In this document: piece by piece, positions 1-64,000 of the stretch
Numbering within the stretch: position 1 is the first letter of the stretch
Layout: each line of letters opens with the position of its first letter
NCBI RefSeq assembly: GCF_008065115.1
Contig: NZ_CP042913.1
Coordinates: forward strand, 5,715,257-5,779,256
DNA: 64,000 bases
Reading direction: 5' to 3'
Source of the DNA: Bythopirellula goksoeyrii
GTDB lineage: Bacteria; Planctomycetota; Planctomycetia; Pirellulales; Lacipirellulaceae
Program-made: the position numbers and the translations under genes
Notes under the pieces: model-generated
Told to the model about the DNA's origin: nothing
The model's database searches: none
The model's input: only the letters and a program-made list of their open reading frames with translations

Positions 1-2
1 AA

Positions 3-1364
3 ATAGAAGTCCCTGTCATGCGCTGGCCAGGCGGGTGTTTCGCTGATGAGTACCACTGGATGGATGGTATAGGCCCTAGAGAAGACCGCCCCGTTATTCT
101 CAATACACAGTCTGGTAAGAGACCCGAGAATAATCATTTCGGCACACATGAATTTATGGATTTCTGTGAGCAGGTCGGATGTGAACCATACATTTGTGGA
201 AACGTTGGAAGTGGAACGGTGGAAGAGTTGTCCAAATGGGTGGAATACATGACCTTCGGCGGCTCCAGCACCATGGCAGATTTAAGGCGAAAGAACGGAC
301 GTGACAAACCCTGGAAGGTTAAGTACTGGGCTGTCGGCAATGAAAACGAGGGATGCGGCGGAAGCATGCCTCCTGAATACTACGCCTATCTCTACCGTCG
401 TTTTCAGACCTATATGAACTCATACTCAGGCAATGAGCTCTACAAAGTTGCATGTGGTCCAATCGGTACGGATTTCAATTGGCTGGATGTTCTCATGGAC
501 AAGGCCACTGGATACATGAATGGAATCGCACTTCATAACTATGTGTGGTCAGGGGAACGCTCCCAATCATCAATCAATTTTGGAGAAGACGACTGGTTCT
601 TCCTGCTGCGAAGGTCCTTTCGTCAAGAGGAGTTCATAAAGAGAAGTGTTGAAATCATGGACGAATATGATCCCGACAAAAATGTTGCAATCATCTTTGA
701 TGAATGGGGCGCATGGCATGAGGAGGTCATGCCTGGCGTGAATCCATTTGATTGCTATCAGCAGAGCACATTACGCGACGCAATGGTGGCTGCTATTCAT
801 TTCAATATATTTCATCGCTATGCCGACCGCATTCACATGGCCAACATTGCTCAAACCGTTAACGTGATTCAATCAATAATCCTGACCAAGAGTGAGAAGA
901 TGATATTGACGCCCACATACCATGTCTTTGATATGTACAAGGTGCATCAGGACGCCACATACCTTCCAATGCAAATCGAATGTGGAACTTATTCACATGA
1001 AGCGGCATTGACTAAAGAAATGTCGGACGATTCACGTGACAGACCTTATGTTGACCACTTTGGCCCTTTGAACAAAATACCCGTCCTCACAGCCACTGCT
1101 TCCCGTGATGCGTCGGGCAAGATCCATATAGCTATAACCAACGTAGATCCGAACAATGGCGCAACGGTGAACTGTGAGATACAGGGCGCGGACATCAAGA
1201 ACGTATCGGGCACTATCCTGACCGCGCCGGAGATGAACACGCACAACACCTTCGACAAGCCGCATGCCCTCAAGCCGGAGGCTTTTGACGCTTTCGATCG
1301 GGAAGGTGAGAAGCTAGTGATCAGGATGCCGTCTAAGTCGATTGTCGCCTTGGAGCTGGACTGA
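3..1364 (+). CDS. GH51 alpha-L-arabinofuranosidase, 5' end missing
   Basis: This protein should release terminal alpha-L-arabinofuranose from arabinan or arabinoxylan. The frame is open to the left edge, so the N-terminus is missing; the first visible residues run into the GH51 segment RWPGGCFADEYHW. Counted from the first visible Met (position 18), the acid/base Glu is residue 109 in WAVGNENEGCGG and the nucleophile is residue 229 in IIFDEWGAWH. The C-terminal part after about residue 350 is the expected beta-sandwich. It heads a co-directional run of glycosidase genes, with only 64 bp to the next gene. The family call is firm; the exact substrate is inferred. Confidence 0.93.
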   Translation: MEVPVMRWPGGCFADEYHWMDGIGPREDRPVILNTQSGKRPENNHFGTHEFMDFCEQVGCEPYICGNVGSGTVEELSKWVEYMTFGGSSTMADLRRKNGRDKPWKVKYWAVGNENEGCGGSMPPEYYAYLYRRFQTYMNSYSGNELYKVACGPIGTDFNWLDVLMDKATGYMNGIALHNYVWSGERSQSSINFGEDDWFFLLRRSFRQEEFIKRSVEIMDEYDPDKNVAIIFDEWGAWHEEVMPGVNPFDCYQQSTLRDAMVAAIHFNIFHRYADRIHMANIAQTVNVIQSIILTKSEKMILTPTYHVFDMYKVHQDATYLPMQIECGTYSHEAALTKEMSDDSRDRPYVDHFGPLNKIPVLTATASRDASGKIHIAITNVDPNNGATVNCEIQGADIKNVSGTILTAPEMNTHNTFDKPHALKPEAFDAFDREGEKLVIRMPSKSIVALELD

Positions 1365-1428
1365 CGGTGGTGGGCGTACACACGCGCATCGTTAGCCTTA
1401 TAACAATGGTTGCATAAAGGGAGGAAGA

Positions 1429-2451
1429 GTGTTGATTACCTTCAGACATCAGAACTTTCATCTTCTAATCAGGATGGCCATCGCGTCGGCTCTTGTGCTG
1501 GTTGCCGGGTTGGCCAACGGCGAAGCAACGCAGCAATCCACGGAATACAGTGCGTATCTAATGGCCTATTTCACGGATTACATTGACGATCCGTCGCCGG
1601 ACAGGGCTTACGGATTGCGTTATGCCTACAGTAAAGACGCGCGTAACTGGAAAGCCCTGAACAATGGCAAGCCCGTATTTGACGCTAAGGCCTACCTGCG
1701 TGATCCCTTTGTAAAGAGGGTCAAAGGCAAGTTCCATATGGTTCACACAAAAGGGATGGAATACCCGACAATATTCCATTGGGAATCTACGGACCTCATC
1801 AATTGGAAAGGCGGCGAGATAGATGTAGTCCACCCGTCAGGCAATAAAGCATGGGCTCCAGAGTTCTTCTATGTAGAATCTGAGGATCTCTTCTACGTCT
1901 ACTGGGCATCTAACTACGAAGATCTCCATACCATGCACTATGTAACGACAAAGGATTGGACTGACATTACGCCCGAAAGGTCAGACATCTTTTACAACAT
2001 TGGAATGCATGACATCGATTTGACCATTGTTGAACATGATGGAACCTATTATGGCTTCCACAAACCGGGCGCTGCTGAGGATTTCATGGGAAACAGGCTG
2101 TCTGTTTCGAAAAGCCTTAAACCAGGTGAGGTGACCTTCGGAAAGGACGGGCCAGGCAAGGTCGTCTTCCCCGATTCACATAAGGGCGGAACCGAGGGCC
2201 CTGAAGTGATTAAGCTGATCGGGCAGGACAAATGGTATATCTACGGAGACCCCTTCGCAGCGCCTTTAGAAGCCTGGGAGACAACGGATTTTGTCAAGTA
2301 CACCAAAATCCCTGTGACAACACCGTTGGGAGCGAAGCACTGCAGCATGATTCCGATAACCCAGAAGGAACTGGACACGCTCCTCAAGGAATATCCCAAC
2401 ACCCGAACGCCGGCTGACCCCGGCCAAAACGATAGCAGTTCCCAAAACTAG
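1429..2451 (+). CDS. secreted GH43-like five-bladed beta-propeller glycosidase
   Basis: This is probably an exported arabinosidase or xylosidase of the GH43 type. The GTG start is supported by an upstream GGGAGGAAG ribosome site. A signal peptide ends near residue 32 (hydrophobic IASALVLVAGLANGEA). Propeller landmarks in order are GLRYAYSKDARNW (62-74), RDPF with Asp92, WAPEFFY (142-148), HDIDLTIV around residue 195, and GTEGPEV with Glu256 as the likely general acid. It lies between the GH51 and GH32 genes with about 60-bp gaps, so an operon is likely. GH43 and GH32 share the fold, so the exact subfamily and specificity are open. Confidence 0.75.
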   Translation: MLITFRHQNFHLLIRMAIASALVLVAGLANGEATQQSTEYSAYLMAYFTDYIDDPSPDRAYGLRYAYSKDARNWKALNNGKPVFDAKAYLRDPFVKRVKGKFHMVHTKGMEYPTIFHWESTDLINWKGGEIDVVHPSGNKAWAPEFFYVESEDLFYVYWASNYEDLHTMHYVTTKDWTDITPERSDIFYNIGMHDIDLTIVEHDGTYYGFHKPGAAEDFMGNRLSVSKSLKPGEVTFGKDGPGKVVFPDSHKGGTEGPEVIKLIGQDKWYIYGDPFAAPLEAWETTDFVKYTKIPVTTPLGAKHCSMIPITQKELDTLLKEYPNTRTPADPGQNDSSSQN

Positions 2452-2512
2452 ATGGTGAAGATGAACACAGGATGCGTGTTCTGAATTCGACATAAGATAT
2501 CGGAGGAATTCC

Positions 2513-4231
2513 ATGTTCAAACCCAAGACAGTTCTTGTCACCACAGTTGCCATATGTCTCTGCGCGGTCGGCGCGGTCGGCGCGTTTGCCGCTGACCGGG
2601 GAATCGAGATTACGGAGAAGTACCTGAATATTCCCGTCAAACATGGCGCGGACAAGGTTCTTATCAGCCTTCAGGTGGATGACGAGAAAGTGCGCGAATT
2701 CACAGTAAGTCTGGCTTCGGGCGAGCCTGACTATTGGATCTACCTGGAAGTACAGGAGTTCATTGGGAAAACGGGATTTCTATGGGCCTGGACACTGCCC
2801 GAGAGTCACTCGAAGGGCTTCGAGGCAATCTACTGTGACGACACCTTTCCCGGTGAACAAAACCTCTATAAGGAAGAACTTCGTCCCCAGTTTCATTTCT
2901 CCTCAAAGCGAGGCTGGACTAACGATCCAAACGGGCTGATGTACTACGAGGGCGAGTATCACATGTTCTACCAGCACAATCCGTTTGGCTGGGAATGGGG
3001 AAACATGACGTGGGGACACGCCATCAGCACCGACCTTGTCCATTGGGTCGAACAGGGCGACAAGCTGCATGCGGATGCGGGTGGCACCATGTTCTCCGGG
3101 TCAGGCGTGGTTGACTGGAACAACACCACAGGATTCCAGACTGGCGACGAGCCCCCCATGATTCTCATCTACACGATCGCCGGCAATAACAGCCCCTGGT
3201 CTGAGGGTAAGCCGTTTACCCAGGGCCTTGCCTACAGCAATGACCGGGGACGGACCTGGACCAAGTATGCAGGCAACCCTGTTCAGGAACGCCTGCGCAG
3301 GGCCAATCGCGATCCAAAGGTCCAATGGCACGAAGAACTCGGGGAATGGGTCATCGTAATGTACCTGCGCGCTCCCGACGTCGGCTTCTTCACATCACCG
3401 AACCTGAAGCGGTGGGAGCTTCGCAGCATGATGCAGTCCAACCATGAGTGCCCTGAACTGGTTGAATTGGCCGTAGACGGTGACAAGAGCAATACGAAGT
3501 GGGTTCACTATGCTGCACATGGTGAATATTTTATTGGAGATTTCAATGGCACAGAATACACAAAAGAAACGGAAGCGGTCCGTTTCAACTATGGCAACAT
3601 GTTCTACGCCTCCCAGATGTTCAACGACATTCCCGACGAGGACGGCCGTGCCATTCAGATAGCCTGGGCGCGGGTCAACCTGCCGAACATGCCGTTCAAC
3701 CAGATGATGACCTTCCCGGTTTCGTTGTCGCTACGCACAACTGAAGATGGACTGCGGATGTTTGCCTATCCCGTCGAGGAAATTGAGAAGATCCATGGCA
3801 AGCGGCACCAGTGGAAGAATGAAGAGTTTGAACCTGGCGAGAATCCGCTGGAAGAGGTGAAGGGCAATCTCTTTGACATAGATGCTGAGATTGATTTAGG
3901 CGACGCGGACGAGATTGGATTCGAAATCAATGGTTTTCCCGTGACCTATATCGTTGAAGAGAATCTCCTTATCGGTGGTACAGGCAATGAGGGAGACGAG
4001 TTCAGTCAGGGTGAAACAAAGGCAGAACTCAAGCCAGTCGACGGCAAAATTAGCCTCCGCATTCTCGTCGACCGGCCTTCAGTGGAGATCTTTGCCAACG
4101 GAGGTCGTATCTACATGCCGATGCAAGCCGTCCGCGACCTCCATAACAAGTCGCTGAAGGTCTACGCCAAAGGCGGGGCCGCCCGCATCGAGAAATTGAC
4201 GGTTCACGAGGTGAAGTCCATCTGGCCATAA
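2513..4231 (+). CDS. secreted GH32 fructan hydrolase (levanase/inulinase type)
   Basis: This exported enzyme should cleave beta-fructosyl linkages in levan, inulin or sucrose. All GH32 signatures are present: nucleophile Asp138 in WTNDPNG, Asp267 in the RDP motif, and acid/base Glu312 in HECPEL. A signal peptide ends near AFAA (residues 24-27). Residues 30-120 form an additional domain ahead of the propeller, as seen in some levanases. A C-terminal beta-sandwich with the typical VDRPSVEIFANGG segment follows. The start has a strong GGAGG site 7-8 bp upstream. It is third in the co-directional glycosidase cluster. Confidence 0.93.
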   Translation: MFKPKTVLVTTVAICLCAVGAVGAFAADRGIEITEKYLNIPVKHGADKVLISLQVDDEKVREFTVSLASGEPDYWIYLEVQEFIGKTGFLWAWTLPESHSKGFEAIYCDDTFPGEQNLYKEELRPQFHFSSKRGWTNDPNGLMYYEGEYHMFYQHNPFGWEWGNMTWGHAISTDLVHWVEQGDKLHADAGGTMFSGSGVVDWNNTTGFQTGDEPPMILIYTIAGNNSPWSEGKPFTQGLAYSNDRGRTWTKYAGNPVQERLRRANRDPKVQWHEELGEWVIVMYLRAPDVGFFTSPNLKRWELRSMMQSNHECPELVELAVDGDKSNTKWVHYAAHGEYFIGDFNGTEYTKETEAVRFNYGNMFYASQMFNDIPDEDGRAIQIAWARVNLPNMPFNQMMTFPVSLSLRTTEDGLRMFAYPVEEIEKIHGKRHQWKNEEFEPGENPLEEVKGNLFDIDAEIDLGDADEIGFEINGFPVTYIVEENLLIGGTGNEGDEFSQGETKAELKPVDGKISLRILVDRPSVEIFANGGRIYMPMQAVRDLHNKSLKVYAKGGAARIEKLTVHEVKSIWP

Positions 4232-4319
4232 ACAAGCCAGGTCTCATGACCAAGACAGTCCATCTCAAAGTGAATCATCATCTTGACCTAAGTTGGAAGT
4301 CCTGAAGGAGGTTGAACGA

Positions 4320-6578
4320 ATGCAATATATTTCCTGTTGTGTGATAATTCTGATCTTGATGTTCTCCGCTGCTAATGTGGGGGCGGATGAAAACGCCGAA
4401 CTGCAAGAGAGATTCTCCAAGTGGATCAACGAGCGCGTGAAGCAGGAGAAGCAGCAGCACGGATTTCATCGCGGGGCACATGAGGAGAAGCTCGCCGAGA
4501 AGCGAGGCATGAACATCCCGGATGGGAAGTATACCACCGATGAGCTTACGTTCGACGACACGTTTCAGGCTCCTGATGATCCGCAGCAATGGCCGCTCTG
4601 GCGTGATTGGCTGCATCAGTGGCGCTTAGACAAGCGGAAGGCCCTGGACTATGACGACTCGTACTACAGCGATGAGGCTTTCGCCTGGATCCCGTCCAAC
4701 TATGTGTCAGGTTTACTTATGCTGTGGGACACGGCGCTATTGGACCCTGATGAAGGACGATACAAGGTTGAAGAGTTCATCGAGCACGGGAAGAAGGAAT
4801 TCGGCGGATTCGACAGCGTCGTGTTATGGCTTCCCTATCCGATCCTCGGAATTAGCAAGCGGAATCAAACCGATGTCTACCGGGACATGCCGGGCGGCCT
4901 GGAAGGTGTACGCGCCATAACCGAGGTCTTCCACAAGCATGGTATTGAGGTGTTCATGCCGTTCCTGCCGTGGGACAGCGGAACCCGCCAGGAAGACAAA
5001 ACGGATGCGGAAGTTTTGCTATCGACAACGGAAGCCATCAATGCGGACGGCATCTATCTTGACACGTGGTACGAATGCGCGCCGTTACGCCTTGAACTGG
5101 ACAAGATTCGACCCGGTCTGGCAATTGACACTGAACTGCCCGTACCGATCGAGTATGTTGCAGAGCACCAGATGTCCTGGGGGCAAATGAAACCGTGGAG
5201 AACCTGGTTGTTCGAGGACAGTCGCGCGCCGAGTGTGATCAAGAGCAAGTGGTTGGAACGCAGGCACGTGGTGCGCCCCACGAACCGATGGATTCTCGAG
5301 CGTACGGGCGAACTTCAGGCCTCGTGGATGAACGGTACGGGAACCTTGATATGGGAGAACCGGTTCGGATGCTGGAACGGATGGGATGAGCGGGCACGTT
5401 CCATGCTGCGGTCGATGGTCCCGATCCAGCGACGTTATGTAAACCTGTTTGCCGGAGAGGGGTGGACCCCACTGGTGGAGCACAGGGGAAAGGACGTGTT
5501 TGCCAGCCTGTGGGAAGGCGATGGTTTAAGACTATGGACGCTTGTCAACCGGGCGGAGGCAGCTTACAGCGGGAACCTGCTGGCCGTACCCCATGATGGG
5601 AATACCCGGTACTTCGATCTGATGAGGGGCGAGGAAGCCAACGTGAAAATCGAAAAAGGCGTTGCCTCTATTGACGGGGAGATTGACGCGAGGGGGCTCG
5701 GCGGATTCCTGGCGCTACCTGAGGATGCGGTCACAAGGGATCTCAACGAGTTCCTGGAGGGGCAGGCGAAGATTTTCGGGAGGAGAAACTGGGATCCGAC
5801 GTTCCCCGAAGGAAAGAAGCAGTTCCTCAATCCTGTTTCGCGAACACAGAAATACGATGTGGACAACAAGCCTGGGAACATGACTGTAATCCCCGCGACT
5901 GGGTCTCAACTCAAAAGAACTTTCAATGAAGGCGCGTTCCCGCAAGGTTTCCACGACACACTGTTGGAGGAGGTGAACGTGGAACTCTCTGAGTACGCGA
6001 TTGATCTGACTCCAGTTACGAACGCGGAGTACGAGGAGTTCTTGAACGCATCGGGCTACAAACCGCGTCATCAGGTCAACTTCCTGAAGCATTGGGTCGA
6101 CGGTAAGCCCCCGGCAGGTAAAGAGGATCATCCCGTGGTGTACGTCGATTTAACCGATGCTCGAGCGTATGCCCAGTGGGCGGGAAAGCGCCTGCCTACG
6201 GATGCGGAATGGCAATATGCGGCCGAGGGGCCGAAGGGCCTGAAGTATCCGTGGGGCGACACGATGGAATCGGACCGAGTCAACCCGGGTGACGCCACCA
6301 CAAGTGTACGCGCGTTTCCTAAAGGACGCTCGCCTTTTGGCTGCTACGATATGTGCGGCAATACCTGGGAATGGACGGAGAGCGGACAGACGGACGATGG
6401 GCGAACACGTTATTGCCTCATTCGAGGAGGCTCCTATTTTAATGCCGAAAATTCAAGCTGGTATGTAGCCGGCGGGCCGCAGCCCTGTAACCGAGCGACG
6501 AAGATGCTGTTGGTATGGCCTGGCTTGGACCGCTGCTCAACGATCGGATTCCGATGTGTTGTAGATTTGAAGGACTGA
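4320..6578 (+). CDS. secreted barrel-like glycosidase fused to FGE/sulfatase-modifying-factor domain
   Basis: The start at 4320 is chosen because AAGGAGG lies 7-8 bp before it and a clean signal peptide follows (MQYISCCVIILILMFSAANV). An upstream in-frame TTG at 4293 is less likely. Residues about 90-480 resemble a TIM barrel with a C-terminal beta domain of the alpha-galactosidase kind; the strand ADGIYLDTW offers a candidate catalytic Asp. Residues about 530-750 form an FGE/SUMF1-superfamily domain, shown by PVTNAEYEEFL, WAGKRLPTDAEWQYAAEG, PWGD, NTWEWTESG, IRGGSYF and IGFRCV. Many such domains are non-catalytic binding modules, and that may apply here. The fusion is unusual; neither activity is proven. 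Confidence 0.6.
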   Translation: MQYISCCVIILILMFSAANVGADENAELQERFSKWINERVKQEKQQHGFHRGAHEEKLAEKRGMNIPDGKYTTDELTFDDTFQAPDDPQQWPLWRDWLHQWRLDKRKALDYDDSYYSDEAFAWIPSNYVSGLLMLWDTALLDPDEGRYKVEEFIEHGKKEFGGFDSVVLWLPYPILGISKRNQTDVYRDMPGGLEGVRAITEVFHKHGIEVFMPFLPWDSGTRQEDKTDAEVLLSTTEAINADGIYLDTWYECAPLRLELDKIRPGLAIDTELPVPIEYVAEHQMSWGQMKPWRTWLFEDSRAPSVIKSKWLERRHVVRPTNRWILERTGELQASWMNGTGTLIWENRFGCWNGWDERARSMLRSMVPIQRRYVNLFAGEGWTPLVEHRGKDVFASLWEGDGLRLWTLVNRAEAAYSGNLLAVPHDGNTRYFDLMRGEEANVKIEKGVASIDGEIDARGLGGFLALPEDAVTRDLNEFLEGQAKIFGRRNWDPTFPEGKKQFLNPVSRTQKYDVDNKPGNMTVIPATGSQLKRTFNEGAFPQGFHDTLLEEVNVELSEYAIDLTPVTNAEYEEFLNASGYKPRHQVNFLKHWVDGKPPAGKEDHPVVYVDLTDARAYAQWAGKRLPTDAEWQYAAEGPKGLKYPWGDTMESDRVNPGDATTSVRAFPKGRSPFGCYDMCGNTWEWTESGQTDDGRTRYCLIRGGSYFNAENSSWYVAGGPQPCNRATKMLLVWPGLDRCSTIGFRCVVDLKD

Positions 6579-6677
6579 GGCGTCGTGCAGAATCAGCTAA
6601 AAACGAACTCATTTATGGGAATTGTCGGATCCAATTGATGAAGCAATAAAAAACGCATGGAAAAGGAAGAAAGAATA

Positions 6678-8168
6678 ATGATTGCCAGCTGGAAAAGCAA
6701 CGGTGTTCCTCTATGGGGATGGGTCGCTTCGCTCGTTGTTCTACTCAATATGGGCCACTGCGTAGCCGTGGCGGACGAGCCGGAGCTATCAGGGATCGAG
6801 CGAAATCGCTATCTTCTGCTCGACTCGCGCATTATTGGCCATACTGAGAATGCAGAGTTGACCCTCGGTAGAGCTAAGAAGAGCAGTTCGAATCCGTTGT
6901 TCGAGGAAGACAAACCGTGGGAAGTGCGTTTTGACAACCTGTACGCGAATGTGATGTTTGACGAGGAGGAGGGGATTTACAAATGCTGGTACAGCCCCTT
7001 CATCAAGGACATCTCATCGAAGGGCATGACGATTTCGGAACGAAAAGAACGTGAGTACGCAGCGTCAACTAGGGAAATGGCTATCTGCTATGCTACATCC
7101 AAAGATGGTATCAACTGGGTAAAACCGGAATTGGGCGTTGTCGAATTCGAAGGGAGCAAAGCCAATAACATCCTGTGGCGTGGCACACCAAGGACAGGGT
7201 CAGAAAAAGGCGATGCGGGAACCTGGGCAGGACCCCACGGTTCAGGGATTTTCAAGGACCTCCGCGAACCCGATCCCAATCGCCGCTACAAGGCCCTTAT
7301 CAAGTATGAGATACTTTCCGTTGCATTTTCCCCCGACGGCATCCACTGGGACGAGGCCATCGCCTGTCCCGAAGCCGATAGTGCCGGGGATACACATAAC
7401 AATGCCTTCTGGGCGCCAACCTTAGGCAAATATGTGGGCATAACACGCGAGTGGGGCGAGCCGTTTGGCCGACAGGTTGCACGCACAACCAGTGAAGATT
7501 TCATCAACTGGGAAAAATGTGAGATCGTACTTGAAGGTATAGATCCGCGTTATCAGACATATTCCATGCCTGTTTTCTATCATGGCGGTATCTATCTTGG
7601 ACTGGTTGCGATCCACGACCAGGAGGATGATCTTGTCTGGACTGAATTGACCTGGAGTCCTGATACGATAAAGTGGAATCGCGTATTACCCGGCACGCCG
7701 TTCATTGGCAACGACGGCAAAGAAGGCGACTATGACTGGGGCTGTGTTTATGCCGCGGCCGGTCCTGTATTTCTGGAAGATGAGATTCGCTTGTATTACG
7801 GCGGTAGTGACGGCCATCACAACATTTGGCGCAATGGCTACTTCTGTCTCGCGACTTTGCGGCCCGACGGTTTCGCAGGGTACAAACAAACGGAAACGAT
7901 TAAGTCCGCGACGCTTAGGACAACTGCAATAAGCCCCGGAACGGGCCCCTTGCAAGTTTCCGCAGACATTGCCGAAGTGGGATATGTCAAACTTAGAGTA
8001 TTCGACGAGAATAACGAACAAATAGCCGAAAGCGAGCCGCTCCACGGCTTATTGTCAGACGAAGAAATAAGCTGGCAAAACGGATTCAACGCCTCGGAGC
8101 AGGAGAAAATTAAGATCGAATTCGAGTTTCAACACGCGACCATCTACTCGTTCAACTTCGGGAACTAA
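6678..8168 (+). CDS. secreted beta-propeller protein related to GH43/GH32 enzymes
   Basis: The start at 6678 follows AAAAGGAAGAAAG and gives a signal peptide ending near CVAVADEP. An in-frame ATG at 6657 lacks a ribosome site. The body has the repeated aromatic and Asp-rich strands of a five-bladed propeller: NLYANVMFDEEEGIYKCWY, CYATSKDGINWVKPELG, AFSPDGIHWDE and ARTTSEDFINWEKCE. Proteins of this layout are common in planctomycetes and are annotated as glycoside hydrolases. The last 90 residues look like a small beta-sandwich. It closes the glycosidase run. The catalytic residues and the substrate cannot be named from sequence alone. Confidence 0.6.
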   Translation: MIASWKSNGVPLWGWVASLVVLLNMGHCVAVADEPELSGIERNRYLLLDSRIIGHTENAELTLGRAKKSSSNPLFEEDKPWEVRFDNLYANVMFDEEEGIYKCWYSPFIKDISSKGMTISERKEREYAASTREMAICYATSKDGINWVKPELGVVEFEGSKANNILWRGTPRTGSEKGDAGTWAGPHGSGIFKDLREPDPNRRYKALIKYEILSVAFSPDGIHWDEAIACPEADSAGDTHNNAFWAPTLGKYVGITREWGEPFGRQVARTTSEDFINWEKCEIVLEGIDPRYQTYSMPVFYHGGIYLGLVAIHDQEDDLVWTELTWSPDTIKWNRVLPGTPFIGNDGKEGDYDWGCVYAAAGPVFLEDEIRLYYGGSDGHHNIWRNGYFCLATLRPDGFAGYKQTETIKSATLRTTAISPGTGPLQVSADIAEVGYVKLRVFDENNEQIAESEPLHGLLSDEEISWQNGFNASEQEKIKIEFEFQHATIYSFNFGN

Positions 8169-8221
8169 TACGGAATAGATAAGACCTGTAATGTTGGGCA
8201 ATGCTAACACCTCTGCAGGTT

Positions 8222-8252
8222 AGCAGCCCGTTGATTTATTCAATGGGCTGTT
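8222..8252. repeat. stem-loop downstream of glycosidase cluster
   Basis: Arms of 13 nt at 8222-8234 and 8240-8252 pair with two G-T type contacts around a 5-nt loop (AGCAGCCCG... / ...GGGCTGTT). No T-run follows, so it is not a classical intrinsic terminator. It may end or protect the upstream transcript, or be a dispersed palindrome. Confidence 0.45.
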
Positions 8253-8282
8253 AGGAGAGAAAAAGGGGCAATTGGGCTCTAG

Positions 8283-9122
8283 ATGAAGCGGCGACAATGG
8301 GGGCGCACGGCGCCGATGACGGGACATAATGTGGAAGCGAAATCCGATTTGTTTGTCTACCGGGAACTTACGGACCAAGAAAAAGATTTCTATGCCGATC
8401 AAGGCTATTTGAACTTGGGCCGGCTCTTGACCGAGCGCGGCGTCCGGCAGATGCTCGATGAAGTCATGAGCGTCTGGACCGCTGAGAAAGGCCCCGCCAA
8501 TCCTGACAAGACATGGCTAGAGAACGCCCTGCGCCCGGACATTCATCATTGTTCCGATGCGGTGCGCAAGTATTATTTCAGCGGGCCCTTAGTCGACATC
8601 GCGGAACACCTCATTGGGCCAAATATCAAAGGCGCAACGTCGCAATTGACGTTCAAGATGCGCGGAAACACGATGCCTTTTCCTTGGCACCAAGACAACG
8701 CTTATGGCGAGTTGGATCCGTACAACGCACTCACGTGCCTGACGGCGCTGGACGACACGGACCTCGACAACGGCTGCTTGTGGATTATTCCTGGCAGCCA
8801 CAAACAGGGCCAGTTAGCATTTGCGCGGTCCAAAGTAGATCGAGCCGCTCTCCGCCCGGTCGAAATGAAGGCCAATGAAAAAAACGCGATTCCTGTTCCC
8901 ATGAAGGCCGGCGACTGTCTCGTCTTTCACTGTCACATGATGCACCGCTCGGAAGGTAATAGGTCGAAGGACCGCGATCGGCGTGTCTTGTTCTTGCGCT
9001 ATGCCGATGCCGATGCCGTCGAAGTCTATAATGATCGAAAGCCGCGCCTGGGACGTCTGATTCGTGGAACTACGATTTTCCCAGCGGTGGAAGCCTTCGA
9101 GGCGGACTTGCCGCTGGATTAG
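8283..9122 (+). CDS. phytanoyl-CoA dioxygenase (PhyH) family protein
   Basis: This is a predicted non-haem Fe(II)/2-oxoglutarate oxygenase of the cytoplasm. The iron triad is visible as His136 and Asp138 in PFPWHQDNAYG plus a His in CHMMHRSEGNRS (His221 likely). Arg234 is suited to binding 2-oxoglutarate. The length of 279 residues is normal for the family. The start is uncertain: an in-frame ATG at 8316 would also serve, and only a distant AGGAGA precedes 8283. The gene begins a group of metabolic genes (oxygenase, isomerase, oxidoreductase) that follows the glycosidases. The substrate is unknown. Confidence 0.85.
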   Translation: MKRRQWGRTAPMTGHNVEAKSDLFVYRELTDQEKDFYADQGYLNLGRLLTERGVRQMLDEVMSVWTAEKGPANPDKTWLENALRPDIHHCSDAVRKYYFSGPLVDIAEHLIGPNIKGATSQLTFKMRGNTMPFPWHQDNAYGELDPYNALTCLTALDDTDLDNGCLWIIPGSHKQGQLAFARSKVDRAALRPVEMKANEKNAIPVPMKAGDCLVFHCHMMHRSEGNRSKDRDRRVLFLRYADADAVEVYNDRKPRLGRLIRGTTIFPAVEAFEADLPLD

Positions 9123-9189
9123 GCTTACCGGAGTAAATTCGTTATGCATTCGGAAGCAAGGGCGTTGCTGAGGTGCATTATCTATTTCA

Positions 9190-10047
9190 ATGTGTGCAGC
9201 GGAGATCGAATCTGTGACAGTCGTTAATGGCCGCATCAAACAATCGGTTGCCCACTGGTGCTTTAACGCTTCCAGCGAATCCTGGAGCATTGAAAAGACA
9301 TGCCAAGTCGCTAAAGAACTGTGCTGCCCAGCGGTCGAACTTGTTGATCAACAGGAATGGCCCGTCGTCAAGCGTCACGGCTTAATCTGTGCGATGACAT
9401 TGATTGGAATGCCCGGTGATCCATTTGTAAAAGGCTACAACAATCCACGGTATCACAGTGAGTTGATTGCGCGATCGAAGCTTACGATCGAAGCCTGCCA
9501 CGAGGCTGGGTTTCCCAACATCCTCGCCTTCACTGGTTACAAATGGCGTGATGCAGAAGATCCCACTAGCGGAGAGATTTCGCGGGAAGAAGGTGCTGAT
9601 AATTGTGTTGCTGGGCTAAAAGCAATTGTCCCTTATGCTGAGCAGCGCGGCATCAATATCTGCATGGAACAGCTCAACACGCGCGATGACAGCCACCCGA
9701 TGAAAGGGCATCCAGGATACCAAGGCGATGACCTGGACTACGTGGCGTCAATCATTCGTCGCGTGGGATCGCCTCGCATGAAAATGCTATTCGACGTCTT
9801 TCATGTGCAGATCATGCATGGTGATATCTTGCGCCGTTTAGACGAGAACCAAGACATTTTAGGACACGTTCATGTCGCAGGAGTTCCCGGTCGCGGGGAA
9901 CTCAACAACAGTCAGGAGATCAACTACCCAGCGGTCATGCACAAGCTTCTTGAATTGAACTATCAAGGTTACGTAGCACAAGAATTCATTCCCACTGGTA
10001 AGCCGCTTGAGGGTCTCCAGGAAGCAGTGACCTTGTGCGACGTGTAG
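9190..10047 (+). CDS. TIM-barrel sugar isomerase, hydroxypyruvate-isomerase-like
   Basis: This 285-residue protein belongs to the xylose-isomerase-like TIM-barrel superfamily and most resembles Hyi-type enzymes. Metal-site residues are visible in order: ICMEQLNTRDD (Glu), FDVFHVQIMHGD (Asp and His), HVHVAGVPGRGE (His) and YVAQEFIP (Glu). It lies 67 bp after the PhyH gene and is followed by a Gfo/Idh oxidoreductase, a common planctomycete partnership for sugar or sugar-acid conversion. Cytoplasmic, no signal peptide. The exact substrate is unknown. Confidence 0.82.
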   Translation: MCAAEIESVTVVNGRIKQSVAHWCFNASSESWSIEKTCQVAKELCCPAVELVDQQEWPVVKRHGLICAMTLIGMPGDPFVKGYNNPRYHSELIARSKLTIEACHEAGFPNILAFTGYKWRDAEDPTSGEISREEGADNCVAGLKAIVPYAEQRGINICMEQLNTRDDSHPMKGHPGYQGDDLDYVASIIRRVGSPRMKMLFDVFHVQIMHGDILRRLDENQDILGHVHVAGVPGRGELNNSQEINYPAVMHKLLELNYQGYVAQEFIPTGKPLEGLQEAVTLCDV

Positions 10048-10281
10048 CTTCAGTGAAGTTGCGCGCCGAAGTGTGGATGCGAACCCATGCGCGGGTATTG
10101 AATTTCGTTTCGCCTGACAGGAAAGTAAAAATCCAAAAAAATCGTCACGCGCTAGACACCGAGAGTGGGCGCAGCGGTTACAATAGACGTCGCATTGTGC
10201 CGGGAGCGGTTCCCGGCTGAACTATCTGGGGAATCCCCGGGTAAGAAACATGAAGTTCATTCACTAGAAGAGTTCGAAGCA

Positions 10282-11421
10282 ATGACTCCTAGCTTATCTG
10301 AGCGATCAAGCGGAAAACAATTTCAAGTGGCAATGGTTGGCCTAGGATTTGGGGCCGAATTCTTGCCGATTTATCAGAGCCATCCTAACGCAAGCTTAGC
10401 AGCAATCTGTCGGCGCAACGAAGCCGAGTTGAACAGAATTGGCGACGCCTTTGGAATCAATCGCCGGTATACAAAATACGAAGAAGTGCTTTCTGATCCA
10501 GAAATTGATTTCGTGCATATCAATAGTCCGATTGGGGACCATGCCTGGATGTCAATCGAAGCGCTCAAGGCAGGGAAGCACGTCATGTGCACGGTCCCTA
10601 TGGCGACCAGCGTCGAAGACTGCCAACGGATCTGCGAACTGGTCGCTGAAACTGGCCTGAAGTACATGATGGCCGAAACGGTAGTCTACAGCCGCGAGTT
10701 CCTGTTCCTAAAAGAGATGTACGAACAGGGCGAGCTGGGAAAGATTCAATACATGCAGGCGTCGCACCCTCAGGACATGGACGGCTGGCCCGACTATTGG
10801 GAGCGAATGGTGCCGATGCACTACGCCACCCACGTTGTCAGCCCAGTCCTGGGATTGCTCAACGGACGCGCTGAATACGTTTCATGTCTAGGTTCGGGTG
10901 AAGTTCGAGACGACATCCGCGAAAAATCTGGCTGCTCGTTTGCTGTCGAATCGTGTCATCTCAAAATCGCCGAGAGTAACGTGGCAGCTCACCTGTGGCG
11001 AACCCTTTACGATACGGCACGTCAGTATCGTGAGAGCTTTGACGTCTATGGAACGAAAAAGAGTTTCGAATGGACCCTGGTGGAAGGTGAAGAGCATGTT
11101 CTGCACACGGCTAAAAAGCCCGAGCCGGAGATCGCTGAGCGGATAACGATTCCCGACTATGCCCATTTGCTGCCCGAGTCGATTCGCAAGTTCACCCAAT
11201 CCATTGAAGACGCCGGTCATCTCTCGTTTATTCAGGGGGGAGGTCATGGCGGCTCCCATCCTCATCTGGTGCACGAATTCCTAAGTGCCCTGCACGAAGA
11301 TCGCGATCCATGGCCCAATGCAACGACCAGCGCTAACTGGACATGCGTAGGCATCTGTGCCCACGAGTCTGCGCAAAAAGGTGGTGAGATCGTGCAGCTG
11401 CCTCAATTCACACTGGTATAA
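10282..11421 (+). CDS. Gfo/Idh/MocA family NAD(P)-dependent oxidoreductase
   Basis: The N-terminal Rossmann fold carries VAMVGLGFGAEF (about residues 15-26). It is followed by the family dinucleotide/substrate segments INSPIGDHAWMSIEALKAGKHVMCTVPMATS, where the usual EKP is replaced by TVP. The start at 10282 is preferred over an upstream GTG/ATG frame because the preceding 39 residues have no family character. No signal peptide is present. Such enzymes oxidise or epimerise sugars and inositols. The replaced Lys of EKP, often catalytic, suggests altered chemistry. It probably works with the isomerase encoded just upstream. Confidence 0.82.
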   Translation: MTPSLSERSSGKQFQVAMVGLGFGAEFLPIYQSHPNASLAAICRRNEAELNRIGDAFGINRRYTKYEEVLSDPEIDFVHINSPIGDHAWMSIEALKAGKHVMCTVPMATSVEDCQRICELVAETGLKYMMAETVVYSREFLFLKEMYEQGELGKIQYMQASHPQDMDGWPDYWERMVPMHYATHVVSPVLGLLNGRAEYVSCLGSGEVRDDIREKSGCSFAVESCHLKIAESNVAAHLWRTLYDTARQYRESFDVYGTKKSFEWTLVEGEEHVLHTAKKPEPEIAERITIPDYAHLLPESIRKFTQSIEDAGHLSFIQGGGHGGSHPHLVHEFLSALHEDRDPWPNATTSANWTCVGICAHESAQKGGEIVQLPQFTLV

Positions 11422-11469
11422 TCGTCGCCCAAGTTGATGTTTTTCGAATCCTTCTCTTCGTGGCCGTGC

Positions 11470-11586
11470 ATGAATACTCTTCGAAAGATAGGCAAGCTAG
11501 TTCCCTACAGCATCACATCGCTGTTTGTAGTTGGTTTATTGGTGCTTACGACTCGTTGGATCGAAACTCAACCGTTCTCATGCTAA
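11470..11586 (+). CDS. possible 38-residue single-span membrane peptide
   Basis: A short reading frame encodes a basic N-terminus (MNTLRKIGKL) followed by one hydrophobic helix (about residues 14-27) and a short polar tail ending FSC. No clear ribosome site precedes it, so it may be chance. It lies alone in the 318-bp gap between the oxidoreductase and the large dehydrogenase gene. Confidence 0.2.
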   Translation: MNTLRKIGKLVPYSITSLFVVGLLVLTTRWIETQPFSC

Positions 11587-11739
11587 CTACGTGCTTGGTA
11601 GCGTACTCCTTGAGTTGATGGTTTAAAAGTAAAACAATTCACTTAAAGTACGCTGACTTTTGCAACCTCCAATCAACAACTTTGGGTGATATCTCCCGTA
11701 TTGATTTACCACATTACAACACAAATCCGAGGGCACATT

Positions 11740-14700
11740 ATGCAGCGGACTATCCTTATTTGTGTATTCACATTTTTCGTCTTTCTCGTCGCGCCATCCG
11801 CCCTGGCGGAACAGTTGTATGTTCGGCACGATACCGATCGCGACACGATATCGGTCTTCCAAGTCGGTTTTAATGAACCAATCTTGACCCAAAACGTGCG
11901 GCCCGACTTTCGTCCCTACATCCACCCGATCGTAGCGCCGGATCGCCGGGGCCTTCTGACCGAGTACGACCCTGGGAACCACCCGCACCAGACCGGTCTG
12001 TATTGGGGCTTTACGAGTGTCAACGGGCGTGATTTTTTTCATCATTACAACGGCGATTACTGGCGTCGTGTTTCCGCGACGATTTTAAAACCCGAGGCAA
12101 CGAAAAAGGATCCCCGTGTTCAGTGGCAAACCATTTATGACTTGCTTGACGAAGCAGGCGAGGTCGTGATGCGCGAGACGCTAACGTGGACCATGAACGA
12201 TCCCGGCCGCACCTACGTCCTCGATTTGCAGTGGAGCGGCACGGCGATGCGGGACATCACCATCGGCGAGTTCGACTATGGCGGTCTGTTTCTGCGTATG
12301 CCCTGGCGGGACGACATGAACGGGCAAGCCGTCAACAGTCATGGACAAGTCAACGAAGATGGGGCTGAGGGCCAGCGCGCCCCCTGGCTGGATATCGGCA
12401 TGCAAGTGGAGGGACGCGAGGATCTCGCGCACTTGGCGATATTTGATCACCCGAAAAATGTAGGCTTTCCGCAACCCTGGCGCGTCGATGGTGCGATGGG
12501 CGTAGGCCCTGTGCGGGCACGGCTTGGCGATTGGAAGATCCCCAAAGGTGAAACCGCGCAGCTTCAGCATCGGTTGCTCGCTTACACAGGAGAATTTGAC
12601 AACGTGCGAGTCGCTTCGGCGTGGTCTTCTTATACGCGTGAACGCGGAGTCCTATCCTACTCTCAATGGGACCAAACCGATCTGGATCTCTTTGGCCAGC
12701 AAAACGTTGCAGACCTAGAAACGGTCGAGGAGGCCTACCGCGCGAAGTTTCTGACACCTGAGAAAGCCGTCGCCGCGATGACTGTACCCGACGGATTCGC
12801 AGTCAATGTGTTCGCATCCGAGCCGATGATCACGCAACCCATGGCGTTCTGTTGGGATGACCGCGGCCGTCTGTGGATCGCCCAGAACCGTGAATACAAC
12901 GGAATCGAAAACGGCATTGAATTGTCAGGAGAAAGCCAGATTCTGATCCTGGAAGATACCGACCGCGACGGTGTCGCGGATAGCAAGAAAGTCTTTCTTG
13001 ATGGTGTTGTGTTCCCCTCGGCGATGGCGGTTGGTTTCGACGGACTATGGCTCGGTGCGGTACCGAATTTGCTGTTCGTTCCTGATCGGGATCGGGACGA
13101 CCGGGCAGATGTCGAGGATATTGAAGTCCGCCTAACGGGCTGGGGCCGCGATGACCTCCACGAAATCTTCAACAGTTTCAATTGGGGACCCGACGGATGG
13201 CTCTATGGACTACAGGGCGTTTTCACTCATTCGCGCGTGGGAAAACCGGCAGGAGAAAGCCGCATCTTCCGTCAGAACGCGCCCTACCCGGATGTTATTG
13301 AATATGCAGACGAGCCGACAGAAATCAATGCGGGTGTTTGGCGCTATCACCCTATCAAGGACCGCTTCGAAATTGTAGCGCACGGCCTAAGCAATCCCTG
13401 GGGCATCGACTATAACGCAAAGGGACAGCTCTTTGCTACCGCGTGTGTGATTCCTCACTTGTGGCACCTCGTCCCTGGCGGTATTTACCATCGCCAATCG
13501 GGAAGTCATTTCAATCAGAACGTCTACAGTTCAATTCGCACCATCAGCGACCACCGACACCGCTCCGCCCACGGCGGAGCCCGCGTCTACCTATCCGACG
13601 CCTTTCCGGAAGCGTACCAGGGCCGACTATTCATGGGGAACATTCATGACCATGCCGTGTTGACTGATATCCTTGAGCCGCGTGGCTCCGGTTTTGTGGG
13701 TAGGCATGGAGACGATTTCCTCAAGGCCAATAACGCTCAATTTGTTGGTTTCAGCACTGAAATTGGGCCAGAAGGGGCTGTCTACATGCTCGATTGGCAT
13801 GATGCGGAGATTTGCAGCGGTCCCGTTCGGAACAAAGAGACGGGGCGTGTCTATCGTATTCTCCCCAAGGAATCCAACGCGCAAGATTGGGAAGGTCGTT
13901 ACGATGACATTCGGTCGCTGAGCAACGCCGAACTCGTCGACCTTCAGCTCAGCAAAAGCGAATGGCACGCCCGCCGTGCGCGAGTCGTGCTTCAGCATCG
14001 CGCCGCGCAGGGACAGGTCCGAGAAGAGTCGCAGGCAGCGCTGCGTGAAATATTCGAGACGAACACGAACGGCGATCATCGCCTTCGCGCACTATGGGTG
14101 CTTCACGTCTCGGGCGGTATCGATGAAGCCGGCCTGTTGGAAGCCCTGCATGACAGAGATGAATACATTCGCGCGTGGGCCATTCAATTGTTGTGTGAAG
14201 ACAAGACGCCGACAGACGCGGCGCGCACTCAGTTCGCGGCAATGGCGAAGGAGGATGCGTCCCCTGTCGTGCGGCTTTACCTGGCGTCTGCCTTGCAACG
14301 CATGCTTCCCGAATATCGTTGGCCGGTCGCAATGAATCTTGTTTTGCATGGGGAAGATGCCGAGGATCACAACATACCGAAGATAATCTGGTTCGGCATG
14401 GAGCCGCTTGTCACTGACAATCCGAAACAAGCACTCAAGCTGGCCGACCAGTCGCGCATCCCGATGCTTACCCAATTTATTGGCCGTCGACTCGCGGTGG
14501 GAAACCAGCTCACGGAACTCGTAGAAGAAATTGGCCGCAATTCCAAGACTCGGCAGCTACTGCTGCTGGGCATGCGCGACGGTCTCGAGGGGCGATTCGA
14601 CCTCCAACCACCCGAGAACTGGAGGGCAGTATTCGGCGAGCTGAGCGTCCGCGATGATGATTCCACGCCTATCGCCATGCAACTGTCTCTCAGGTTTGGC

Positions 14701-15621
14701 GATCTGAATGTGGCACAAGCGCTGCTGGAAACGCTGCAGGATGGCGAGAATAGCCTCGAAGATCGGCAGGCAGCGATTCGGGGTTTAGCCGGACTCGAAC
14801 ATCCCGAACTGAGGTCGGAACTGGTCGCGTTGCTGGATGATGATTTCCTTCGAACCGAGGCCATTCGCGCGATGTCCTCCTTCGACGATGAATCACTCGC
14901 TAAAACGCTCCTTGAGCGCTATGCCGACTTTTCTAACAAGGAAAAACTGGAAGTGGTTCACGCCCTGGCATCACGTCCAGGTTCTGGCTGGGCCCTTACG
15001 AGAGCCATCGGGCGCGGCGACGTTCCCCGGCGCGATGTCCCTGCCTATGTTGCGCGGCTGTTGCAGCGCGTTGTCGGTAATCGCTTTCTCGACATTTGGG
15101 GGCCCGTGGAGGGGTTGTCGTCGGAGACGGAAGCGTCCTTCGTAAGATTACGTACGCTGCTAACAGAGGAAGCCATCGCCCAGGGTGACCTGGCCAAAGG
15201 GCGTAAACTGTACACGAAAACGTGTTCGGCGTGCCATCAAATGCATGGAGAAGGCGGCCTGGTTGGACCAGATCTCACAGGCGCGAACCGCACGGACCTC
15301 GCATACTTGCTCGGCAATATCCTCACACCGAGTGCCATTATCGGGAAAGACTATTTGATGACGATGGTCCTTACCGACAGCGGGAAAGTTTATGCTGGAG
15401 TTGTCATTGGCGAAAATGATCAACAACTCCAGATGCGTACTGCCAGCGTCGCAGAGCCAATTACCATTGCCAAGTCACAGATTTTAGATCGTGAAATCAC
15501 CAAACTTTCCATGATGCCCGAAGGGCTGCTTAATAACCTGACTGACGCTGAAGTCATCAACTTGTTCGCGTACCTGCGAAATCTTAAGCAGCTGCCAATG
15601 CAGGACGCGGCTAATCGTTGA
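11740..15621 (+). CDS. DUF6807 + PVC-type dehydrogenase + HEAT + cytochrome c fusion
   Basis: The start at 11740 follows GAGGG and opens a clear signal peptide (MQRTILICVFTFFVFLVAPS). The mature protein is exported. Residues about 25-330 match the DUF6807 (PmoA-like) domain, with HPHQTGLYWGF and HHYNGDYW. From about 365 to 720 is the PVC-type membrane-bound dehydrogenase propeller (PDGFAVNVFASEP, FCWDDRGRLWIAQN, FNSFNWGPDGWLYG, NPWGIDYN). Residues about 740-1120 are alpha-helical HEAT-like repeats. The C-terminus is a haem domain with CSACH and an MHGEGGLVGPDLTG segment. It should pass electrons from an unknown sugar-type substrate. Fusion to DUF6807 is the unusual point. Confidence 0.85.
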   Translation: MQRTILICVFTFFVFLVAPSALAEQLYVRHDTDRDTISVFQVGFNEPILTQNVRPDFRPYIHPIVAPDRRGLLTEYDPGNHPHQTGLYWGFTSVNGRDFFHHYNGDYWRRVSATILKPEATKKDPRVQWQTIYDLLDEAGEVVMRETLTWTMNDPGRTYVLDLQWSGTAMRDITIGEFDYGGLFLRMPWRDDMNGQAVNSHGQVNEDGAEGQRAPWLDIGMQVEGREDLAHLAIFDHPKNVGFPQPWRVDGAMGVGPVRARLGDWKIPKGETAQLQHRLLAYTGEFDNVRVASAWSSYTRERGVLSYSQWDQTDLDLFGQQNVADLETVEEAYRAKFLTPEKAVAAMTVPDGFAVNVFASEPMITQPMAFCWDDRGRLWIAQNREYNGIENGIELSGESQILILEDTDRDGVADSKKVFLDGVVFPSAMAVGFDGLWLGAVPNLLFVPDRDRDDRADVEDIEVRLTGWGRDDLHEIFNSFNWGPDGWLYGLQGVFTHSRVGKPAGESRIFRQNAPYPDVIEYADEPTEINAGVWRYHPIKDRFEIVAHGLSNPWGIDYNAKGQLFATACVIPHLWHLVPGGIYHRQSGSHFNQNVYSSIRTISDHRHRSAHGGARVYLSDAFPEAYQGRLFMGNIHDHAVLTDILEPRGSGFVGRHGDDFLKANNAQFVGFSTEIGPEGAVYMLDWHDAEICSGPVRNKETGRVYRILPKESNAQDWEGRYDDIRSLSNAELVDLQLSKSEWHARRARVVLQHRAAQGQVREESQAALREIFETNTNGDHRLRALWVLHVSGGIDEAGLLEALHDRDEYIRAWAIQLLCEDKTPTDAARTQFAAMAKEDASPVVRLYLASALQRMLPEYRWPVAMNLVLHGEDAEDHNIPKIIWFGMEPLVTDNPKQALKLADQSRIPMLTQFIGRRLAVGNQLTELVEEIGRNSKTRQLLLLGMRDGLEGRFDLQPPENWRAVFGELSVRDDDSTPIAMQLSLRFGDLNVAQALLETLQDGENSLEDRQAAIRGLAGLEHPELRSELVALLDDDFLRTEAIRAMSSFDDESLAKTLLERYADFSNKEKLEVVHALASRPGSGWALTRAIGRGDVPRRDVPAYVARLLQRVVGNRFLDIWGPVEGLSSETEASFVRLRTLLTEEAIAQGDLAKGRKLYTKTCSACHQMHGEGGLVGPDLTGANRTDLAYLLGNILTPSAIIGKDYLMTMVLTDSGKVYAGVVIGENDQQLQMRTASVAEPITIAKSQILDREITKLSMMPEGLLNNLTDAEVINLFAYLRNLKQLPMQDAANR

Positions 15622-15760
15622 TTTCAGCGAACTCCTTGTGCATCTTGCTGTAAATGAAACCGAAACGAAGTTTCATGATGAAGTGGAAGTGCTGATTTCA
15701 ATCGCCACCGTCCTGTGGGGCTTCACGGGCGCCGCGCGTCGGGGTGAAACGCTTTAAAAT

Positions 15761-16365
15761 GGCATCGAGCTGCCAGACGAATGGCCGCCGAAGTACCCTG
15801 AGATAACGTGGGACCCGATACCGGTTCCCTATCTCGATGAGGTGCCTGCGATCATCTCAATCGATGTGGGATGTCAGCTCTTTGTCGATGATTTCCTCGT
15901 CGAGGAGTCCACCCTAAGTCGCAAGTTTCACCAGCCCGAGTACCACAAGGAACCGGTGATCACACCGGAGGAAGACACAGCAGGAATGTATGCTGCCCCC
16001 TTTAGTGGGGGCGCGTGCTACGACCCAGCCGACAAACTCGTCAAGATGTGCTATACGGTGATCTCGACAGCAAAGAGAGCCTCATCATTCGCGGAGTGAC
16101 GGGCGCGACAAGTGTTGCCTGGACGCCAGGTGTGGTCGATGCGATATTCGATCTGCTAGGTGATTTTAGTGACGATGGGATTTCGAGTCCCTACGACGGC
16201 GACGTCGATGGCGGATACTACTTTATTTGGCAACAGCAAAACGGCTCTATCGGTGGCACCTATTCCGCCGACGCGGACGACGATGGCGACGTCGACGGGG
16301 ATGACCTCGATATCTGGTCGGACCACTACAACAACACGCTCGACATTTTTGATATTGTTGTCTAA
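15761..16365 (+). pseudogene. decayed propeller glycosidase / dockerin-type remnant
   Basis: The frame from 15761 has no start and reads GIELPDEWPPKYPE...QLFVDDFLVEESTLSRKFHQPEYH, an N-terminal segment typical of planctomycete propeller hydrolases. It stops at 16099. A second frame (to 16365) continues with dockerin-like calcium loops (DADDDGDVDGDDLDIW). A TAA directly precedes 15761, and the catalytic body is missing. This is best read as the two ends of a secreted hydrolase gene left after deletion and frameshift, or two separate fragments. Confidence 0.6.
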
Positions 16366-17353
16366 CCAAAATGGAAGGTCCTTCGGCAGTACGGACAGAA
16401 CAGCTGTTTCCGATCCTACCTTCGCAAGTCTCTGAAATCACAGTGGTTCGGTAGGTTTGCTGCTGTAATGGCGTCCCTCCTTATGTCGAGAGCTCCCACT
16501 GCAGATCGTTTGCGCCCAATCTAGCGGAGGTTGGTTTCTCCTACGCTGGAAAGTGAACCGTAGAATTTCCTCTCAGCGATGCCCAAGAGACGATGTGCTG
16601 CCAACAGAGGGGGTACATTCGCCATCAATTCGATGACATGCTCCTGCTTCCGGAGTCGAGCGCGAAAGCACCTCCCGATTTTTGACGGAGCTGGAATTGC
16701 CAACGATCGTCATGCACCTATCGAATGCATTCGAGTTACCTCGCTCAAGCAGTCCAAGCAAGAAACCGCTGCGTGTTCCGCAAGTTTCCCCCTGGCAGAG
16801 GTTGTATCACCGACTACACGAAAGCCACTCGCCAATTGAATGAGGGGTACCAGACTTCGTTTGACCAGTGATTCTTCGAATTGAGGGCGGTCGGATAGAC
16901 TTCGGCGGTCCAGAGCTGCACGAATTGCACGAGGTGATTTTCACCTCAGTAGTTTTTGTAAATCGCGAATCCGCACGGGTGACGCCCTCCTGAGCGTCGA
17001 AACGCGACTGGCTAAACTGCACAGAGTACCAGTCCGATGAAAGTTCCGACGTACCGTTAACTTGCTGAGGTTGCACCACCTCTGCAGCTACCAATTAGTT
17101 GGAGCCGCTCCAGTAGGCAAATCTTGCCATTCATAGGTCAGTAAGCAAGTTCGGAACTAGAAAGTGTTGGCTCGGCTTGAGATCCCTGGATGCCAACGCC
17201 AATCCTACGCCGTGCCAATAAGCGCTGCCAGGATTTGACCTAGTAAGACAGTACCACATAAGATGATTAACAGTAGGCTTGCATCCGGGCCTGGTGGTCG
17301 CGTTCGGCGTCGGATGCTTTAGCGTTGAAGGCACTCTTTGTTGTGGAGGGCTC
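16366..17353. other. stretch without a convincing gene
   Basis: About 990 bp between the decayed hydrolase and the HTH gene. All open frames here are short, lack ribosome sites and show no family motif. It may be further gene debris next to the recombination hub. Confidence 0.5.
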
Positions 17354-17605
17354 ATGGCCGCCGCCGGGTGCCAAAAGCAACCGGTTCGCTGGCTTACGGT
17401 AGAGGACATTCGGAAACAACAACGCATGCGTCGTCAGGTCGTAGTCAATGCCATGCTCTCGGGAGAACTCCCCTATGAGCAGCGTGGTCGTATCCGCTAC
17501 GCCCGAGTATCCGACGTTGAGGCGTGGGAGAAATCGCGACTACATAGTCGCGTTCAAACTCCTGGAACCTTCTTGGTTCATCCGGACCTCGCCGAGTTCA
17601 CCTAA
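17354..17605 (+). CDS. excisionase-like helix-turn-helix DNA-binding protein
   Basis: The 83-residue product starts at 17354, just after a GGAGG site. It has the MerR/excisionase layout: WLTVEDIRKQQRMRRQVVVNAMLSG (helix-turn-helix) followed by a wing ending RIRYARVSDVEAWEKSRL. Such small proteins direct excision by integrases or repress mobile-element promoters. The position supports this, since a tRNA gene and two tyrosine recombinases follow within 200-3000 bp. It could also be an ordinary regulator. GC-rich dyads occupy the 120 bp between it and the tRNA. Confidence 0.6.
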   Translation: MAAAGCQKQPVRWLTVEDIRKQQRMRRQVVVNAMLSGELPYEQRGRIRYARVSDVEAWEKSRLHSRVQTPGTFLVHPDLAEFT

Positions 17606-17681
17606 GTCGGCCTCGCCGAGTCGGGCGGCCCAACCAGGCCGCTCGGCCCGGCTCTTTTCGAAGAGTGAACTAATGCGTCCG

Positions 17682-17709
17682 TTGCGAATATGCAGGACAG
17701 TGATAAAAT
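17682..17709 (+). promoter_or_regulatory. sigma70-type promoter of tRNA-Gly
   Basis: A TTGCGA -35 (17682-17687) is separated by 16 bp from an extended TGATAAAAT -10 (TAAAAT at 17704-17709). The predicted start point is about 7 bp before the tRNA. Confidence 0.55.
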
Positions 17710-17722
17710 AGAGCCTACCCAA

Positions 17723-17793
17723 GCGGGTGTAGCTCAATGGCAGAGCGTTTGGTTCCCAACCAAGATACGAGGGTTCGATTCCCTTCACCCGCT
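17723..17793 (+). tRNA. tRNA-Gly (anticodon CCC)
   Basis: The cloverleaf folds completely. The acceptor GCGGGTG pairs with CACCCGC, the anticodon stem TTTGG/CCAAG (one wobble) closes the loop TTCCCAA with CCC at 34-36, and the T arm is GAGGG-TTCGATT-CCCTT. CCA is not encoded. The stop codon of recombinase 1 lies only 11 bp beyond its 3' end, the classical place for an attachment site. No second copy of its 3' end was found in the window. Confidence 0.95.
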
Positions 17794-17803
17794 CTCTAAG
17801 AGA

Positions 17804-19066
17804 TTAAGTTTTGCCTTTGACCGGAAAGTCTGCATTGCCAGTACGGAGGGCATTACCAATCCATTCTATAACTTCGCGATTCTCGGGCGATATAGGTTTC
17901 ATGTAGACATCAGCCATGTCTGAACTTGCAGAATGCCCTAGCCAGCGTTTCACTTCGCTAATGGAGCATCCTGGCCGTGCCCCAAATTCGGTTGCCCCAA
18001 GATGTCGAAGCGTATAGAAGCCGCCCATTCCTTTGCACGCCTTTCCTTGTCGTTTGAGAAGCTTCGACCACCATTGCGTGACCGAGTCTGCGTGCTCATG
18101 CACAATTGCCATTCCTTTCACCGTGCGAAACAGCAATTCGCCTTTAGCTCGCTTCGTCTGCTTTATGTAATCTTGCATTACCTTCCAAACTAAGGGCGGT
18201 GTCTCGCCATATCGCTCAACACCCGTCTTACCTCGTCTTAGGTCGTAGCCCTTCTTATCGAACTGGCCAACTCGAATGGCGGCCAGGTCGCGTTGCCCAA
18301 ATCCGCAGCCAATCGCGGTCCAAACCATCGCTGTCTCGCGTGGACCACATTCTTCTAAAACGAGCTGTAGTTGTTTGAGAGTCGGAAGCTTTCGCTTCTT
18401 GGCTGGTTTGCCGTGAAGAACGTCTCGCGAACTCCAATTCCAACCTAGCACCTGCCCACCGTGCTCAGGCCGCCCCGCACGGTCGATAATCGCCTTCATA
18501 AATTGCAATCGCTTCGTGACCTGTGACGATGAATAACCGGCCTCAAATATCGCTCGATTGTACGCCTCCACGTCATCCAATCCGAGATGGTCCAGCATCA
18601 TCCGACCAACGGCTCCTTGCCCATGTCGAATGTTGAGGAATTCAAGTATTTCTTGTGCATAAACCTTTCGCTGGTCGTACACGGCTCTGGTAATACTTCC
18701 CTGACGACGGCCTTCTCCACTGCCCCGAACACGCGACTCTTCATAGCGGAGAAGTCCTGACGTAATGTGCAATAGGCTGCCTTCTAGAATCTCAGCCGTA
18801 ACCCCTTCGGCACTTGGTTTGGCCGTTATCGAATGAAGGTCCAGCTTCTTTCGCCGTTTTGGCTTGACGCCCGGCGTTTGACCGCAAAGATGGGCCGCGA
18901 CCCACTCGTGGTACGCCTTTTCCGCTTCTTGAAGACTGACCATTCCGAAGCGGTGTTTTCGCGGCGTCCCCGTCACTGGGTCACGAAAGGAGACGTGCCA
19001 ACCAATGTTGCGACTCTTGGTGTACTTGAGGGTCGGTACGCGTGGCTTGCGTTGGTTGCTGGGCAT
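17804..19066 (-). CDS. tyrosine recombinase/integrase 1
   Basis: This 420-residue site-specific recombinase has an N-terminal arm/core-binding part (residues 1-220) and a catalytic domain. The catalytic set is Arg259 (FGQRDLAAIR), Lys280 (RRGKTG), Arg354 in YTLRHLGATE, His378 in WLGHSA and nucleophile Tyr388 in ADVYMKP. The usual His of the HxxR box is Tyr351. The family joins and excises DNA at short core sites, often in tRNA 3' ends. Its 3' end abuts tRNA-Gly, and its paralogue lies directly upstream. Two 9-bp repeats sit 51-82 bp before the start, so shared regulation or arm-site binding is likely. Confidence 0.92.
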   Translation of the reverse strand: MPSNQRKPRVPTLKYTKSRNIGWHVSFRDPVTGTPRKHRFGMVSLQEAEKAYHEWVAAHLCGQTPGVKPKRRKKLDLHSITAKPSAEGVTAEILEGSLLHITSGLLRYEESRVRGSGEGRRQGSITRAVYDQRKVYAQEILEFLNIRHGQGAVGRMMLDHLGLDDVEAYNRAIFEAGYSSSQVTKRLQFMKAIIDRAGRPEHGGQVLGWNWSSRDVLHGKPAKKRKLPTLKQLQLVLEECGPRETAMVWTAIGCGFGQRDLAAIRVGQFDKKGYDLRRGKTGVERYGETPPLVWKVMQDYIKQTKRAKGELLFRTVKGMAIVHEHADSVTQWWSKLLKRQGKACKGMGGFYTLRHLGATEFGARPGCSISEVKRWLGHSASSDMADVYMKPISPENREVIEWIGNALRTGNADFPVKGKT

Positions 19067-19116
19067 GGCTAGGGGCCTTACAATACGTGCGTTGAAGCTG
19101 CCTTAGTTACACGAAT

Positions 19117-19148
19117 TGTAGTGCAAGGTACCCCGGAAATGTAGTGCA
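19117..19148 (-). promoter_or_regulatory. paired 9-bp repeats upstream of integrase 1
   Basis: Two copies of TGTAGTGCA begin at 19117 and 19140, a period of 23 bp, in similar flanks (AAT/AAA before each). The same pair with the same period lies before integrase 2. They could be operators or integrase arm-type sites. Confidence 0.6.
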
Positions 19149-19230
19149 GAGGCCACTGAACTACGGGAAATAGTGGTGTTCAGCATCGGCTTCCCAAGCT
19201 TTAGTTCAACCTTGATACGATTGAACGCAA

Positions 19231-20505
19231 TTACTTCTTCTTACGCTTGGCAGTTATAGCGAGGCTAGCCTTCCCGGACTTGAGTGCTTTGCCGACCCAT
19301 TCTACGACGGGTCGGTCCTCCGGGGACACAGGTTTCATGTAAACGTCTGCCACTTGAGAACTCGCCGAGTGCCCCAGCCATCTTTTCATCTCACCAATTG
19401 AACAACCAGGACGTGAACCGAATTCGGTTGCCCCTAGATGGCGAAGTGAGTAAAAACCGCCCATGCTCTTACAATCGACACCTAGTTTGGTTCGCAATCT
19501 CGTCCACCAGAGTACAACTGCATCGCAATTGCCATGCACAAGCGGCATTCCTTTCTCCGTAATAAACAGTAATTCCTGCTCGCTTCGCTTTGCTTCGCGA
19601 AGATAAGCTTGTATCGCTCGCCAGACCATTGGAGGCGTTTCGCCATATCGCTCGATACCAGTCTTACCACGCCGCAAATCGTAGCTCTTCTTGTCGAACT
19701 GATTCACTCGCACTTGGGCGAGGTCACGCTGCCCAAACCCACAGCCAATGGCCATCCACACCATGGCAGTTCGTTGTGCGTCGCAATGTTGCAGCACCAG
19801 TTTGAGTTGGGTAAGTGTGGGAAGTTTTCGTGACTCAGCGGGCTTCCCATGGCTCACATCGCGTGACCCCCAGTTCCAGCTGAGCAACTGGCCCCCATGC
19901 TCCGGACGACCGGCTCGGTCGATGATTGCTTTCAGGAGCCGCATTCGCTTATTGACTTGGGAAGAGGAGTAGTCGGCAGTCACTAGCAATCGGTTGTAGG
20001 CCTCCACGTCTTGCATGGTGAGTTCTGACAAATTCATTCGACCAACCGCTCCTTGGCCGTAGCGTGAATTCAGGAACTGTAGAAACTCCTGAGCAAATTG
20101 TTTCCTCGATTCGAACGTCTTGCGTGTAATGGTCCCTCTTCGGCGAACTTTATCATCAGCCCCAACGCGTGACTCTTCGTAGCTAAGAAATCCAGAAGTG
20201 ACATGTAGAAGGCTTCCGACTATGATGTCTGTGGCAATTCCGGTTGGCTTCGGTTTGGGAGTGGCTATCTGTTCGACCAGTTTTCTCCGGCTCCGCTTTG
20301 GTTTGGATGTAGGAGTCTCGCCACGCAAGTGGGCGGCTACCCATTCATGGTAAGCTGCCTCCGCCTCGGCTCGGCTCGTAGCTGCGAAACGATGTTTCCT
20401 GGGAGTGCCAGTTTTCGGGTCACGAAAGGAGACATGCCAACCGATATCCCGGTTTGCCGTGTATTTGAGCTGTGGAATCCGTTTCTTGCGGCTATTGTCA
20501 GGCAT
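19231..20505 (-). CDS. tyrosine recombinase/integrase 2 (paralogue of integrase 1)
   Basis: The start at 20505 (MPDNSRKKRIPQLKYT) matches the N-terminus of integrase 1; a longer frame to 20574 is less likely. The 424-residue protein aligns with its neighbour over its whole length, with most residues identical by eye. The catalytic boxes are all conserved: GFGQRDLAQVR, RRGKTG, YSLRHLGATE (again Tyr in place of His in HxxR), WLGHSA and ADVYMKP. Both copies therefore look active. The gene ends 164 bp upstream of integrase 1 and starts 132 bp from tRNA-Arg. The C-terminus is Lys-rich. It is a candidate enzyme for the flanking tRNA islands. Confidence 0.92.
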   Translation of the reverse strand: MPDNSRKKRIPQLKYTANRDIGWHVSFRDPKTGTPRKHRFAATSRAEAEAAYHEWVAAHLRGETPTSKPKRSRRKLVEQIATPKPKPTGIATDIIVGSLLHVTSGFLSYEESRVGADDKVRRRGTITRKTFESRKQFAQEFLQFLNSRYGQGAVGRMNLSELTMQDVEAYNRLLVTADYSSSQVNKRMRLLKAIIDRAGRPEHGGQLLSWNWGSRDVSHGKPAESRKLPTLTQLKLVLQHCDAQRTAMVWMAIGCGFGQRDLAQVRVNQFDKKSYDLRRGKTGIERYGETPPMVWRAIQAYLREAKRSEQELLFITEKGMPLVHGNCDAVVLWWTRLRTKLGVDCKSMGGFYSLRHLGATEFGSRPGCSIGEMKRWLGHSASSQVADVYMKPVSPEDRPVVEWVGKALKSGKASLAITAKRKKK

Positions 20506-20586
20506 CGATACAATAAGGCGTTCGGAGCTTAGAATTGAAGAATCTGGACGACGAGCCCTTACGGAGTACGTCAACGCAAGAGCAAT

Positions 20587-20618
20587 TGTAGTGCATGATT
20601 TTCAAGAAATGTAGTGCA
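20587..20618 (-). promoter_or_regulatory. paired 9-bp repeats upstream of integrase 2
   Basis: TGTAGTGCA begins at 20587 and again at 20610, the same 23-bp period as before integrase 1. The pair lies 82-113 bp upstream of the integrase 2 start and 20-51 bp before tRNA-Arg on the other strand, so it may affect both transcripts. Confidence 0.6.
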
Positions 20619-20637
20619 AGGCTCCAAAAAACCCTTA

Positions 20638-20711
20638 GTCCCCGTAGCTCAACTGGATAGAGTGTCGGCCTCCGAAGCCGAAGGTTGCTGGTTCGAATCC
20701 AGCCGGGGATA
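20638..20711 (+). tRNA. tRNA-Arg (anticodon CCG)
   Basis: The acceptor GTCCCCG pairs with CGGGGAT (terminal G-T), the D arm is GCTC/GAGT, the anticodon stem TCGGC/GCCGA closes CTCCGAA (CCG at 34-36), and the T arm is GCTGG-TTCGAAT-CCAGC. CCA is not encoded. Its 3' end is duplicated at 36901, making it the likely integration site of the adjacent island. Confidence 0.95.
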
Positions 20712-20714
20712 CTT
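20688..20714 (+). repeat. attL-like direct repeat, 3' end of tRNA-Arg
   Basis: The last 24 nt of the tRNA plus 3 nt downstream (27 bp) recur exactly at 36901-36927. This is the expected left junction of an element inserted in the tRNA gene. Confidence 0.75.
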
Positions 20715-20871
20715 AACATATGGTCGGCATACGTTCTTAACCACGCACTGGCTGGAGGGAGGACGTTGGCGGAGGTGGGAATGCCGCCGGGAACTCAAAT
20801 GTGAGGATTACCAGCATCTACCCGCACGTGGCGGTTGAGGAGGAGGCGCTGTGGAGTCTGATTGGGTGAAC

Positions 20872-21636
20872 TCAAATGACGCCACAAATTTCAGAAAGAA
20901 TATCGGTTTGTGGAAAAGGATGTCCACGGTGTTGCACGAAGGCTTCAGCGAATTCCGTTCCCACTTGGTGACCACGCATTGCGCTAAGACGCTTCATTGA
21001 CTCGATGTACTCATCCATTCCATGGTGCTCATGGAGCCATTCGCGTTGTGAGGCATGACATGCAAGCATCTCGCTCTTGCGATCGATCACTCGGGTGATA
21101 TCAACGTGTACGGTAGGACACACAATTTCACCTGAGTAGGGATCACATCCCTCGATGGGATCACAGTAATAGAGCCAAGGGATCTTGGACCCAGGGACTA
21201 ATGGCAACTTCGAGGCATTAGGAATCGAATAAGCAAACGCTGCACTCCGCGCCAACAGATGTACTTGCTCATGATCTAGCATGTAGTCTAATCGAGGATG
21301 GGTGATGACCATCGACGGCGCAATACTGCGAAACAAGTCGATCACTTTACGATTGGCCGTTTTGTCGAAAATCACGTTTACATCGTGCTCTTCCAGACAG
21401 TGATAAGTGCCGCCAAGCAACCGAGCGCTATTCGCTGCCTCACCTCTGCGAACTTCTGCAATCTGGCCCGCGGACAGAGTAGTCGAGCCGCAATCACCGG
21501 GTGTTGCCGTTGCAATGTGAATTTCCCAGTCGTGCTCCACCAAGCGTAATAGAGTGCCCGCACATAGAAACTCTGCGTCGTCAGGGTGGGCTAGAAAGGC
21601 CAAGGCTACTTTTCGAAAGTGAAGACCTTCGTGCAT
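20872..21636 (-). CDS. PIG-L/LmbE-family N-acetyl-sugar deacetylase
   Basis: The 254-residue protein carries the zinc motif AHPDDAE (His17, Asp19, Asp20) and a second His/Asp-rich segment, HPRLDYMLDHEQVHLLAR. This fits metal-dependent deacetylation of an N-acetylglucosamine-type substrate. No signal peptide is present. It is the first gene of the tRNA-Arg island, on the same strand as DUF1501 and PSD1 but separated from them by 354 bp. Planctomycetes hold many paralogues of this family with unknown targets. Confidence 0.85.
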   Translation of the reverse strand: MHEGLHFRKVALAFLAHPDDAEFLCAGTLLRLVEHDWEIHIATATPGDCGSTTLSAGQIAEVRRGEAANSARLLGGTYHCLEEHDVNVIFDKTANRKVIDLFRSIAPSMVITHPRLDYMLDHEQVHLLARSAAFAYSIPNASKLPLVPGSKIPWLYYCDPIEGCDPYSGEIVCPTVHVDITRVIDRKSEMLACHASQREWLHEHHGMDEYIESMKRLSAMRGHQVGTEFAEAFVQHRGHPFPQTDILSEICGVI

Positions 21637-21990
21637 CAGGTATTATTCCATTTTGGAGATAGAATCAGCAAGAAAAATGCATCCATCGGCTCTAGTTGCA
21701 CAAATACACATTAAGACCGGGCGGAATAACCAGATGCCGAGATCCCAAAGAATACTTTTTCTGAGTCATTTGGACACAGCAACTAGTTCGGTCAAGAAAA
21801 CAAGTATCCTTATTGAGATTCAAAAATACTTACTTAGATTGTTGAGATTTTGGGGAAGATCGAAAGAGAGATCTTCCGGTTGACCTGTGTCATGTTGATT
21901 CGCAGAAAAGAGGGCACTTTTCTTCATCAATCTCTTTTCTGACTTATCTGTTAGCTAAAATCATGACTGTTTGAGATTTGCTAAATTGTT
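21637..21990. other. intergenic stretch with an A/T-rich stem-loop
   Basis: No gene is seen in these 354 bp. Inverted arms CAGAAAAGAG (21903-21912) and CTCTTTTCTG (21932-21941) can pair over a 19-nt loop, possibly attenuating transcription that leaves the DUF1501 gene. Confidence 0.4.
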
Positions 21991-23454
21991 TCAGGTCAGA
22001 ATCTCATGCACAGGGCGCTGTTCTTCTACGCCGGTAAGTCGCATGTCGAGCCCCTGGAATCGATAAGTTAGCCGACGATGATCGATCCCCAGGCAATGGA
22101 GAATCGTCGCATTCAGATCGTGAATGTGTACCGGACGGTCAGCAACATTGTAGCTGAAGTCGTCAGTTTCGCCGTATACAATACCAGGTTTGACGCCCCC
22201 TCCGGCCAACCATACGGTAAAGCACCGCGGATGGTGATCGCGTCCATAGTTTTCATGTGTTAATTCTCCCTGACAGTAGATTGTTCGGCCAAATTCCCCG
22301 CCCCAAATTACAAGTGTATCATCGAGCATGCCGCGCTGCTTGAGATCTTGGATCAGTGCCCAACATGGCTGGTCAATGTCTCGGCATTGGTTCGGTAAAT
22401 CGACTGCAATGTTTTTATGCTGATCCCAACCACGATGGAAAATTTGTACGAAACGCACGTCACGTTCCGCCATTCGCCGGGCCATAAGACAACTTGCGGC
22501 AAACGTACCTGGCTTCATGACGTCAGGACCGTACATGTCCAGGATATGCTGCGGTTCCTTGCTCAGGTCCACCAAGTCGGGTACCGAACTCTGCATCCTG
22601 AATGCCATTTCATACTGAGTAATTCTGGCGGCGGTCTCCGGGTCTCCATAGTCACCAAGCGTTTGATGGTTTAATCGACCTAACGAGTCGAGCATTCGCC
22701 TTCGAGTAGAAGAATCTATGCCAGGCGGGTTAGAGAGGAACAGGACAGGATCGCCTTGGCTACGCAGAGCGACACCTTGATGTTTGCTAGCCAAAAAGCC
22801 AGAACCCCACAGACGATTGTAAAGAGCTTGTGCCTCAACTGGTCCAGTCCATGAGGAAGTCATCACGACAAAGGAGGGCAGGTTTTCATTGAGCGAACCG
22901 AGGCCGTAGCTTAACCATGCTCCAAGACTGGCACGACCAGGCAATTGGTTCCCCGTACAGATGTAAGTGATAGCTGGATCGTGATTGATCGCTTCGGTAT
23001 AGACAGATTTGACGATAGCTATGTCATCGACCAATCGGCCATGGAATGGCAATAGTTCACTCACCCATGCACCGTGCTGCCCGTATTGCTGAAACCTAAA
23101 CTTCGAGGGAGCGATCGGAAATCGGGTCTGTTCGCTGGTCATGGTGGTCAGCCGTTGGCCTTGGCGGACCGACTCGGGTAAGTCTCTGTCATACCACCGG
23201 TGCATTGCAGGCTTGTAATCAAGCATGTCCATTTGCGATGGGGCACCTGCCATAAACAAATAAATAGCCCGTTTGGCTTTCGGGGCAAAATGTGGCAATC
23301 CTGGCAATCCGATAGTTGGCGATGCGTTAGCAGAGCTGGGTGAGGCGACTGAAGGAAGGAGGGAACAAAGTGCGGCAGAACCTAGACCCATAGCACCCTG
23401 TTTGAAGAAATGTCGACGGGTCGTTCCCAACAAGTATTCGCGAATTGGTTCCAT
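21991..23454 (-). CDS. DUF1501 family Tat-exported protein
   Basis: This is a sulfatase-like alpha/beta protein of the DUF1501 family, exported by the twin-arginine route ([22 protein letters not shown] near the N-terminus). The ATG at 23454 is chosen because GGAAGG stands just before it. Family segments seen are [59 protein letters not shown] and [18 protein letters not shown]. It follows the PSD1 gene by 22 bp and forms the standard planctomycete PSD1-DUF1501 operon. Its biochemical role is unknown; the context suggests breakdown of complex polysaccharides. Confidence 0.93.
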
Positions 23455-23476
23455 AAACTTTCCTTCCAAGAAACAA

Positions 23477-26400
23477 TCAATTCTTGTTCACTACCTCGTC
23501 CAGATTCAGCACAAGATTGGCAACTACTGTCCAAGCAGCAAGCTGCGGCGTATCAAACTCTTTGCGATTGGACTTCCCAAAACGTACAGCCAGCAGCTTC
23601 TGAGCAGCCTCATCATTTTGCTCGTATTCTTCCAATTGCTCATCGAATAATTCTACGAGTTCGGCCACGGTCGCTTCGGAAGGTACGCGCGCCGTACAAA
23701 GACGGTAAATAAAAGCTGCTCGCTCAGCAGGAGTAAGCCTATGTGCGGATAGGGCACGGGTAGCCAATGCTTGTGCTGCAGAAACGTACTGAGGATCATT
23801 CATTAGCAACAATGCCTGCAGGGGAGTGTTGGTACGCTCGCGCCGAACACAAGTCGACTCACGCGAGGGGGCATCGAACGTGCTCATCTCGGGAGGAGGA
23901 GAAGTTCGTTTTAAGAAAACATACAAAGAGCGGCGATTGATCTTGTCCGGTTCCTGGTCAGGCACAAATTCAACGGTATTAGAGCTTGAGAACCCCACTG
24001 CTTTCCAAAGTCCAATTGGCTGAGGGGGTTTAACACTTGGACCTCCCAAGTCCATCACCAAGTCACCACCCAAGAACAAGGCTTGATCTCTCAATGTCTC
24101 GGCGTCAAGACGAAAACGAGGCCCACGGGCCAGAAATCGATTCTTGGGATCCTTCAGCGCAAGTGTAGGTGAAACATAGGAACTCTGGCGATAAGTTGCT
24201 GAGAGCACAAGCTGCTTCATTAACCTTTTGATGTCCCAGCCACTTTCACGGAATTCTACTGCTAGCCAATCCAGCAACTCTGGGTGAGAAGGAACTGTTC
24301 CCTGATTTCCAAAATCTTCACTCGTCTCTACCAGTCCAATGCCAAATAGTTGCTGCCAGAATCGATTCACTACAACTCGGCTAGTGAGTGGATTTTCAGG
24401 AGACACTAACCATCGCGCAAGCCCCAAACGATTTCGTGGGAATTCAGCCGACATGGGTGGGAGTGCTGAAGGTGTTGAACGCTGGACTTGTTCTCTAGGC
24501 TTATCGTATTCGCCACGGATCAAAACAAAAGCTTCACGGGGATTCTTGCTCTCTCGATAAATGAGAGTAGTAGGCACCGACTGTGTTACTTTGCGTAATT
24601 GATCTTGCAACTGTTCGAGTTTTTTCGAGCAGGAAATGAACTCGTCGTCGTGGTGCATTAAATAGAAATGCTGAAGGATATGACGTTGAGCTTCGTTCAA
24701 GCTCTCGGGAGGATCGGCAAGAAAAGAGAGTTCACTCTCCAAGAAAACTGCACGGACTTCTGATTCTGATAGTCGCTTGCCGTACACGCGCACATCGTCA
24801 ATCGTCCCATCGAGAAAGTGAGAATCTGCATCGCGGCGACCCAGCAACAAGGGTTCCGAGTTACGGATTCCTCCCTTAAACTTCAAAGCATCGGACCAAA
24901 CGTCGACTTGCTGGGGTTTCCCGTCAACATAAATCACTACGCCGCTTGCCAACTTCGAGCCGTCATATGTCACAAACACATGATGCCACTCATTAGGTGT
25001 AATCAAAGGTTCCTTCACAACAACTTTCACAATATAGCCCGGTCGGCGGCGACTGATGATCGCCTTGACCTGGCCCTCTTGTATCGAGAGCTCGTAGCCT
25101 TTATGAAGTTGTGCTGGATCAGTCTTAGCCATGACGACGCTGTTTCGTCCGTTAGCGGTTTTAACCCACGCTCCGTAGCTAAACGAGTCATCATCGTCAA
25201 AGCTGGCCACATTTCCTAAATCTGCGACTGCACCTTCAGGGAATTGTATTCCGCTGCCCGTGCGTCCCGCGACTCGATTGGCACCGATCAACTTGCCTTG
25301 TCGGGCTGGATCGGCTTGGTTCATGATCTGATCGCCGGATTCATCGTCAAAAGTACAATGGACGACCAACTGGTCGTCAATGTGAAGCTCTGATTTGGCG
25401 ATTAATGAATCATGCTCCCCTAGCCGCTCAATCCAACGGAGAAAACCAAGATCGCTCGACTTTCCTCGTGCGTCCCGTTCCTCAGTCAATTGTGTAATCT
25501 GGTCACGTAGGGAAGCGAGAGTGGAAGCCTGGTCCTCGCTAGGTACACTAATCACTGGTGCAGGGTCTTTGATGTTTCCGTCTAAAGCAGGTCCATCAAG
25601 ACTATTGAAGAAAGCAGAGAACTCGTAGAATTCTTGCTGCGTGACAGGATCGAACTTATGGTCATGACAAACTGCACAGCCCATAGTCAATCCAAGAAAA
25701 ACTGTGGCCGTGTTACTAGTTCGATCGACAACATTCCGGACATGCACCTCTTCTTCAATCGAACCACCTTCGTTGGTAGTAACATGGGCACGACAGAAGC
25801 CCGTGGCAACGAGTTGATCTAGTTTCGGATCCGGCAGCAAATCACCCGCCAATTGCTCGATAACAAACTGGTCGTACGGAAGGTTTGAATTGAATGCATT
25901 AACTACCCAATCGCGAAACGGCCACATCTCGCGATAATTATCCAAATGCAACCCGTGCGTATCGCCATAACGGGCCGCATCGAGCCAAAAGCGCGCCATG
26001 TGAACTCCGAATTGCGGCGACTGGAGCAGCCGATCGACAACTCGCTCATAGGCCTGGGGAGTTTCGTCTGCTAAGAATGCTTCGACTTCAGCAAGCGTAG
26101 GGGGCAATCCCGATAAATCGAGAGTGACCCGTCGAATAATCACTTCTCTTGGAGCCGCAGGGGAAGGCTTCAAGCCTTTTTGGTCGAGAACTGCCTGCAC
26201 AAAAAAATCGATCGCATTGCGAGGCCAAGTGGAGCTACTCACGCTGGGTAACTCTGGACGCTTTGGAGTTACAAAGGCCCAGTGTTGCTCCCATTTAGCA
26301 CCTTGCTCAATCCAGCGACGAATTAGCGAAACTTGTTCATTAGTGAGTGACTTCCCTGTTTCTGGCGGTGGCATAACTTCGCCAGGATCTTCACACGAAA

Positions 26401-26728
26401 TCCTACGCAGCAATTCGCTTTGCTCGGGATTTCCTGCAACGACCACTTTTTCGTCAGGGCCATCTGCTGAGATTGCCTGATCCAGGAGATCAAGCCGTAA
26501 CTCCGATTCTCGGCTGGCTTCATCAGGGCCATGGCATGCGTAGCAAGCGTCAGAGAGGATCGGGCGGATGTCTTGAAGATAATCGACTAGAACGTCTGTC
26601 TCGTTTACACCAGCTGTTAACTTCGTAGAAGGTGATGTAGACTCTTCCGCCGACTTCACTGAACCTGTGTGAAAGAACCCCCCAAGCATCAGGCAACAAG
26701 CGATCCAAACTCCTCTTATGAAATTCAT
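23477..26728 (-). CDS. PSD1 protein: Planctomycete cytochrome C, DUF1549, LamG and DUF1553 domains
   Basis: Start 26728 opens a signal peptide ([20 protein letters not shown]). Domains in order are a PSCyt1 haem motif ([19 protein letters not shown], about residue 65), DUF1549 ([23 protein letters not shown], residues about 170-390), a concanavalin/LamG insertion (about 455-640, [17 protein letters not shown]) and DUF1553 ([32 protein letters not shown] onwards). The total of 1083 residues is normal for the PSD1-plus-LamG form. It is co-transcribed with DUF1501. It probably links extracytoplasmic oxidation to carbohydrate binding, but no reaction is established. Confidence 0.93.
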
Positions 26729-26964
26729 AGGTGGCAATCCTGGCTCAAGGGCAAATTCTTTAAGCATTTTACTCGCCAAAAATGCTTATGGCAACATAGC
26801 CGCAGATGCACAGGCCTTACGTCAGTAGGTGATTCGGCTTGAACTTTCTGATATAGATTATGGAATTGTAGTGTGTTCGAAAGCTGGTCTGTCATGCCAT
26901 AATGACCAGTCGTCAGCACATTTCTTCCTTCGTTTAAGCAATTTCTTCTTGTGGATATCCTGAC

Positions 26965-27861
26965 ATGAAACTAAGCCTATTCTCTGTAAGCTATGCGGGC
27001 TACTGGGGACAAGACCGACTCAATGTGACTGATTTTATCGCTAAAGCCGCCAAGCTTGGGTTTGAATCTGTCATGCTCGCTGGAAAACGTCCTCATCTTT
27101 CTCCCTTGGATGCGAACGAAGAGTATGTCGCCGCGATTAGTTCTGCATTGTCGGCGAACAATATCTCTTGCGAAGTGATCGCCGGCTACACGGACCTCTC
27201 TCCCTTGGCAGCTTCTGAAGTACCCTACCTGGAAATGCAAATTGACTACATTACTAATTTGGCAAGAATGGCTAATCGATTGGGAGCAGGTTACGTACGA
27301 ATCTTCACTGCTTATGAATCCTCATTTCAAGGTCCACAACAGGTTTGGCAATCTGTAGTTTCCTCAATACGTGAAATGTGCGATAGGGCAGCAGAGTATG
27401 ATGTTACACTGGCAGTTCAGAATCATCACGATGTGGGAGTACATAGCGACGTTCTGCTTGAGGTGCTCCACGATATCGATCGTCCCAACTGTAAATTGGG
27501 ATACGATGCCTGGTCACCTGCTTTGCGCGGAGAGGATCTCTATGACTGCGCAAAAAAGATGGCTCACCATACAGTGATAACAACAAATGCAGATTACGTT
27601 CGGTTACCTCGGTATCACTACCGTCCCGAACTTATAAATTACGAGCGTGCCCATCCCGATCTTGTGCGGGCAGTACAGTTTGGAACAGGTTTTATCGACT
27701 ACTCCGCCTTCTTCCGTGGTCTGCAGGAAGGGGGATTCTCCGGCATCGCCAACTACGAAATGTGCTCTCCTATTCGGGGTGGAGGCAAAATAGAAAACCT
27801 GGATTCCTACGCTGCACACTACATTAATTGGATGCGAGAAAACCATCGGAGTCCAAATTAG
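26965..27861 (+). CDS. TIM-barrel sugar phosphate isomerase/epimerase
   Basis: The 298-residue protein is a xylose-isomerase-like barrel. Metal-binding strands are recognisable: LAVQNHHDVGVHSD (Asn/His in place of the more usual Glu), LGYDAWSPALRGEDL (Asp) and GIANYEMCSP (Glu). It is divergent from PSD1, with 236 bp between them that must hold both promoters. It precedes the 854-residue protein by 70 bp and may share its transcript. The substrate is probably a sugar or sugar acid freed by the island's other enzymes. Confidence 0.82.
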   Translation: MKLSLFSVSYAGYWGQDRLNVTDFIAKAAKLGFESVMLAGKRPHLSPLDANEEYVAAISSALSANNISCEVIAGYTDLSPLAASEVPYLEMQIDYITNLARMANRLGAGYVRIFTAYESSFQGPQQVWQSVVSSIREMCDRAAEYDVTLAVQNHHDVGVHSDVLLEVLHDIDRPNCKLGYDAWSPALRGEDLYDCAKKMAHHTVITTNADYVRLPRYHYRPELINYERAHPDLVRAVQFGTGFIDYSAFFRGLQEGGFSGIANYEMCSPIRGGGKIENLDSYAAHYINWMRENHRSPN

Positions 27862-27931
27862 CAATGAGAACGCCTCTCGAATAGTATCGAGATACTTTGG
27901 AACGCTCGATAATTACACAAAGGTCCGGCAA

Positions 27932-30496
27932 TTGTTCAGTTTATCCTCAAAAGGTGTTGCTCTATGGGAGCGAACCATTTTCTGCGTTTTGGCGTTTAGT
28001 AGCTCAGCCTGTTTTGCAATTGACTCGATTTCAGAATTGGGCGTTATCAGGTTCGATGCTGGACCACAACATTCTTTGCTTGCTACCCAGTCGATCGCTC
28101 TACGCAAAGAGACTCTTTATCAGTCAACGACTGGTTTCGGTTGGCTAACGCCCCCTTCTGCTTCATTTGTGAGAGATGACCTGGCGCCAACACGTTCGCC
28201 CTTAACTATCGACGGAGTATCAGGGAGTTCGCTTGAATTTAGAGCTGATGTAAATGCCGGCACGTGGGAAGTATTTGTATGGCTCGAAATTGGTGAGTTC
28301 GACAGCAATGCCACTCAGGTGTACGTTCAAGGAGAACTGAAGCCGATAGACTGGCAAGATTTTCCGCCCCCCGCGGAGCCAAGTAAGGACTTGCCTAAGC
28401 TATACCGGGTCTTTGTAACGACAGCCCAAGTAGGTAGCGATGGTTTGATCCTCAAATTCAACGGGCAAAAATCTGAAGTTCGGCTACTTGGTGTTACCCT
28501 GTTGTGTGGGGTAAATGACTACTCTCCTGATCAACGCAAACACTTAAGAACTCTTAACTCGAATGTTGGACTAAGCAACCCTCCATCGCTCGCTTTGTTG
28601 GAACAGGAGACTAAGGCTGTAGCTCTTGCCAATCCTGGGGATAGTGTCTTCGCACTTTGGCTGCAACGGATAGAGTTTTTAGCCGAGGCTGAGAGATACT
28701 ATCACATGCGCGGCTGGGACTGGGCTGAAGAAGAAACCGGTCTTAGTATGTTTGATCGGCATCATCAGGCGATCATGCTGTTAGACGCATTGTTGGCTGG
28801 AGAAAATAAGGCCGACGAACCTTTGTTGAATCGTGGCCGATTTTTGCGGGGTCGAATGCTCTATTGGCTCGGCAAGGAGCGAGGAGGAAGCGAAATAATC
28901 GCTAACGCAGAGCGCGACTTGAGTTTGCTTTACCAACAATTTCCGGAAGACGACCTACTGGCGATGTATGCTGACAAGAAAATTGATTTACAGGACGAAT
29001 GTGATTGTTTTGAGCCAAGTTCTGTCGCTCCCGCCTGGTCAGTATTGCAACACGAAGCCTTGTGCCGTTTGCGCACGATTGTTCGCTGGTGGACCTCGCA
29101 CCGTCAACTTGCCAATGGAGAATTGGGAGGCAAGTTTGGTGATGATGTGGAAATGCTTAGGTGGTGGCCCCCCCTCTGCCTGGCTGGCGATCAAAACGCA
29201 ATAAAGGGTTGGAAACGTTTGGCTGATGGCGTGTGGCACAGCAAACATGTTCACCAAGGGTATGCTCGGAAATTGGCCGACGTGGAGCACGCCTCCGAAT
29301 TCATCGCCGACACGGCCCCTTTGATGGCGGTCTATTCCGATGATCCGGAGTATTTGGAGCGTTTGCAGCCTTCCGCCGATCTGTTTCGCGATTTGTGGAC
29401 GGGCATGACTCCCAGAGGCAACCGCTTTTTTCGATCCTCCTGGTTTAGCGCCACGGATATGGTGACCACAGAACCCAAAGGACGTGACGTTGAATTCAAT
29501 TGCCGGGCTGTGAAGGCAGTCCGCTATTTGGTTTGGCGTCGGCCCGATCCTGAAGTCATCTCGACTCTCCACGAATGGTCGTTGGCTTGGATTGCTGCTG
29601 CCTTGAAAACCGAAAAGGGTAAGCCGCACGGAATTCTGCCAGCCTCTGTTCGCTTTACTGACGAATCAATTAATGGAGATGGAGAAAACTGGTATCAAGC
29701 AGACATGTACTGGGATTATTTTGACTGGCACCACTCAGCAGGAAGCTTGCTTCTTGATCAGTTTTTCTTTACCTACTTGCTGACAAAAGACGAGCGACTC
29801 TTGCAGCCCTTGCTATTAACGTTAGAGCTGATCCAGTCTAATGAAATTCAACAAACCGACGCTATCCCTCGAGAAGGCTCCTCAGCCTGGGCTGCACAGA
29901 TATTAAGGAAGTGCGATCTCTTCTGGGACGTCGTGGAGCAATGGAGATTCGTGTCAAATAATCAGACTTTTGATCAACTGATCATGCGTTATGGTTCTCC
30001 ATACGGACAATACCGTATAAGCGGAGACGAACGTTACCTGATCAATGGGCTCGAGTCGCTGCTAGATGATTTGCGCTACAACACACCTTTAAAGACAAGC
30101 GAAGCCTATTACACAGATAGAGTGTATATAACCGAGTGGGAGACTCTCAAGGGGATGCTAACGGGAGATAGCATGCAAAACAACACCTCGCCTTATTATG
30201 CTGTCTCCTGGGAACAAACTGACGAACATTTCACCGCCCTTGTAAGTGACACGCATGAGACAGGATTGAAAGCTCAACTGTTCTCTCACGGAAATGAGAA
30301 GCAAACAGTCGTAATGCGTGTCTGGCAAGCGAAGCCAGGTAATTACATTTTCCGAACCAAGGCCTCGGGCTCACCGGTCAAGGAAGAGCCTGTAAACATC
30401 GAAAACCATGGCCAACGTATCTCTGTCGAGTTGCCTGCGCAGAGGTTACTGGAACTAGAACTCACATCAATCGGCGAACGAACTACGGTGGATTGA
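27932..30496 (+). CDS. large secreted protein with beta-sandwich and helical-toroid-like region
   Basis: The family was not recognised with certainty. A TTG start with AAAGG upstream gives a signal peptide ending near SACFA. Residues about 35-190 resemble a malectin or carbohydrate-binding sandwich (FDAGPQHSLL, VNAGTWEVFVWLEIGEFD). Residues about 220-760 are helical and Trp/Tyr-rich, with stretches such as YYHMRGWDWAEEETGLSMFDRHHQ and ENWYQADMYWDYFDWHHSAG, as in alpha/alpha-toroid hydrolases or lyases. The last 90 residues are beta-rich. Neighbouring isomerase and oxidoreductase genes suggest a polysaccharide-degrading or binding role. Confidence 0.5.
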   Translation: MFSLSSKGVALWERTIFCVLAFSSSACFAIDSISELGVIRFDAGPQHSLLATQSIALRKETLYQSTTGFGWLTPPSASFVRDDLAPTRSPLTIDGVSGSSLEFRADVNAGTWEVFVWLEIGEFDSNATQVYVQGELKPIDWQDFPPPAEPSKDLPKLYRVFVTTAQVGSDGLILKFNGQKSEVRLLGVTLLCGVNDYSPDQRKHLRTLNSNVGLSNPPSLALLEQETKAVALANPGDSVFALWLQRIEFLAEAERYYHMRGWDWAEEETGLSMFDRHHQAIMLLDALLAGENKADEPLLNRGRFLRGRMLYWLGKERGGSEIIANAERDLSLLYQQFPEDDLLAMYADKKIDLQDECDCFEPSSVAPAWSVLQHEALCRLRTIVRWWTSHRQLANGELGGKFGDDVEMLRWWPPLCLAGDQNAIKGWKRLADGVWHSKHVHQGYARKLADVEHASEFIADTAPLMAVYSDDPEYLERLQPSADLFRDLWTGMTPRGNRFFRSSWFSATDMVTTEPKGRDVEFNCRAVKAVRYLVWRRPDPEVISTLHEWSLAWIAAALKTEKGKPHGILPASVRFTDESINGDGENWYQADMYWDYFDWHHSAGSLLLDQFFFTYLLTKDERLLQPLLLTLELIQSNEIQQTDAIPREGSSAWAAQILRKCDLFWDVVEQWRFVSNNQTFDQLIMRYGSPYGQYRISGDERYLINGLESLLDDLRYNTPLKTSEAYYTDRVYITEWETLKGMLTGDSMQNNTSPYYAVSWEQTDEHFTALVSDTHETGLKAQLFSHGNEKQTVVMRVWQAKPGNYIFRTKASGSPVKEEPVNIENHGQRISVELPAQRLLELELTSIGERTTVD

Positions 30497-30584
30497 TTGG
30501 CATAGACAGCTCACACTTCTATCCGAGACCGCCAGTTTGAGATCTGGTCGATCAGGACGAGGCCCCTTATGTCCGAAGCAGCGA

Positions 30585-32027
30585 TCACGTTATTTCGGGT
30601 ATCGCGAAAGGTGGACGCGATTCTGGTCGCAGCAGGGCTGTCGCCTCAGAATTATTGATCACTTCGTTTCCGGCAGGATCAAGTTCTAGCCATTTCCCTA
30701 GGCGCAATTTCGTATTGTCTTCATCAAGCAGTACATCGTTTGCGCGGAGATGACCAACCATGCGATCAAAGGAATTTGCTAACAATTCGTTGCCAATAAC
30801 TTGCTCAGCTACTGCATCTGAGGTGGACGCAGCGCCGACTCGATGAGAAACTCCAGCGAGGTGACAAAGTGCGCTGCTTACATGTCCCTCTCGTATCTCG
30901 GCGTTCAGCACGGTCTTGTCTTGACGTGCGACGGCATCGAGCCAGTTGGCGAAATGATCGCTGGATTTCTTCCAACGTTTCACCTCATGGCCATCAAGAT
31001 CGAAAGCGATTGCCTCGTGATAACTCGGCACAAGGACATGCCCCTGTTCGCACTGAATCAATACCCCTATTCTGCTTCCTCGATAGGAATCCATGGAGGC
31101 TTTCCAATCGGCCTGGGCTTGCTGGGAACGTGGCAAACCACGAGTTTCAAACAGCAAAGGTGCTTGCGGATAGTCGTAACAAGCGATTTGAGTGTTGGGC
31201 GTATTTCCCGCATCGTCGTAGCCGAATCTTCCACCGATACTAAGTACTCGTGGCGGCAGTTGATTCTCTCCCAAGAACCACCGCGCAATGTCCACCTGAT
31301 GGATACCCTGATTGCCGATATCGCCGTTTCCGGTGTTGAAATCCCAATGCCAGTCGTAATGCAACTCCGGTCGAAAAATCTCCTGCTTCTTGGCAGGGCC
31401 GCACCAGAGATCGTAGTGAATGTGCTTTGGAATCTTTAGTGGACTACTGAGCTTGCCAATACTCATTCTTGGCTTATAGCAGGTACCCACTGCATAGAGA
31501 ATTTTTCCCAAGCCACCTTGCTGAACCCACTCGACCGCTTCGGCAATCCCTGAACTGGACCTGGCCTGTGTTCCAGATTGAACAATTCTCCCGTAGAGCT
31601 CGGCGGCAGCGACTAGTTGCTGTCCCTCCCAAACATCATGGCTGATGGGTTTTTCGACGTAGACGTCTTTACCGGCTTGAATCGCTGCGATGGCAATAAG
31701 AGCATGTGTATGATTCGGCGTGGCAATCGAAACAGCGTGGATGTCCGCTTCGTCCAACAGGCGGCGATAATCGACAAACCTCTCGATGCTCCGCCCCAGC
31801 TTCTGCTCTGTTTCTGCGCTCCGCTCGTGAAGGATTTTTTCATCCACGTCACAGATTGCTACGACGTGCTTGCCAAGTGCTTGAAGATGCTCATTGCCTC
31901 TGCCTCTTGCTCCGATGACTGCCACGCGAATGTCTTTTGTCTCAGAAGCCTGGACTTTGCTGGAAAGTACTGCCAAGCCAGAAGCAGAGGCGGCACCCAG
32001 GAATAATCTGCGGTTTATCGTGTGCAT
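30585..32027 (-). CDS. Tat-exported Gfo/Idh/MocA oxidoreductase
   Basis: The ATG at 32027 is preferred over 32033 because AGGGGGA sits about 8 bp before it. The protein begins with a twin-arginine-like signal (INRRLFLGAASASGLAVLSS). It then has a Rossmann motif VAVIGARGRGNEHL and the EKP box in GKDVYVEKPISHDVWEG. The C-terminal half has the planctomycete version of the substrate domain (LWCGPAKKQE, WHWDFNTGNGDIGNQGIHQVDIARW). Such proteins act in the periplasm or paryphoplasm on sugars. It is convergent with the 854-residue gene and divergent from a PEP-CTERM gene. Confidence 0.9.
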   Translation of the reverse strand: MHTINRRLFLGAASASGLAVLSSKVQASETKDIRVAVIGARGRGNEHLQALGKHVVAICDVDEKILHERSAETEQKLGRSIERFVDYRRLLDEADIHAVSIATPNHTHALIAIAAIQAGKDVYVEKPISHDVWEGQQLVAAAELYGRIVQSGTQARSSSGIAEAVEWVQQGGLGKILYAVGTCYKPRMSIGKLSSPLKIPKHIHYDLWCGPAKKQEIFRPELHYDWHWDFNTGNGDIGNQGIHQVDIARWFLGENQLPPRVLSIGGRFGYDDAGNTPNTQIACYDYPQAPLLFETRGLPRSQQAQADWKASMDSYRGSRIGVLIQCEQGHVLVPSYHEAIAFDLDGHEVKRWKKSSDHFANWLDAVARQDKTVLNAEIREGHVSSALCHLAGVSHRVGAASTSDAVAEQVIGNELLANSFDRMVGHLRANDVLLDEDNTKLRLGKWLELDPAGNEVINNSEATALLRPESRPPFAIPEIT

Positions 32028-32416
32028 ACTCATTCCCCCTTAGAAGGTATGGAGCATTAGACGGCTTATCAGACAATAGTAATCAAAATCGACGTTTGGG
32101 AGCGAAGCCTGAAGAATAGTTGCCTTTCCCGCATCCTATCATAAATCTCTTTTGCGGGCTTCTCCAACCCTGGGTGTTGTCCGCAAATGTGAATTCAGAA
32201 ACTAGCGATCTGTTTATTGAGAAGAAACGATTCCAGGAAGAAGTAGTGCACGATTCATCTAAGATTGCAGCCACTGCAGGCCAACTTTTTCCGCCTGTTG
32301 GCAAAAAGGGCCTTTCTCGTTGCAAAAATTACTTCAGAGTCTTATAATGCAGGTTATCAATGTCCAAAGAAATCTCTTCTATTTTAGATCTTCCACTTGT
32401 GAAGCCCAGGGAGTTG
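32028..32416. other. divergent promoter region
   Basis: No gene is seen here. It separates the Gfo/Idh gene (minus) from the PEP-CTERM gene (plus) and contains the promoter at 32320-32348 plus GC-rich short dyads around 32277-32312. Confidence 0.5.
32320..32348 (+). promoter_or_regulatory. sigma70-type promoter of the PEP-CTERM gene
   Basis: TTGCAA (32320-32325) and a perfect TATAAT (32343-32348) stand 17 bp apart. This predicts a start near 32355 and a leader of about 60 nt. Confidence 0.65.
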
Positions 32417-33730
32417 ATGCACATGCACTGGAAATTTGCTGTTATCGCTTCGCTGATTGCTATCGCTATTCTGTCATCTCCACAACGGTCGTCTGCCCAG
32501 GAGGACGAAACCTATGATTTTGATGGTGTCGCCGATATGGATCCGCAGCCAGCGGATCCCACCGACTGGATGACCAGCGAGAATTGGAGTGATTCAGGAG
32601 CCGATCCGCTTCCCCCCTTTGGGCCAGCGATTCCCGATTTTGGAACTCGAGTTGAGATTCAGACCTCTACTTTTGGCGTCAATGCACCTGTCATCGGTCC
32701 TGGGGATACTGCTGAAGCATTCGAACTACGTATTGCTCGTTTCGGCGGCGAAGGTTTACTGACCATGACCGGCGGAACTCTCACCACGGTGAACAGCTGT
32801 TCGATGTCCCCTTTTACTTGCAATAGAAGGTTGCGTGTGGGTGCTGCCGATGTTGCCTTGGACATCGATCGCCATCCAGGAACTTTCAATTTGAGTGGGG
32901 GAACAGTAACAACCGATTCTTTGTGGATCGGTAGTGGCTCAAAGGGCCAAGTGACTATGAGTGGGGGGATTTTGAACACGCGCGGAGATTTGTCTTTCGA
33001 CTGGACGTTCGATGCAGGCAGCAATCTAAACATGACCGCCGGGACGATCAATGTGGGCAGTGATATTCGCATGTATCGCAATTCTTCCCTTGATCTAGAT
33101 GGCGGCACGATTATCGTAGCCAACACTGTAAATTTAGGGTTTACCGACGCCAATATTACTCAGACCCCAAATGTGTCTGCCAACATATTGAGTGGGCTAC
33201 TGCAAGCGAATAATGCTCTCCGGGTGCAAGGGTCAGTCGTTGTCGATGGCGGTATTTTGAGGGCAGGCAGTTTTAATGAAGCCTTAAGTGTGGGGACCAT
33301 TGAGATCAACGGCAATGGCCTTTTACAATTTAAGAATGCTCAAGAGAGTGTTGCAGCTGTGCAAGGGCTGATCACCAGCGGGTTCTTCACGACGAGTGGA
33401 GCTTCTCCATTGTCAGTATCCGTTGTAGACGTTGGCGGGACCGATTACACCCAGGTTTCGAGCGCTGCACCTGGCCTGCTGGGTGACTTCGACAACGACG
33501 GTGACGTGGACGGCCGTGATTTCCTGCATTGGCAGCGAGGTGACTCACCTAATGGTGTTTCAGGTGTCTCTGTATCAGCGGCAGATTTGACCGATTGGCA
33601 AGGCAATTACGGGGCACCGCCGCTCACTGCAGTCGTCGCTGTTCCCGAGCCAGCAGCGGGCGTATTTGTTTTTTTTCTTAGCCTAGCACTGCTATCCCGT
33701 TCCACATTAGTTTTGAATAAATCGGTTTGA
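32417..33730 (+). CDS. PEP-CTERM surface protein with dockerin-like loop
   Basis: The start at 32417 follows AGGGAG, and the signal peptide ends near RSSAQ. The body is a beta-solenoid of short strands with repeated MTGG and MSGG turns (LLTMTGGTLT, VTMSGGILNT, LNMTAGTINV, LDLDGGTIIV), like autotransporter passenger repeats. Near the C-terminus a calcium-loop module reads GDFDNDGDVDGRDFLHWQRG and ends WQGNYG. The sorting tail is VPEPAAG plus a hydrophobic helix, though the terminal basic cluster is weak. The protein should be processed by an exosortase and placed at the cell surface. Confidence 0.82.
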   Translation: MHMHWKFAVIASLIAIAILSSPQRSSAQEDETYDFDGVADMDPQPADPTDWMTSENWSDSGADPLPPFGPAIPDFGTRVEIQTSTFGVNAPVIGPGDTAEAFELRIARFGGEGLLTMTGGTLTTVNSCSMSPFTCNRRLRVGAADVALDIDRHPGTFNLSGGTVTTDSLWIGSGSKGQVTMSGGILNTRGDLSFDWTFDAGSNLNMTAGTINVGSDIRMYRNSSLDLDGGTIIVANTVNLGFTDANITQTPNVSANILSGLLQANNALRVQGSVVVDGGILRAGSFNEALSVGTIEINGNGLLQFKNAQESVAAVQGLITSGFFTTSGASPLSVSVVDVGGTDYTQVSSAAPGLLGDFDNDGDVDGRDFLHWQRGDSPNGVSGVSVSAADLTDWQGNYGAPPLTAVVAVPEPAAGVFVFFLSLALLSRSTLVLNKSV

Positions 33731-33779
33731 AACTAGGTTTTCTATCTCTACTGCAGGAATTATTGATTAATTTTAGTAT

Positions 33780-34241
33780 ATGCGTTGTGTGTTCCATCAG
33801 CTTAGAAGTGTTGAAAAGTTTTTCACAATTGGAATCGTTCTGACAGGACTCTTCCTGCTTCCAACAATTGGTTGCAGTGACGGTCGGCCAGGTAGACTGG
33901 CGGTGTCGGGGCAGGTGTTAATTGACGGACAGCCACTTACACATGGCTTCATCCGATTCGTACCTGAAGTGGGACGCCAAGCAGCCGCTAGGCTTGATGA
34001 GGAAGGCCGATTTACGCTCTCCACCTACGCGAAACATGATGGTGTCATACCTGGAGTATATAAAGTCGAGGTAGATGCATCGGAGGAACTCAGCGCCAAA
34101 AAGAAAAAGTGGCATGCACCAAAAAAGTACTTTCGATACTCAACATCCGATTTGAAGCAGAGTATCACCGAACCTACTGATTCGCTCGTGGTCAACCTTA
34201 CATGGGATGGGGGGAAACCTTTTGTGGAGCGACTCCGCTGA
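33780..34241 (+). CDS. small lipoprotein with carboxypeptidase-regulatory-like fold
   Basis: The 153-residue protein has a lipoprotein signal with Cys32 in PTIGCSD. The mature part (VSGQVLIDGQPLTHGFIRFVPE, DGVIPGVYKVEVDAS) looks like the small Ig-like carboxypeptidase-regulatory domain found next to DUF1559 genes in planctomycetes. It lies 49 bp after the PEP-CTERM gene and 119 bp before a DUF1559 gene. It is probably anchored in a membrane; the function is unknown. Confidence 0.75.
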   Translation: MRCVFHQLRSVEKFFTIGIVLTGLFLLPTIGCSDGRPGRLAVSGQVLIDGQPLTHGFIRFVPEVGRQAAARLDEEGRFTLSTYAKHDGVIPGVYKVEVDASEELSAKKKKWHAPKKYFRYSTSDLKQSITEPTDSLVVNLTWDGGKPFVERLR

Positions 34242-34360
34242 TTTATCCTGTCCGGTAAATAAATTCCAGTAAGAGTGATTCTCCGTGCACGTTAGGTAAA
34301 GATTATTAAGACTCTTGCCAGCAACAGTTAATTAAAGATCATGAATTAGTTTATGGAGAG

Positions 34361-35416
34361 ATGCGGATGTGCTGGATTGGCAGTGGCGTGAAATTACTTC
34401 GACGCAAAGACCAGGGCTTTACTTTAGTAGAACTTCTGGTCGTGATCGCAATTATCGGAGTGCTTGTTGCACTTTTGCTGCCAGCAGTCCAAGCTGCGCG
34501 CGAGGCTGCCCGGCGAACTCAGTGCGTCAACAATCAAAAGCAGATTGGTTTAGCGCTGTTGAACTATGAAGGCACGAATGGAAATTTACCCGCCGGGCGT
34601 CATGGCTGCGACGGAGCGGTAGAGCCTTCGGTGAGTGGCTGTGAGCAAGACTCAAGTATTCTGCGATCGTCAATGAGTGGGTTTGTAAAGATACTCCCCT
34701 ATTTGGAGCAACAAGCGATTTATGACGCACTTGATCTAAGCAGTCAAAATAGAATTATCTGGCCAATTGGAGCCTCCTCCGAAGAGGCCGACGGTTACAC
34801 CTCTTGGGCAACTCCGCAGATTCAACAAGCCCTGAACACGCGACCGGATATGTTCGTTTGTCCGAGTGCTGGTTCTGAACCCATCACTGATTCACTGGTT
34901 TATCAGAACGCGGAGCTTCCTCCGGCCACCGGAGACTATGTCCTCAACATGGGTCACCGGGGTCCCAGTTGGGGCAGAGATTTCTTTGGAGTGAAAACGG
35001 ATAATTCCGGCCTGTTTTTCTATATTCGAGAAATCGAGTTGCGAGAAATCGAAGACGGAACAAGCAATACGTTTTTTGGTGGAGAGACCTTGGATAGTCA
35101 CGTGATCGATAGTAGCAACATTTGGTCCTCTGCCGTCCGTCATTTGGACGGCATGCGAACGACTGACAATCCCGTAAATACGCCCGCGGGACCAGATTTT
35201 GTGGATTTCGTCAAGATGCATCGGAAGAGAGTCCCGCCCGACAGACCGTATTTTGCAGCATGCGCATTTGGAAGTCGGCATTCGAGGGGTGCGAATTTTT
35301 TCTTCGCCGATGGCCATGTGGAGTTCATTTCAGAGGATATTTCCCCGATTCCATACAACGCCTATGCAACGAGGGCCAGTCAAGAATTAAATGATGAATA
35401 TGCCCAAGAACAGTAG
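34361..35416 (+). CDS. DUF1559 pseudopilin-like protein
   Basis: The N-terminus is a type IV prepilin signal, [24 protein letters not shown], cut between Gly19 and Phe20, followed by the planctomycete block [28 protein letters not shown]. The C-terminus ends with the family FFFADGHVEFI box. Such proteins occur in many copies per planctomycete genome and may form surface fibres or pseudopili. The ribosome site is GGAGAG. It sits between two PEP-CTERM genes inside the island. Confidence 0.95.
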   Translation: MRMCWIGSGVKLLRRKDQGFTLVELLVVIAIIGVLVALLLPAVQAAREAARRTQCVNNQKQIGLALLNYEGTNGNLPAGRHGCDGAVEPSVSGCEQDSSILRSSMSGFVKILPYLEQQAIYDALDLSSQNRIIWPIGASSEEADGYTSWATPQIQQALNTRPDMFVCPSAGSEPITDSLVYQNAELPPATGDYVLNMGHRGPSWGRDFFGVKTDNSGLFFYIREIELREIEDGTSNTFFGGETLDSHVIDSSNIWSSAVRHLDGMRTTDNPVNTPAGPDFVDFVKMHRKRVPPDRPYFAACAFGSRHSRGANFFFADGHVEFISEDISPIPYNAYATRASQELNDEYAQEQ

Positions 35417-35423
35417 AAAAAGC

Positions 35424-35452
35424 TTGGAAGTTGCTTGTAAAGAGTTTATACT
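35424..35452 (+). promoter_or_regulatory. sigma70-type promoter of the second PEP-CTERM gene
   Basis: TTGGAA (35424-35429) and TATACT (35447-35452) with a 17-bp spacer lie directly after the DUF1559 stop codon, giving the next gene its own start point. Confidence 0.5.
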
Positions 35453-35518
35453 AATTTCCAGGAATTAGGTTTTTTTGTTGGATCAGTTCCTTCACTCATC
35501 GTTAGAGGAGACTTGCTA

Positions 35519-36622
35519 ATGTGTAGAAAAATTGTTGGTTTAGCTTCTATTTTCTTTTGTTCTTGCGCTCTTATGACGACCGCCAGTTATGGCCAGTTGG
35601 ATGGCCTCTATGAATTCGACGGAGGTGGCGATGGCACTTCCTGGGATGACGCAGCCAACTGGGAGCAAAAACTGGATGCCTTCGGCAATCCCATCAGTGG
35701 TGACCCTGCTACACCCCCGAGTCCGACCACATCGGCGGACATTCCACTACTAGGCGTTGTTCTAGTTGATAACACACAGCCAGGTCAAACCGCGCTGGAC
35801 GTAAACATTGGTACTTCTGCTGGGAATGGTTCTGCCTTCATTACAGGTGGAGACTTAACAGTTCGCGACATGAATGTTGGCAGTGATTCTGGTGGAATTA
35901 ATATTGGTTTGTTGTCCATGTCTGGAGGCACTCTAGCGGCCGGCGACGATATCACTCTGGGAAATGGTTCTGTGGGTGTGATGACGATGTCAGGTGGTAC
36001 AGCAAGTACCGGAGATGATTTCGTCATTAACTCTAACAGCTCACTCACCATGACCGGTGGTGCTATTAATATCGGCGATCGACTGGTTACGGAGGATAAT
36101 GCTGGGATTGTGCTAAGTAATGGGGACATCTTCGCCGATGACGATTTCTTCTTCTTCGGCAACTCCCAAATCACCGTCAATGGCGGTTCAATGATTGTGA
36201 ATGACAAGCTTCGATTCGACGATGATGACAGCTTCAGCGGAAAGCTGACGATCAACGATGGTTTCGTGCGCAGCAATGAGTTTGGAGTAGAAGTTGATGG
36301 GCTGCTCACCGATTTTCGTGGTGAAGTAGAAATTAATGGCTCTGGCCTCTTTCAAGTTGAAGAAAGCGGCGGTCCTAGCAGTCCTATCAGCCAATTGAGC
36401 CTCGGCACAGCACGTGATCTTATTGCCGAAGGCGTTCATTTCACTACCAGCGAGCCAGCACCTAAGAAACTGGGGGCATTTTTGGTCACGGTCCCCAGCT
36501 TTGACGGCAACACGAATGTCTCGTTTGTTCAAATCTCGGTAGTTCCTGAACCAGCTTCCGTGTTGTTACTTGGTCTCGGTACTTTGGCACTCGTATTAAG
36601 GCGTAAGAACCAAGTAGCCTAA
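35519..36622 (+). CDS. PEP-CTERM beta-solenoid surface protein
   Basis: The ATG at 35519 is preceded by GAGGAG, and the signal peptide ends around TTASYGQ. The body repeats MSGGTL, MSGGTA and MTGGAI turns in a beta-solenoid, much like the protein encoded at 32417. The tail VVPEPASVLLLGLGTLALVLRRK is a textbook PEP-CTERM sorting signal: motif, helix, basic end. There is no dockerin-like loop. It is the last gene before the strong terminator and the right repeat of the tRNA-Arg island. Confidence 0.9.
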   Translation: MCRKIVGLASIFFCSCALMTTASYGQLDGLYEFDGGGDGTSWDDAANWEQKLDAFGNPISGDPATPPSPTTSADIPLLGVVLVDNTQPGQTALDVNIGTSAGNGSAFITGGDLTVRDMNVGSDSGGINIGLLSMSGGTLAAGDDITLGNGSVGVMTMSGGTASTGDDFVINSNSSLTMTGGAINIGDRLVTEDNAGIVLSNGDIFADDDFFFFGNSQITVNGGSMIVNDKLRFDDDDSFSGKLTINDGFVRSNEFGVEVDGLLTDFRGEVEINGSGLFQVEESGGPSSPISQLSLGTARDLIAEGVHFTTSEPAPKKLGAFLVTVPSFDGNTNVSFVQISVVPEPASVLLLGLGTLALVLRRKNQVA

Positions 36623-36655
36623 GCGGCTAGGTTCGATAGCTCATTTGATGACACA

Positions 36656-36686
36656 GGCTGGTCACTTCTGTGACCAGCCTTTTTTT
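36656..36686 (+). terminator. rho-independent terminator
   Basis: A perfect 10-bp stem (GGCTGGTCAC / GTGACCAGCC) with a TTCT loop is followed by seven Ts at 36680-36686. It ends the PEP-CTERM transcript 33 bp after the stop codon. Confidence 0.95.
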
Positions 36687-36900
36687 GCATTAAGTGGGCC
36701 CTGCGTAGATAGCACCGAACCGTTCCAGCGGGCGGCTTGTCCAACCACCAGCTCGAACGACCACCGCGAATCGAAGTCTGTCGACTTCACCTACCGCACT
36801 TCGGCAGGTGCCGACCTGGAATACTGGGCTTCCCCCCTGTAACTGATCCAGTCTATTGCGAGAATCGAATCGCATCTGGGCGTAGCCCGGATAGTTCAAT

Positions 36901-36927
36901 CTGGTTCGAATCCAGCCGGGGATACTT
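36901..36927 (+). repeat. attR-like direct repeat of tRNA-Arg 3' end
   Basis: These 27 bp match 20688-20714 exactly and include the T arm and 3' acceptor strand of tRNA-Arg. The preceding 20 bp (CGTAGCCCGGATAG...) show only patchy similarity to the tRNA 5' part, so no second functional tRNA exists. The dctP stop codon lies 7 bp beyond. Confidence 0.75.
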
Positions 36928-36933
36928 TTTGGA

Positions 36934-38139
36934 TTATTCTGGCCCTGGTAAGCGGCTTTCGCTCTGAGGCTCAACTTGTGCTGCGTTATCTAGCACACGG
37001 TTCTTGACCTGGCGAATGAGGCTTAGGATCTCGTCTGCCTTGGGTCCCCCGATTTGGAGAAACGTTTTTCTCGCTTCCTTGCTAGCTTGCTGAAATCTTT
37101 CGCGCTCTGCTGGCGTTAATGCGGGAGTGATGTTTAAGAACGGATTGTCGTCAATGAGTTCCTGTCGCTCCTGCGTGGATAGACTTTCAATAAAATCTGA
37201 CAGATCGCCGCAGATATTGAGCTTCGCCCGTTTTTGCTGCATCTCGCGAACGATTGCCTTGAGTCGATCCGACTGGAATTGCACTTGCTGCTCGAATATG
37301 TAGTCGTTGAGATCGGCTATCGTTTGGTCAACGATAGCTTGATCTTCTTCAGAGAGATTATCGTAGAATTCCTGATTCGCGACGACTGTGGTAACGAAGT
37401 GAGCGTGTCCCGGGAAGATGAGCCACTCGGTCACCTCGAAGAATTTCTGCCGCTCAATGGCAAAAATCGGATTCACCTGAGCGTCGACCATTCCTAGTTG
37501 GAGGGCACTGTAAACCTCGGCATAAGGCAGCGGCGTGGGGCTGGCACCGTAGGCTGCATAGGCATCAATCAACATCGGTGAGGTCATCACCCGGATTTTC
37601 ACGCCTTGAAAATCCTTGGGCGAACGGACTTCTTTCTGCGTCGTCCATACCATCTCGCCCTCGGGAAAAATGGAGAGCAGCTTCAATCCCTTATCCCTAT
37701 AGAGCGTATCGAATGTTTCCAACACCTCTGGCGACGATAATATTTGTTGATTCACGATGTCGCTGTTCGACAAGACGAAATGAAGCAGAAACACCTGTGT
37801 CTCGGGAATAAACTTGCCGATCGATCCCGGTGAAGCCATGGCGAATTCCAACGCACCCAGATTGAGCTGCTCTGTGATTTGAGTCGAGGTGCCGAGCGTA
37901 CCATAGGGGTAGACGACCACTTCGACACCACCTGACGTCGCAGCTTCAATCTGTCGCTTGAACTGCGTGGCATACACATGCTGGACACTTCCCTCCGATT
38001 CTTCGATGGCAAATCGCCAGATCTGGTGATCCGACTCTGGTGGGTGCTGTGCAGTTCGACCGCAACCGATGCTCACACTAACAATTGCCAGCAAGAGGAT
38101 TGCCAACTGAAACGGAAGTATGTGCTTGGAACTCGACAT
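36934..38139 (-). CDS. dctP: TRAP transporter substrate-binding lipoprotein (DctP family)
   Basis: This extracytoplasmic solute receptor delivers its ligand to the DctQM membrane pair. A lipoprotein signal with Cys in VSIGCGRTA begins the 401-residue chain. Family features include GTSTQITEQLNLGALEFAMASPG, VKIRVMTSPMLIDAYAAYGASPTPLPYAEVYSALQLGMVDAQVNP and the conserved Arg of that segment. The gene ends an operon of dctQ, dctM, a MarC-like gene and dctP. Divergent ectABCD nearby suggests ectoine or a precursor as substrate, but DctP receptors for sugar acids look alike. Confidence 0.9.
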   Translation of the reverse strand: MSSSKHILPFQLAILLLAIVSVSIGCGRTAQHPPESDHQIWRFAIEESEGSVQHVYATQFKRQIEAATSGGVEVVVYPYGTLGTSTQITEQLNLGALEFAMASPGSIGKFIPETQVFLLHFVLSNSDIVNQQILSSPEVLETFDTLYRDKGLKLLSIFPEGEMVWTTQKEVRSPKDFQGVKIRVMTSPMLIDAYAAYGASPTPLPYAEVYSALQLGMVDAQVNPIFAIERQKFFEVTEWLIFPGHAHFVTTVVANQEFYDNLSEEDQAIVDQTIADLNDYIFEQQVQFQSDRLKAIVREMQQKRAKLNICGDLSDFIESLSTQERQELIDDNPFLNITPALTPAERERFQQASKEARKTFLQIGGPKADEILSLIRQVKNRVLDNAAQVEPQSESRLPGPE

Positions 38140-38146
38140 ATTGTCC

Positions 38147-38770
38147 TTATAGAATCGAACTCTCTTGCAGCCACATTTCGATGCCGCGCATGATCATGTC
38201 GACTGCGATGGAGCCGATGAGGAGCGCTGCGACGCGACCACTGATTTCCATGTATCTTTGGACAATCGCCTCGTTGCGCTTCTTTACGTAGTCAAACAGC
38301 ACTTTGGCTATCATGAGGAACAGGCAACTGATCACAATAGCTACCACGATTGCCAGAAAGGCTAGCCCTAATGGCAGTCGATTTCCGATCAGTACGCTCG
38401 CGCTGACTGTCCCCGGGCCAATCATGAACGGCATTGCCAGCGAGCCGGCCAGATGTTCTGGTGGGCCGCGAAGAGTTTCAATCATCTTGGCACCGAACAC
38501 CATGTAGCGAAGCGAGATGATCAGAAATAAAATTCCACCGAAAACCAAGAACGCGGCAAATCTCACCTGAAGCACGTGTGAAAATAACTGGTCTCCTCCA
38601 AAGGCAAAGAGGCAGAATACTGCCGCACTCATGGCGAATGCTCGCAGCAATACGCCAAAGAATTCTCTTAAAGACAACTCCGACATGATGTCGCGCAGGC
38701 ACGCACTCATAAAGAATGGATTGAACAGCACGGCCATCAAAACCACAGAATCAATAAACAACGTTTCCAT
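38147..38770 (-). CDS. MarC-family integral membrane protein
   Basis: The product has about six hydrophobic helices and the MarC/UPF0056 features NPFFMSACLRDI near the N-terminus and MPFMIGPGTVSASVLIGN in the middle. The start at 38770 (METLFIDSVVLMAVLFNP) is preferred over a TTG at 38779. The gene ends 7 bp before dctP and begins 49 bp after dctM, so it is inside the TRAP operon. The role of MarC proteins is unclear; here it may help solute export or pressure response, which is speculation from position. Confidence 0.85.
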   Translation of the reverse strand: METLFIDSVVLMAVLFNPFFMSACLRDIMSELSLREFFGVLLRAFAMSAAVFCLFAFGGDQLFSHVLQVRFAAFLVFGGILFLIISLRYMVFGAKMIETLRGPPEHLAGSLAMPFMIGPGTVSASVLIGNRLPLGLAFLAIVVAIVISCLFLMIAKVLFDYVKKRNEAIVQRYMEISGRVAALLIGSIAVDMIMRGIEMWLQESSIL

Positions 38771-38819
38771 AAAGTTCAATTACAATGCGAAGTGAAGCTG
38801 GAGCAAATCTTTCGGCGAG

Positions 38820-40118
38820 CTATTGAGTATAAGCCAAGTCCCGCAATAGTAGGGCAACGCCTGGAAATGTAAGCAGAATAAACGCCGCGGAGAGTAAAAT
38901 CACGATGAATGGCGGCGTGCCACGGATGACCTGCCAGTAGGGCTGTCGAAAAATGGCAATCGCGGTGAATATATCACATCCAAAGGGAGGCGTGGCCGAA
39001 CCGATGGCCACTTGCAACGTGACAACAACGCCAACTAGCACGGGGTCGATATCCGCAGCGACTGCGATGGGGTGAAAAATCGGGGTGAGAATCAAGATGA
39101 CCACGATCGGGTCGACAAACATGCAGCCAACAAAGTAGGCCACACAGATAGAAAGCATGATGGTCCAATAGCCCGAGTTGGCATTCAGGCCAACTTCTGC
39201 CAACAGGTCCTGAGGAAGCTGTGCGAAAGAAATGACCCACGAAAAGGCGGCCCCTGCGCCGACCAAGACGAAAACAACCCCTGTAACCAGACCAGTCGAG
39301 AGGGCAACATTCGGCAGATCTCGCCAGGAAAGTTCGCGATAGACGACGAGTTCCAGGAAGGCTGCATAGAGCACCGACACGGCGGCTGCCTCGGTGGGAC
39401 TGAAGATTCCCGTATATATCCCTCCCAGGATAATTACCGGGAAACCCAAAGGCAGAAGGCTGCGTCGGACCGCACGAATCTTTTGCTCTGCGCTGGCTTT
39501 GGTCGCAGACTCGACAACGCTCGGATCCGAGAGGAAATAACAATAGGCGCAAAACATGGCTAGTATCAGCAAGCCTGGCCCCACTCCGGCAACAAACAAC
39601 TCGCCTATGGAGGTGCCCGAGACGACACCATAGACGATCATCCCGATGCTAGGGGGGATCAACAAGGCGATATCACTGGCATTGATTATTAATGCGGTTG
39701 AGAAGGATTCGGAGTATCCCGCCTGAAGAAGCCGTGGCCGAAGCGGACCTCCGATTGCAACGACCGTAGCCTGGGTCGAGCCGGACATCGCACCAAATAA
39801 CGCACAGCTAACGGCCGTGGTCATCGGCAAGCCGCCCCGAACATGGCCAACAAAGCTCATCACCATGTCGAGTAAACGGTCGGCGGCCTGACCACGAGTC
39901 ATAATGTCGGCAGCCAGAATGAACATGGGCACGGCAATCAGAGCAGCGGGAGTCACGCCACCGATCCACTGTTGAATGAGGATCGCCGGAGTGATGTCCC
40001 CCGGAAAGTAGCACCACAACACGGCTAAGGCTGAAGCCGCGAGAGGAACCATCATTGGAAAACCCATGAAGAGCAATACCAACAAGAGCCCCGCGATGAG
40101 CATAGCCATGCCAAACAC
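38820..40118 (-). CDS. dctM: TRAP transporter large permease (DctM family)
   Basis: This is the 12-helix channel subunit that moves solute with Na+ or H+. Signature stretches are GFPMMVPLAASALAV, VPMFILAADIMTRG, SGSTQATVVAIGGPL, LLIPPSIGMIVYGV and PIFHPIAVAADIDPV. The GTG start directly follows the dctQ stop, with GGAG 5 bp before it; an ATG 9 bp later is the alternative. The length of 432 residues is normal. Confidence 0.93.
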   Translation of the reverse strand: MFGMAMLIAGLLLVLLFMGFPMMVPLAASALAVLWCYFPGDITPAILIQQWIGGVTPAALIAVPMFILAADIMTRGQAADRLLDMVMSFVGHVRGGLPMTTAVSCALFGAMSGSTQATVVAIGGPLRPRLLQAGYSESFSTALIINASDIALLIPPSIGMIVYGVVSGTSIGELFVAGVGPGLLILAMFCAYCYFLSDPSVVESATKASAEQKIRAVRRSLLPLGFPVIILGGIYTGIFSPTEAAAVSVLYAAFLELVVYRELSWRDLPNVALSTGLVTGVVFVLVGAGAAFSWVISFAQLPQDLLAEVGLNANSGYWTIMLSICVAYFVGCMFVDPIVVILILTPIFHPIAVAADIDPVLVGVVVTLQVAIGSATPPFGCDIFTAIAIFRQPYWQVIRGTPPFIVILLSAAFILLTFPGVALLLRDLAYTQ

Positions 40119-40655
40119 TTAGACTCCGGCTTTCTGCTCAAGGGGATTGGGAGGTGTGACTGGCAGCTCATCGCTTTGTCCGGTCAACCCCTTGATTGCC
40201 GATAAAGCAAACTGGCAACCAGCAAGCAGGAAACCGAGGGGAACGATAAGATAGACCATGTAATAGGGAATTCGGGTCACCGGATAGACGCCCCCTAGCC
40301 TGTACACGGCATGCACATAGGTGCAGGCGTAGCCACAGAGTACAAACATCAACAGCGCCGTTGTCGCTTGGACAAGATTTGCCATCCTCATCCGTCCGCG
40401 ACTGGACAATTGATCGCTCAGAGCGGTCATACGAATATGACGGCCCAAACTAGCAGCGTAGCTCAGGCCAACGAAAGTCACGACAATGATGAGAAACTGA
40501 GACACTTCCTCTGCCAAAGCAATACTCGTTCCGAACAATGTGCGAGTTACAACATTCGCGATTGTCAGCACGGCAATTCCAAGAATCGCGGATGACAGAA
40601 TAATCGCTTCAACCTTTTGAAGTAGAGACGAAACGGTTGTGATGATGTATTTCAT
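40119..40655 (-). CDS. dctQ: TRAP transporter small permease (DctQ family)
   Basis: This 178-residue protein has four predicted membrane helices and the DctQ pattern FGTSIALAEEVSQFLIIVVTFVGLSYAASLGRHIRMTAL. It is the first gene of the operon and abuts dctM with no gap. It is divergent from ectA across 286 bp. Confidence 0.9.
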   Translation of the reverse strand: MKYIITTVSSLLQKVEAIILSSAILGIAVLTIANVVTRTLFGTSIALAEEVSQFLIIVVTFVGLSYAASLGRHIRMTALSDQLSSRGRMRMANLVQATTALLMFVLCGYACTYVHAVYRLGGVYPVTRIPYYMVYLIVPLGFLLAGCQFALSAIKGLTGQSDELPVTPPNPLEQKAGV

Positions 40656-40749
40656 TGTGAGAGCAATAATTCATTTTCTTGATTCAAGAAATCGCTAGCA
40701 AGCAGGCAAAACAGGGGTTGATCGTCCTCCAGGCACTGCCTATAGTAAT

Positions 40750-40769
40750 ATAGTTGCAAGCGTAACTAT
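40750..40769. promoter_or_regulatory. possible operator between dctQ and ectA
   Basis: Arms ATAGTT and AACTAT flank an 8-bp centre in an A/T-rich stretch with several TATA-like hexamers. It could bind the nearby MarR-family regulator and control both divergent operons. This is only positional evidence. Confidence 0.3.
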
Positions 40770-40941
40770 TTTATATGCAAGTATCTAGGCGAATGGCGGT
40801 CCTGGCGAACATTACTGTCGCCATTTCTTGGCTCCAGCGTAGTTGGAGCATGTGAGTTGCGGCAGATTTGTCTGTAGCAACTGCGCTTTCCCACCCCATC
40901 TCGCTCTGATTTCCTACCCTCCCAGTTCCCAGTAAAGAACC

Positions 40942-41490
40942 GTGCCAACGGACCAACTGTCTTCAACTTCGACTCCCAGGCTCTCGAATTACTCTGTGCG
41001 CAATCCCACGCCTAGGGATGCAAAAGAGATTCTGAATCTGGTGCGCGAATCGGGCACGCTGGATGAGAACTCGTGTTACGCTTATTTGCTGCTTTGTGAC
41101 CATTTTCGGAATACGTGCCTGGTCGCTGAATTGGAGGAAAAAATTGCGGGCTTTGTTGCCGCCTATCGTCCTCCTACCCGCCCTCAAAGCGTGTTCGTCT
41201 GGCAAATCGGCGTGGCATTGAGCAGCCGAAAACATGGCCTTGCGAAGTACCTCTTACGTCACCTGTTGGCATTGCCAGCAACTGAGGGTGTTCGTTTCTT
41301 GGAGGCAACAGTAACGCCTTCGAATGTTCCCTCGCAACGACTGTTTAAGTCCTTTGCTGACGAAGTTCATGCTCCGCTCGAAATAGTGACCGGGTTTGAG
41401 AGCGAGCACTTCGACACACCTTCCCACGAAGAGGAATCCCTCTTTCGGATCGGCCCCATTCGGGCTGATCTAGATTCTATTAATTCTTAA
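40942..41490 (+). CDS. ectA: L-2,4-diaminobutyrate N-acetyltransferase
   Basis: EctA acetylates L-2,4-diaminobutyrate at the gamma-amino group, the second step of ectoine synthesis, in the cytoplasm. The GNAT fold shows VRNPTPRDAKEILNLV, YAYLLLCDHFRNTCLVAE, QIGVALSSRKHGLAKYLL (acetyl-CoA loop) and TVTPSNVPSQRLF, all typical for EctA. The start is GTG at 40942. Followed by ectB after 14 bp, then ectC and ectD, it makes a complete hydroxyectoine operon. Confidence 0.95.
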   Translation: MPTDQLSSTSTPRLSNYSVRNPTPRDAKEILNLVRESGTLDENSCYAYLLLCDHFRNTCLVAELEEKIAGFVAAYRPPTRPQSVFVWQIGVALSSRKHGLAKYLLRHLLALPATEGVRFLEATVTPSNVPSQRLFKSFADEVHAPLEIVTGFESEHFDTPSHEEESLFRIGPIRADLDSINS

Positions 41491-41504
41491 GGAGATATTG
41501 TTCC

Positions 41505-42776
41505 ATGGAGCATACTGAAAATATATTCGAGCGTCTTGAATCTGAAGTCCGATCTTACTGCCGTGGATGGCCGGTCGTTTTTGAAGAGTCGTATGGTCAC
41601 ACAGTAATTGACGAATCGGGACGAGAGTACATCGACTTCTTCGCAGGTGCAGGGGCGCTCAATTATGGACACAACAACCCGGTCCTCAAAGCGAAGCTGC
41701 TGGATTATATCAGCGGGAACGGAATCTCTCATTCGCTGGACATGATGACCGAAGCAAAAAGCGACTTCCTGGAAGCGATGGACGAACGAATTTTATCGCC
41801 TCGCAACTTGGACTACAAAGTCATGTTCCCCGGGCCAACGGGCACAAACTCGGTGGAGGCGGCGCTCAAACTGGCAAGACAAATCACGGGAAGAACGAAC
41901 GTCATTGCTTTCACCAACGCCTTCCACGGCATGACTCTCGGTTCACTAGCCTTGACAGGTAATGGCAGCAAACGCGACGGGGCCGGCGTCCCTTTAGGCA
42001 ACGTAACACGCATGCCCTACCATCGCTACTTGGACGACACCGACACAATCGATCTGTTGGCGAAACATCTGGAAGACACGAGTAGCGGCGTCGATATGCC
42101 CGCGGCATTGATCCTGGAGCTGGTACAAGCCGAAGGGGGAGTCAATGTAGCGACCAACCCCTGGCTGCGACGCTTGGAGAAACTGCTAAAGGAACATGGC
42201 GTGTTGCTGATCGTGGACGACATTCAAGCAGGATGTGGTCGGACGGGCACCTTCTTCAGCTTCGAATCCGCCGGGCTTGATCCAGACATCGTCTGTCTCT
42301 CCAAAAGTCTCTCCGGGTATGGAACTCCCATGGCAGTCACCATGTTTCGGCGTGAACTCGATCAGTGGGAGCCAGGAAAACACAACGGCACGTTCCGCGG
42401 CCACAACCTAGCCTTTGTGACGGCCACTGCCGCACTCCACGAGTACTGGCAAGACGATGCGTTGACCAATCAAATCAAGAAAAAGGCAAACATAATGCGA
42501 GGTGTGCTCGACAAAATTGCCGAGCAGGTGCCCGAGGAAGCCCAGCAGGTTCGCGGCCGAGGGATGATACAAGGAATTGAATTTAAAGACCCCGCCACAG
42601 CAGGAGCAATTTGTGCTGCCGCCTTCAACCGTGGCCTGCTCATCGAAACTTCAGGTGCCAGTGACGAAGTCTTGAAGCTATTGCCACCACTGACAATTGA
42701 AGAAAGTGCATTGACCCAGGGACTCGAAATCTTGCAAGAGAGCGTCGAGGAAGCCTTGGTCAGCATTGGAAATTGA
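41505..42776 (+). CDS. ectB: L-2,4-diaminobutyrate:2-oxoglutarate aminotransferase
   Basis: EctB is a PLP enzyme that converts aspartate semialdehyde and glutamate to diaminobutyrate, the first committed step to ectoine. The class III aminotransferase pattern is clear: FFAGAGALNYGHNNP, FPGPTGTNSVEAALKLAR, LIVDDIQAGCGRTG and the PLP-binding Lys267 in LSKSLSGYG. The ribosome site is AAGGAG. The length of 423 residues is normal for EctB. Confidence 0.96.
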   Translation: MEHTENIFERLESEVRSYCRGWPVVFEESYGHTVIDESGREYIDFFAGAGALNYGHNNPVLKAKLLDYISGNGISHSLDMMTEAKSDFLEAMDERILSPRNLDYKVMFPGPTGTNSVEAALKLARQITGRTNVIAFTNAFHGMTLGSLALTGNGSKRDGAGVPLGNVTRMPYHRYLDDTDTIDLLAKHLEDTSSGVDMPAALILELVQAEGGVNVATNPWLRRLEKLLKEHGVLLIVDDIQAGCGRTGTFFSFESAGLDPDIVCLSKSLSGYGTPMAVTMFRRELDQWEPGKHNGTFRGHNLAFVTATAALHEYWQDDALTNQIKKKANIMRGVLDKIAEQVPEEAQQVRGRGMIQGIEFKDPATAGAICAAAFNRGLLIETSGASDEVLKLLPPLTIEESALTQGLEILQESVEEALVSIGN

Positions 42777-42818
42777 GAGTCCGACAAAAACCACTTCGTC
42801 TACTCAAGGAGTCAGAAA

Positions 42819-43229
42819 ATGATTGTGCGGTCACTCAATGACTTGCAAGATATGGGACGTGTAGTATCAGCCGAAGGATGGACGAGCCAACGTCTTCTGC
42901 TGCAAGAAGATGGCATGGGTTTTTCTATGCACGACACGATCATCGAGGCAGGGGCTGTTTTGGAAATGCACTATAAGAACCATCTGGAAGCGGTGTACTG
43001 TGTCGAGGGTGAAGGTAACGTCTTCTCAGTCTTGACAGAGACGAACTTCCCGATTCAGGCGGGAACCATCTATGCACTCGATCAGAACGACAAGCATGTG
43101 CTAACCGCAACGAAGACGATGCGGATGATATGTGTCTTCAATCCCCCTTTGGTTGGACCAGAGTCCCACGATGACGAAGGTGCCTATCCTCTGTTGACTG
43201 CAGCTACGCCATGTGAGGCTAGCGTTTAG
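42819..43229 (+). CDS. ectC: L-ectoine synthase
   Basis: EctC closes N-gamma-acetyl-diaminobutyrate into ectoine. The 136-residue cupin begins MIVRSLNDLQDMGRVV and contains MGFSMHDTIIEAG, HYKNHLEAVYCVEGEG and YALDQNDKHVL, with the family metal ligands Glu, Tyr and His in these segments. It follows ectB by 42 bp, with AAGGAG upstream. Confidence 0.96.
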   Translation: MIVRSLNDLQDMGRVVSAEGWTSQRLLLQEDGMGFSMHDTIIEAGAVLEMHYKNHLEAVYCVEGEGNVFSVLTETNFPIQAGTIYALDQNDKHVLTATKTMRMICVFNPPLVGPESHDDEGAYPLLTAATPCEASV

Positions 43230-43284
43230 AAAGGTGTAGAGATTCCTTCACATGAGCATTTTATATTCTTCGAGAGAAAGGAAC

Positions 43285-44178
43285 ATGACAACTTCAATAG
43301 CTATTGCCGACCCCTATCACTCGCGTCAGGGAAGTTTCTGGGAATGTGTCGAGCGCGAAGATCCCGTTGTGTGGGGAAAAGCCGATGGACCGCTATCCAC
43401 TTCGAAGCTTGACCAATACCACGAAAACGGATTTTATTTCGATCAGGATCTCTTCTCAGCAACTGAGTCTTCAGAACTGCTAGCCGAAGCAAATCGCCTG
43501 GCGGACTTGGCAGATCCTGCCGATGCCGAAGTCGTTGTTGAACCGAACAATCGGGCTGTACGTTCCGTGTTTCGCGTTCATCAAAAGAGCGATCTCTTTC
43601 GCTCAATATGCTGCGATCCAAGAATAGTCAAAGTTGCTCGACAATTCCTGGGTGGTGATGTGTATCTCCATCAGACTCGGGTCAATTTCAAGCCAGGGTT
43701 CAACGGTAAAGAGTTCTTCTGGCACTCCGATTTCGAAACATGGCACGTTGAGGATGGTATGCCACGTATGCGAGCTGTGAGCGTCTCAATCGCGTTGACG
43801 GAGAACAACGAGTTCAACGGGCCCTTGATGGTAGTCCCCGGTTCGCATCATTGGTTTGTCCGTTGCGTCGGCGAGACGCCGGAGAAACATTTTGAGCAAT
43901 CACTGAAGAAGCAAGAATATGGCGTACCCGATCAAGAGGCCCTGCAGATGCTCGTCGACAAAGGCGGCATTCAGGCTCCTAAGGGAGAAGCCGGTTCCGC
44001 AATTTTCTTTGAGTGCAATCTGATGCATGGATCGTCAGGCAACTTGAGCCCCTACCCTCGCTCAAACTTGTTTATGGTTTTCAACAGTGTGGAGAATGCC
44101 GTGCAGGAGCCATTTGGAAATAGGCCACCTCGACCGGAGTTTCTTGCCGAACGCGACTTCACTCCCCTGGAAGGATAG
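43285..44178 (+). CDS. ectD: ectoine 5-hydroxylase
   Basis: EctD is an Fe(II)/2-oxoglutarate oxygenase that makes 5-hydroxyectoine. The family signature FFWHSDFETWHVEDGMP is present with His147 and Asp149. The third ligand His lies in ECNLMHGSSGN. The start at 43285 follows AAAGGA; a longer frame from 43252 is less likely. The cell can therefore make both ectoine and hydroxyectoine for salt and heat stress. Confidence 0.96.
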   Translation: MTTSIAIADPYHSRQGSFWECVEREDPVVWGKADGPLSTSKLDQYHENGFYFDQDLFSATESSELLAEANRLADLADPADAEVVVEPNNRAVRSVFRVHQKSDLFRSICCDPRIVKVARQFLGGDVYLHQTRVNFKPGFNGKEFFWHSDFETWHVEDGMPRMRAVSVSIALTENNEFNGPLMVVPGSHHWFVRCVGETPEKHFEQSLKKQEYGVPDQEALQMLVDKGGIQAPKGEAGSAIFFECNLMHGSSGNLSPYPRSNLFMVFNSVENAVQEPFGNRPPRPEFLAERDFTPLEG

Positions 44179-44195
44179 CCCCAGGGCTCAGGACA

Positions 44196-44744
44196 TCATC
44201 GCTCTGGTTTCACGTGAACCCCTGTCGCAAGCACCGGGGCGGCGTCCATTTCCCCAGCTCCCATCATTTCAACAATCTGCTCCAGCGAATTGAGTAATGC
44301 TGTCCTTTTTTTCTCGGGAAGTTCTTGAAGTCGCTGCAAGAATTCTTCTTGCAGCGGCGTCGGTAGCTTGTCGAGATTCTTTCGCCCGCTCCGGGTCAGC
44401 TTCAAACTTACCCGACGGCGATCCTCCTGACTTCTATTGCGTACAATAAGCTCCTGGGATTCGAGTCGGTCAAGAATGCGCGAGATTGTAGCCGGCGAAA
44501 GCTGTATGATCTCCGCCAGTTGCACAGCGGTTAGCTCACCATTGGCAGGCGCTTGTCCAATCAGTCGCAAACACAATAGCTGTGGAACGGTCAGTCCCGA
44601 CTCATTGAACACATGCTGGGAGTGCTCCGCCGTCCTGCGAAGAATTCGACGAATGGCACGTAGAATGGCATCTGCCAGCACATCGTCTACCGTTGCAGTC
44701 GATGCACTGCGCCGAGGTCGTTTTAATTGCTTTCCACTTGGCAT
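44196..44744 (-). CDS. MarR-family regulator, probable ectoine operon regulator
   Basis: The winged helix is LTVPQLLCLRLI...LTAVQLAEIIQLSPATISRILDRLESQELIVRNRSQEDRRRVSLKLTRSGR. The length of 182 residues and the location just downstream of ectD (17 bp between stops, convergent) fit EctR-type repressors known from other ectoine producers. Its binding site may be the dyad at 40750-40769. It might also regulate itself. Confidence 0.8.
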   Translation of the reverse strand: MPSGKQLKRPRRSASTATVDDVLADAILRAIRRILRRTAEHSQHVFNESGLTVPQLLCLRLIGQAPANGELTAVQLAEIIQLSPATISRILDRLESQELIVRNRSQEDRRRVSLKLTRSGRKNLDKLPTPLQEEFLQRLQELPEKKRTALLNSLEQIVEMMGAGEMDAAPVLATGVHVKPER

Positions 44745-45058
44745 CGGTCAGGTACCCTTGGAGTCTCTTCCAACAACTGGGACTCGGCATAGTGGCTACA
44801 AGACCACATTCAGACAATCTAATCTAGCTGCTTCCTGCATTGCAACTGATTCTCTCCTATTCTTGTAGATCCGATCGCCAGTCATTATCATGGTCGGTAA
44901 GTACATCGCCCCTGCTGGAACCTCCTAGAGAAAGCCGGCGACAGTTTTTGGGCTACATTCTGAGCTCCATTCCTCAAGCTAATTCGCTTTTTTCACTCAC
45001 TTCAAAATTGTTCGCAGCCTGGTTTTCGCCAAGCACAGACCTTTGCAAGGATTTCGTT
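44745..45058. other. divergent promoter region
   Basis: No gene is seen in these 314 bp between the MarR-type gene and the fucose-isomerase-like gene. It should hold both promoters; no strong consensus stands out. Confidence 0.4.
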
Positions 45059-46723
45059 ATGAGTCATCAGATTCCTGCGGCCCGCACAGTTACTCCACTC
45101 TCCAGCAAGCATGTCTACCTCATGGCCAACGGCGATCTGCGATTGTCGGCCAATCAGAATTGCTGGGCGGCTCAGCAGGCGATGGAAGAGGAAATTCGCC
45201 AGGCAGTTGAGGCACTCGGTTGGACGCTCATCCGCGCGCATCCCTACAAAGAAGACGAAAAACACGGATTCATCGGCTCTCAAAAAGAAGGGATGGATGT
45301 CTTCCGGCAACTCGACCCCAACGCCCCAATCATCGTGGCAGAAGCGGTCTGGCAGTACTCCCATCATATTCTCTCAGGATTGATTTCTCATCGCGGGAAG
45401 ATTCTCACTTTGGCCAATTGGTCAGGCACCTGGCCAGGGCTAGTTGGCATGTTGAACTTGAATGGATCCCTGACAAAGGCGGGCGCCGAATACAGCACAC
45501 TTTGGACAGAGGACTTTGGCGATGCCCAATTCAAGCAACAACTGGCAAGCTGGCTCTCTGGAGAGACGATTCGTCACCCCCTTGAGCATGTCATTCCCTT
45601 GGAAAAGGTTTCTGTCGATTCGCCTGAGAAAGAGCTTGGGGAGGCGCTGGCGAATCAACTGAAGAGCGAAAAGGCAATTATGGGGGTTTTCGACGAAGGT
45701 TGCATGGGAATGTTCAACGCGATTATCCCCGACCATTTGCTTAACCCCACCGGTGTCTTCAAGGAACGACTCAGCCAATCGGCCCTCTACTACGAAACAA
45801 CTCAAGTCTCCGACGAGCAGGCTCGTGATGTGCGGAAGTGGATGGAAGACCGGGGCATGACCTTCCAAACTGGGCCCAAGCATTCCGAAGATCTCACAGA
45901 CGAGCAAATCCTAAAGCAATGCAAGATGTATATCGCTGCGGTGCGAATCGCCGACGATTTCGGTTGTGACACGATCGGGATTCAGTACCAACAGGGACTG
46001 AAAGACTTGCTTCCCGCCAGCGACTTGGTTGAGGGAACGCTCAACAACGGCGATCGTCCCCCCGTCGTGAGTCGAGACGGTCAGCGAGTCCTCTATGAAG
46101 GGGAGCCAATCCCACACTTCAATGAGGTTGACGAATGTGCGGGGCTCGACGGACTGATGACCTACCGACTCCATAAGGCGATGGGGCAACCCCCTGAGAA
46201 CACACTGCATGACCTCCGCTGGGGGGACAGGGATCGTTCGGGAACGGTCGACGACTATGTGTGGGTCTTCGAGATCAGCGGAAGTGTGCCCCCGGCTCAT
46301 TTCAGTGGAGGCTGGAAGGGTGCGACCAGCGTTCGCCAGCCGGCCATGTATTTTCCCAATGGCGGAGGAACCATCAAAGGGATTTCCAAGCCAGGTGAGA
46401 TCGTCTGGTCGCGAATCTACGTCGAAGACAATCGACTGAAGATGGACCTGGGGCGTGCCGGTGTCGTAGAACTTCCCCTCGAAGAAACAGAGCGGCGTTG
46501 GCAAGAGACGACTCCCCAATGGCCCATCATGCATGCAGTCACCTACGGCGTCTCCCGTGATCAAATGATGGCACGCCACAAGAGCAACCATATCCAAGTT
46601 GCCTATGCGAACTCTGCCGAAGAGGCTGACAAAGCGATGCTCGCAAAGGCTGCTATGGCCCAGTCGCTCGGAATGGAAGTCGCCGTCTGTGGCACCCGTA
46701 AGGAAGGGGTATCATGGGGGTAG
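45059..46723 (+). CDS. L-fucose/L-arabinose isomerase-like protein
   Basis: The start at 45059 has AAGGA upstream; the longer open frame before it has no family character. The product has the fucose-isomerase fold: an N-terminal part ([55 protein letters not shown]) and a C-terminal domain with [15 protein letters not shown] and [17 protein letters not shown], the latter supplying likely metal ligands Glu and Asp. It is a predicted ketol isomerase of deoxy- or pentose sugars in the cytoplasm. It stands alone between the ectoine locus and a membrane gene. Confidence 0.7.
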
Positions 46724-46800
46724 CTGTCAGGATGAATGTGGCAATGAGATCATTAAGAAATTGGTACAAGTAGTCTCACTTCCGAACAGAATGGTCGACC

Positions 46801-47649
46801 ATGATTGAGACACTCCGAAAAGCCTTTCAGGGATGGTCTCGCGACGATGGATCGCTTCTAGCTGCGGCGGTGTCCTATTACTTGGCGCTAGCATTCTTCC
46901 CCTTGCTGATTGTGCTCTTGTCTGGTTTGGGATTCTTTTTCCAATGGACCGCGTCAGGTCAGGACGCCGAAGCCCAGTTGCTCACGATCATCGAAGAGCA
47001 GTTGTCACCCAGTTTGAGTTCTCAGGTAAAAACCGTCTTCTCACAAGTTCGCGACAAGGCCTCGATTGGGGGGCCGATTGGATTGTTAGTGCTATTGGCA
47101 ACTGCGATCATCGTCTTTGCCCAAATCGAGACCGCATTCGATCGGATATGGAACGTCCCCATCGAGAAACGGAGCATCTGGCAGTCGATAACACATGTGG
47201 TCCTCAAAAGAGCCCGAGCTTTTATTATGTTGACGGCATTGGGGGTCGTTGTGCTGGCGGTCTTTGCAAGCGGAATGATTATGACCACCATGTTGAGCAT
47301 GGCCGGTGACTCCGAGGCAAGTGAATGGCTTCGCTGGGCTACACAACTCGGCGTGTCAGTCGCATTAAACTTTGCTGTCTTTAGTTGCATCTATCGTTTC
47401 GTTCCAAAGTCAGAAGTCTCCTGGAAAGCAGCCGCCGCGGGAGGTTTGTGGGCGGCGCTGATATGGGAACTGGGCCGCATGGTGCTTTCTGCTTTCGTGG
47501 TTGGCAAGAAGTATAGTGCCTATGGCGTCCTCGGAGCCTTCCTGGCGATCATGCTCTGGGCCTACTATGCGATGTGCGTCCTCTTTTTTGGTGCTGAAGT
47601 CACCCAAGCTGTGTCTGAGGATCACGGTTCTGTGGATTCAGAATCTTGA
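46801..47649 (+). CDS. YihY/BrkB-family inner membrane protein
   Basis: The 282-residue protein has about six membrane helices and the YihY pattern SRDDGSLLAAAVSYYLALAFFPLLIVLLSGLG, ETAFDRIWNVP and GGLWAALIWELGRMVLSAFV with YGVLGAFLAIMLWAYY near the end. The family was once called ribonuclease BN by mistake; its transport or envelope role is unknown. It is convergent with lysA, only 13 bp between stop codons. Confidence 0.9.
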   Translation: MIETLRKAFQGWSRDDGSLLAAAVSYYLALAFFPLLIVLLSGLGFFFQWTASGQDAEAQLLTIIEEQLSPSLSSQVKTVFSQVRDKASIGGPIGLLVLLATAIIVFAQIETAFDRIWNVPIEKRSIWQSITHVVLKRARAFIMLTALGVVVLAVFASGMIMTTMLSMAGDSEASEWLRWATQLGVSVALNFAVFSCIYRFVPKSEVSWKAAAAGGLWAALIWELGRMVLSAFVVGKKYSAYGVLGAFLAIMLWAYYAMCVLFFGAEVTQAVSEDHGSVDSES

Positions 47650-47662
47650 TGTCCTCGAATAA

Positions 47663-48898
47663 TTAGAATTTGACCGTGGCGAAATAGTCCTCAAGCGTCT
47701 CCGCTCGGCGAATCTGCTCTACTTCCCCATCTGGTTTCAGCAAGAGTTCCGCACAGCGCAGTCGCCCGTTGTATTGAAAACCCATAGCGTGGCCATGGGC
47801 TCCAGCGTCGTGGATCACCAGCACGTCCCCCACTACCACCTCTGGAAGTTGCCGGTCGATCGCTAGCTTGTCGTTGTTCTCGCAGAGCGCACCCACCACG
47901 TCGACAGACTTCGTCGCAGATTGACCTTCTTTGCCCATCACCGTGATGTGGTGGTATGCGCCATACATTCCAGGCCGCATGAGATTCGACATGCAGGCAT
48001 CGACTCCCACATAATCTTTGTAAGTTTGCTTCTGGTTGATGACTCGTGAAATCAAGAAACCAAATGGCCCGGTGATGGTCCGCCCGTTTTCCATGAAAAT
48101 CCGTGGACTCAGACCCGCAGGGACCAGCACTTTCTCATACAATTGATGAACTCCCGCACCGAAGTCGGCCAGGTTCACTTCATCATCCTCGGGTCGATAG
48201 CCCACCCCAATCCCCCCGCCGAGATTGATGAACTTGATTTCGATCCCCAGTTCATCCTTGATGAGTATCGCCAGATCAAACAACATCTGAGCTGTGTCCA
48301 ACAACGACTGCACTCCCAACTCGTTGGAAACCACCATCGTATGCAGACCAAAGTGCGTCGCCCCCAGCTCCTGACACCGCTTGTACCCTTCCAAGAGCTG
48401 CTTCCGAGTGCAGCCAAATTTTGCTTCCTGTGGGTTGCCAATAATGGCATTGCCTGTCCGCTCGGGACCCGGGTTATAGCGAAAGGAAATTGTCTTCGGC
48501 ATGTCACCCGCGGCTAGTAGCGTGTCGATCAGGTTGGGATGATCGAGATTGATGATCGCTCCCAAATCCAAAGCATACTTATATTCCTCGGCAGTCGTGT
48601 TGTTCGAGGTGAACATAATCGACTCCCCTTCTAATCCAATACGCTCCGAGATGACAAGCTCTGCCATGCTCGAGCAGTCCGCTCCGCTCCCTTCGTCGCG
48701 CAATAGCGAGACGATCCGAGGATTGGGCGTCGCCTTCACCGCGAAATACTGGCGAAACCCTTTGTTCCAGGAGAAAGCCTGCACTAGATCCCGCATCCGC
48801 TCTCGGATTCCCGCTTCGTCGTACAAATAAAACGGAGTTGGATATTCGTCTAAAATGCGTTGGAGAGTAGCAGAATCAAAGGGAAGCGTCTTTTGCAT
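47663..48898 (-). CDS. lysA: diaminopimelate decarboxylase-type PLP enzyme
   Basis: This fold-III PLP enzyme should decarboxylate meso-diaminopimelate to lysine. PLP-binding Lys55 lies in YFAVKATPNP. Other motifs are GADCSSMAELVIS, INLGGGIGVGY, MENGRTITGPFGFLI and a C-terminal VVGALCENNDKLAIDRQLPEV...HDAGAHGHAMGFQYNGRLR with the active-site Cys. Related polyamine decarboxylases share the fold, so lysA is the best but not only reading. Confidence 0.85.
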   Translation of the reverse strand: MQKTLPFDSATLQRILDEYPTPFYLYDEAGIRERMRDLVQAFSWNKGFRQYFAVKATPNPRIVSLLRDEGSGADCSSMAELVISERIGLEGESIMFTSNNTTAEEYKYALDLGAIINLDHPNLIDTLLAAGDMPKTISFRYNPGPERTGNAIIGNPQEAKFGCTRKQLLEGYKRCQELGATHFGLHTMVVSNELGVQSLLDTAQMLFDLAILIKDELGIEIKFINLGGGIGVGYRPEDDEVNLADFGAGVHQLYEKVLVPAGLSPRIFMENGRTITGPFGFLISRVINQKQTYKDYVGVDACMSNLMRPGMYGAYHHITVMGKEGQSATKSVDVVGALCENNDKLAIDRQLPEVVVGDVLVIHDAGAHGHAMGFQYNGRLRCAELLLKPDGEVEQIRRAETLEDYFATVKF

Positions 48899-49000
48899 AG
48901 CAGGGTTTTCGCGCGGTTGGAGTGGTAGGAAAGCAAGCGGCAGGAAAGCCCCTCATCCTACCAAAGGCGCGTCCAGAAGCGTAAGCCCCTGGAGTCTGCT

Positions 49001-49080
49001 GAGCGAGCCGGGGCGTCCCCGCCCCCGATCTTGACCCGGCCCCCGAAACTGACCGGGGGCGAGGACGCCCCGGCTCGCTC
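49001..49080. repeat. long GC-rich palindrome
   Basis: Arms of 27 nt (49001-49027 and 49054-49080) are complementary with one mismatch, outer end GAGCGAGCCGGGGCGTCC. The palindrome starts 5 bp after the stop of the minus-strand gene at 49086. It may end that transcript or be a REP-like dispersed element. Confidence 0.75.
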
Positions 49081-49085
49081 TCGTT

Positions 49086-50132
49086 CTACTTCACGGGCCG
49101 ACTATCGGGCCCGTATTGCGTCACCCATAGAAAAGGCGCCCCAGAATCATCTGTGCGAATCTCGCCTGCCAGACGCGCCTGACTTAGCATCCGGTCCACG
49201 GCACTCTTGAGCGTAGTCTTCTTCCGCGGCAGCTTGACCTGAATCTCCGCTGGGTCGATTTCTTGCTGATCGAGAATCCATTCGTCCATGACGATTGGCA
49301 CTTGCAATCGGGGCCCCAGGGCAGCAAGTGCCGTAGCAAGTGTGTAGCCCTCGATCTCAATATTAACCGCCTCATACAACTGCGGCGCCAAGGAACGCGG
49401 ACTTCCTTCGGTCTTCCAACCAACGGGCCACACATCGGCTCCCCGCTCGTAAGCGGCAACTTCCAAATGCAGTTGGTCAGCCGGCTCGTTGACAGGCCTA
49501 ACAGTGAGCCCCCCGCTTCGCAAAGCGATTGCCAGCGCAGTCCCCGTCGAAAGCCCTTCGAGTTCCATCGCCAGCACGGGGGTCGTGGCCAGCAATGGCT
49601 CAACGCTCGCATTCTTCTTGGTGGGCAAGCGAAACGCTCGCTCACAATGCGCAAGCACAGTCGCAGCAGTCTTTCCTTTCGTCGAAATGGAAAGCGGTTT
49701 CTCCATATCGACAAACACTTTGCCGAATTCTTCTTCGGTCAAGCGAAACGGCCCTCGATCGATGCCTGCTTCGGCCAACTCATGCGGCAGTCCCTCGAAA
49801 TAGGCCCGCAACTTGGCAACATCACCGGCCCGAAAACGATGTTGAGGCACAAACAACTCATCGCGCGGAGTAAGGATCGCCACCACCGACACTTGCGTGC
49901 CACTCTCGTTGAGCGTCGCCGCTGGTTCTTCCTGACCGCGAGCCGAGCGAATCTGCACCCGCGCGAGCCCTAGCTTCCCTAGTCGCTTGGCCCATTCTTG
50001 CGGCGCAGTAATCGGCACCCCAGGGACCATGGCAACTTCAATGTCGATCGCTACTTCGGCGCTGGCACGATTGGCAAGCAACAGCGTCAAGAGAACAGAC
50101 ACCATTCGAATTGTATAACTTGGTTTTCGCAT
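49086..50132 (-). CDS. secreted hypothetical protein
   Basis: The start at 50132 (MRKPSYTIRMVSVLLTLLLANRASA) gives a clear signal peptide. The 348-residue product is not recognised. Segments such as AVNIEIEGYTLATALAALGPRLQVPIVMDEWIL and PRKKTTLKSAVDRMLSQARLAGEI recall the small STN/secretin N-domains found in several planctomycete periplasmic proteins. The stop is followed at once by the palindrome at 49001-49080. No operon partner lies close by. Confidence 0.6.
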   Translation of the reverse strand: MRKPSYTIRMVSVLLTLLLANRASAEVAIDIEVAMVPGVPITAPQEWAKRLGKLGLARVQIRSARGQEEPAATLNESGTQVSVVAILTPRDELFVPQHRFRAGDVAKLRAYFEGLPHELAEAGIDRGPFRLTEEEFGKVFVDMEKPLSISTKGKTAATVLAHCERAFRLPTKKNASVEPLLATTPVLAMELEGLSTGTALAIALRSGGLTVRPVNEPADQLHLEVAAYERGADVWPVGWKTEGSPRSLAPQLYEAVNIEIEGYTLATALAALGPRLQVPIVMDEWILDQQEIDPAEIQVKLPRKKTTLKSAVDRMLSQARLAGEIRTDDSGAPFLWVTQYGPDSRPVK

Positions 50133-50274
50133 CGTTCTTAAAGTATAGCTTGCTAAAAGTCGAGCTGCATCGTTTCTCCATGTACTAGCCGTGGGCGGAA
50201 GCACATGGTTCTATTTAAGGACAACCATGGGCCTGTCACCACGGCTATCAATCGCTCAGAGAAGTAAGTTAATT

Positions 50275-50405
50275 GAGGGTGTCCGGGAATTCGGTATCTG
50301 TCATTTCGAGGTACTCCGAGAAATCTGGCCAGATCCCTCGGAGTACCTCGGGATGACAATTCGCTTTGCCCTTGAACGTAGCGGGTGCAATCCCCAGACA
50401 CTCTC
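50275..50405. repeat. MITE-like nested palindrome
   Basis: An inner pair of 22-nt arms (50299-50320 and 50337-50358; TGTCATTTCGAGGTACTCCG...) has two mismatches. Outer weaker arms are GAGGGTGTCCGGG at 50275 and CCCCAGACACTCTC at 50392. The whole could fold into one 131-bp hairpin. No coding content is seen. Confidence 0.65.
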
Positions 50406-50500
50406 AGTTAATTGCATGGAGTCGGTTGCCAACTGCCAAAAATTTGCGAAAATGGCCAATCCTCAACTCTTATTCCCCCATTTCACAGGAGACTCGTTCC

Positions 50501-51499
50501 ATGTCGCGCCCCGTCACACTCTTCACCGGCCAATGGGCCGATTTGCCACTCGACGACATGGCCCGCAAGACACGCGAGTTTGGCTACGATGGAATCGAAC
50601 TCGCCTGCTGGGGCGACCACTTTGACGTCGCCCAAGCAATGGCTGACGACGGCTACACCGAAGCCAAGCGTGAGCAACTCGACCGCCACGACCTCCAATG
50701 CCTCGCCATCAGCAACCATCTGGTGGGTCAGGCCGTATGCGATGCCATTGACGAGCGACATCAATCTATCCTCCCCGAACACGTGTGGGGCGATGGCAAA
50801 CCAGGCGGAGTCAACCTGCGTGCCTCCGAGGAGATGATGAACACGGCCCGCGCGGCACAGAAGTTCGGCGTCGAAGTCGTCAACGGCTTCACCGGATCGA
50901 GCATCTGGCCCCTCTTGTATTCCTTCCCGCCAGTCCCCGAGTCGATGATCGAAGCCGGCTTCTCCCAATTCGCCGAGCGTTGGAATCCCATCCTCGACGT
51001 CTTCGGAGAATGCGGGGTGAGGTTCGCACTTGAAGTGCACCCCACCGAGATCGCCTTCGACATCGTCACCGCCGAGCGGGCTCTCGAAGCCGTCGGCCAC
51101 CGCGAAGAGTTCGGCTTCAACTTCGATCCCAGCCACTTGATCTGGCAGGGTGTCGATCCGGTGGAATTCATCCGCGCCTTCCCCGATCGCATCTACCATG
51201 TCCACATCAAAGATGCCATCGTCACTCTCAATGGAAAGAGCGGCATCTTGGCCAGCCACCTCAACTTCGGCGATGCCCGTCGTGGTTGGGACTTCCGCTC
51301 TCCCGGTCGTGGTGGAGTAAACTTCGAGGAAATCATCCGCGCCCTCAACGACATCAACTACGCTGGCCCGTTGAGCGTCGAATGGGAAGACGCCCGCATG
51401 GACCGCGAACACGGCGCCCGGGAAGCTTGCGAATTCGTGAAGCGACTCGACTTTGCCCCGTCGAACGTAGCGTTTGACGCTGCTTTTGCAGACAAGTAG
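50501..51499 (+). CDS. TIM-barrel sugar phosphate isomerase/epimerase
   Basis: The start at 50501 follows ACAGGAGAC. The 332-residue barrel has the superfamily metal residues: [13 protein letters not shown] (Glu), [14 protein letters not shown] (Asp, His), [11 protein letters not shown] (His) and [13 protein letters not shown] (Glu). LSSEEMMN-like and [16 protein letters not shown] segments are typical of a well-known planctomycete subgroup. It is monocistronic, with a palindrome upstream. Cytoplasmic; the sugar is unknown. Confidence 0.9.
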
Positions 51500-51754
51500 C
51501 AACAATTCTTCGTTAGCCGCGCCGCGTCCGCCGAGTCCTGCTCGGCTGAGCGAAGCGCGAGATTTGCTGCCAAGTACACTAGCAGTGAAATCAAACGAGA
51601 AGTGAGTCGATGTCGCATGAGAGTCATAAGCAGCAATCTTTTGATCGACTCAGAATTCGTCGTGGAAATTGGCCACCTGAATCGCGAAAACGGATAACGT
51701 CGCTGAGAAAATCCATTCTCGATAGCCGGAAGCCAAATCGACCCTTGCTCATCA

Positions 51755-51771
51755 GGTAGCAATATGCTACC
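51755..51771. promoter_or_regulatory. probable operator of the toxin-antitoxin pair
   Basis: GGTAGCA and TGCTACC flank a 3-bp centre in a perfect palindrome that ends 8 bp before the antitoxin start codon. This fits autoregulation by the antitoxin. Confidence 0.55.
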
Positions 51772-51779
51772 ATTAAACT

Positions 51780-52187
51780 ATGAGCCAACCTGTTAAACTA
51801 TCTGACGCCCTCGTGCTTGATGCTCGACAAACTGGAAGTGTCGCGGAGCGGTCTATCGCGGGCCAAATCGAGTTCTGGGCACGACTGGGTCGGGCAGTCG
51901 AAACCCTGCTCTCAGGAGATCGAGTGTTGGCACTGCGAAGAGCAGGAGATCAGCAGCCGCTTTCATCTCTCATCGCCACAGTCAGCGCTCCCAAGGGCCA
52001 CCAGCGGGTTGCTGAATTTCTATCCACACAACCCTTTCCCCACTATGAGCCAGTTGAGGATCAGGCTGGACTGCTAGTTCGCATTGAAGAGAATGGGCGA
52101 CGGACTCTTGGTAAGTTTCACCAAGGCGAGTTTCAACCTGCCAAGACGAAGCAATCCAAGAAGACTGAACGCAAAGGCCGGTCATGA
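51780..52187 (+). CDS. ParD-like antitoxin
   Basis: The 135-residue protein starts with the ParD-like motif VKLSDALVLDARQTGSVAERSIAGQIEFWARLGRAVETLL, a ribbon-helix-helix DNA-binding type. The middle part (ALRRAGDQQPLSSLIATV) may bind the toxin. The tail is Lys/Arg-rich. Its stop overlaps the toxin start by 4 bp (ATGA). No good ribosome site is visible because the palindromic operator occupies that place. Confidence 0.75.
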   Translation: MSQPVKLSDALVLDARQTGSVAERSIAGQIEFWARLGRAVETLLSGDRVLALRRAGDQQPLSSLIATVSAPKGHQRVAEFLSTQPFPHYEPVEDQAGLLVRIEENGRRTLGKFHQGEFQPAKTKQSKKTERKGRS

Positions 52188-52771
52188 GCTGGGCATGGCT
52201 CGACGAAGAGCCGGTCGTAGTGGCGATAGCCGGGCCAAACGGCGCAGGAAAGACGACATTCTATCACGCTCATATTGCACCTGCTGGTCTGCGGTTAGTG
52301 AACGCAGACCGACTCGCGGCTGAACTCGATATTGATCCTTACGCAGCGGCACAGGTTGCCGACCAGGTTCGCCACGCCCTAGTAAATCAACAGGAAAGTT
52401 TTGCTTTTGAAACCGTCTTTTCCGATCCAGTTCATGAGAAGCTGCAGTTTCTGGAAAGTTGCGCAGCGAGCGGCTACACGACAGCCCTCATGTTTATTGG
52501 GCTTGCATCGCCAAAACTTTCTGCTGAGCGTGTTGCGATGCGAGTCTCTCAAGGAGGGCACGATGTTCCAGCTGACAAAATCACCAATCGCTTTCCAAGA
52601 ACTTTGGCAAACCTGCAGGCCAGCATCAAACGCTTGCCGCATGTCGTAATCTATGACAACAGCGACTTGGCGAACCCTTATCGTCAACTTGCAGTTTTCA
52701 CAGATAGCGAGGCCATTGAGATGGCGAAACCAATACCCAAATGGCTGCGAAATGTGCTCGAAGCTGTTTGA
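52184..52771 (+). CDS. zeta-type toxin kinase
   Basis: The 195-residue P-loop protein has Walker A GPNGAGKTT at residues 17-25, LRLVNADRLAAELD after it, and ESFAFETVFSDP, LIKR-like and RVSQGGHDVP segments of the zeta toxin/UDP-N-acetylglucosamine kinase family. Zeta toxins phosphorylate a peptidoglycan precursor and block wall synthesis. The translational coupling to a ParD-like antitoxin instead of an epsilon protein supports a chromosomal toxin-antitoxin module. Confidence 0.85.
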   Translation: MSWAWLDEEPVVVAIAGPNGAGKTTFYHAHIAPAGLRLVNADRLAAELDIDPYAAAQVADQVRHALVNQQESFAFETVFSDPVHEKLQFLESCAASGYTTALMFIGLASPKLSAERVAMRVSQGGHDVPADKITNRFPRTLANLQASIKRLPHVVIYDNSDLANPYRQLAVFTDSEAIEMAKPIPKWLRNVLEAV

Positions 52772-52784
52772 TCAGAATAAAGCC

Positions 52785-52934
52785 AGCGAAAACGACCTTG
52801 CCACTTGGCAAGCCAATTACGGAAGCAGCATCGCTTCAATAGTCAATCTTGCATCCGCCCCAGAGCCAACTTCCCTCGTGCTGCTTTTTCTCAGTGCAGT
52901 GATTGCTCATACATTTCAAAGAAGCGGCAGGTAG
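52785..52934 (+). pseudogene. C-terminal remnant of a dockerin/PEP-CTERM protein
   Basis: The frame reads SENDLATWQANYG, a spacer, then APEPTSLVLLFLSAVIAHTF and a basic end. This is the end of a loop module plus a PEP-CTERM sorting tail. No N-terminal part exists; upstream sequence in this frame belongs to the zeta toxin gene. It marks a lost surface-protein gene replaced or cut by the toxin-antitoxin insertion. Confidence 0.7.
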
Positions 52935-53333
52935 ACGTCGGCATTTCCGTTAAGTGGCACAAGAATCGTTGTGGATTTCTGCCAGCCAATCTCGATAATA
53001 GTGCTTGCGACTTGTCAGGCATCCTCTGTGTTTATCTGGGCAATGCCTACGCAAGAGCAAAGACTCGACGGCTGAAGCTCGGATTGGCTTGAGCCTAGGG
53101 TTTTGTTTGCAAAACCCTCCTGAATTGAGGACGTAACTATCCGCGTAACTCATGACCCGTCAACAAGTCAAGATGCCGATCAGCGGCATGAAAGAGGCGA
53201 GTTTTGTTTTGTAGAAAAGGAATGAGAACAAAACCGTGGCACCCTCAAGGCGAGCCACCCGGTGTAAGCCAGTGGTTTCCTCCTACACACCACTTATAGA
53301 AACAGTACCACGGCATTCGCTAAGATTAGTTGC

Positions 53334-53406
53334 AACGCAGAGCACCCCGAGACGCAGAGAAATTAGAATGGAACTACTACCTCTGCGTCTCCGCGTACTC
53401 TGCGTT
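53334..53406. repeat. CGCAGAG-type palindromic repeat
   Basis: Arms of 26 nt (53334-53359 and 53381-53406) pair with three mismatches; the ends read AACGCAGAG and CTCTGCGTT. Confidence 0.65.
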
Positions 53407-53462
53407 TCAAATTCTTCCTTCGCCTCTGTTCTAACAGTGAACAAGAACGACGTTTTAAATTT

Positions 53463-53552
53463 GCCACCAGAAACACGAAAAGGCACAAAGAATATATCGA
53501 TTCTCGGCTTTGCAGTTCTTGCTTTTTTGTGTCTTCTTGCGTTTTTTGTGGC
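53463..53552. repeat. GCCAC-AACACGAAAA palindromic repeat, copy 1
   Basis: Arms at 53463-53492 and 53523-53552 are imperfectly complementary; the core is AAACACGAAAAGGCACAAAG. A related copy lies at 55090-55179, on the other side of the metalloprotease gene. Confidence 0.6.
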
Positions 53553-53708
53553 TACCATGAATTCCTCTTCCAATCGAACCAACGACTTCAACCACAGCAC
53601 ACAAGCGGCCAATCGTCCCCAGCTTATCAATAAGAGGGTGGGTCGATGCGCAATGAATGTTATAATAAAAGGCATCTGCGATATTGCCGACTCTCTCAAA
53701 GGAATACC

Positions 53709-55052
53709 GTGCTGAAACCAGGTCTCCACTTCGCTCTCCTCGTGTCTTGTTTCCTGCCGATGGTAGGCTTACATGCCAAAGAGGCCGAGCACTCCCAGCC
53801 ATCACTCACCACCGGTGAAGTCCTCTTCGCGGTTCCTGACCTCTACTCGGCTGAGAGCGAATCGAGAAATGTCTCGGATGCCGACCGTAATAGCGCAGCA
53901 GCCAGTTTTGCCCGTGCGCGGAAGTTCTGCGATGAGGGAGACGTCGGCGCTGCCCTTCGGTGGACGGCCCGCACGCTGATGTTCGATCCCGATCACACCG
54001 ATGCCCGACGCGTATTGGGCTACGAAAAGTACAACGACACTTGGGCCGGGGCATTCGCCTTGCGGCAGTTGGAAGCGGGCAATATCTGGAACCGTGAGTT
54101 CGGCTGGATCGCAGCCGAAGACTTGCCCCGCTATGAAGCGGGCGAACGTCCCCTTGGCAAGAAGTGGATCAGCGCCGAGGCCGATGCTCGTCGTCATGCA
54201 TCTATCGACGATGGTTGGCGAGTTCGCACCGACCATTTTCAGGTCACCACCAACGACAGCCCAGCTTCAGCCGTCGAACTCGCTACACGACTGGAAGAGA
54301 CCCACCAGGTTTGGCTACAACTCTGCGCCGGTTTTTTTCTAGATGCGAACGACCTAAAAAAACGGTTCGAGGGTAAGTCATCGAGCAGCTACCGCATCAA
54401 ACCATTCCAAGTGAAATACTACCGGACGCGCGGTGAGTACAATGACGATCTGATCCGCCAGCAACCTCGCATCGGAATGACCCTGGGCATCTATTTTGAT
54501 ACGAACCGCACGACAAACTTTTTTGCCGGAAAGGAGCAAGACCCCGGCACGATTACCCACGAGGCTGTGCATCAATTCTTTCAAGAGTCCGCCCCCGCGG
54601 CCCGCAATGTCGGCGGCCTGTCCAATGTCTGGATCATCGAGGGAATCGCCTGCTACTTTGAGTCGCTCACCCCCATGCGCGTCGCCGAGGGCAAGCAAGC
54701 TTTCACCATTGGCACCCCCAACGCCGGCAGGCTCCCGGCCGCCTACCAGCGCTGCATTCTCGATGACTATTACATTCCGCTAGCAGATCTTTGCAAACTC
54801 GGCACCACTGACTTGCAACGTCGCAAAGACATCGCCCCGCTCTACAGCCAGTCGGCCGGGCTGGCCACGTTCTTCATGCACTACGAAGATGGCATTTACC
54901 GCCCGGCCCTCATGAAGTACCTGCAGCTCATCTATGCAGGCCGCGACAAACCGACTACCCTTCAGGAAGTCACCGGCCAAAGTTTCGCCGAGCTGGACAA
55001 GCAGTATCGTGAGTATCTGCTGTGTCTGACCCCAGATGATAGAAAAGAATAA
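53709..55052 (+). CDS. secreted DUF1570-like zinc metalloprotease
   Basis: The GTG start at 53709 follows AAAGGA and opens a signal peptide ending near GLHAKEAE. Residues 55-110 contain a TPR-like helical part (ASFARARKFCDEGDVGAALRWTARTL). The catalytic region has ITHEAVHQFF (His284, Glu285, His288) with a downstream Glu-rich IIEGIACYFESL that can supply the third ligand, so it is a gluzincin-type peptidase. It is flanked on both sides by related palindromic repeats. The target is unknown. Confidence 0.75.
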   Translation: MLKPGLHFALLVSCFLPMVGLHAKEAEHSQPSLTTGEVLFAVPDLYSAESESRNVSDADRNSAAASFARARKFCDEGDVGAALRWTARTLMFDPDHTDARRVLGYEKYNDTWAGAFALRQLEAGNIWNREFGWIAAEDLPRYEAGERPLGKKWISAEADARRHASIDDGWRVRTDHFQVTTNDSPASAVELATRLEETHQVWLQLCAGFFLDANDLKKRFEGKSSSSYRIKPFQVKYYRTRGEYNDDLIRQQPRIGMTLGIYFDTNRTTNFFAGKEQDPGTITHEAVHQFFQESAPAARNVGGLSNVWIIEGIACYFESLTPMRVAEGKQAFTIGTPNAGRLPAAYQRCILDDYYIPLADLCKLGTTDLQRRKDIAPLYSQSAGLATFFMHYEDGIYRPALMKYLQLIYAGRDKPTTLQEVTGQSFAELDKQYREYLLCLTPDDRKE

Positions 55053-55089
55053 TGCCGAACACAAAGTTCGCTTGGACCCAAACCCCATA

Positions 55090-55179
55090 GCCACAAGAAA
55101 CACGAAAAGTCACAAAGAAAGTTATTGCCTCGACTGGGAATCTAATAGAATTTTTGTGCATTCTTGTGTTTTTCGTGGC
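55090..55179. repeat. GCCAC-AACACGAAAA palindromic repeat, copy 2
   Basis: Arms at 55090-55117 and 55151-55179 mirror the element at 53463-53552, including AAACACGAAAAGTCACAAAG. Confidence 0.6.
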
Positions 55180-55255
55180 AATCAGCAAAACGATACCTAC
55201 TAAGGTTCATGATTTTTCAAACTAACCGAACCAATTGTTCTCAGGAGGACTCCCT

Positions 55256-55378
55256 ATGCTGTCGCTACTTGCTCATGTAACCCCCCAGGAATTGCCTTCT
55301 GGCCTGATGTTATTCGTCTGCGGAATGCTCGCCGGCAGCCTACTGACCCTGGCGCTGAAGAAGACCTTCTCCCGCTAG
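55256..55378 (+). CDS. 40-residue small membrane protein
   Basis: An ATG behind a strong AGGAGG site encodes a 40-residue product. It has a short N-terminal part (MLSLLAHVTPQELPSG), one membrane helix (LMLFVCGMLAGSLLTLAL) and a basic end, KKTFSR. The ribosome site and the clean topology argue for a real gene. The function is unknown. It stands just before tRNA-His. Confidence 0.6.
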   Translation: MLSLLAHVTPQELPSGLMLFVCGMLAGSLLTLALKKTFSR

Positions 55379-55402
55379 AAACGGCCTCAATGACGCATCC
55401 CG

Positions 55403-55431
55403 TTGACCATCCGCGGGGTCAATAGTAGGAT
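55403..55431 (+). promoter_or_regulatory. sigma70-type promoter of tRNA-His
   Basis: TTGACC (55403-55408) and TAGGAT (55426-55431) are spaced by 17 bp, placing the start point just before the tRNA. Confidence 0.6.
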
Positions 55432-55447
55432 CGTTGGATTCTCATGC

Positions 55448-55522
55448 GGTGGCTGTAGTTCAGTCGGTTAGAACGTCGGATTGTGATTCCGAAGGTCGTG
55501 GGTTCGAATCCCATCAGCCACC
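55448..55522 (+). tRNA. tRNA-His (anticodon GTG)
   Basis: The extra G at -1 (55448) typical of tRNA-His faces discriminator C at 55522. The acceptor is GTGGCTG/CAGCCAC, the anticodon stem TCGGA/TCCGA closes TTGTGAT with GTG at 34-36, and the T arm is GTGGG-TTCGAAT-CCCAT. CCA is not encoded. The 3' half is duplicated at 63156. Confidence 0.95.
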
Positions 55523-55540
55523 CTTTCTGATTCGCGGGAA
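55486..55540 (+). repeat. attL-like direct repeat in tRNA-His
   Basis: A 55-bp stretch from the anticodon arm through the tRNA 3' end and 18 bp beyond recurs exactly at 63156-63210. This is the left border of an island. Confidence 0.85.
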
Positions 55541-55878
55541 ACGCTTGGTTTGCCAGGGTGAAAACACTCTCTGGTGGTCTCGTCACAATTCTTTGCAATC
55601 GATATCAGCTTGCTTCCGCCTAAAAGGTGGATACGAGACGCACTGCAAGCCCGTGCCAATTGCTCCGCTTGTGTGGTAAAACGTAAAATGCGTTGGCAAT
55701 CCCTCTCATTCTTCAGCCGAGGTGATTTCTCCCATCTGTCAAATATATCAACGGGGAGAGTTTTCCAGTGCAGGAATATGGACAACCGAAAAGTTGCCGA
55801 CCTATTGAGAAGTGACTATAAAGGAGTAATGAGCATACTGTGTTCGTGACCGCACGCCTAACATTCTAAACGCCTTGC
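55541..55878. other. stretch without a gene
   Basis: These 338 bp inside the left end of the tRNA-His island show no convincing open frame and no clear attachment or promoter consensus. Confidence 0.4.
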
Positions 55879-57315
55879 ATGCAAAATCGTTCTGTCCTAT
55901 CTCTGTGCGTGCTGCTGGTAGTGTGGCTCAGCTGGCAAGTAGAAACCAACTATGCTTTTTTTTCCAACGGGCGGTGGACTTTCACTGCGACCGATGGTCC
56001 TACTGGAACCAGTGGTAGTCCAACTACACTGACATGGAGTATCGTGCCGGATGGAACACCGATACCGGGCCGCAACCCCAGCAATCTGATCGCTTTTTTT
56101 GATGGGCTTTATGGCTCCGGCGATGGAGGAATTGACCTACAAACCCGGCCGTGGTTCAAGGATGTCGTTGCGGCATCGTTTGACCGATGGACAGCCCTCA
56201 GTGGCCTGACTTTCCAATACGAGCAGCAGGACGATGGAGCAACACTAGGTAACTTCTCCGGAATCCTTGAAACTCGCGGTGATATCCGGCTGGGAGGAAC
56301 TTTTCTCGATGGCCAGGGTGGCACAAGTGCTCAGGCCGGCTTCATACCCAATGGGGATATTACCGTCGACACAGGGGATTCACTGTTTTATGCCAATCCT
56401 ACCGACAATTTCTTGAATCTTCGTAATACCCTCACTCATGAAGTCGGCCACTCGTTGGGGCTGGGTCACATCGATTCGACGGCCAGCTTTCTGATGGAAC
56501 CGTCTTACAATGGCACTTTTGATGGCCCGCAAATTGACGATCTTCGAGGGGTTCATCAACTCTACGGAGACTCTCGTGAGCGTGGCTCTATGGGTCCGCA
56601 GCCAAACAATACCCTTGAAACGGCAACGAACTTGGGGATTCTAGCTGACGGACAGTCATTGCAAATAGGAACCGACATTACGGCCAGCACAGTGATCACA
56701 TCATCTCAAACGGACTTCTTGAGTATTGCGAACTTGAACGATGTCGATTTCTTTTCCTTCACCATTGAATCAGGCTCGATTTTGAATGTTGTGCTGACTC
56801 CTTCGGGGCCCAACTATTTCGAGAAGATTTCTGGGGCAGCGGGCAGCCAAACTATCACTCGCTCTTCACAAGTTAGCAACTTGAAATTTGATATTTATGG
56901 GCCGGCCAGCGAAGGTAGTGCGGAACTTTTGACAACAGTCGATGCGGCACCTATCGGCCAAATTGAAACGCTCCAAGAGTTCATGCTTGCCACAGCAGGT
57001 GAGTACTTCGTTCGGGTTTCTGGGTCGACCAATGATGTTCAACTCTACAAGCTCAGCCTATCAGGCGAGGCCCTCTCGAATGGCGACTTTGACGAAGATG
57101 GAGACGTCGATGGAGCAGACTTTCTCGACTGGCAGCGGGGATTTGGTCCACTTTATGGCGAAAACGACTTGGCGGCTTGGCAAAACAACTACGGAATTCC
57201 GCTCAATACGGCGGCGGCGGTCGCCGTCCCGGAACCACCGTTACTCTCCCTGCTCTATTCAGCGTTGGTAGTGAGTTACTTGTTTGCACCACGATGCTTC
57301 AGCTTCTGGCCCTGA
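55879..57315 (+). CDS. secreted matrixin-like (M10) metalloprotease with dockerin loop and PEP-CTERM tail
   Basis: A signal peptide precedes a protease domain with the full metzincin motif HEVGHSLGLGH (His187, Glu188, His191, His197) and a Met-turn near residue 206 (FLMEPSY). Residues about 240-395 are beta domains like bacterial pre-peptidase C-terminal modules. Then follow GDFDEDGDVDGADFLDWQRG and WQNNYG, and a C-terminal VPEPPLLSLL helix as sorting tail. It should be anchored at the surface by an exosortase. It is the first gene of the tRNA-His island. Confidence 0.88.
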   Translation: MQNRSVLSLCVLLVVWLSWQVETNYAFFSNGRWTFTATDGPTGTSGSPTTLTWSIVPDGTPIPGRNPSNLIAFFDGLYGSGDGGIDLQTRPWFKDVVAASFDRWTALSGLTFQYEQQDDGATLGNFSGILETRGDIRLGGTFLDGQGGTSAQAGFIPNGDITVDTGDSLFYANPTDNFLNLRNTLTHEVGHSLGLGHIDSTASFLMEPSYNGTFDGPQIDDLRGVHQLYGDSRERGSMGPQPNNTLETATNLGILADGQSLQIGTDITASTVITSSQTDFLSIANLNDVDFFSFTIESGSILNVVLTPSGPNYFEKISGAAGSQTITRSSQVSNLKFDIYGPASEGSAELLTTVDAAPIGQIETLQEFMLATAGEYFVRVSGSTNDVQLYKLSLSGEALSNGDFDEDGDVDGADFLDWQRGFGPLYGENDLAAWQNNYGIPLNTAAAVAVPEPPLLSLLYSALVVSYLFAPRCFSFWP

Positions 57316-57426
57316 AGGGTGCAGTATTTCCGCGCAAATCTAGACGCCAAAGTGGCCCGACTTCACTCTTAGCTTGCAGGGCATGCGGCTTTCCGCAACG
57401 GGAGACTCACGACTCTAGAAAAAAGT

Positions 57427-57455
57427 TTGACGAGAGCGTTTCGCCCGTTTATACT
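57427..57455 (+). promoter_or_regulatory. sigma70-type promoter of the tandem PEP-CTERM genes
   Basis: TTGACG (57427-57432), 17-bp spacer, TATACT (57450-57455): both hexamers match consensus at five of six positions. The leader would be about 110 nt. Confidence 0.7.
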
Positions 57456-57572
57456 CCCAGTTCAGGCACGGTAGTGTCTGTCCCCACTGTCAACTCAGGC
57501 GGCTCGTAGAAGCAAGACAAGGGGTTTGCGTTGTAGTCCCATCTAGATTCTCAACCTTCCCGAGGAGCGCTC

Positions 57573-58238
57573 ATGAGTGCCGTCAAGAATTGTTCTCCAA
57601 GCCACGAATCCAAGTGGAATTCTGTTAAGCGGGGTGCCGCTTATTCTCTCGCCGCTGGTGCTGCTGTCACTACGATCGCTTCTGACGCTGATGCCCAGGT
57701 CGTTTATTCAGGGCTTCAAAACATTGCGATTGGGCAATTTAGCTCTCAAAATCTGAATCTCGACGGGGATGCCTATAACGACATCTTACTCAAGAACTAT
57801 GTTTTCGGTGGCGGTAATTACCAGGGAGCTTATGTTAATTTCGCACCGGGTAAGGTCGTAGGATTTAATGCTGGGCTGAATTATGTGTCTGCTTTGGGTG
57901 CAGGTTTTCTAGTTGATAGTGTTGCCACTACTGGAGGACCTTTTTCAGCATCGATGGCTTACGCCAGCAACCCTAATTCGCAATTCGACAATGTTACAGA
58001 TGCTTACATCGGTCTTGAATTCCCGATCAATGCGACTTCCCACTTCGGTTGGATCAGAGTCGATATCGATAATGCTGCAGGCACTTTCCTGATAAAAGAT
58101 TGGGCTTACGAGTCGCAACCAGGGGTTGGTATTCATACGGGCGAGATTCCAGAGCCTTCGACACTTGGACTTTTGGCAGCAGGTGCTCTAGGTGTCGCTG
58201 CCCTCCGACGGAAGAAGCGGGAATCCAATCTAAGTTAG
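57573..58238 (+). CDS. PEP-CTERM surface protein A
   Basis: The 221-residue protein starts behind a GAGGAGC site. It has a lysine/arginine-rich N-terminus followed by AAYSLAAGAAVTTIAS-like hydrophobic residues, a signal form seen in planctomycete PEP-CTERM proteins. Residues 45-185 are a beta domain (DILLKNYVFGGGNYQGAYV, GWIRVDIDNAAGTFLIKDWAYE). The tail IPEPSTLGLLAAGALGVAALRRKKR is a full sorting signal. It is a paralogue of the next gene. The role is unknown. Confidence 0.88.
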   Translation: MSAVKNCSPSHESKWNSVKRGAAYSLAAGAAVTTIASDADAQVVYSGLQNIAIGQFSSQNLNLDGDAYNDILLKNYVFGGGNYQGAYVNFAPGKVVGFNAGLNYVSALGAGFLVDSVATTGGPFSASMAYASNPNSQFDNVTDAYIGLEFPINATSHFGWIRVDIDNAAGTFLIKDWAYESQPGVGIHTGEIPEPSTLGLLAAGALGVAALRRKKRESNLS

Positions 58239-58498
58239 CCGAATGGTTTGTCAGTGTCGGAACCAGTTTTTTGTATGAATCTCAGCACGCCTGTTCCGCA
58301 GTCTAAAGCAGTGAGATACTGTTGTTATGTCTTTCTCGCGGTGGTTGGTTGTGCCAGCTTCCAATACTGTGAATAGATTTATTTTTTCCTCTTGAGAATT
58401 CACATTGGAACCTCTGCCCCCTAAAATGAGGCGAGGTTTGAAGCAGATTTTCTCGTGCAGTGAAGGCGAGTTAGAGGTCCATAGAGGAGTTTAGAGAA

Positions 58499-59350
58499 GT
58501 GGCCAAGAAAACCAAATCAGCCAAGTCGCGCCTCCGCGCGACTAAAAGGGCTGCCTATAAACTTGCCGCAGGGGCGGTCGTGGCAACTAGTTGTGCGGCT
58601 GAGTCGGAAGCGGCAGTCCAGTATTTCGAGGGACCGATTGATGTTCCGCAGGAAATAGGGCAACCGATCGATCTTAATCTTGATAACTACACCGATATTG
58701 TTCTCAAAAACTATATTTTTAACGGAGGTAACTACCAAGGAGCCACCGTTAGCTTCTACCCTGGCAAGACCGTTGGTTTCAGCACGAATGGTCCGGCGAT
58801 TTCAGGGGAGTATATGACTGCGTTGTCGGTCGGCACCTTTATTGACTCTTCTTCGCTGGGCCCTTCTTTTTATGGGTCGATGGCCTACGGTGCTCTCAAT
58901 CCGAACGCACAATTCAACAACATAACAGATGGTTACATTGGTTTTGCCTTTCCGATTGGACCGACCGATCTGTACTTCGCTTGGATGCGGGTTGACGTTG
59001 ACAATGCCGCTGGCACGCTCCTGATTAAGGATTGGGCTTACGAGGATCAAACCGGAGTGGGTATTACCGTAGGTGATATGGGCACACCACTTTTCCTGGC
59101 GGACTTTGATGACGATGGAGACGTTGATGGGGCCGACTTCTTGGACTTGCAGCGGGGGTTTGGCGGTACCTATAACTCGACGAATCTAGTGGACTGGCAA
59201 ACTGAATATGGTATGAGTTCTATTCCAATGCTTAACTCGGTGCCCGAGCCTGGGACGTTGGGTCTATTAGCCGCCGGTGCTTGCGGATTGAGTTTTTGGC
59301 GAAAACGGCGGGCTGACCAGAACGATAGAGCCCATGAAGATCAAGCGTAG
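58499..59350 (+). CDS. PEP-CTERM surface protein B with dockerin-like loop
   Basis: A GTG start follows AGAGGAG. The domain repeats its neighbour's motifs (DIVLKNYIFNGGNYQGATV, WMRVDVDNAAGTLLIKDWAYED), showing tandem duplication. Between domain and tail it carries a module absent from copy A: ADFDDDGDVDGADFLDLQRG and WQTEYG. The tail VPEPGTLGLLAAGACGLSFWRKRR ends with extra charged residues. The last 17 bp overlap the next gene. Confidence 0.88.
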   Translation: MAKKTKSAKSRLRATKRAAYKLAAGAVVATSCAAESEAAVQYFEGPIDVPQEIGQPIDLNLDNYTDIVLKNYIFNGGNYQGATVSFYPGKTVGFSTNGPAISGEYMTALSVGTFIDSSSLGPSFYGSMAYGALNPNAQFNNITDGYIGFAFPIGPTDLYFAWMRVDVDNAAGTLLIKDWAYEDQTGVGITVGDMGTPLFLADFDDDGDVDGADFLDLQRGFGGTYNSTNLVDWQTEYGMSSIPMLNSVPEPGTLGLLAAGACGLSFWRKRRADQNDRAHEDQA

Positions 59351-61331
59351 CCACCCTCCCCACGGCCCGAAACGTGTTCTGCTGATAGGCTGGGACGCTG
59401 CCGATTGGCAGATGATCGATCCCCTAATTGAAAAGGGGTACATGCCAACTCTGGCCAAACTCATGAGTGAAGGAGCGTGGGGTAATTTAGCCACGCTAAG
59501 GCCGATTCTATCCCCTATCCTCTGGAACACCGTAGCTACTGGCAAACGCGCGGATCAGCATGGTGTGCTGGGCTTTACGGAACCTGATGCCGATGCAACT
59601 GGAGTTCGTCCCACCTCCAGTACTAGCCGCAAATGCAAGGCACTTTGGAATATCCTTAGCCAATGCGGGCTGCGAAGCAATGTGGTGGGCTGGTATGCAT
59701 CTCACCCTGCAGAACCAATCAACGGAGTAATTGTCTCAAATCAGTTTGAGAATTCACACCTGGAAAAAGGGCTCGACGCACCGCTGCCAACTGGTGCAGT
59801 CCATCCACCAGAATTAGCCGACGAGTTGGCAAGTTTCCGCGTCCATCCCCGCGAGATCGATGCGTCTGCCTTGTTGCCTTTCGTTCCAAAAGCTGCCGAA
59901 GTTGCTCGGCAGGAATCGAATCGCTTGGGAAAGCTTCAACATCTTATATCGCAGTCGGCCACGATCCATGCTGTCGCCACCCATCTGATGGCCAACACTG
60001 ATTGGGATTTCACCGCAATCTACTACGAGGGGATCGACCGCTGTGGGCATGAGTTCATGCACTGCCATCCTCCCAAAATGGAACAGGTGTCCGACGAGGA
60101 ATACGAAGCCTACAAAGGCTGTATGGAATCTATTTATCGCTTTCACGACATGCTGCTCGAAACACTTCTCAAGTTGGCTGGAGATGACACAGCTGTCGTA
60201 TTGATGTCCGACCACGGATACTACAATGATCATCTGCGACCTGATCCAGGGGAGGGGAAAGCGGGTCCAGTTGAATGGCATCGACCGTTTGGAATTATTG
60301 CGGCCCATGGCCCCGGAATCCGCGCTGGCAGTCGAGCCTATGGTGCCAGCCTGCTTGAGATTGCACCGACCGTTTTGCAACTTCTGGGGCTGCCGGCCGC
60401 CTACGACATGCCCGGCCGAGTTATGGCCGAGATCCTTGAGGAGTGCTCCACCCTGCCTCGAATCGAGAGCTGGGAGGATATCGAGGGAAAATGCGGCATG
60501 CATCCTCCGGAGACACGTGTCGATCCTGCTGAGGCCCAAGCTATGCTTCAGCAGCTGGCCGACTTGGGATATATCGAAGCCGAAGGGGAAAATGCTGAGA
60601 TCTCCGTGGCAAAAACAATCGCCGGCAATCAAATTTCCTTGGTACAGGCGATGATGGATGCCCAGCTCTACGCAGGTGCGATTGAAATCCTCGAGCAGCT
60701 AGATGATGAGACTCGCGATCTCGTGGCTTCGAAGCTGTTGCTCGCTTCATGTCTACTGGGGGTCGGCGATAGGAAACGTGCCCGCAGCGTATTGTTGGAG
60801 ATCGAAGCCCAGCAGCCCGAGGCTCCTCGCATGCACATGATGCTCGGCACACTTGAATTTGCCGATGGCAACACAGAGGCTGCTCTCGATCATTTCCAAG
60901 AGGTCGTCAAATCAGAGCCTCGCCAGCCTGGACTGTACAACAAGCTTGGCGAAGTATTTTTGAGTGTGAAAAGATACGACCAAGCTTTTGAAGCCTTTGA
61001 GAAGGCGCTCCAAATTGACGGAGAGAACCCGATTGCCCTGGCCGGGATGGCTCGCACAAAGCTCGAAGTCAGCGAGCCTGAGGCTGCGCTAGATTTTGGC
61101 CTTTCGGCTGCCGAGCTCGTTCATCATTTTCCGCGAGTGCATTTGGTGATTGGCGAAGCCCGTATCTCCCTCGGAGACCATCATGGCGCTATCGAAGCCT
61201 TGGAGTGCTGCGTAAGACAAGCCCCGCGTTTGGCGGCGGCACACCAAGCCCTTGCTAAGGCATACCGGTCACTTGGGCAGACCGACAAAGCTCACGAGGC
61301 CGAACTTCGGGCCAAAGGAGTGCTGGCTTGA
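59334..61331 (+). CDS. alkaline-phosphatase-superfamily phosphodiesterase with TPR domain
   Basis: The N-terminal 400 residues belong to the type I phosphodiesterase/nucleotide pyrophosphatase family: LLIGWDAADWQMIDPLI with the first metal Asp, NTVATGK as the nucleophile (Thr) region, YEGIDRCGHEFMH and LMSDHGYYNDH as metal sites. The C-terminal 200 residues are TPR repeats (ALDHFQEVVKSEPRQPGLYNKLGEVFL, AFEAFEKALQIDGENPIALAGMA). No signal peptide is seen, so it is probably cytoplasmic. It overlaps the PEP-CTERM gene by 17 bp and is likely coupled to it. Confidence 0.85.
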   Translation: MKIKRSHPPHGPKRVLLIGWDAADWQMIDPLIEKGYMPTLAKLMSEGAWGNLATLRPILSPILWNTVATGKRADQHGVLGFTEPDADATGVRPTSSTSRKCKALWNILSQCGLRSNVVGWYASHPAEPINGVIVSNQFENSHLEKGLDAPLPTGAVHPPELADELASFRVHPREIDASALLPFVPKAAEVARQESNRLGKLQHLISQSATIHAVATHLMANTDWDFTAIYYEGIDRCGHEFMHCHPPKMEQVSDEEYEAYKGCMESIYRFHDMLLETLLKLAGDDTAVVLMSDHGYYNDHLRPDPGEGKAGPVEWHRPFGIIAAHGPGIRAGSRAYGASLLEIAPTVLQLLGLPAAYDMPGRVMAEILEECSTLPRIESWEDIEGKCGMHPPETRVDPAEAQAMLQQLADLGYIEAEGENAEISVAKTIAGNQISLVQAMMDAQLYAGAIEILEQLDDETRDLVASKLLLASCLLGVGDRKRARSVLLEIEAQQPEAPRMHMMLGTLEFADGNTEAALDHFQEVVKSEPRQPGLYNKLGEVFLSVKRYDQAFEAFEKALQIDGENPIALAGMARTKLEVSEPEAALDFGLSAAELVHHFPRVHLVIGEARISLGDHHGAIEALECCVRQAPRLAAAHQALAKAYRSLGQTDKAHEAELRAKGVLA

Positions 61332-61448
61332 CGGAAGGAGCATTGACAATAGCGTTGATCGGCTTGAAATAGACGCAATACTAGCGTAGGTTCGATTTTG
61401 ACTTGAAGCTGAATCTTGGGGTTTTCGAGAAACTCATTTGGATTGGAC

Positions 61449-62561
61449 ATGCATCCGACACAATTTGCCGACTGGTTAATCCACCCTTCTGTATCGCCTC
61501 GCCCTGCCAATTGCCTGGGTCTGAATAAGCGCGCTTTTACCTTGGTGGAATTGCTTGTTGTCATCGCTATCATTGGAGTCTTGGTGGCACTGCTTCTGCC
61601 AGCCGTTCAAGCCGCTCGAGAAGCTTCGAGACGGGCCTCCTGCTCCAATAATCTACGACAAATTGGACTTGCCGCGCTAAACTATGAATCGGCGAACGGT
61701 CGGATGCCTCCCGGCTATTTAGCGGGCACTAATTTCGTGAAACCAGAATCATCGAGTGACTCACAAGGCCTACATCAGCTCAGTGGCGTATTCGTGTTTC
61801 TGCTTCCCCACATTGAGGCGGATGTCATCTATGATCGATTCACGCAGTCTCTAAGCCTAGGCGTCGATAGTCGGGACAACAACTACTACAATGACATCAA
61901 CGCGTGGTCGATTGCTCAAGCAAGACTAACTGCCTTGCTTTGTCCGAGTGCTCCCCAAGAGGTGCCCGGAACCGCCATCCTCGATAAGACTTATGGCATC
62001 TTGAAGGGAGGCTTCTTGGCATTGCAATCGGATGCATGGGACCCTTTGCAGTCGCAACTGGGTCTGACCCAATATATGGGAAACTCTGGCGTTTGGGGGC
62101 AAGTTAGCCCTAATCTTACATACAACATGGGGTCAGGAAGCCGCAATGTCAACGACGATCTTGTGGGGGTATTCGGGGTACGATCCAAGATACGCATGGG
62201 ACAAATCACAGATGGAACTTCCCAAACGCTGATGTTCGGCGAAGCACCGGGAAGCATTGGAACTGAAATCCCCGACGACTTTTTGTCGGGAAGATATTCG
62301 GGCTACACCCAAGGGAATGCCTGGGCGGGCTTCGGTACGCTTCCCGCCGCCTTTGGGTTAGATCTGGCCAACGAAAACCGCAACGGGGCTCAGTTTGCTA
62401 CGAAGTGGTCCTACTACGGTTCATTACATACGGGGGATGTGGTGCAATTTTGTTTTGTGGACGGATCGGTCCATACACTCAACAAAAACGTCGACAGAAC
62501 TGTTTTCCAATCCCTCTCGACTATTCGAGGCGCTGAAGTTGTCGATGAATCCAGCCTCTAA
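61449..62561 (+). CDS. DUF1559 pseudopilin-like protein
   Basis: A longer cytoplasmic leader of 29 residues precedes the prepilin segment [21 protein letters not shown], with Ala instead of the usual Gly before Phe30. It continues with [38 protein letters not shown]. The C-terminus has [15 protein letters not shown] in place of the more common ADG box. The start at 61449 is chosen as the first ATG; a TTG at 61416 is possible. It is followed by a small lipoprotein gene, as at 33780-35416 in reverse order. Confidence 0.93.
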
Positions 62562-62592
62562 CGAATGTTAACTAGCACAGGTTAAAGACCTC

Positions 62593-62802
62593 ATGGCTCC
62601 AATTTTATTTTCGCGAAGCGTACGATGCGTACTGGTCACCTTAATATTGCTGTGTGGAACTACTCTCTCTGGCTGTGGTAGCGATGAAAATGAGATCAAC
62701 ATCCCCGAAAACCCTCTCCCGATCCCAGGCCCCGAGGCTCGCCTGAGTCGAGGGACAGATCAATCAGCAAACGATACTGAGCAATCGCAAACGGCACCTT
62801 GA
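62593..62802 (+). CDS. small lipoprotein
   Basis: The 69-residue product has a lipoprotein signal with Cys28 in TTLSGCGSDE and a short polar mature chain rich in Pro, Glu and Gln. It stands 31 bp after the DUF1559 gene and is probably co-transcribed. No known family. Confidence 0.6.
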   Translation: MAPILFSRSVRCVLVTLILLCGTTLSGCGSDENEINIPENPLPIPGPEARLSRGTDQSANDTEQSQTAP

Positions 62803-62839
62803 GTAGGGAAGTGAGAACCTGTTCCCGATGTGTCGCCGA

Positions 62840-63040
62840 TCAAGAGGAGTCGCGTCGGTTTCGATAGAGCTGGGGATCCACTGCCGCAGACATGGCGGTA
62901 GCGTCTAGGTGGCCACCAAGAAACTCGTTGAGCTCCATCGCGGCAGAAAGTGGATCGGCTACCAATTCTCCGTAGTCCAGACGGAGAACCTTGAGATTAT
63001 TCTGCGCAGGTAGCCATTGCTCAAGCTTTTGTAAATGCGA
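62840..63040 (-). pseudogene. C-terminal remnant of a sulfotransferase-family protein
   Basis: On the minus strand the frame reads HLQKLEQWLPAQNN, LRLDYGELVADPLSAAMELN and EFLGGHLDATAMSAAVDPQLYRNR to a stop. This is the conserved end of bacterial sulfotransferases. A stop codon precedes it at once, so the first two thirds of the gene are gone. It lies against the right border of the tRNA-His island. Confidence 0.6.
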
Positions 63041-63041
63041 T

Positions 63042-63070
63042 CACTGCTGTCCGTTAGCCGGACAGCAGTG
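63042..63070. repeat. perfect 12-bp stem-loop
   Basis: CACTGCTGTCCG and CGGACAGCAGTG pair fully over a 5-nt loop. There is no T-run. It adjoins the sulfotransferase remnant and lies 86 bp from the right island repeat. Confidence 0.6.
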
Positions 63071-63155
63071 TTGCTATCTGGCAAATTAGCCGAATGTTGG
63101 CGAGATTTCGCTGGAAGGAGTTGAATCAAAAAAGCCTGAGTTGCTTCAGATTGCC

Positions 63156-63210
63156 ATTCCGAAGGTCGTGGGTTCGAATCCCATCAGCCACCCTTTCTGA
63201 TTCGCGGGAA
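63156..63210 (+). repeat. attR-like direct repeat of tRNA-His
   Basis: Exact 55-bp copy of 55486-55540. Just upstream the match decays: the anticodon GTG position reads GCC. This is the right border of the island; no full tRNA is present here. Confidence 0.85.
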
Positions 63211-63290
63211 CAAATCGATCGCACGGCCTATCTCCAGAGCTTGGCGGGTCTGAGTAGACCTTCGCTGTCGAAAGAGCGGTTTCAATCTTC

Positions 63291-64000
63291 TCACAATTGC
63301 GCCAGCGTCTCCCAGACTTTCTCGCGAAGATCAAAGATCGGTTTGGCGGAGCCAATGTAGCCGTTTGCTAAGAGTGAGAATGCTAGCAGGCGCCCGCTCG
63401 GAGTCTTGAGGTAGCCGGAGATTGTCGAGACGCTGGCCATGCCGCCGGACTTTGCCGCCACGAGTGGCTGCATCTTGCCTGCGACGTTCACCTCATAGGT
63501 TTTCAGGGCGGAATAGAAGGTATCCGCGTGCTCATGATCGTGCATGAACTTAAGCAGTCGAACTGACGAATCTGCTGAGATGAGGTTGTAGCGAGACAAT
63601 CCTGATCCGTCGACTAAGCGGAAAGAACCCGGCTCGAGGCCTCCACTTTCCGCAAGCCATTTGGTTATTGCCGCTGCACCATCAGGCCAGCAGGGTTTCT
63701 TAGTTCCCTTGGCAATGGCGACTTCGTGAAGCAGCACTTCACCGATGGCATTCTCACTCTGGTTGTTAAAGTGGGTCAATGTTTTCGCCAGCGAAGGTCC
63801 GAGGTGATTTAGCTCTGTTGAACCTGCCGAGGCTGAAGCGCGATTGATTTCGTCTGGCAGTGAAAACCGCACGCCTCGATCGGCAAGCATTGCTGTAAAC
63901 ATGCCATGTACCCATGCTCCCGGGTTTTGCATGGTAAGTCGCAAGTCCTTCGGTTCATTGAGGTGTCCGTTCTGGGCAATTAGGAGGGGATGTGTAAATG
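63291..64000 (-). CDS. dacB: D-alanyl-D-alanine carboxypeptidase (DacB/PBP4 type), N-terminus beyond window
   Basis: The frame is open through the right edge (reading ...THPLLIAQNGHLNEPKDLRLTMQNPGAWVHGMF), so the start and the SxxK motif lie outside. The visible part shows VDGSGLSRYNLISADS, the SxN-type box of PBP4 enzymes, and VAAKSGGMASVSTISGYL, where KSG stands in the place of KTG. The enzyme should trim or cut peptidoglycan peptides in the periplasm. Planctomycetes keep a thin peptidoglycan wall, so this fits. It lies just outside the tRNA-His island. Confidence 0.85.
   Translation of the reverse strand, partial: FTHPLLIAQNGHLNEPKDLRLTMQNPGAWVHGMFTAMLADRGVRFSLPDEINRASASAGSTELNHLGPSLAKTLTHFNNQSENAIGEVLLHEVAIAKGTKKPCWPDGAAAITKWLAESGGLEPGSFRLVDGSGLSRYNLISADSSVRLLKFMHDHEHADTFYSALKTYEVNVAGKMQPLVAAKSGGMASVSTISGYLKTPSGRLLAFSLLANGYIGSAKPIFDLREKVWETLAQL

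Follow-up and report, generated by a model that had tools for sequence, protein, structure and literature searches.

We found that a segment carrying two integrase genes and two tRNA genes, within a 64,000-nucleotide stretch of Bythopirellula goksoeyrii DNA (the window), is probably the attR-like end, bearing the integrases, of a genomic island of 73.2 kb that lies in the anticodon loop of tRNA-Arg(CCG), with a proposed mechanism that draws on the integrase Int2, a small HTH protein and an island attP. The island runs from a displaced tRNA 5′ half to the tRNA-Arg end (G000:C1:5662746-5735968, G000 being the source genome); its right-hand part occupies window positions 1..20678, and its left end lies beyond the window. 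A sequence-only reading had rightly seen here an end for site-specific recombination, accompanied by an excisionase-like gene, but had the element run rightward from a tRNA-Gly gene; the actual end is instead a tRNA-Arg 5′-half fragment 73 kb to the left.

The tRNA-Arg gene (20638-20712, + strand, ARAGORN) joins an island-borne 5′ half (20638-20678), which includes the core loop CTCCGAA (20670-20676), to a native 3′ half. Nucleotides 1-41 are repeated with 100% identity on the same strand at G000:C1:5662746-5662786, 73 kb to the left, and nucleotides 3-41 are also found 101 kb away in a relative, G002; counts of such fragments are to be read as at least the number given. Of 12 relatives compared, drawn from 30 tRNA-Arg loci among the matches listed, six have a tRNA-Arg leader resembling the one before the displaced half, and no more than 3 of 300 shuffles did as well. 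The leader that now precedes tRNA-Arg is unlike these six native-type leaders and like those at the G002 and G020 islands, with weak matches from the G023 and G005 leaders (2 and 1 of 300 shuffles). Of the 90 bp in an 80% leader match, 41 bp belong to the tRNA; the shuffle test used leaders alone. Separately, positions 36901-36927 repeat 27 bp of the tRNA-Arg 3′ end.

In the sections of the Islander account cited here (PMC4383910), islands have an anticodon-centred crossover, an intact tDNA at one end, a same-orientation 5′ fragment upstream at the other and an integrase inside; the window island has all of these, and its 73.2 kb falls in the 2-200-kb range. The same sections count 159 islands with a 5′ fragment versus 3760 with a 3′ fragment. 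Unlike the islands described there, the window island has integrases that do not match PF00589 and two int/att modules, and its integrase family also keeps tRNAs by other routes.

Int2, the integrase of the tRNA-Arg island (19231-20505, − strand), has an unbroken open frame that starts with ATG at 20505 or with an alternatively listed TTG at 20574. Between this gene and tRNA-Arg lie two copies of the arm-type 9-mer TGTAGTGCA (20587-20595 and 20610-20618, + strand), and a second pair serves as the putative arms of Int1 (19117-19125 and 19140-19148, + strand). Four copies stand in the window against 0.29 expected, a number reached by 0 of 100 shuffles, and the arm pair is conserved at other int loci. 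We rejected the idea that the arms form an outward tRNA promoter: a consensus scan of 20480-20740 recognised no promoter upstream of tRNA-Arg. At the far end, the displaced tRNA-Arg fragments of G000 and G002 join, about 125 bp inward, a conserved module with one arm site and GGTCGA/GGACGA repeats. This module recurs in G472 and G052 and, in variant form, in G024; it also adjoins tRNA-Arg 5′ halves in G014 and G020. The arms and a partial far-end module are present in G001, where a search that included a motif scan found no integrase. In lambda, arm-type sites flank the core and a small helper gene is present. The island attP appears to share this layout, with a pair of arms next to Int2, one further arm together with repeats at the opposite end and a small gene as candidate helper, and the arrangement recurs in relatives.

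The small HTH gene (17354-17605, + strand) and both tRNA genes named in the sequence-only reading proved real, the former as an open frame with a weak match to HTH_17 (E 0.001; 19.7 bits, below the cut-off of 27). All eight genomes with the integrase family carry one homologue each; the five islands compared have no genes in common other than int and the HTH gene, and in G472 these two are neighbours. We infer that the HTH protein is probably the excisionase, an assignment that is not unique because the island has another HTH_17 gene close to its far end.

The expected association of homologues with tRNA genes was borne out: 8 of the 10 Int-family loci examined have a tRNA or an anticodon-arm fragment on the N-terminal side of the integrase (L042 and L043 do not), as do both remnants. 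The island of G472 has a 39-bp repeat at both ends, reaching from the anticodon loop to the tRNA-Met 5′ end. In G052 there is only a 15-bp core repeat and a displaced half is not clearly recognisable, and in G024 the tRNA seems to be left split and not rebuilt. The G730 element showed only repeats of 13-15 bp at its ends.

Int1 (17804-19066, − strand) also has an unbroken frame and is 65% identical to Int2, so the two are indeed full-length, paralogous tyrosine recombinases, as had been proposed. Judged by its sequence, Int1, together with arms of its own and a core of tRNA-Gly type, makes up a second int/att module from this family. This core has the form of an anticodon arm (19183..19204, + strand) around the spacer TTCCCAA (19191-19197), and positions 19189-19204 give a 16-bp match to a second tRNA-Gly(CCC) at G000:1519954. 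On one side it is joined to 7 nt resembling the host tRNA-Gly(CCC), and on the other it is as in tRNA-Gly(CCC) of related genomes; these 7 nt of the 3′ side are all that is left there of the disrupted tRNA. The suggestion that the integrases act as a pair or as two stacked elements therefore fares better in its second half than in its first, because neither integrase shares its arm pair or core with the other. The tRNA-Gly(CCC) gene beside the Int1 stop (17723-17794, + strand, ARAGORN) is complete, 77% identical to the second tRNA-Gly(CCC), and its own halves pair with each other. This tRNA is probably not the attachment site that had been supposed; it looks like a spare carried as cargo, and each core sits on the N-terminal side of its integrase.

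Locus L040 has the same order of tRNA-Gly, int, arms and core as the window, and its 18-bp core repeat is 1.39 kb apart. This would suit an alternative in which Int1, tRNA-Gly and core form a compact 1.4-kb single-gene mobile element inserted beside int2. We consider this unlikely: in both places the tRNA-Gly is whole, its halves match and it is no chimera with the displaced half, the fragment at L040 looks like another tRNA-Gly, and the unit has no far-end module. A BLAST search of 144 kb found neither the other end of an Int1 element nor a 5′-half partner. In tRNA-dependent lysogeny of actinobacteriophages, as set out in the cited part of PMC10865867, a short core goes with a complete tRNA of the same isotype beside int and with a junction that does not restore the tRNA. 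L040 clearly fits this scheme; the Int1 module, with its 7 nt of disrupted tRNA and a second tRNA-Gly(CCC) elsewhere in the genome, may do so. Unlike those phages, the window module belongs to other bacteria and another integrase family and is nested in another island.

Neither Int1 nor Int2 matches PF00589 (Phage_integrase) above the curated cut-off, whereas phrog_1 'integrase' matches both (3.3e-26 and 5e-20); in A5, PF00589 matches 6 of 6 wider-clade members, with E up to 0.1. Int1 had zero matches in phage and plasmid collections. A sequence search of solved structures returned none with the family profile and only two chance-level rows with Int1. The family goes unreported in the portions of the open-licence literature that were searched. 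An AlphaFold prediction on four sequences was poor (pLDDT 49.9). The Int1 AlphaFold model has a lambda-Int/XerA fold, matching XerA (Z 16.8, 251 aligned, rmsd 17.3 across domains) and the lambda Int catalytic core (Z 13.7, rmsd 2.7 over 145), and it also matches the integrase-fold repressors YopR (Z 11.1) and SroF (Z 12.5). The predicted three-strand/helix N-terminal domain, core-binding domain and catalytic domain are those of lambda Int, from which Int1 differs in its substituted catalytic Arg and His and in a core placed in a tRNA anticodon arm. Fold and C-terminal nucleophilic Tyr (Tyr388 position, 39 of 41) place the family in the tyrosine recombinase superfamily.

The catalytic sets are not intact, contrary to what had been claimed: in both enzymes the box-I Arg is replaced by Gly and the first His by Tyr (Gly257 and Tyr351 in Int1; Int2 likewise). 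Int1 retains Lys280, Arg354, His378 and Tyr388. Across a wider clade of 41 sequences (which excludes L122, where no ORF was found), all 41 have Gly at the box-I position and 40 have Tyr in place of the first His, whereas the Lys is kept in 41, the second Arg in 39, the GH His in 38 and the Tyr in 39. The complete R-K-H-R-H pentad at canonical positions is absent from the clade; exceptions to the pentad are published for functional members (PMC8138268), so the superfamily is still open to Int1 and Int2.

Two residues before the Lys (Lys-2), an Arg is found in 42 of 42 enzymes lacking the box-I Arg (the 41 clade members plus 1 other) versus 26 of 76 having it, an association that is not independent because 41 of the 42 form one clade. 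For canonical enzymes, the count was 1 of 13 in a small sample and 26 of 76 in the wider one, making the contrast weaker than the former suggested. The wider sample combined 40 lower-scoring matches, hand-picked for near-full coverage, with 28 top loci taken automatically. Nine rows whose Lys column held no Lys were set aside, and alignment A6 leaves out L118 and L122. The PF00589-matching loci of G000 number 21, of which 13 were used first and 5 added later; L004 (a duplicate of L003), L008 and L146 were omitted. From these alignments, we propose that R278 of Int1, at Lys-2, would do the work of the missing box-I Arg.

The lost Arg and His, like the repressor matches, would fit an alternative in which the clade consists of catalytically dead, integrase-fold DNA-binding regulators and other recombinases move the islands. 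We regard this as quite improbable given the retention of the other catalytic residues and the position of the int genes directly at attachment cores. None of the PF00589 integrases of G000 lies within the window island, and the only other integrase-like piece in the G472 island is a 98-aa fragment of DUF6538, a domain we take to be linked to integrases. In the CTnDOT integrase, R285 precedes K287 and so occupies the same Lys-2 position. The consulted part of PMC8138268 reports that this enzyme works although its first catalytic Arg is gone from box I and a downstream Arg replaces it; unlike CTnDOT, our clade uses other target sites, is uniform in box-I Gly and Lys-2 Arg and has Tyr for the first His. 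By description alone, IntDes of Desulfovibrio is also alike, with a 'shifted' first Arg and a first His changed to Tyr, in a subgroup whose function that part of the paper gives as unknown (PMC8138268).

That an element in tRNA-Gly runs rightward, with Int1 in the classic place at the tRNA 3′ end and the integrases paired or stacked on that gene, is highly improbable: Int1 is indeed close (its stop codon is 9 bp, not 11, from the tRNA-Gly 3′ end) and L040 shows the same neighborhood, but BLAST of 144 kb to the right and left gave only 10-17-bp chance-level matches to that 3′ end, the arms and tRNA-type core of Int1 lie on its N-terminal side, the intact tRNA-Gly halves pair with each other and a tRNA-Arg 5′-half end exists far to the left.

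For the tRNA-Arg island, we envision that Int2, which may be active at present, would use its N-terminal domain to bind the paired arm sites and its other domains to bind the anticodon-arm core, where a naturally occurring inverted repeat flanks a 7-nt spacer. It would recombine core with core while bridging to the far-end arm site and the GGTCGA/GGACGA repeats, where the HTH protein would probably act as excisionase. Because the island attP would bring a tRNA 5′ half and its leader, integration would rebuild tRNA-Arg from the island 5′ half and the native 3′ half, leaving the native 5′ half with its leader stranded at the opposite island end. The Int1 module would instead carry a complete tRNA of the same isotype alongside.

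More tentatively, a clade from Planctomycetota and their phages may have relocated its first catalytic Arg out of box I and onto the strand next to the catalytic Lys, with one branch moving islands that share only int, xis and attP. In this still doubtful picture, the branch would spare the tRNA in several ways: with a 5′ half (G000, G002, G472), with a spare tRNA (the Int1 module, L040) or possibly with a 3′ half (G052). Because one of its two modules has a tRNA-Gly core and the other a tRNA-Arg core, the window island could select its target tRNA or switch from one to the other.

Arg relocation, 5′-half islands and spare-tRNA integration each have published precedents. What the window adds is an island family delimited precisely, by both tRNA halves, arms, far-end module and partner gene; a PF00589-only scan overlooks both window integrases. 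The 41 natural sequences, in which the first catalytic Arg is absent and its candidate replacement invariant, make the role of that Arg directly testable. Overall, one integrase family would have different ways of sparing its host when a tRNA gene is split.

Two paralogous tyrosine integrases, Int1 (open frame 17804-19066) and Int2 (19231-20505), both on the minus strand and 65% identical, lie between a tRNA-Gly(CCC) gene at 17723-17794 and a tRNA-Arg(CCG) gene at 20638-20712 (both called by ARAGORN), with a small HTH ORF at 17354-17605. In the source genome (G000) the window covers C1:5715257-5779256. Neither integrase matches Pfam PF00589, and both match PHROG family 1 (integrase). In the structure predicted for Int1 from 29 sequences (mean pLDDT 79.5), the N-terminal domain is of the three-strand/helix kind, and the catalytic domain can be aligned with lambda Int at Z 13.7 and rmsd 2.7 over 145 residues. 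Nearby, the stretch 15743-16058 is 67-77% similar to three stretches 26-46 kb leftward, outside the window.

Upstream of each integrase, direct repeats of the TGTAGTGCA type form a pair with a spacing of 23 bp, which we describe as arms; exact copies of the 9-mer number 4 in the window versus 0.29 expected, and 0/100 shuffles reach 4. One strict pattern finds the arm pair at eight integrase loci and once outside them, at the far end of the island in genome G024; the pair is also legible at locus L009 and, more closely spaced, at L043. The arm pattern TGCACTACANTTC has two more matches in the source genome (G000), at C1:5927095 and 6274591. Outward of the arms, most integrase loci carry a tRNA or tRNA fragment. 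The tRNA is complete at Int2 and G002 (tRNA-Arg(CCG)), G472 (tRNA-Met(CAT)) and G052 (tRNA-Arg(ACG)); L009 and L040 (tRNA-Gly) and G024 (CAT anticodon) have tRNAs that break off at the anticodon arm, and Int1 has a short tRNA-Gly arm. Integrase remnants adjoin tRNA-Gly(TCC) in G095 and tRNA-Ala(TGC) in G490. Two loci differ: L042 has no tRNA outward of the arm position, and L043 (G490:C1:3292503-3293717) breaks a putative phage portal gene, named from its reading frame, rather than a tRNA. L043 also adjoins an imperfect inverted repeat.

The tRNA-Arg(CCG) beside Int2 marks the right end of a 73-kb island. Among the matches listed from a search of 43 family genomes for tRNA-Arg fragments, nt 1-41 recur with 100% identity at G000:5662746-5662786, on the same strand, and nt 3-41 recur in G002. 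These copies lie 73 kb (G000) and 101 kb (G002) upstream of the intact tRNA-Arg. In both genomes the fragment is joined within the anticodon arm to sequence that holds, ~125 bp inward, a conserved module: a single arm site and, after it, GGTCGA/GGACGA repeats. The same module lies at the end of the G472 and G052 islands and, as a variant, of the G024 island; G014 and G020 have it next to a tRNA-Arg 5' half. The G472 end repeat spans 39 bp, with the anticodon loop at one end and the 5' end of tRNA-Met at the other, and its copies are 8.2 kb apart. Directly ahead of the displaced half in G000, 50 bp are similar to the tRNA-Arg leaders of 6/12 relatives (G019, G016, G011, G013, G017 and G001; equalled by 0-3 of 300 shuffles). 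The corresponding 50 bp of the present tRNA-Arg are similar to none of those six; their likeness is to the leaders of the G002 and G020 islands (0 of 300 shuffles for each) and, weakly, to those of G023 and G005 (2 and 1 of 300 shuffles). From these leader comparisons, the displaced half seems to have kept the native leader, and the island seems to bring nt 1-41 together with the leader of the present tRNA-Arg. On the other side of this gene, a 27-bp exact repeat of its 3' end (20688-20714 and 36901-36927) encloses a 16.2-kb segment with a layout like that of a conventional 3'-end island; none of G000's PF00589 matches falls inside it.

Fragments of the tRNA-Arg(CCG) 5' half (nt 1-41 or nearly) occur, among the matches listed, in at least 7/43 family genomes, and this gene is a hot spot. 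Some of these fragments perhaps come from islands outside the Int family: not every one need belong to it, because the integrase near the G013 fragment has the first catalytic Arg (box-I Arg), and neither G013 nor G011 showed arms or the module. G013:C96:39315-54362 holds a tRNA-Arg with both 5'-half and 3'-half fragments nearby and the box-I-Arg integrase at 46614-47624; judged by sequence, it is a case of insertions on both sides of one tRNA-Arg.

For Int1, the crossover site (core) points to tRNA-Gly. A second tRNA-Gly(CCC) of G000, at 1519954 and 77% identical, has an anticodon arm (GC-TTCCCAA-GCTTTAG) that gives a 16-bp match to the Int1 core, and GCATCGGC, on the core's other side, is found in tRNA-Gly(CCC) genes of G014, G016, G020 and G030. 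The Int1 core appears to have arisen by recombination within the anticodon loop, with only 7 nt of the old 3' side left. The tRNA-Gly adjoining the Int1 stop is complete, its own halves pairing together. L040, an IMG/VR contig, has the same order, with a tRNA-Gly 4 bp from the integrase stop and a core joined to the 3' half of a different tRNA-Gly. By analogy with tRNA-dependent lysogeny, as described in passages of PMC10865867, the complete tRNA-Gly genes at Int1 and in L040 may be read as spare tRNAs. At L040 3622-6336, the integrase module is flanked by the complete tRNA-Gly and a tRNA-Gly fragment, which adjoins another, canonical-looking integrase gene. The integrase tree groups Int2 with L013 and L037, all at tRNA-Arg (support 98/99), and L040 with L009, both at tRNA-Gly (93/98); Int1 lies near these groups, at a fork without resolved order.

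Across five islands (73, 101, 8, 43 and 54 kb; E 1e-6, 60 aa), no gene other than the integrase and the HTH gene occurs in every one, and 8/8 genomes with the Int family have one homologue each of the HTH gene. It abuts the integrase in G472, lies >40 kb from it in G730 and G490, and is on a different contig from the integrase remnant in G095. We infer that it encodes the excisionase. A second HTH_17/AlpA-like gene, at the island's very far end (G000:C1:5662971-5663393), is a rival candidate. Inside the G472 island, a 98-aa DUF6538 ORF (L054 15334-15630) is possibly an N-terminal piece of another integrase, given the link of DUF6538 to integrases.

Profile-profile alignment with canonical integrases of G000 places Gly at the first catalytic Arg and Tyr at the first His. 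In a wider clade of 41 proteins (9 of the Int1/Int2 family, 6 from same-phylum genomes and 26 from IMG/VR contigs), box I has Gly in 41/41 and the first-His position has Tyr in 40/41, with Lys kept in 41/41, the second Arg in 39/41, the GH His in 38/41 and Tyr in 39/41. The residue two before the catalytic Lys (Lys-2) is Arg in 41/41. Box-I Arg is present in 85/86 PF00589-type integrases from 17 genomes; the single exception, L248 (G408:C45:138429-138920), has Arg at Lys-2 and is perhaps an independent case of this exchange in an integrase of another type. Among rows with Lys in the Lys column, Arg at Lys-2 occurs in 42/42 enzymes without box-I Arg versus 26/76 with it (Fisher p 5e-14, which overstates independence because one clade makes up 41 of the 42). 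A relocated Arg has a published precedent in the CTnDOT integrase (PMC8138268).

According to parts of PMC4383910, integration at the anticodon loop is common, and islands with a 5' tDNA fragment are a known minority (159 versus 3760 with 3' fragments); in bacteria, rebuilt tRNAs driven by another promoter are seldom met, as a passage of a review puts it (PMC8371274). The open-licence literature searched held no report of the Int1/Int2 family. As far as our searches reach, the family with its attP architecture and partner gene, one island with two modules of different tRNA cores, and the missing box-I Arg as a clade-wide pattern are new. The family occurs in 5/396 genomes of the order (E 1e-20, counting G000 itself and one remnant), in 0/13 same-genus relatives and in 10/392 genomes of the phylum (E 1e-8), 6 of those with distant wider-clade members only. 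Phage and plasmid collections gave no match, and IMG/VR gave one contig. Overall, the Int family is rare, and its patchy spread is compatible with a mobile element.
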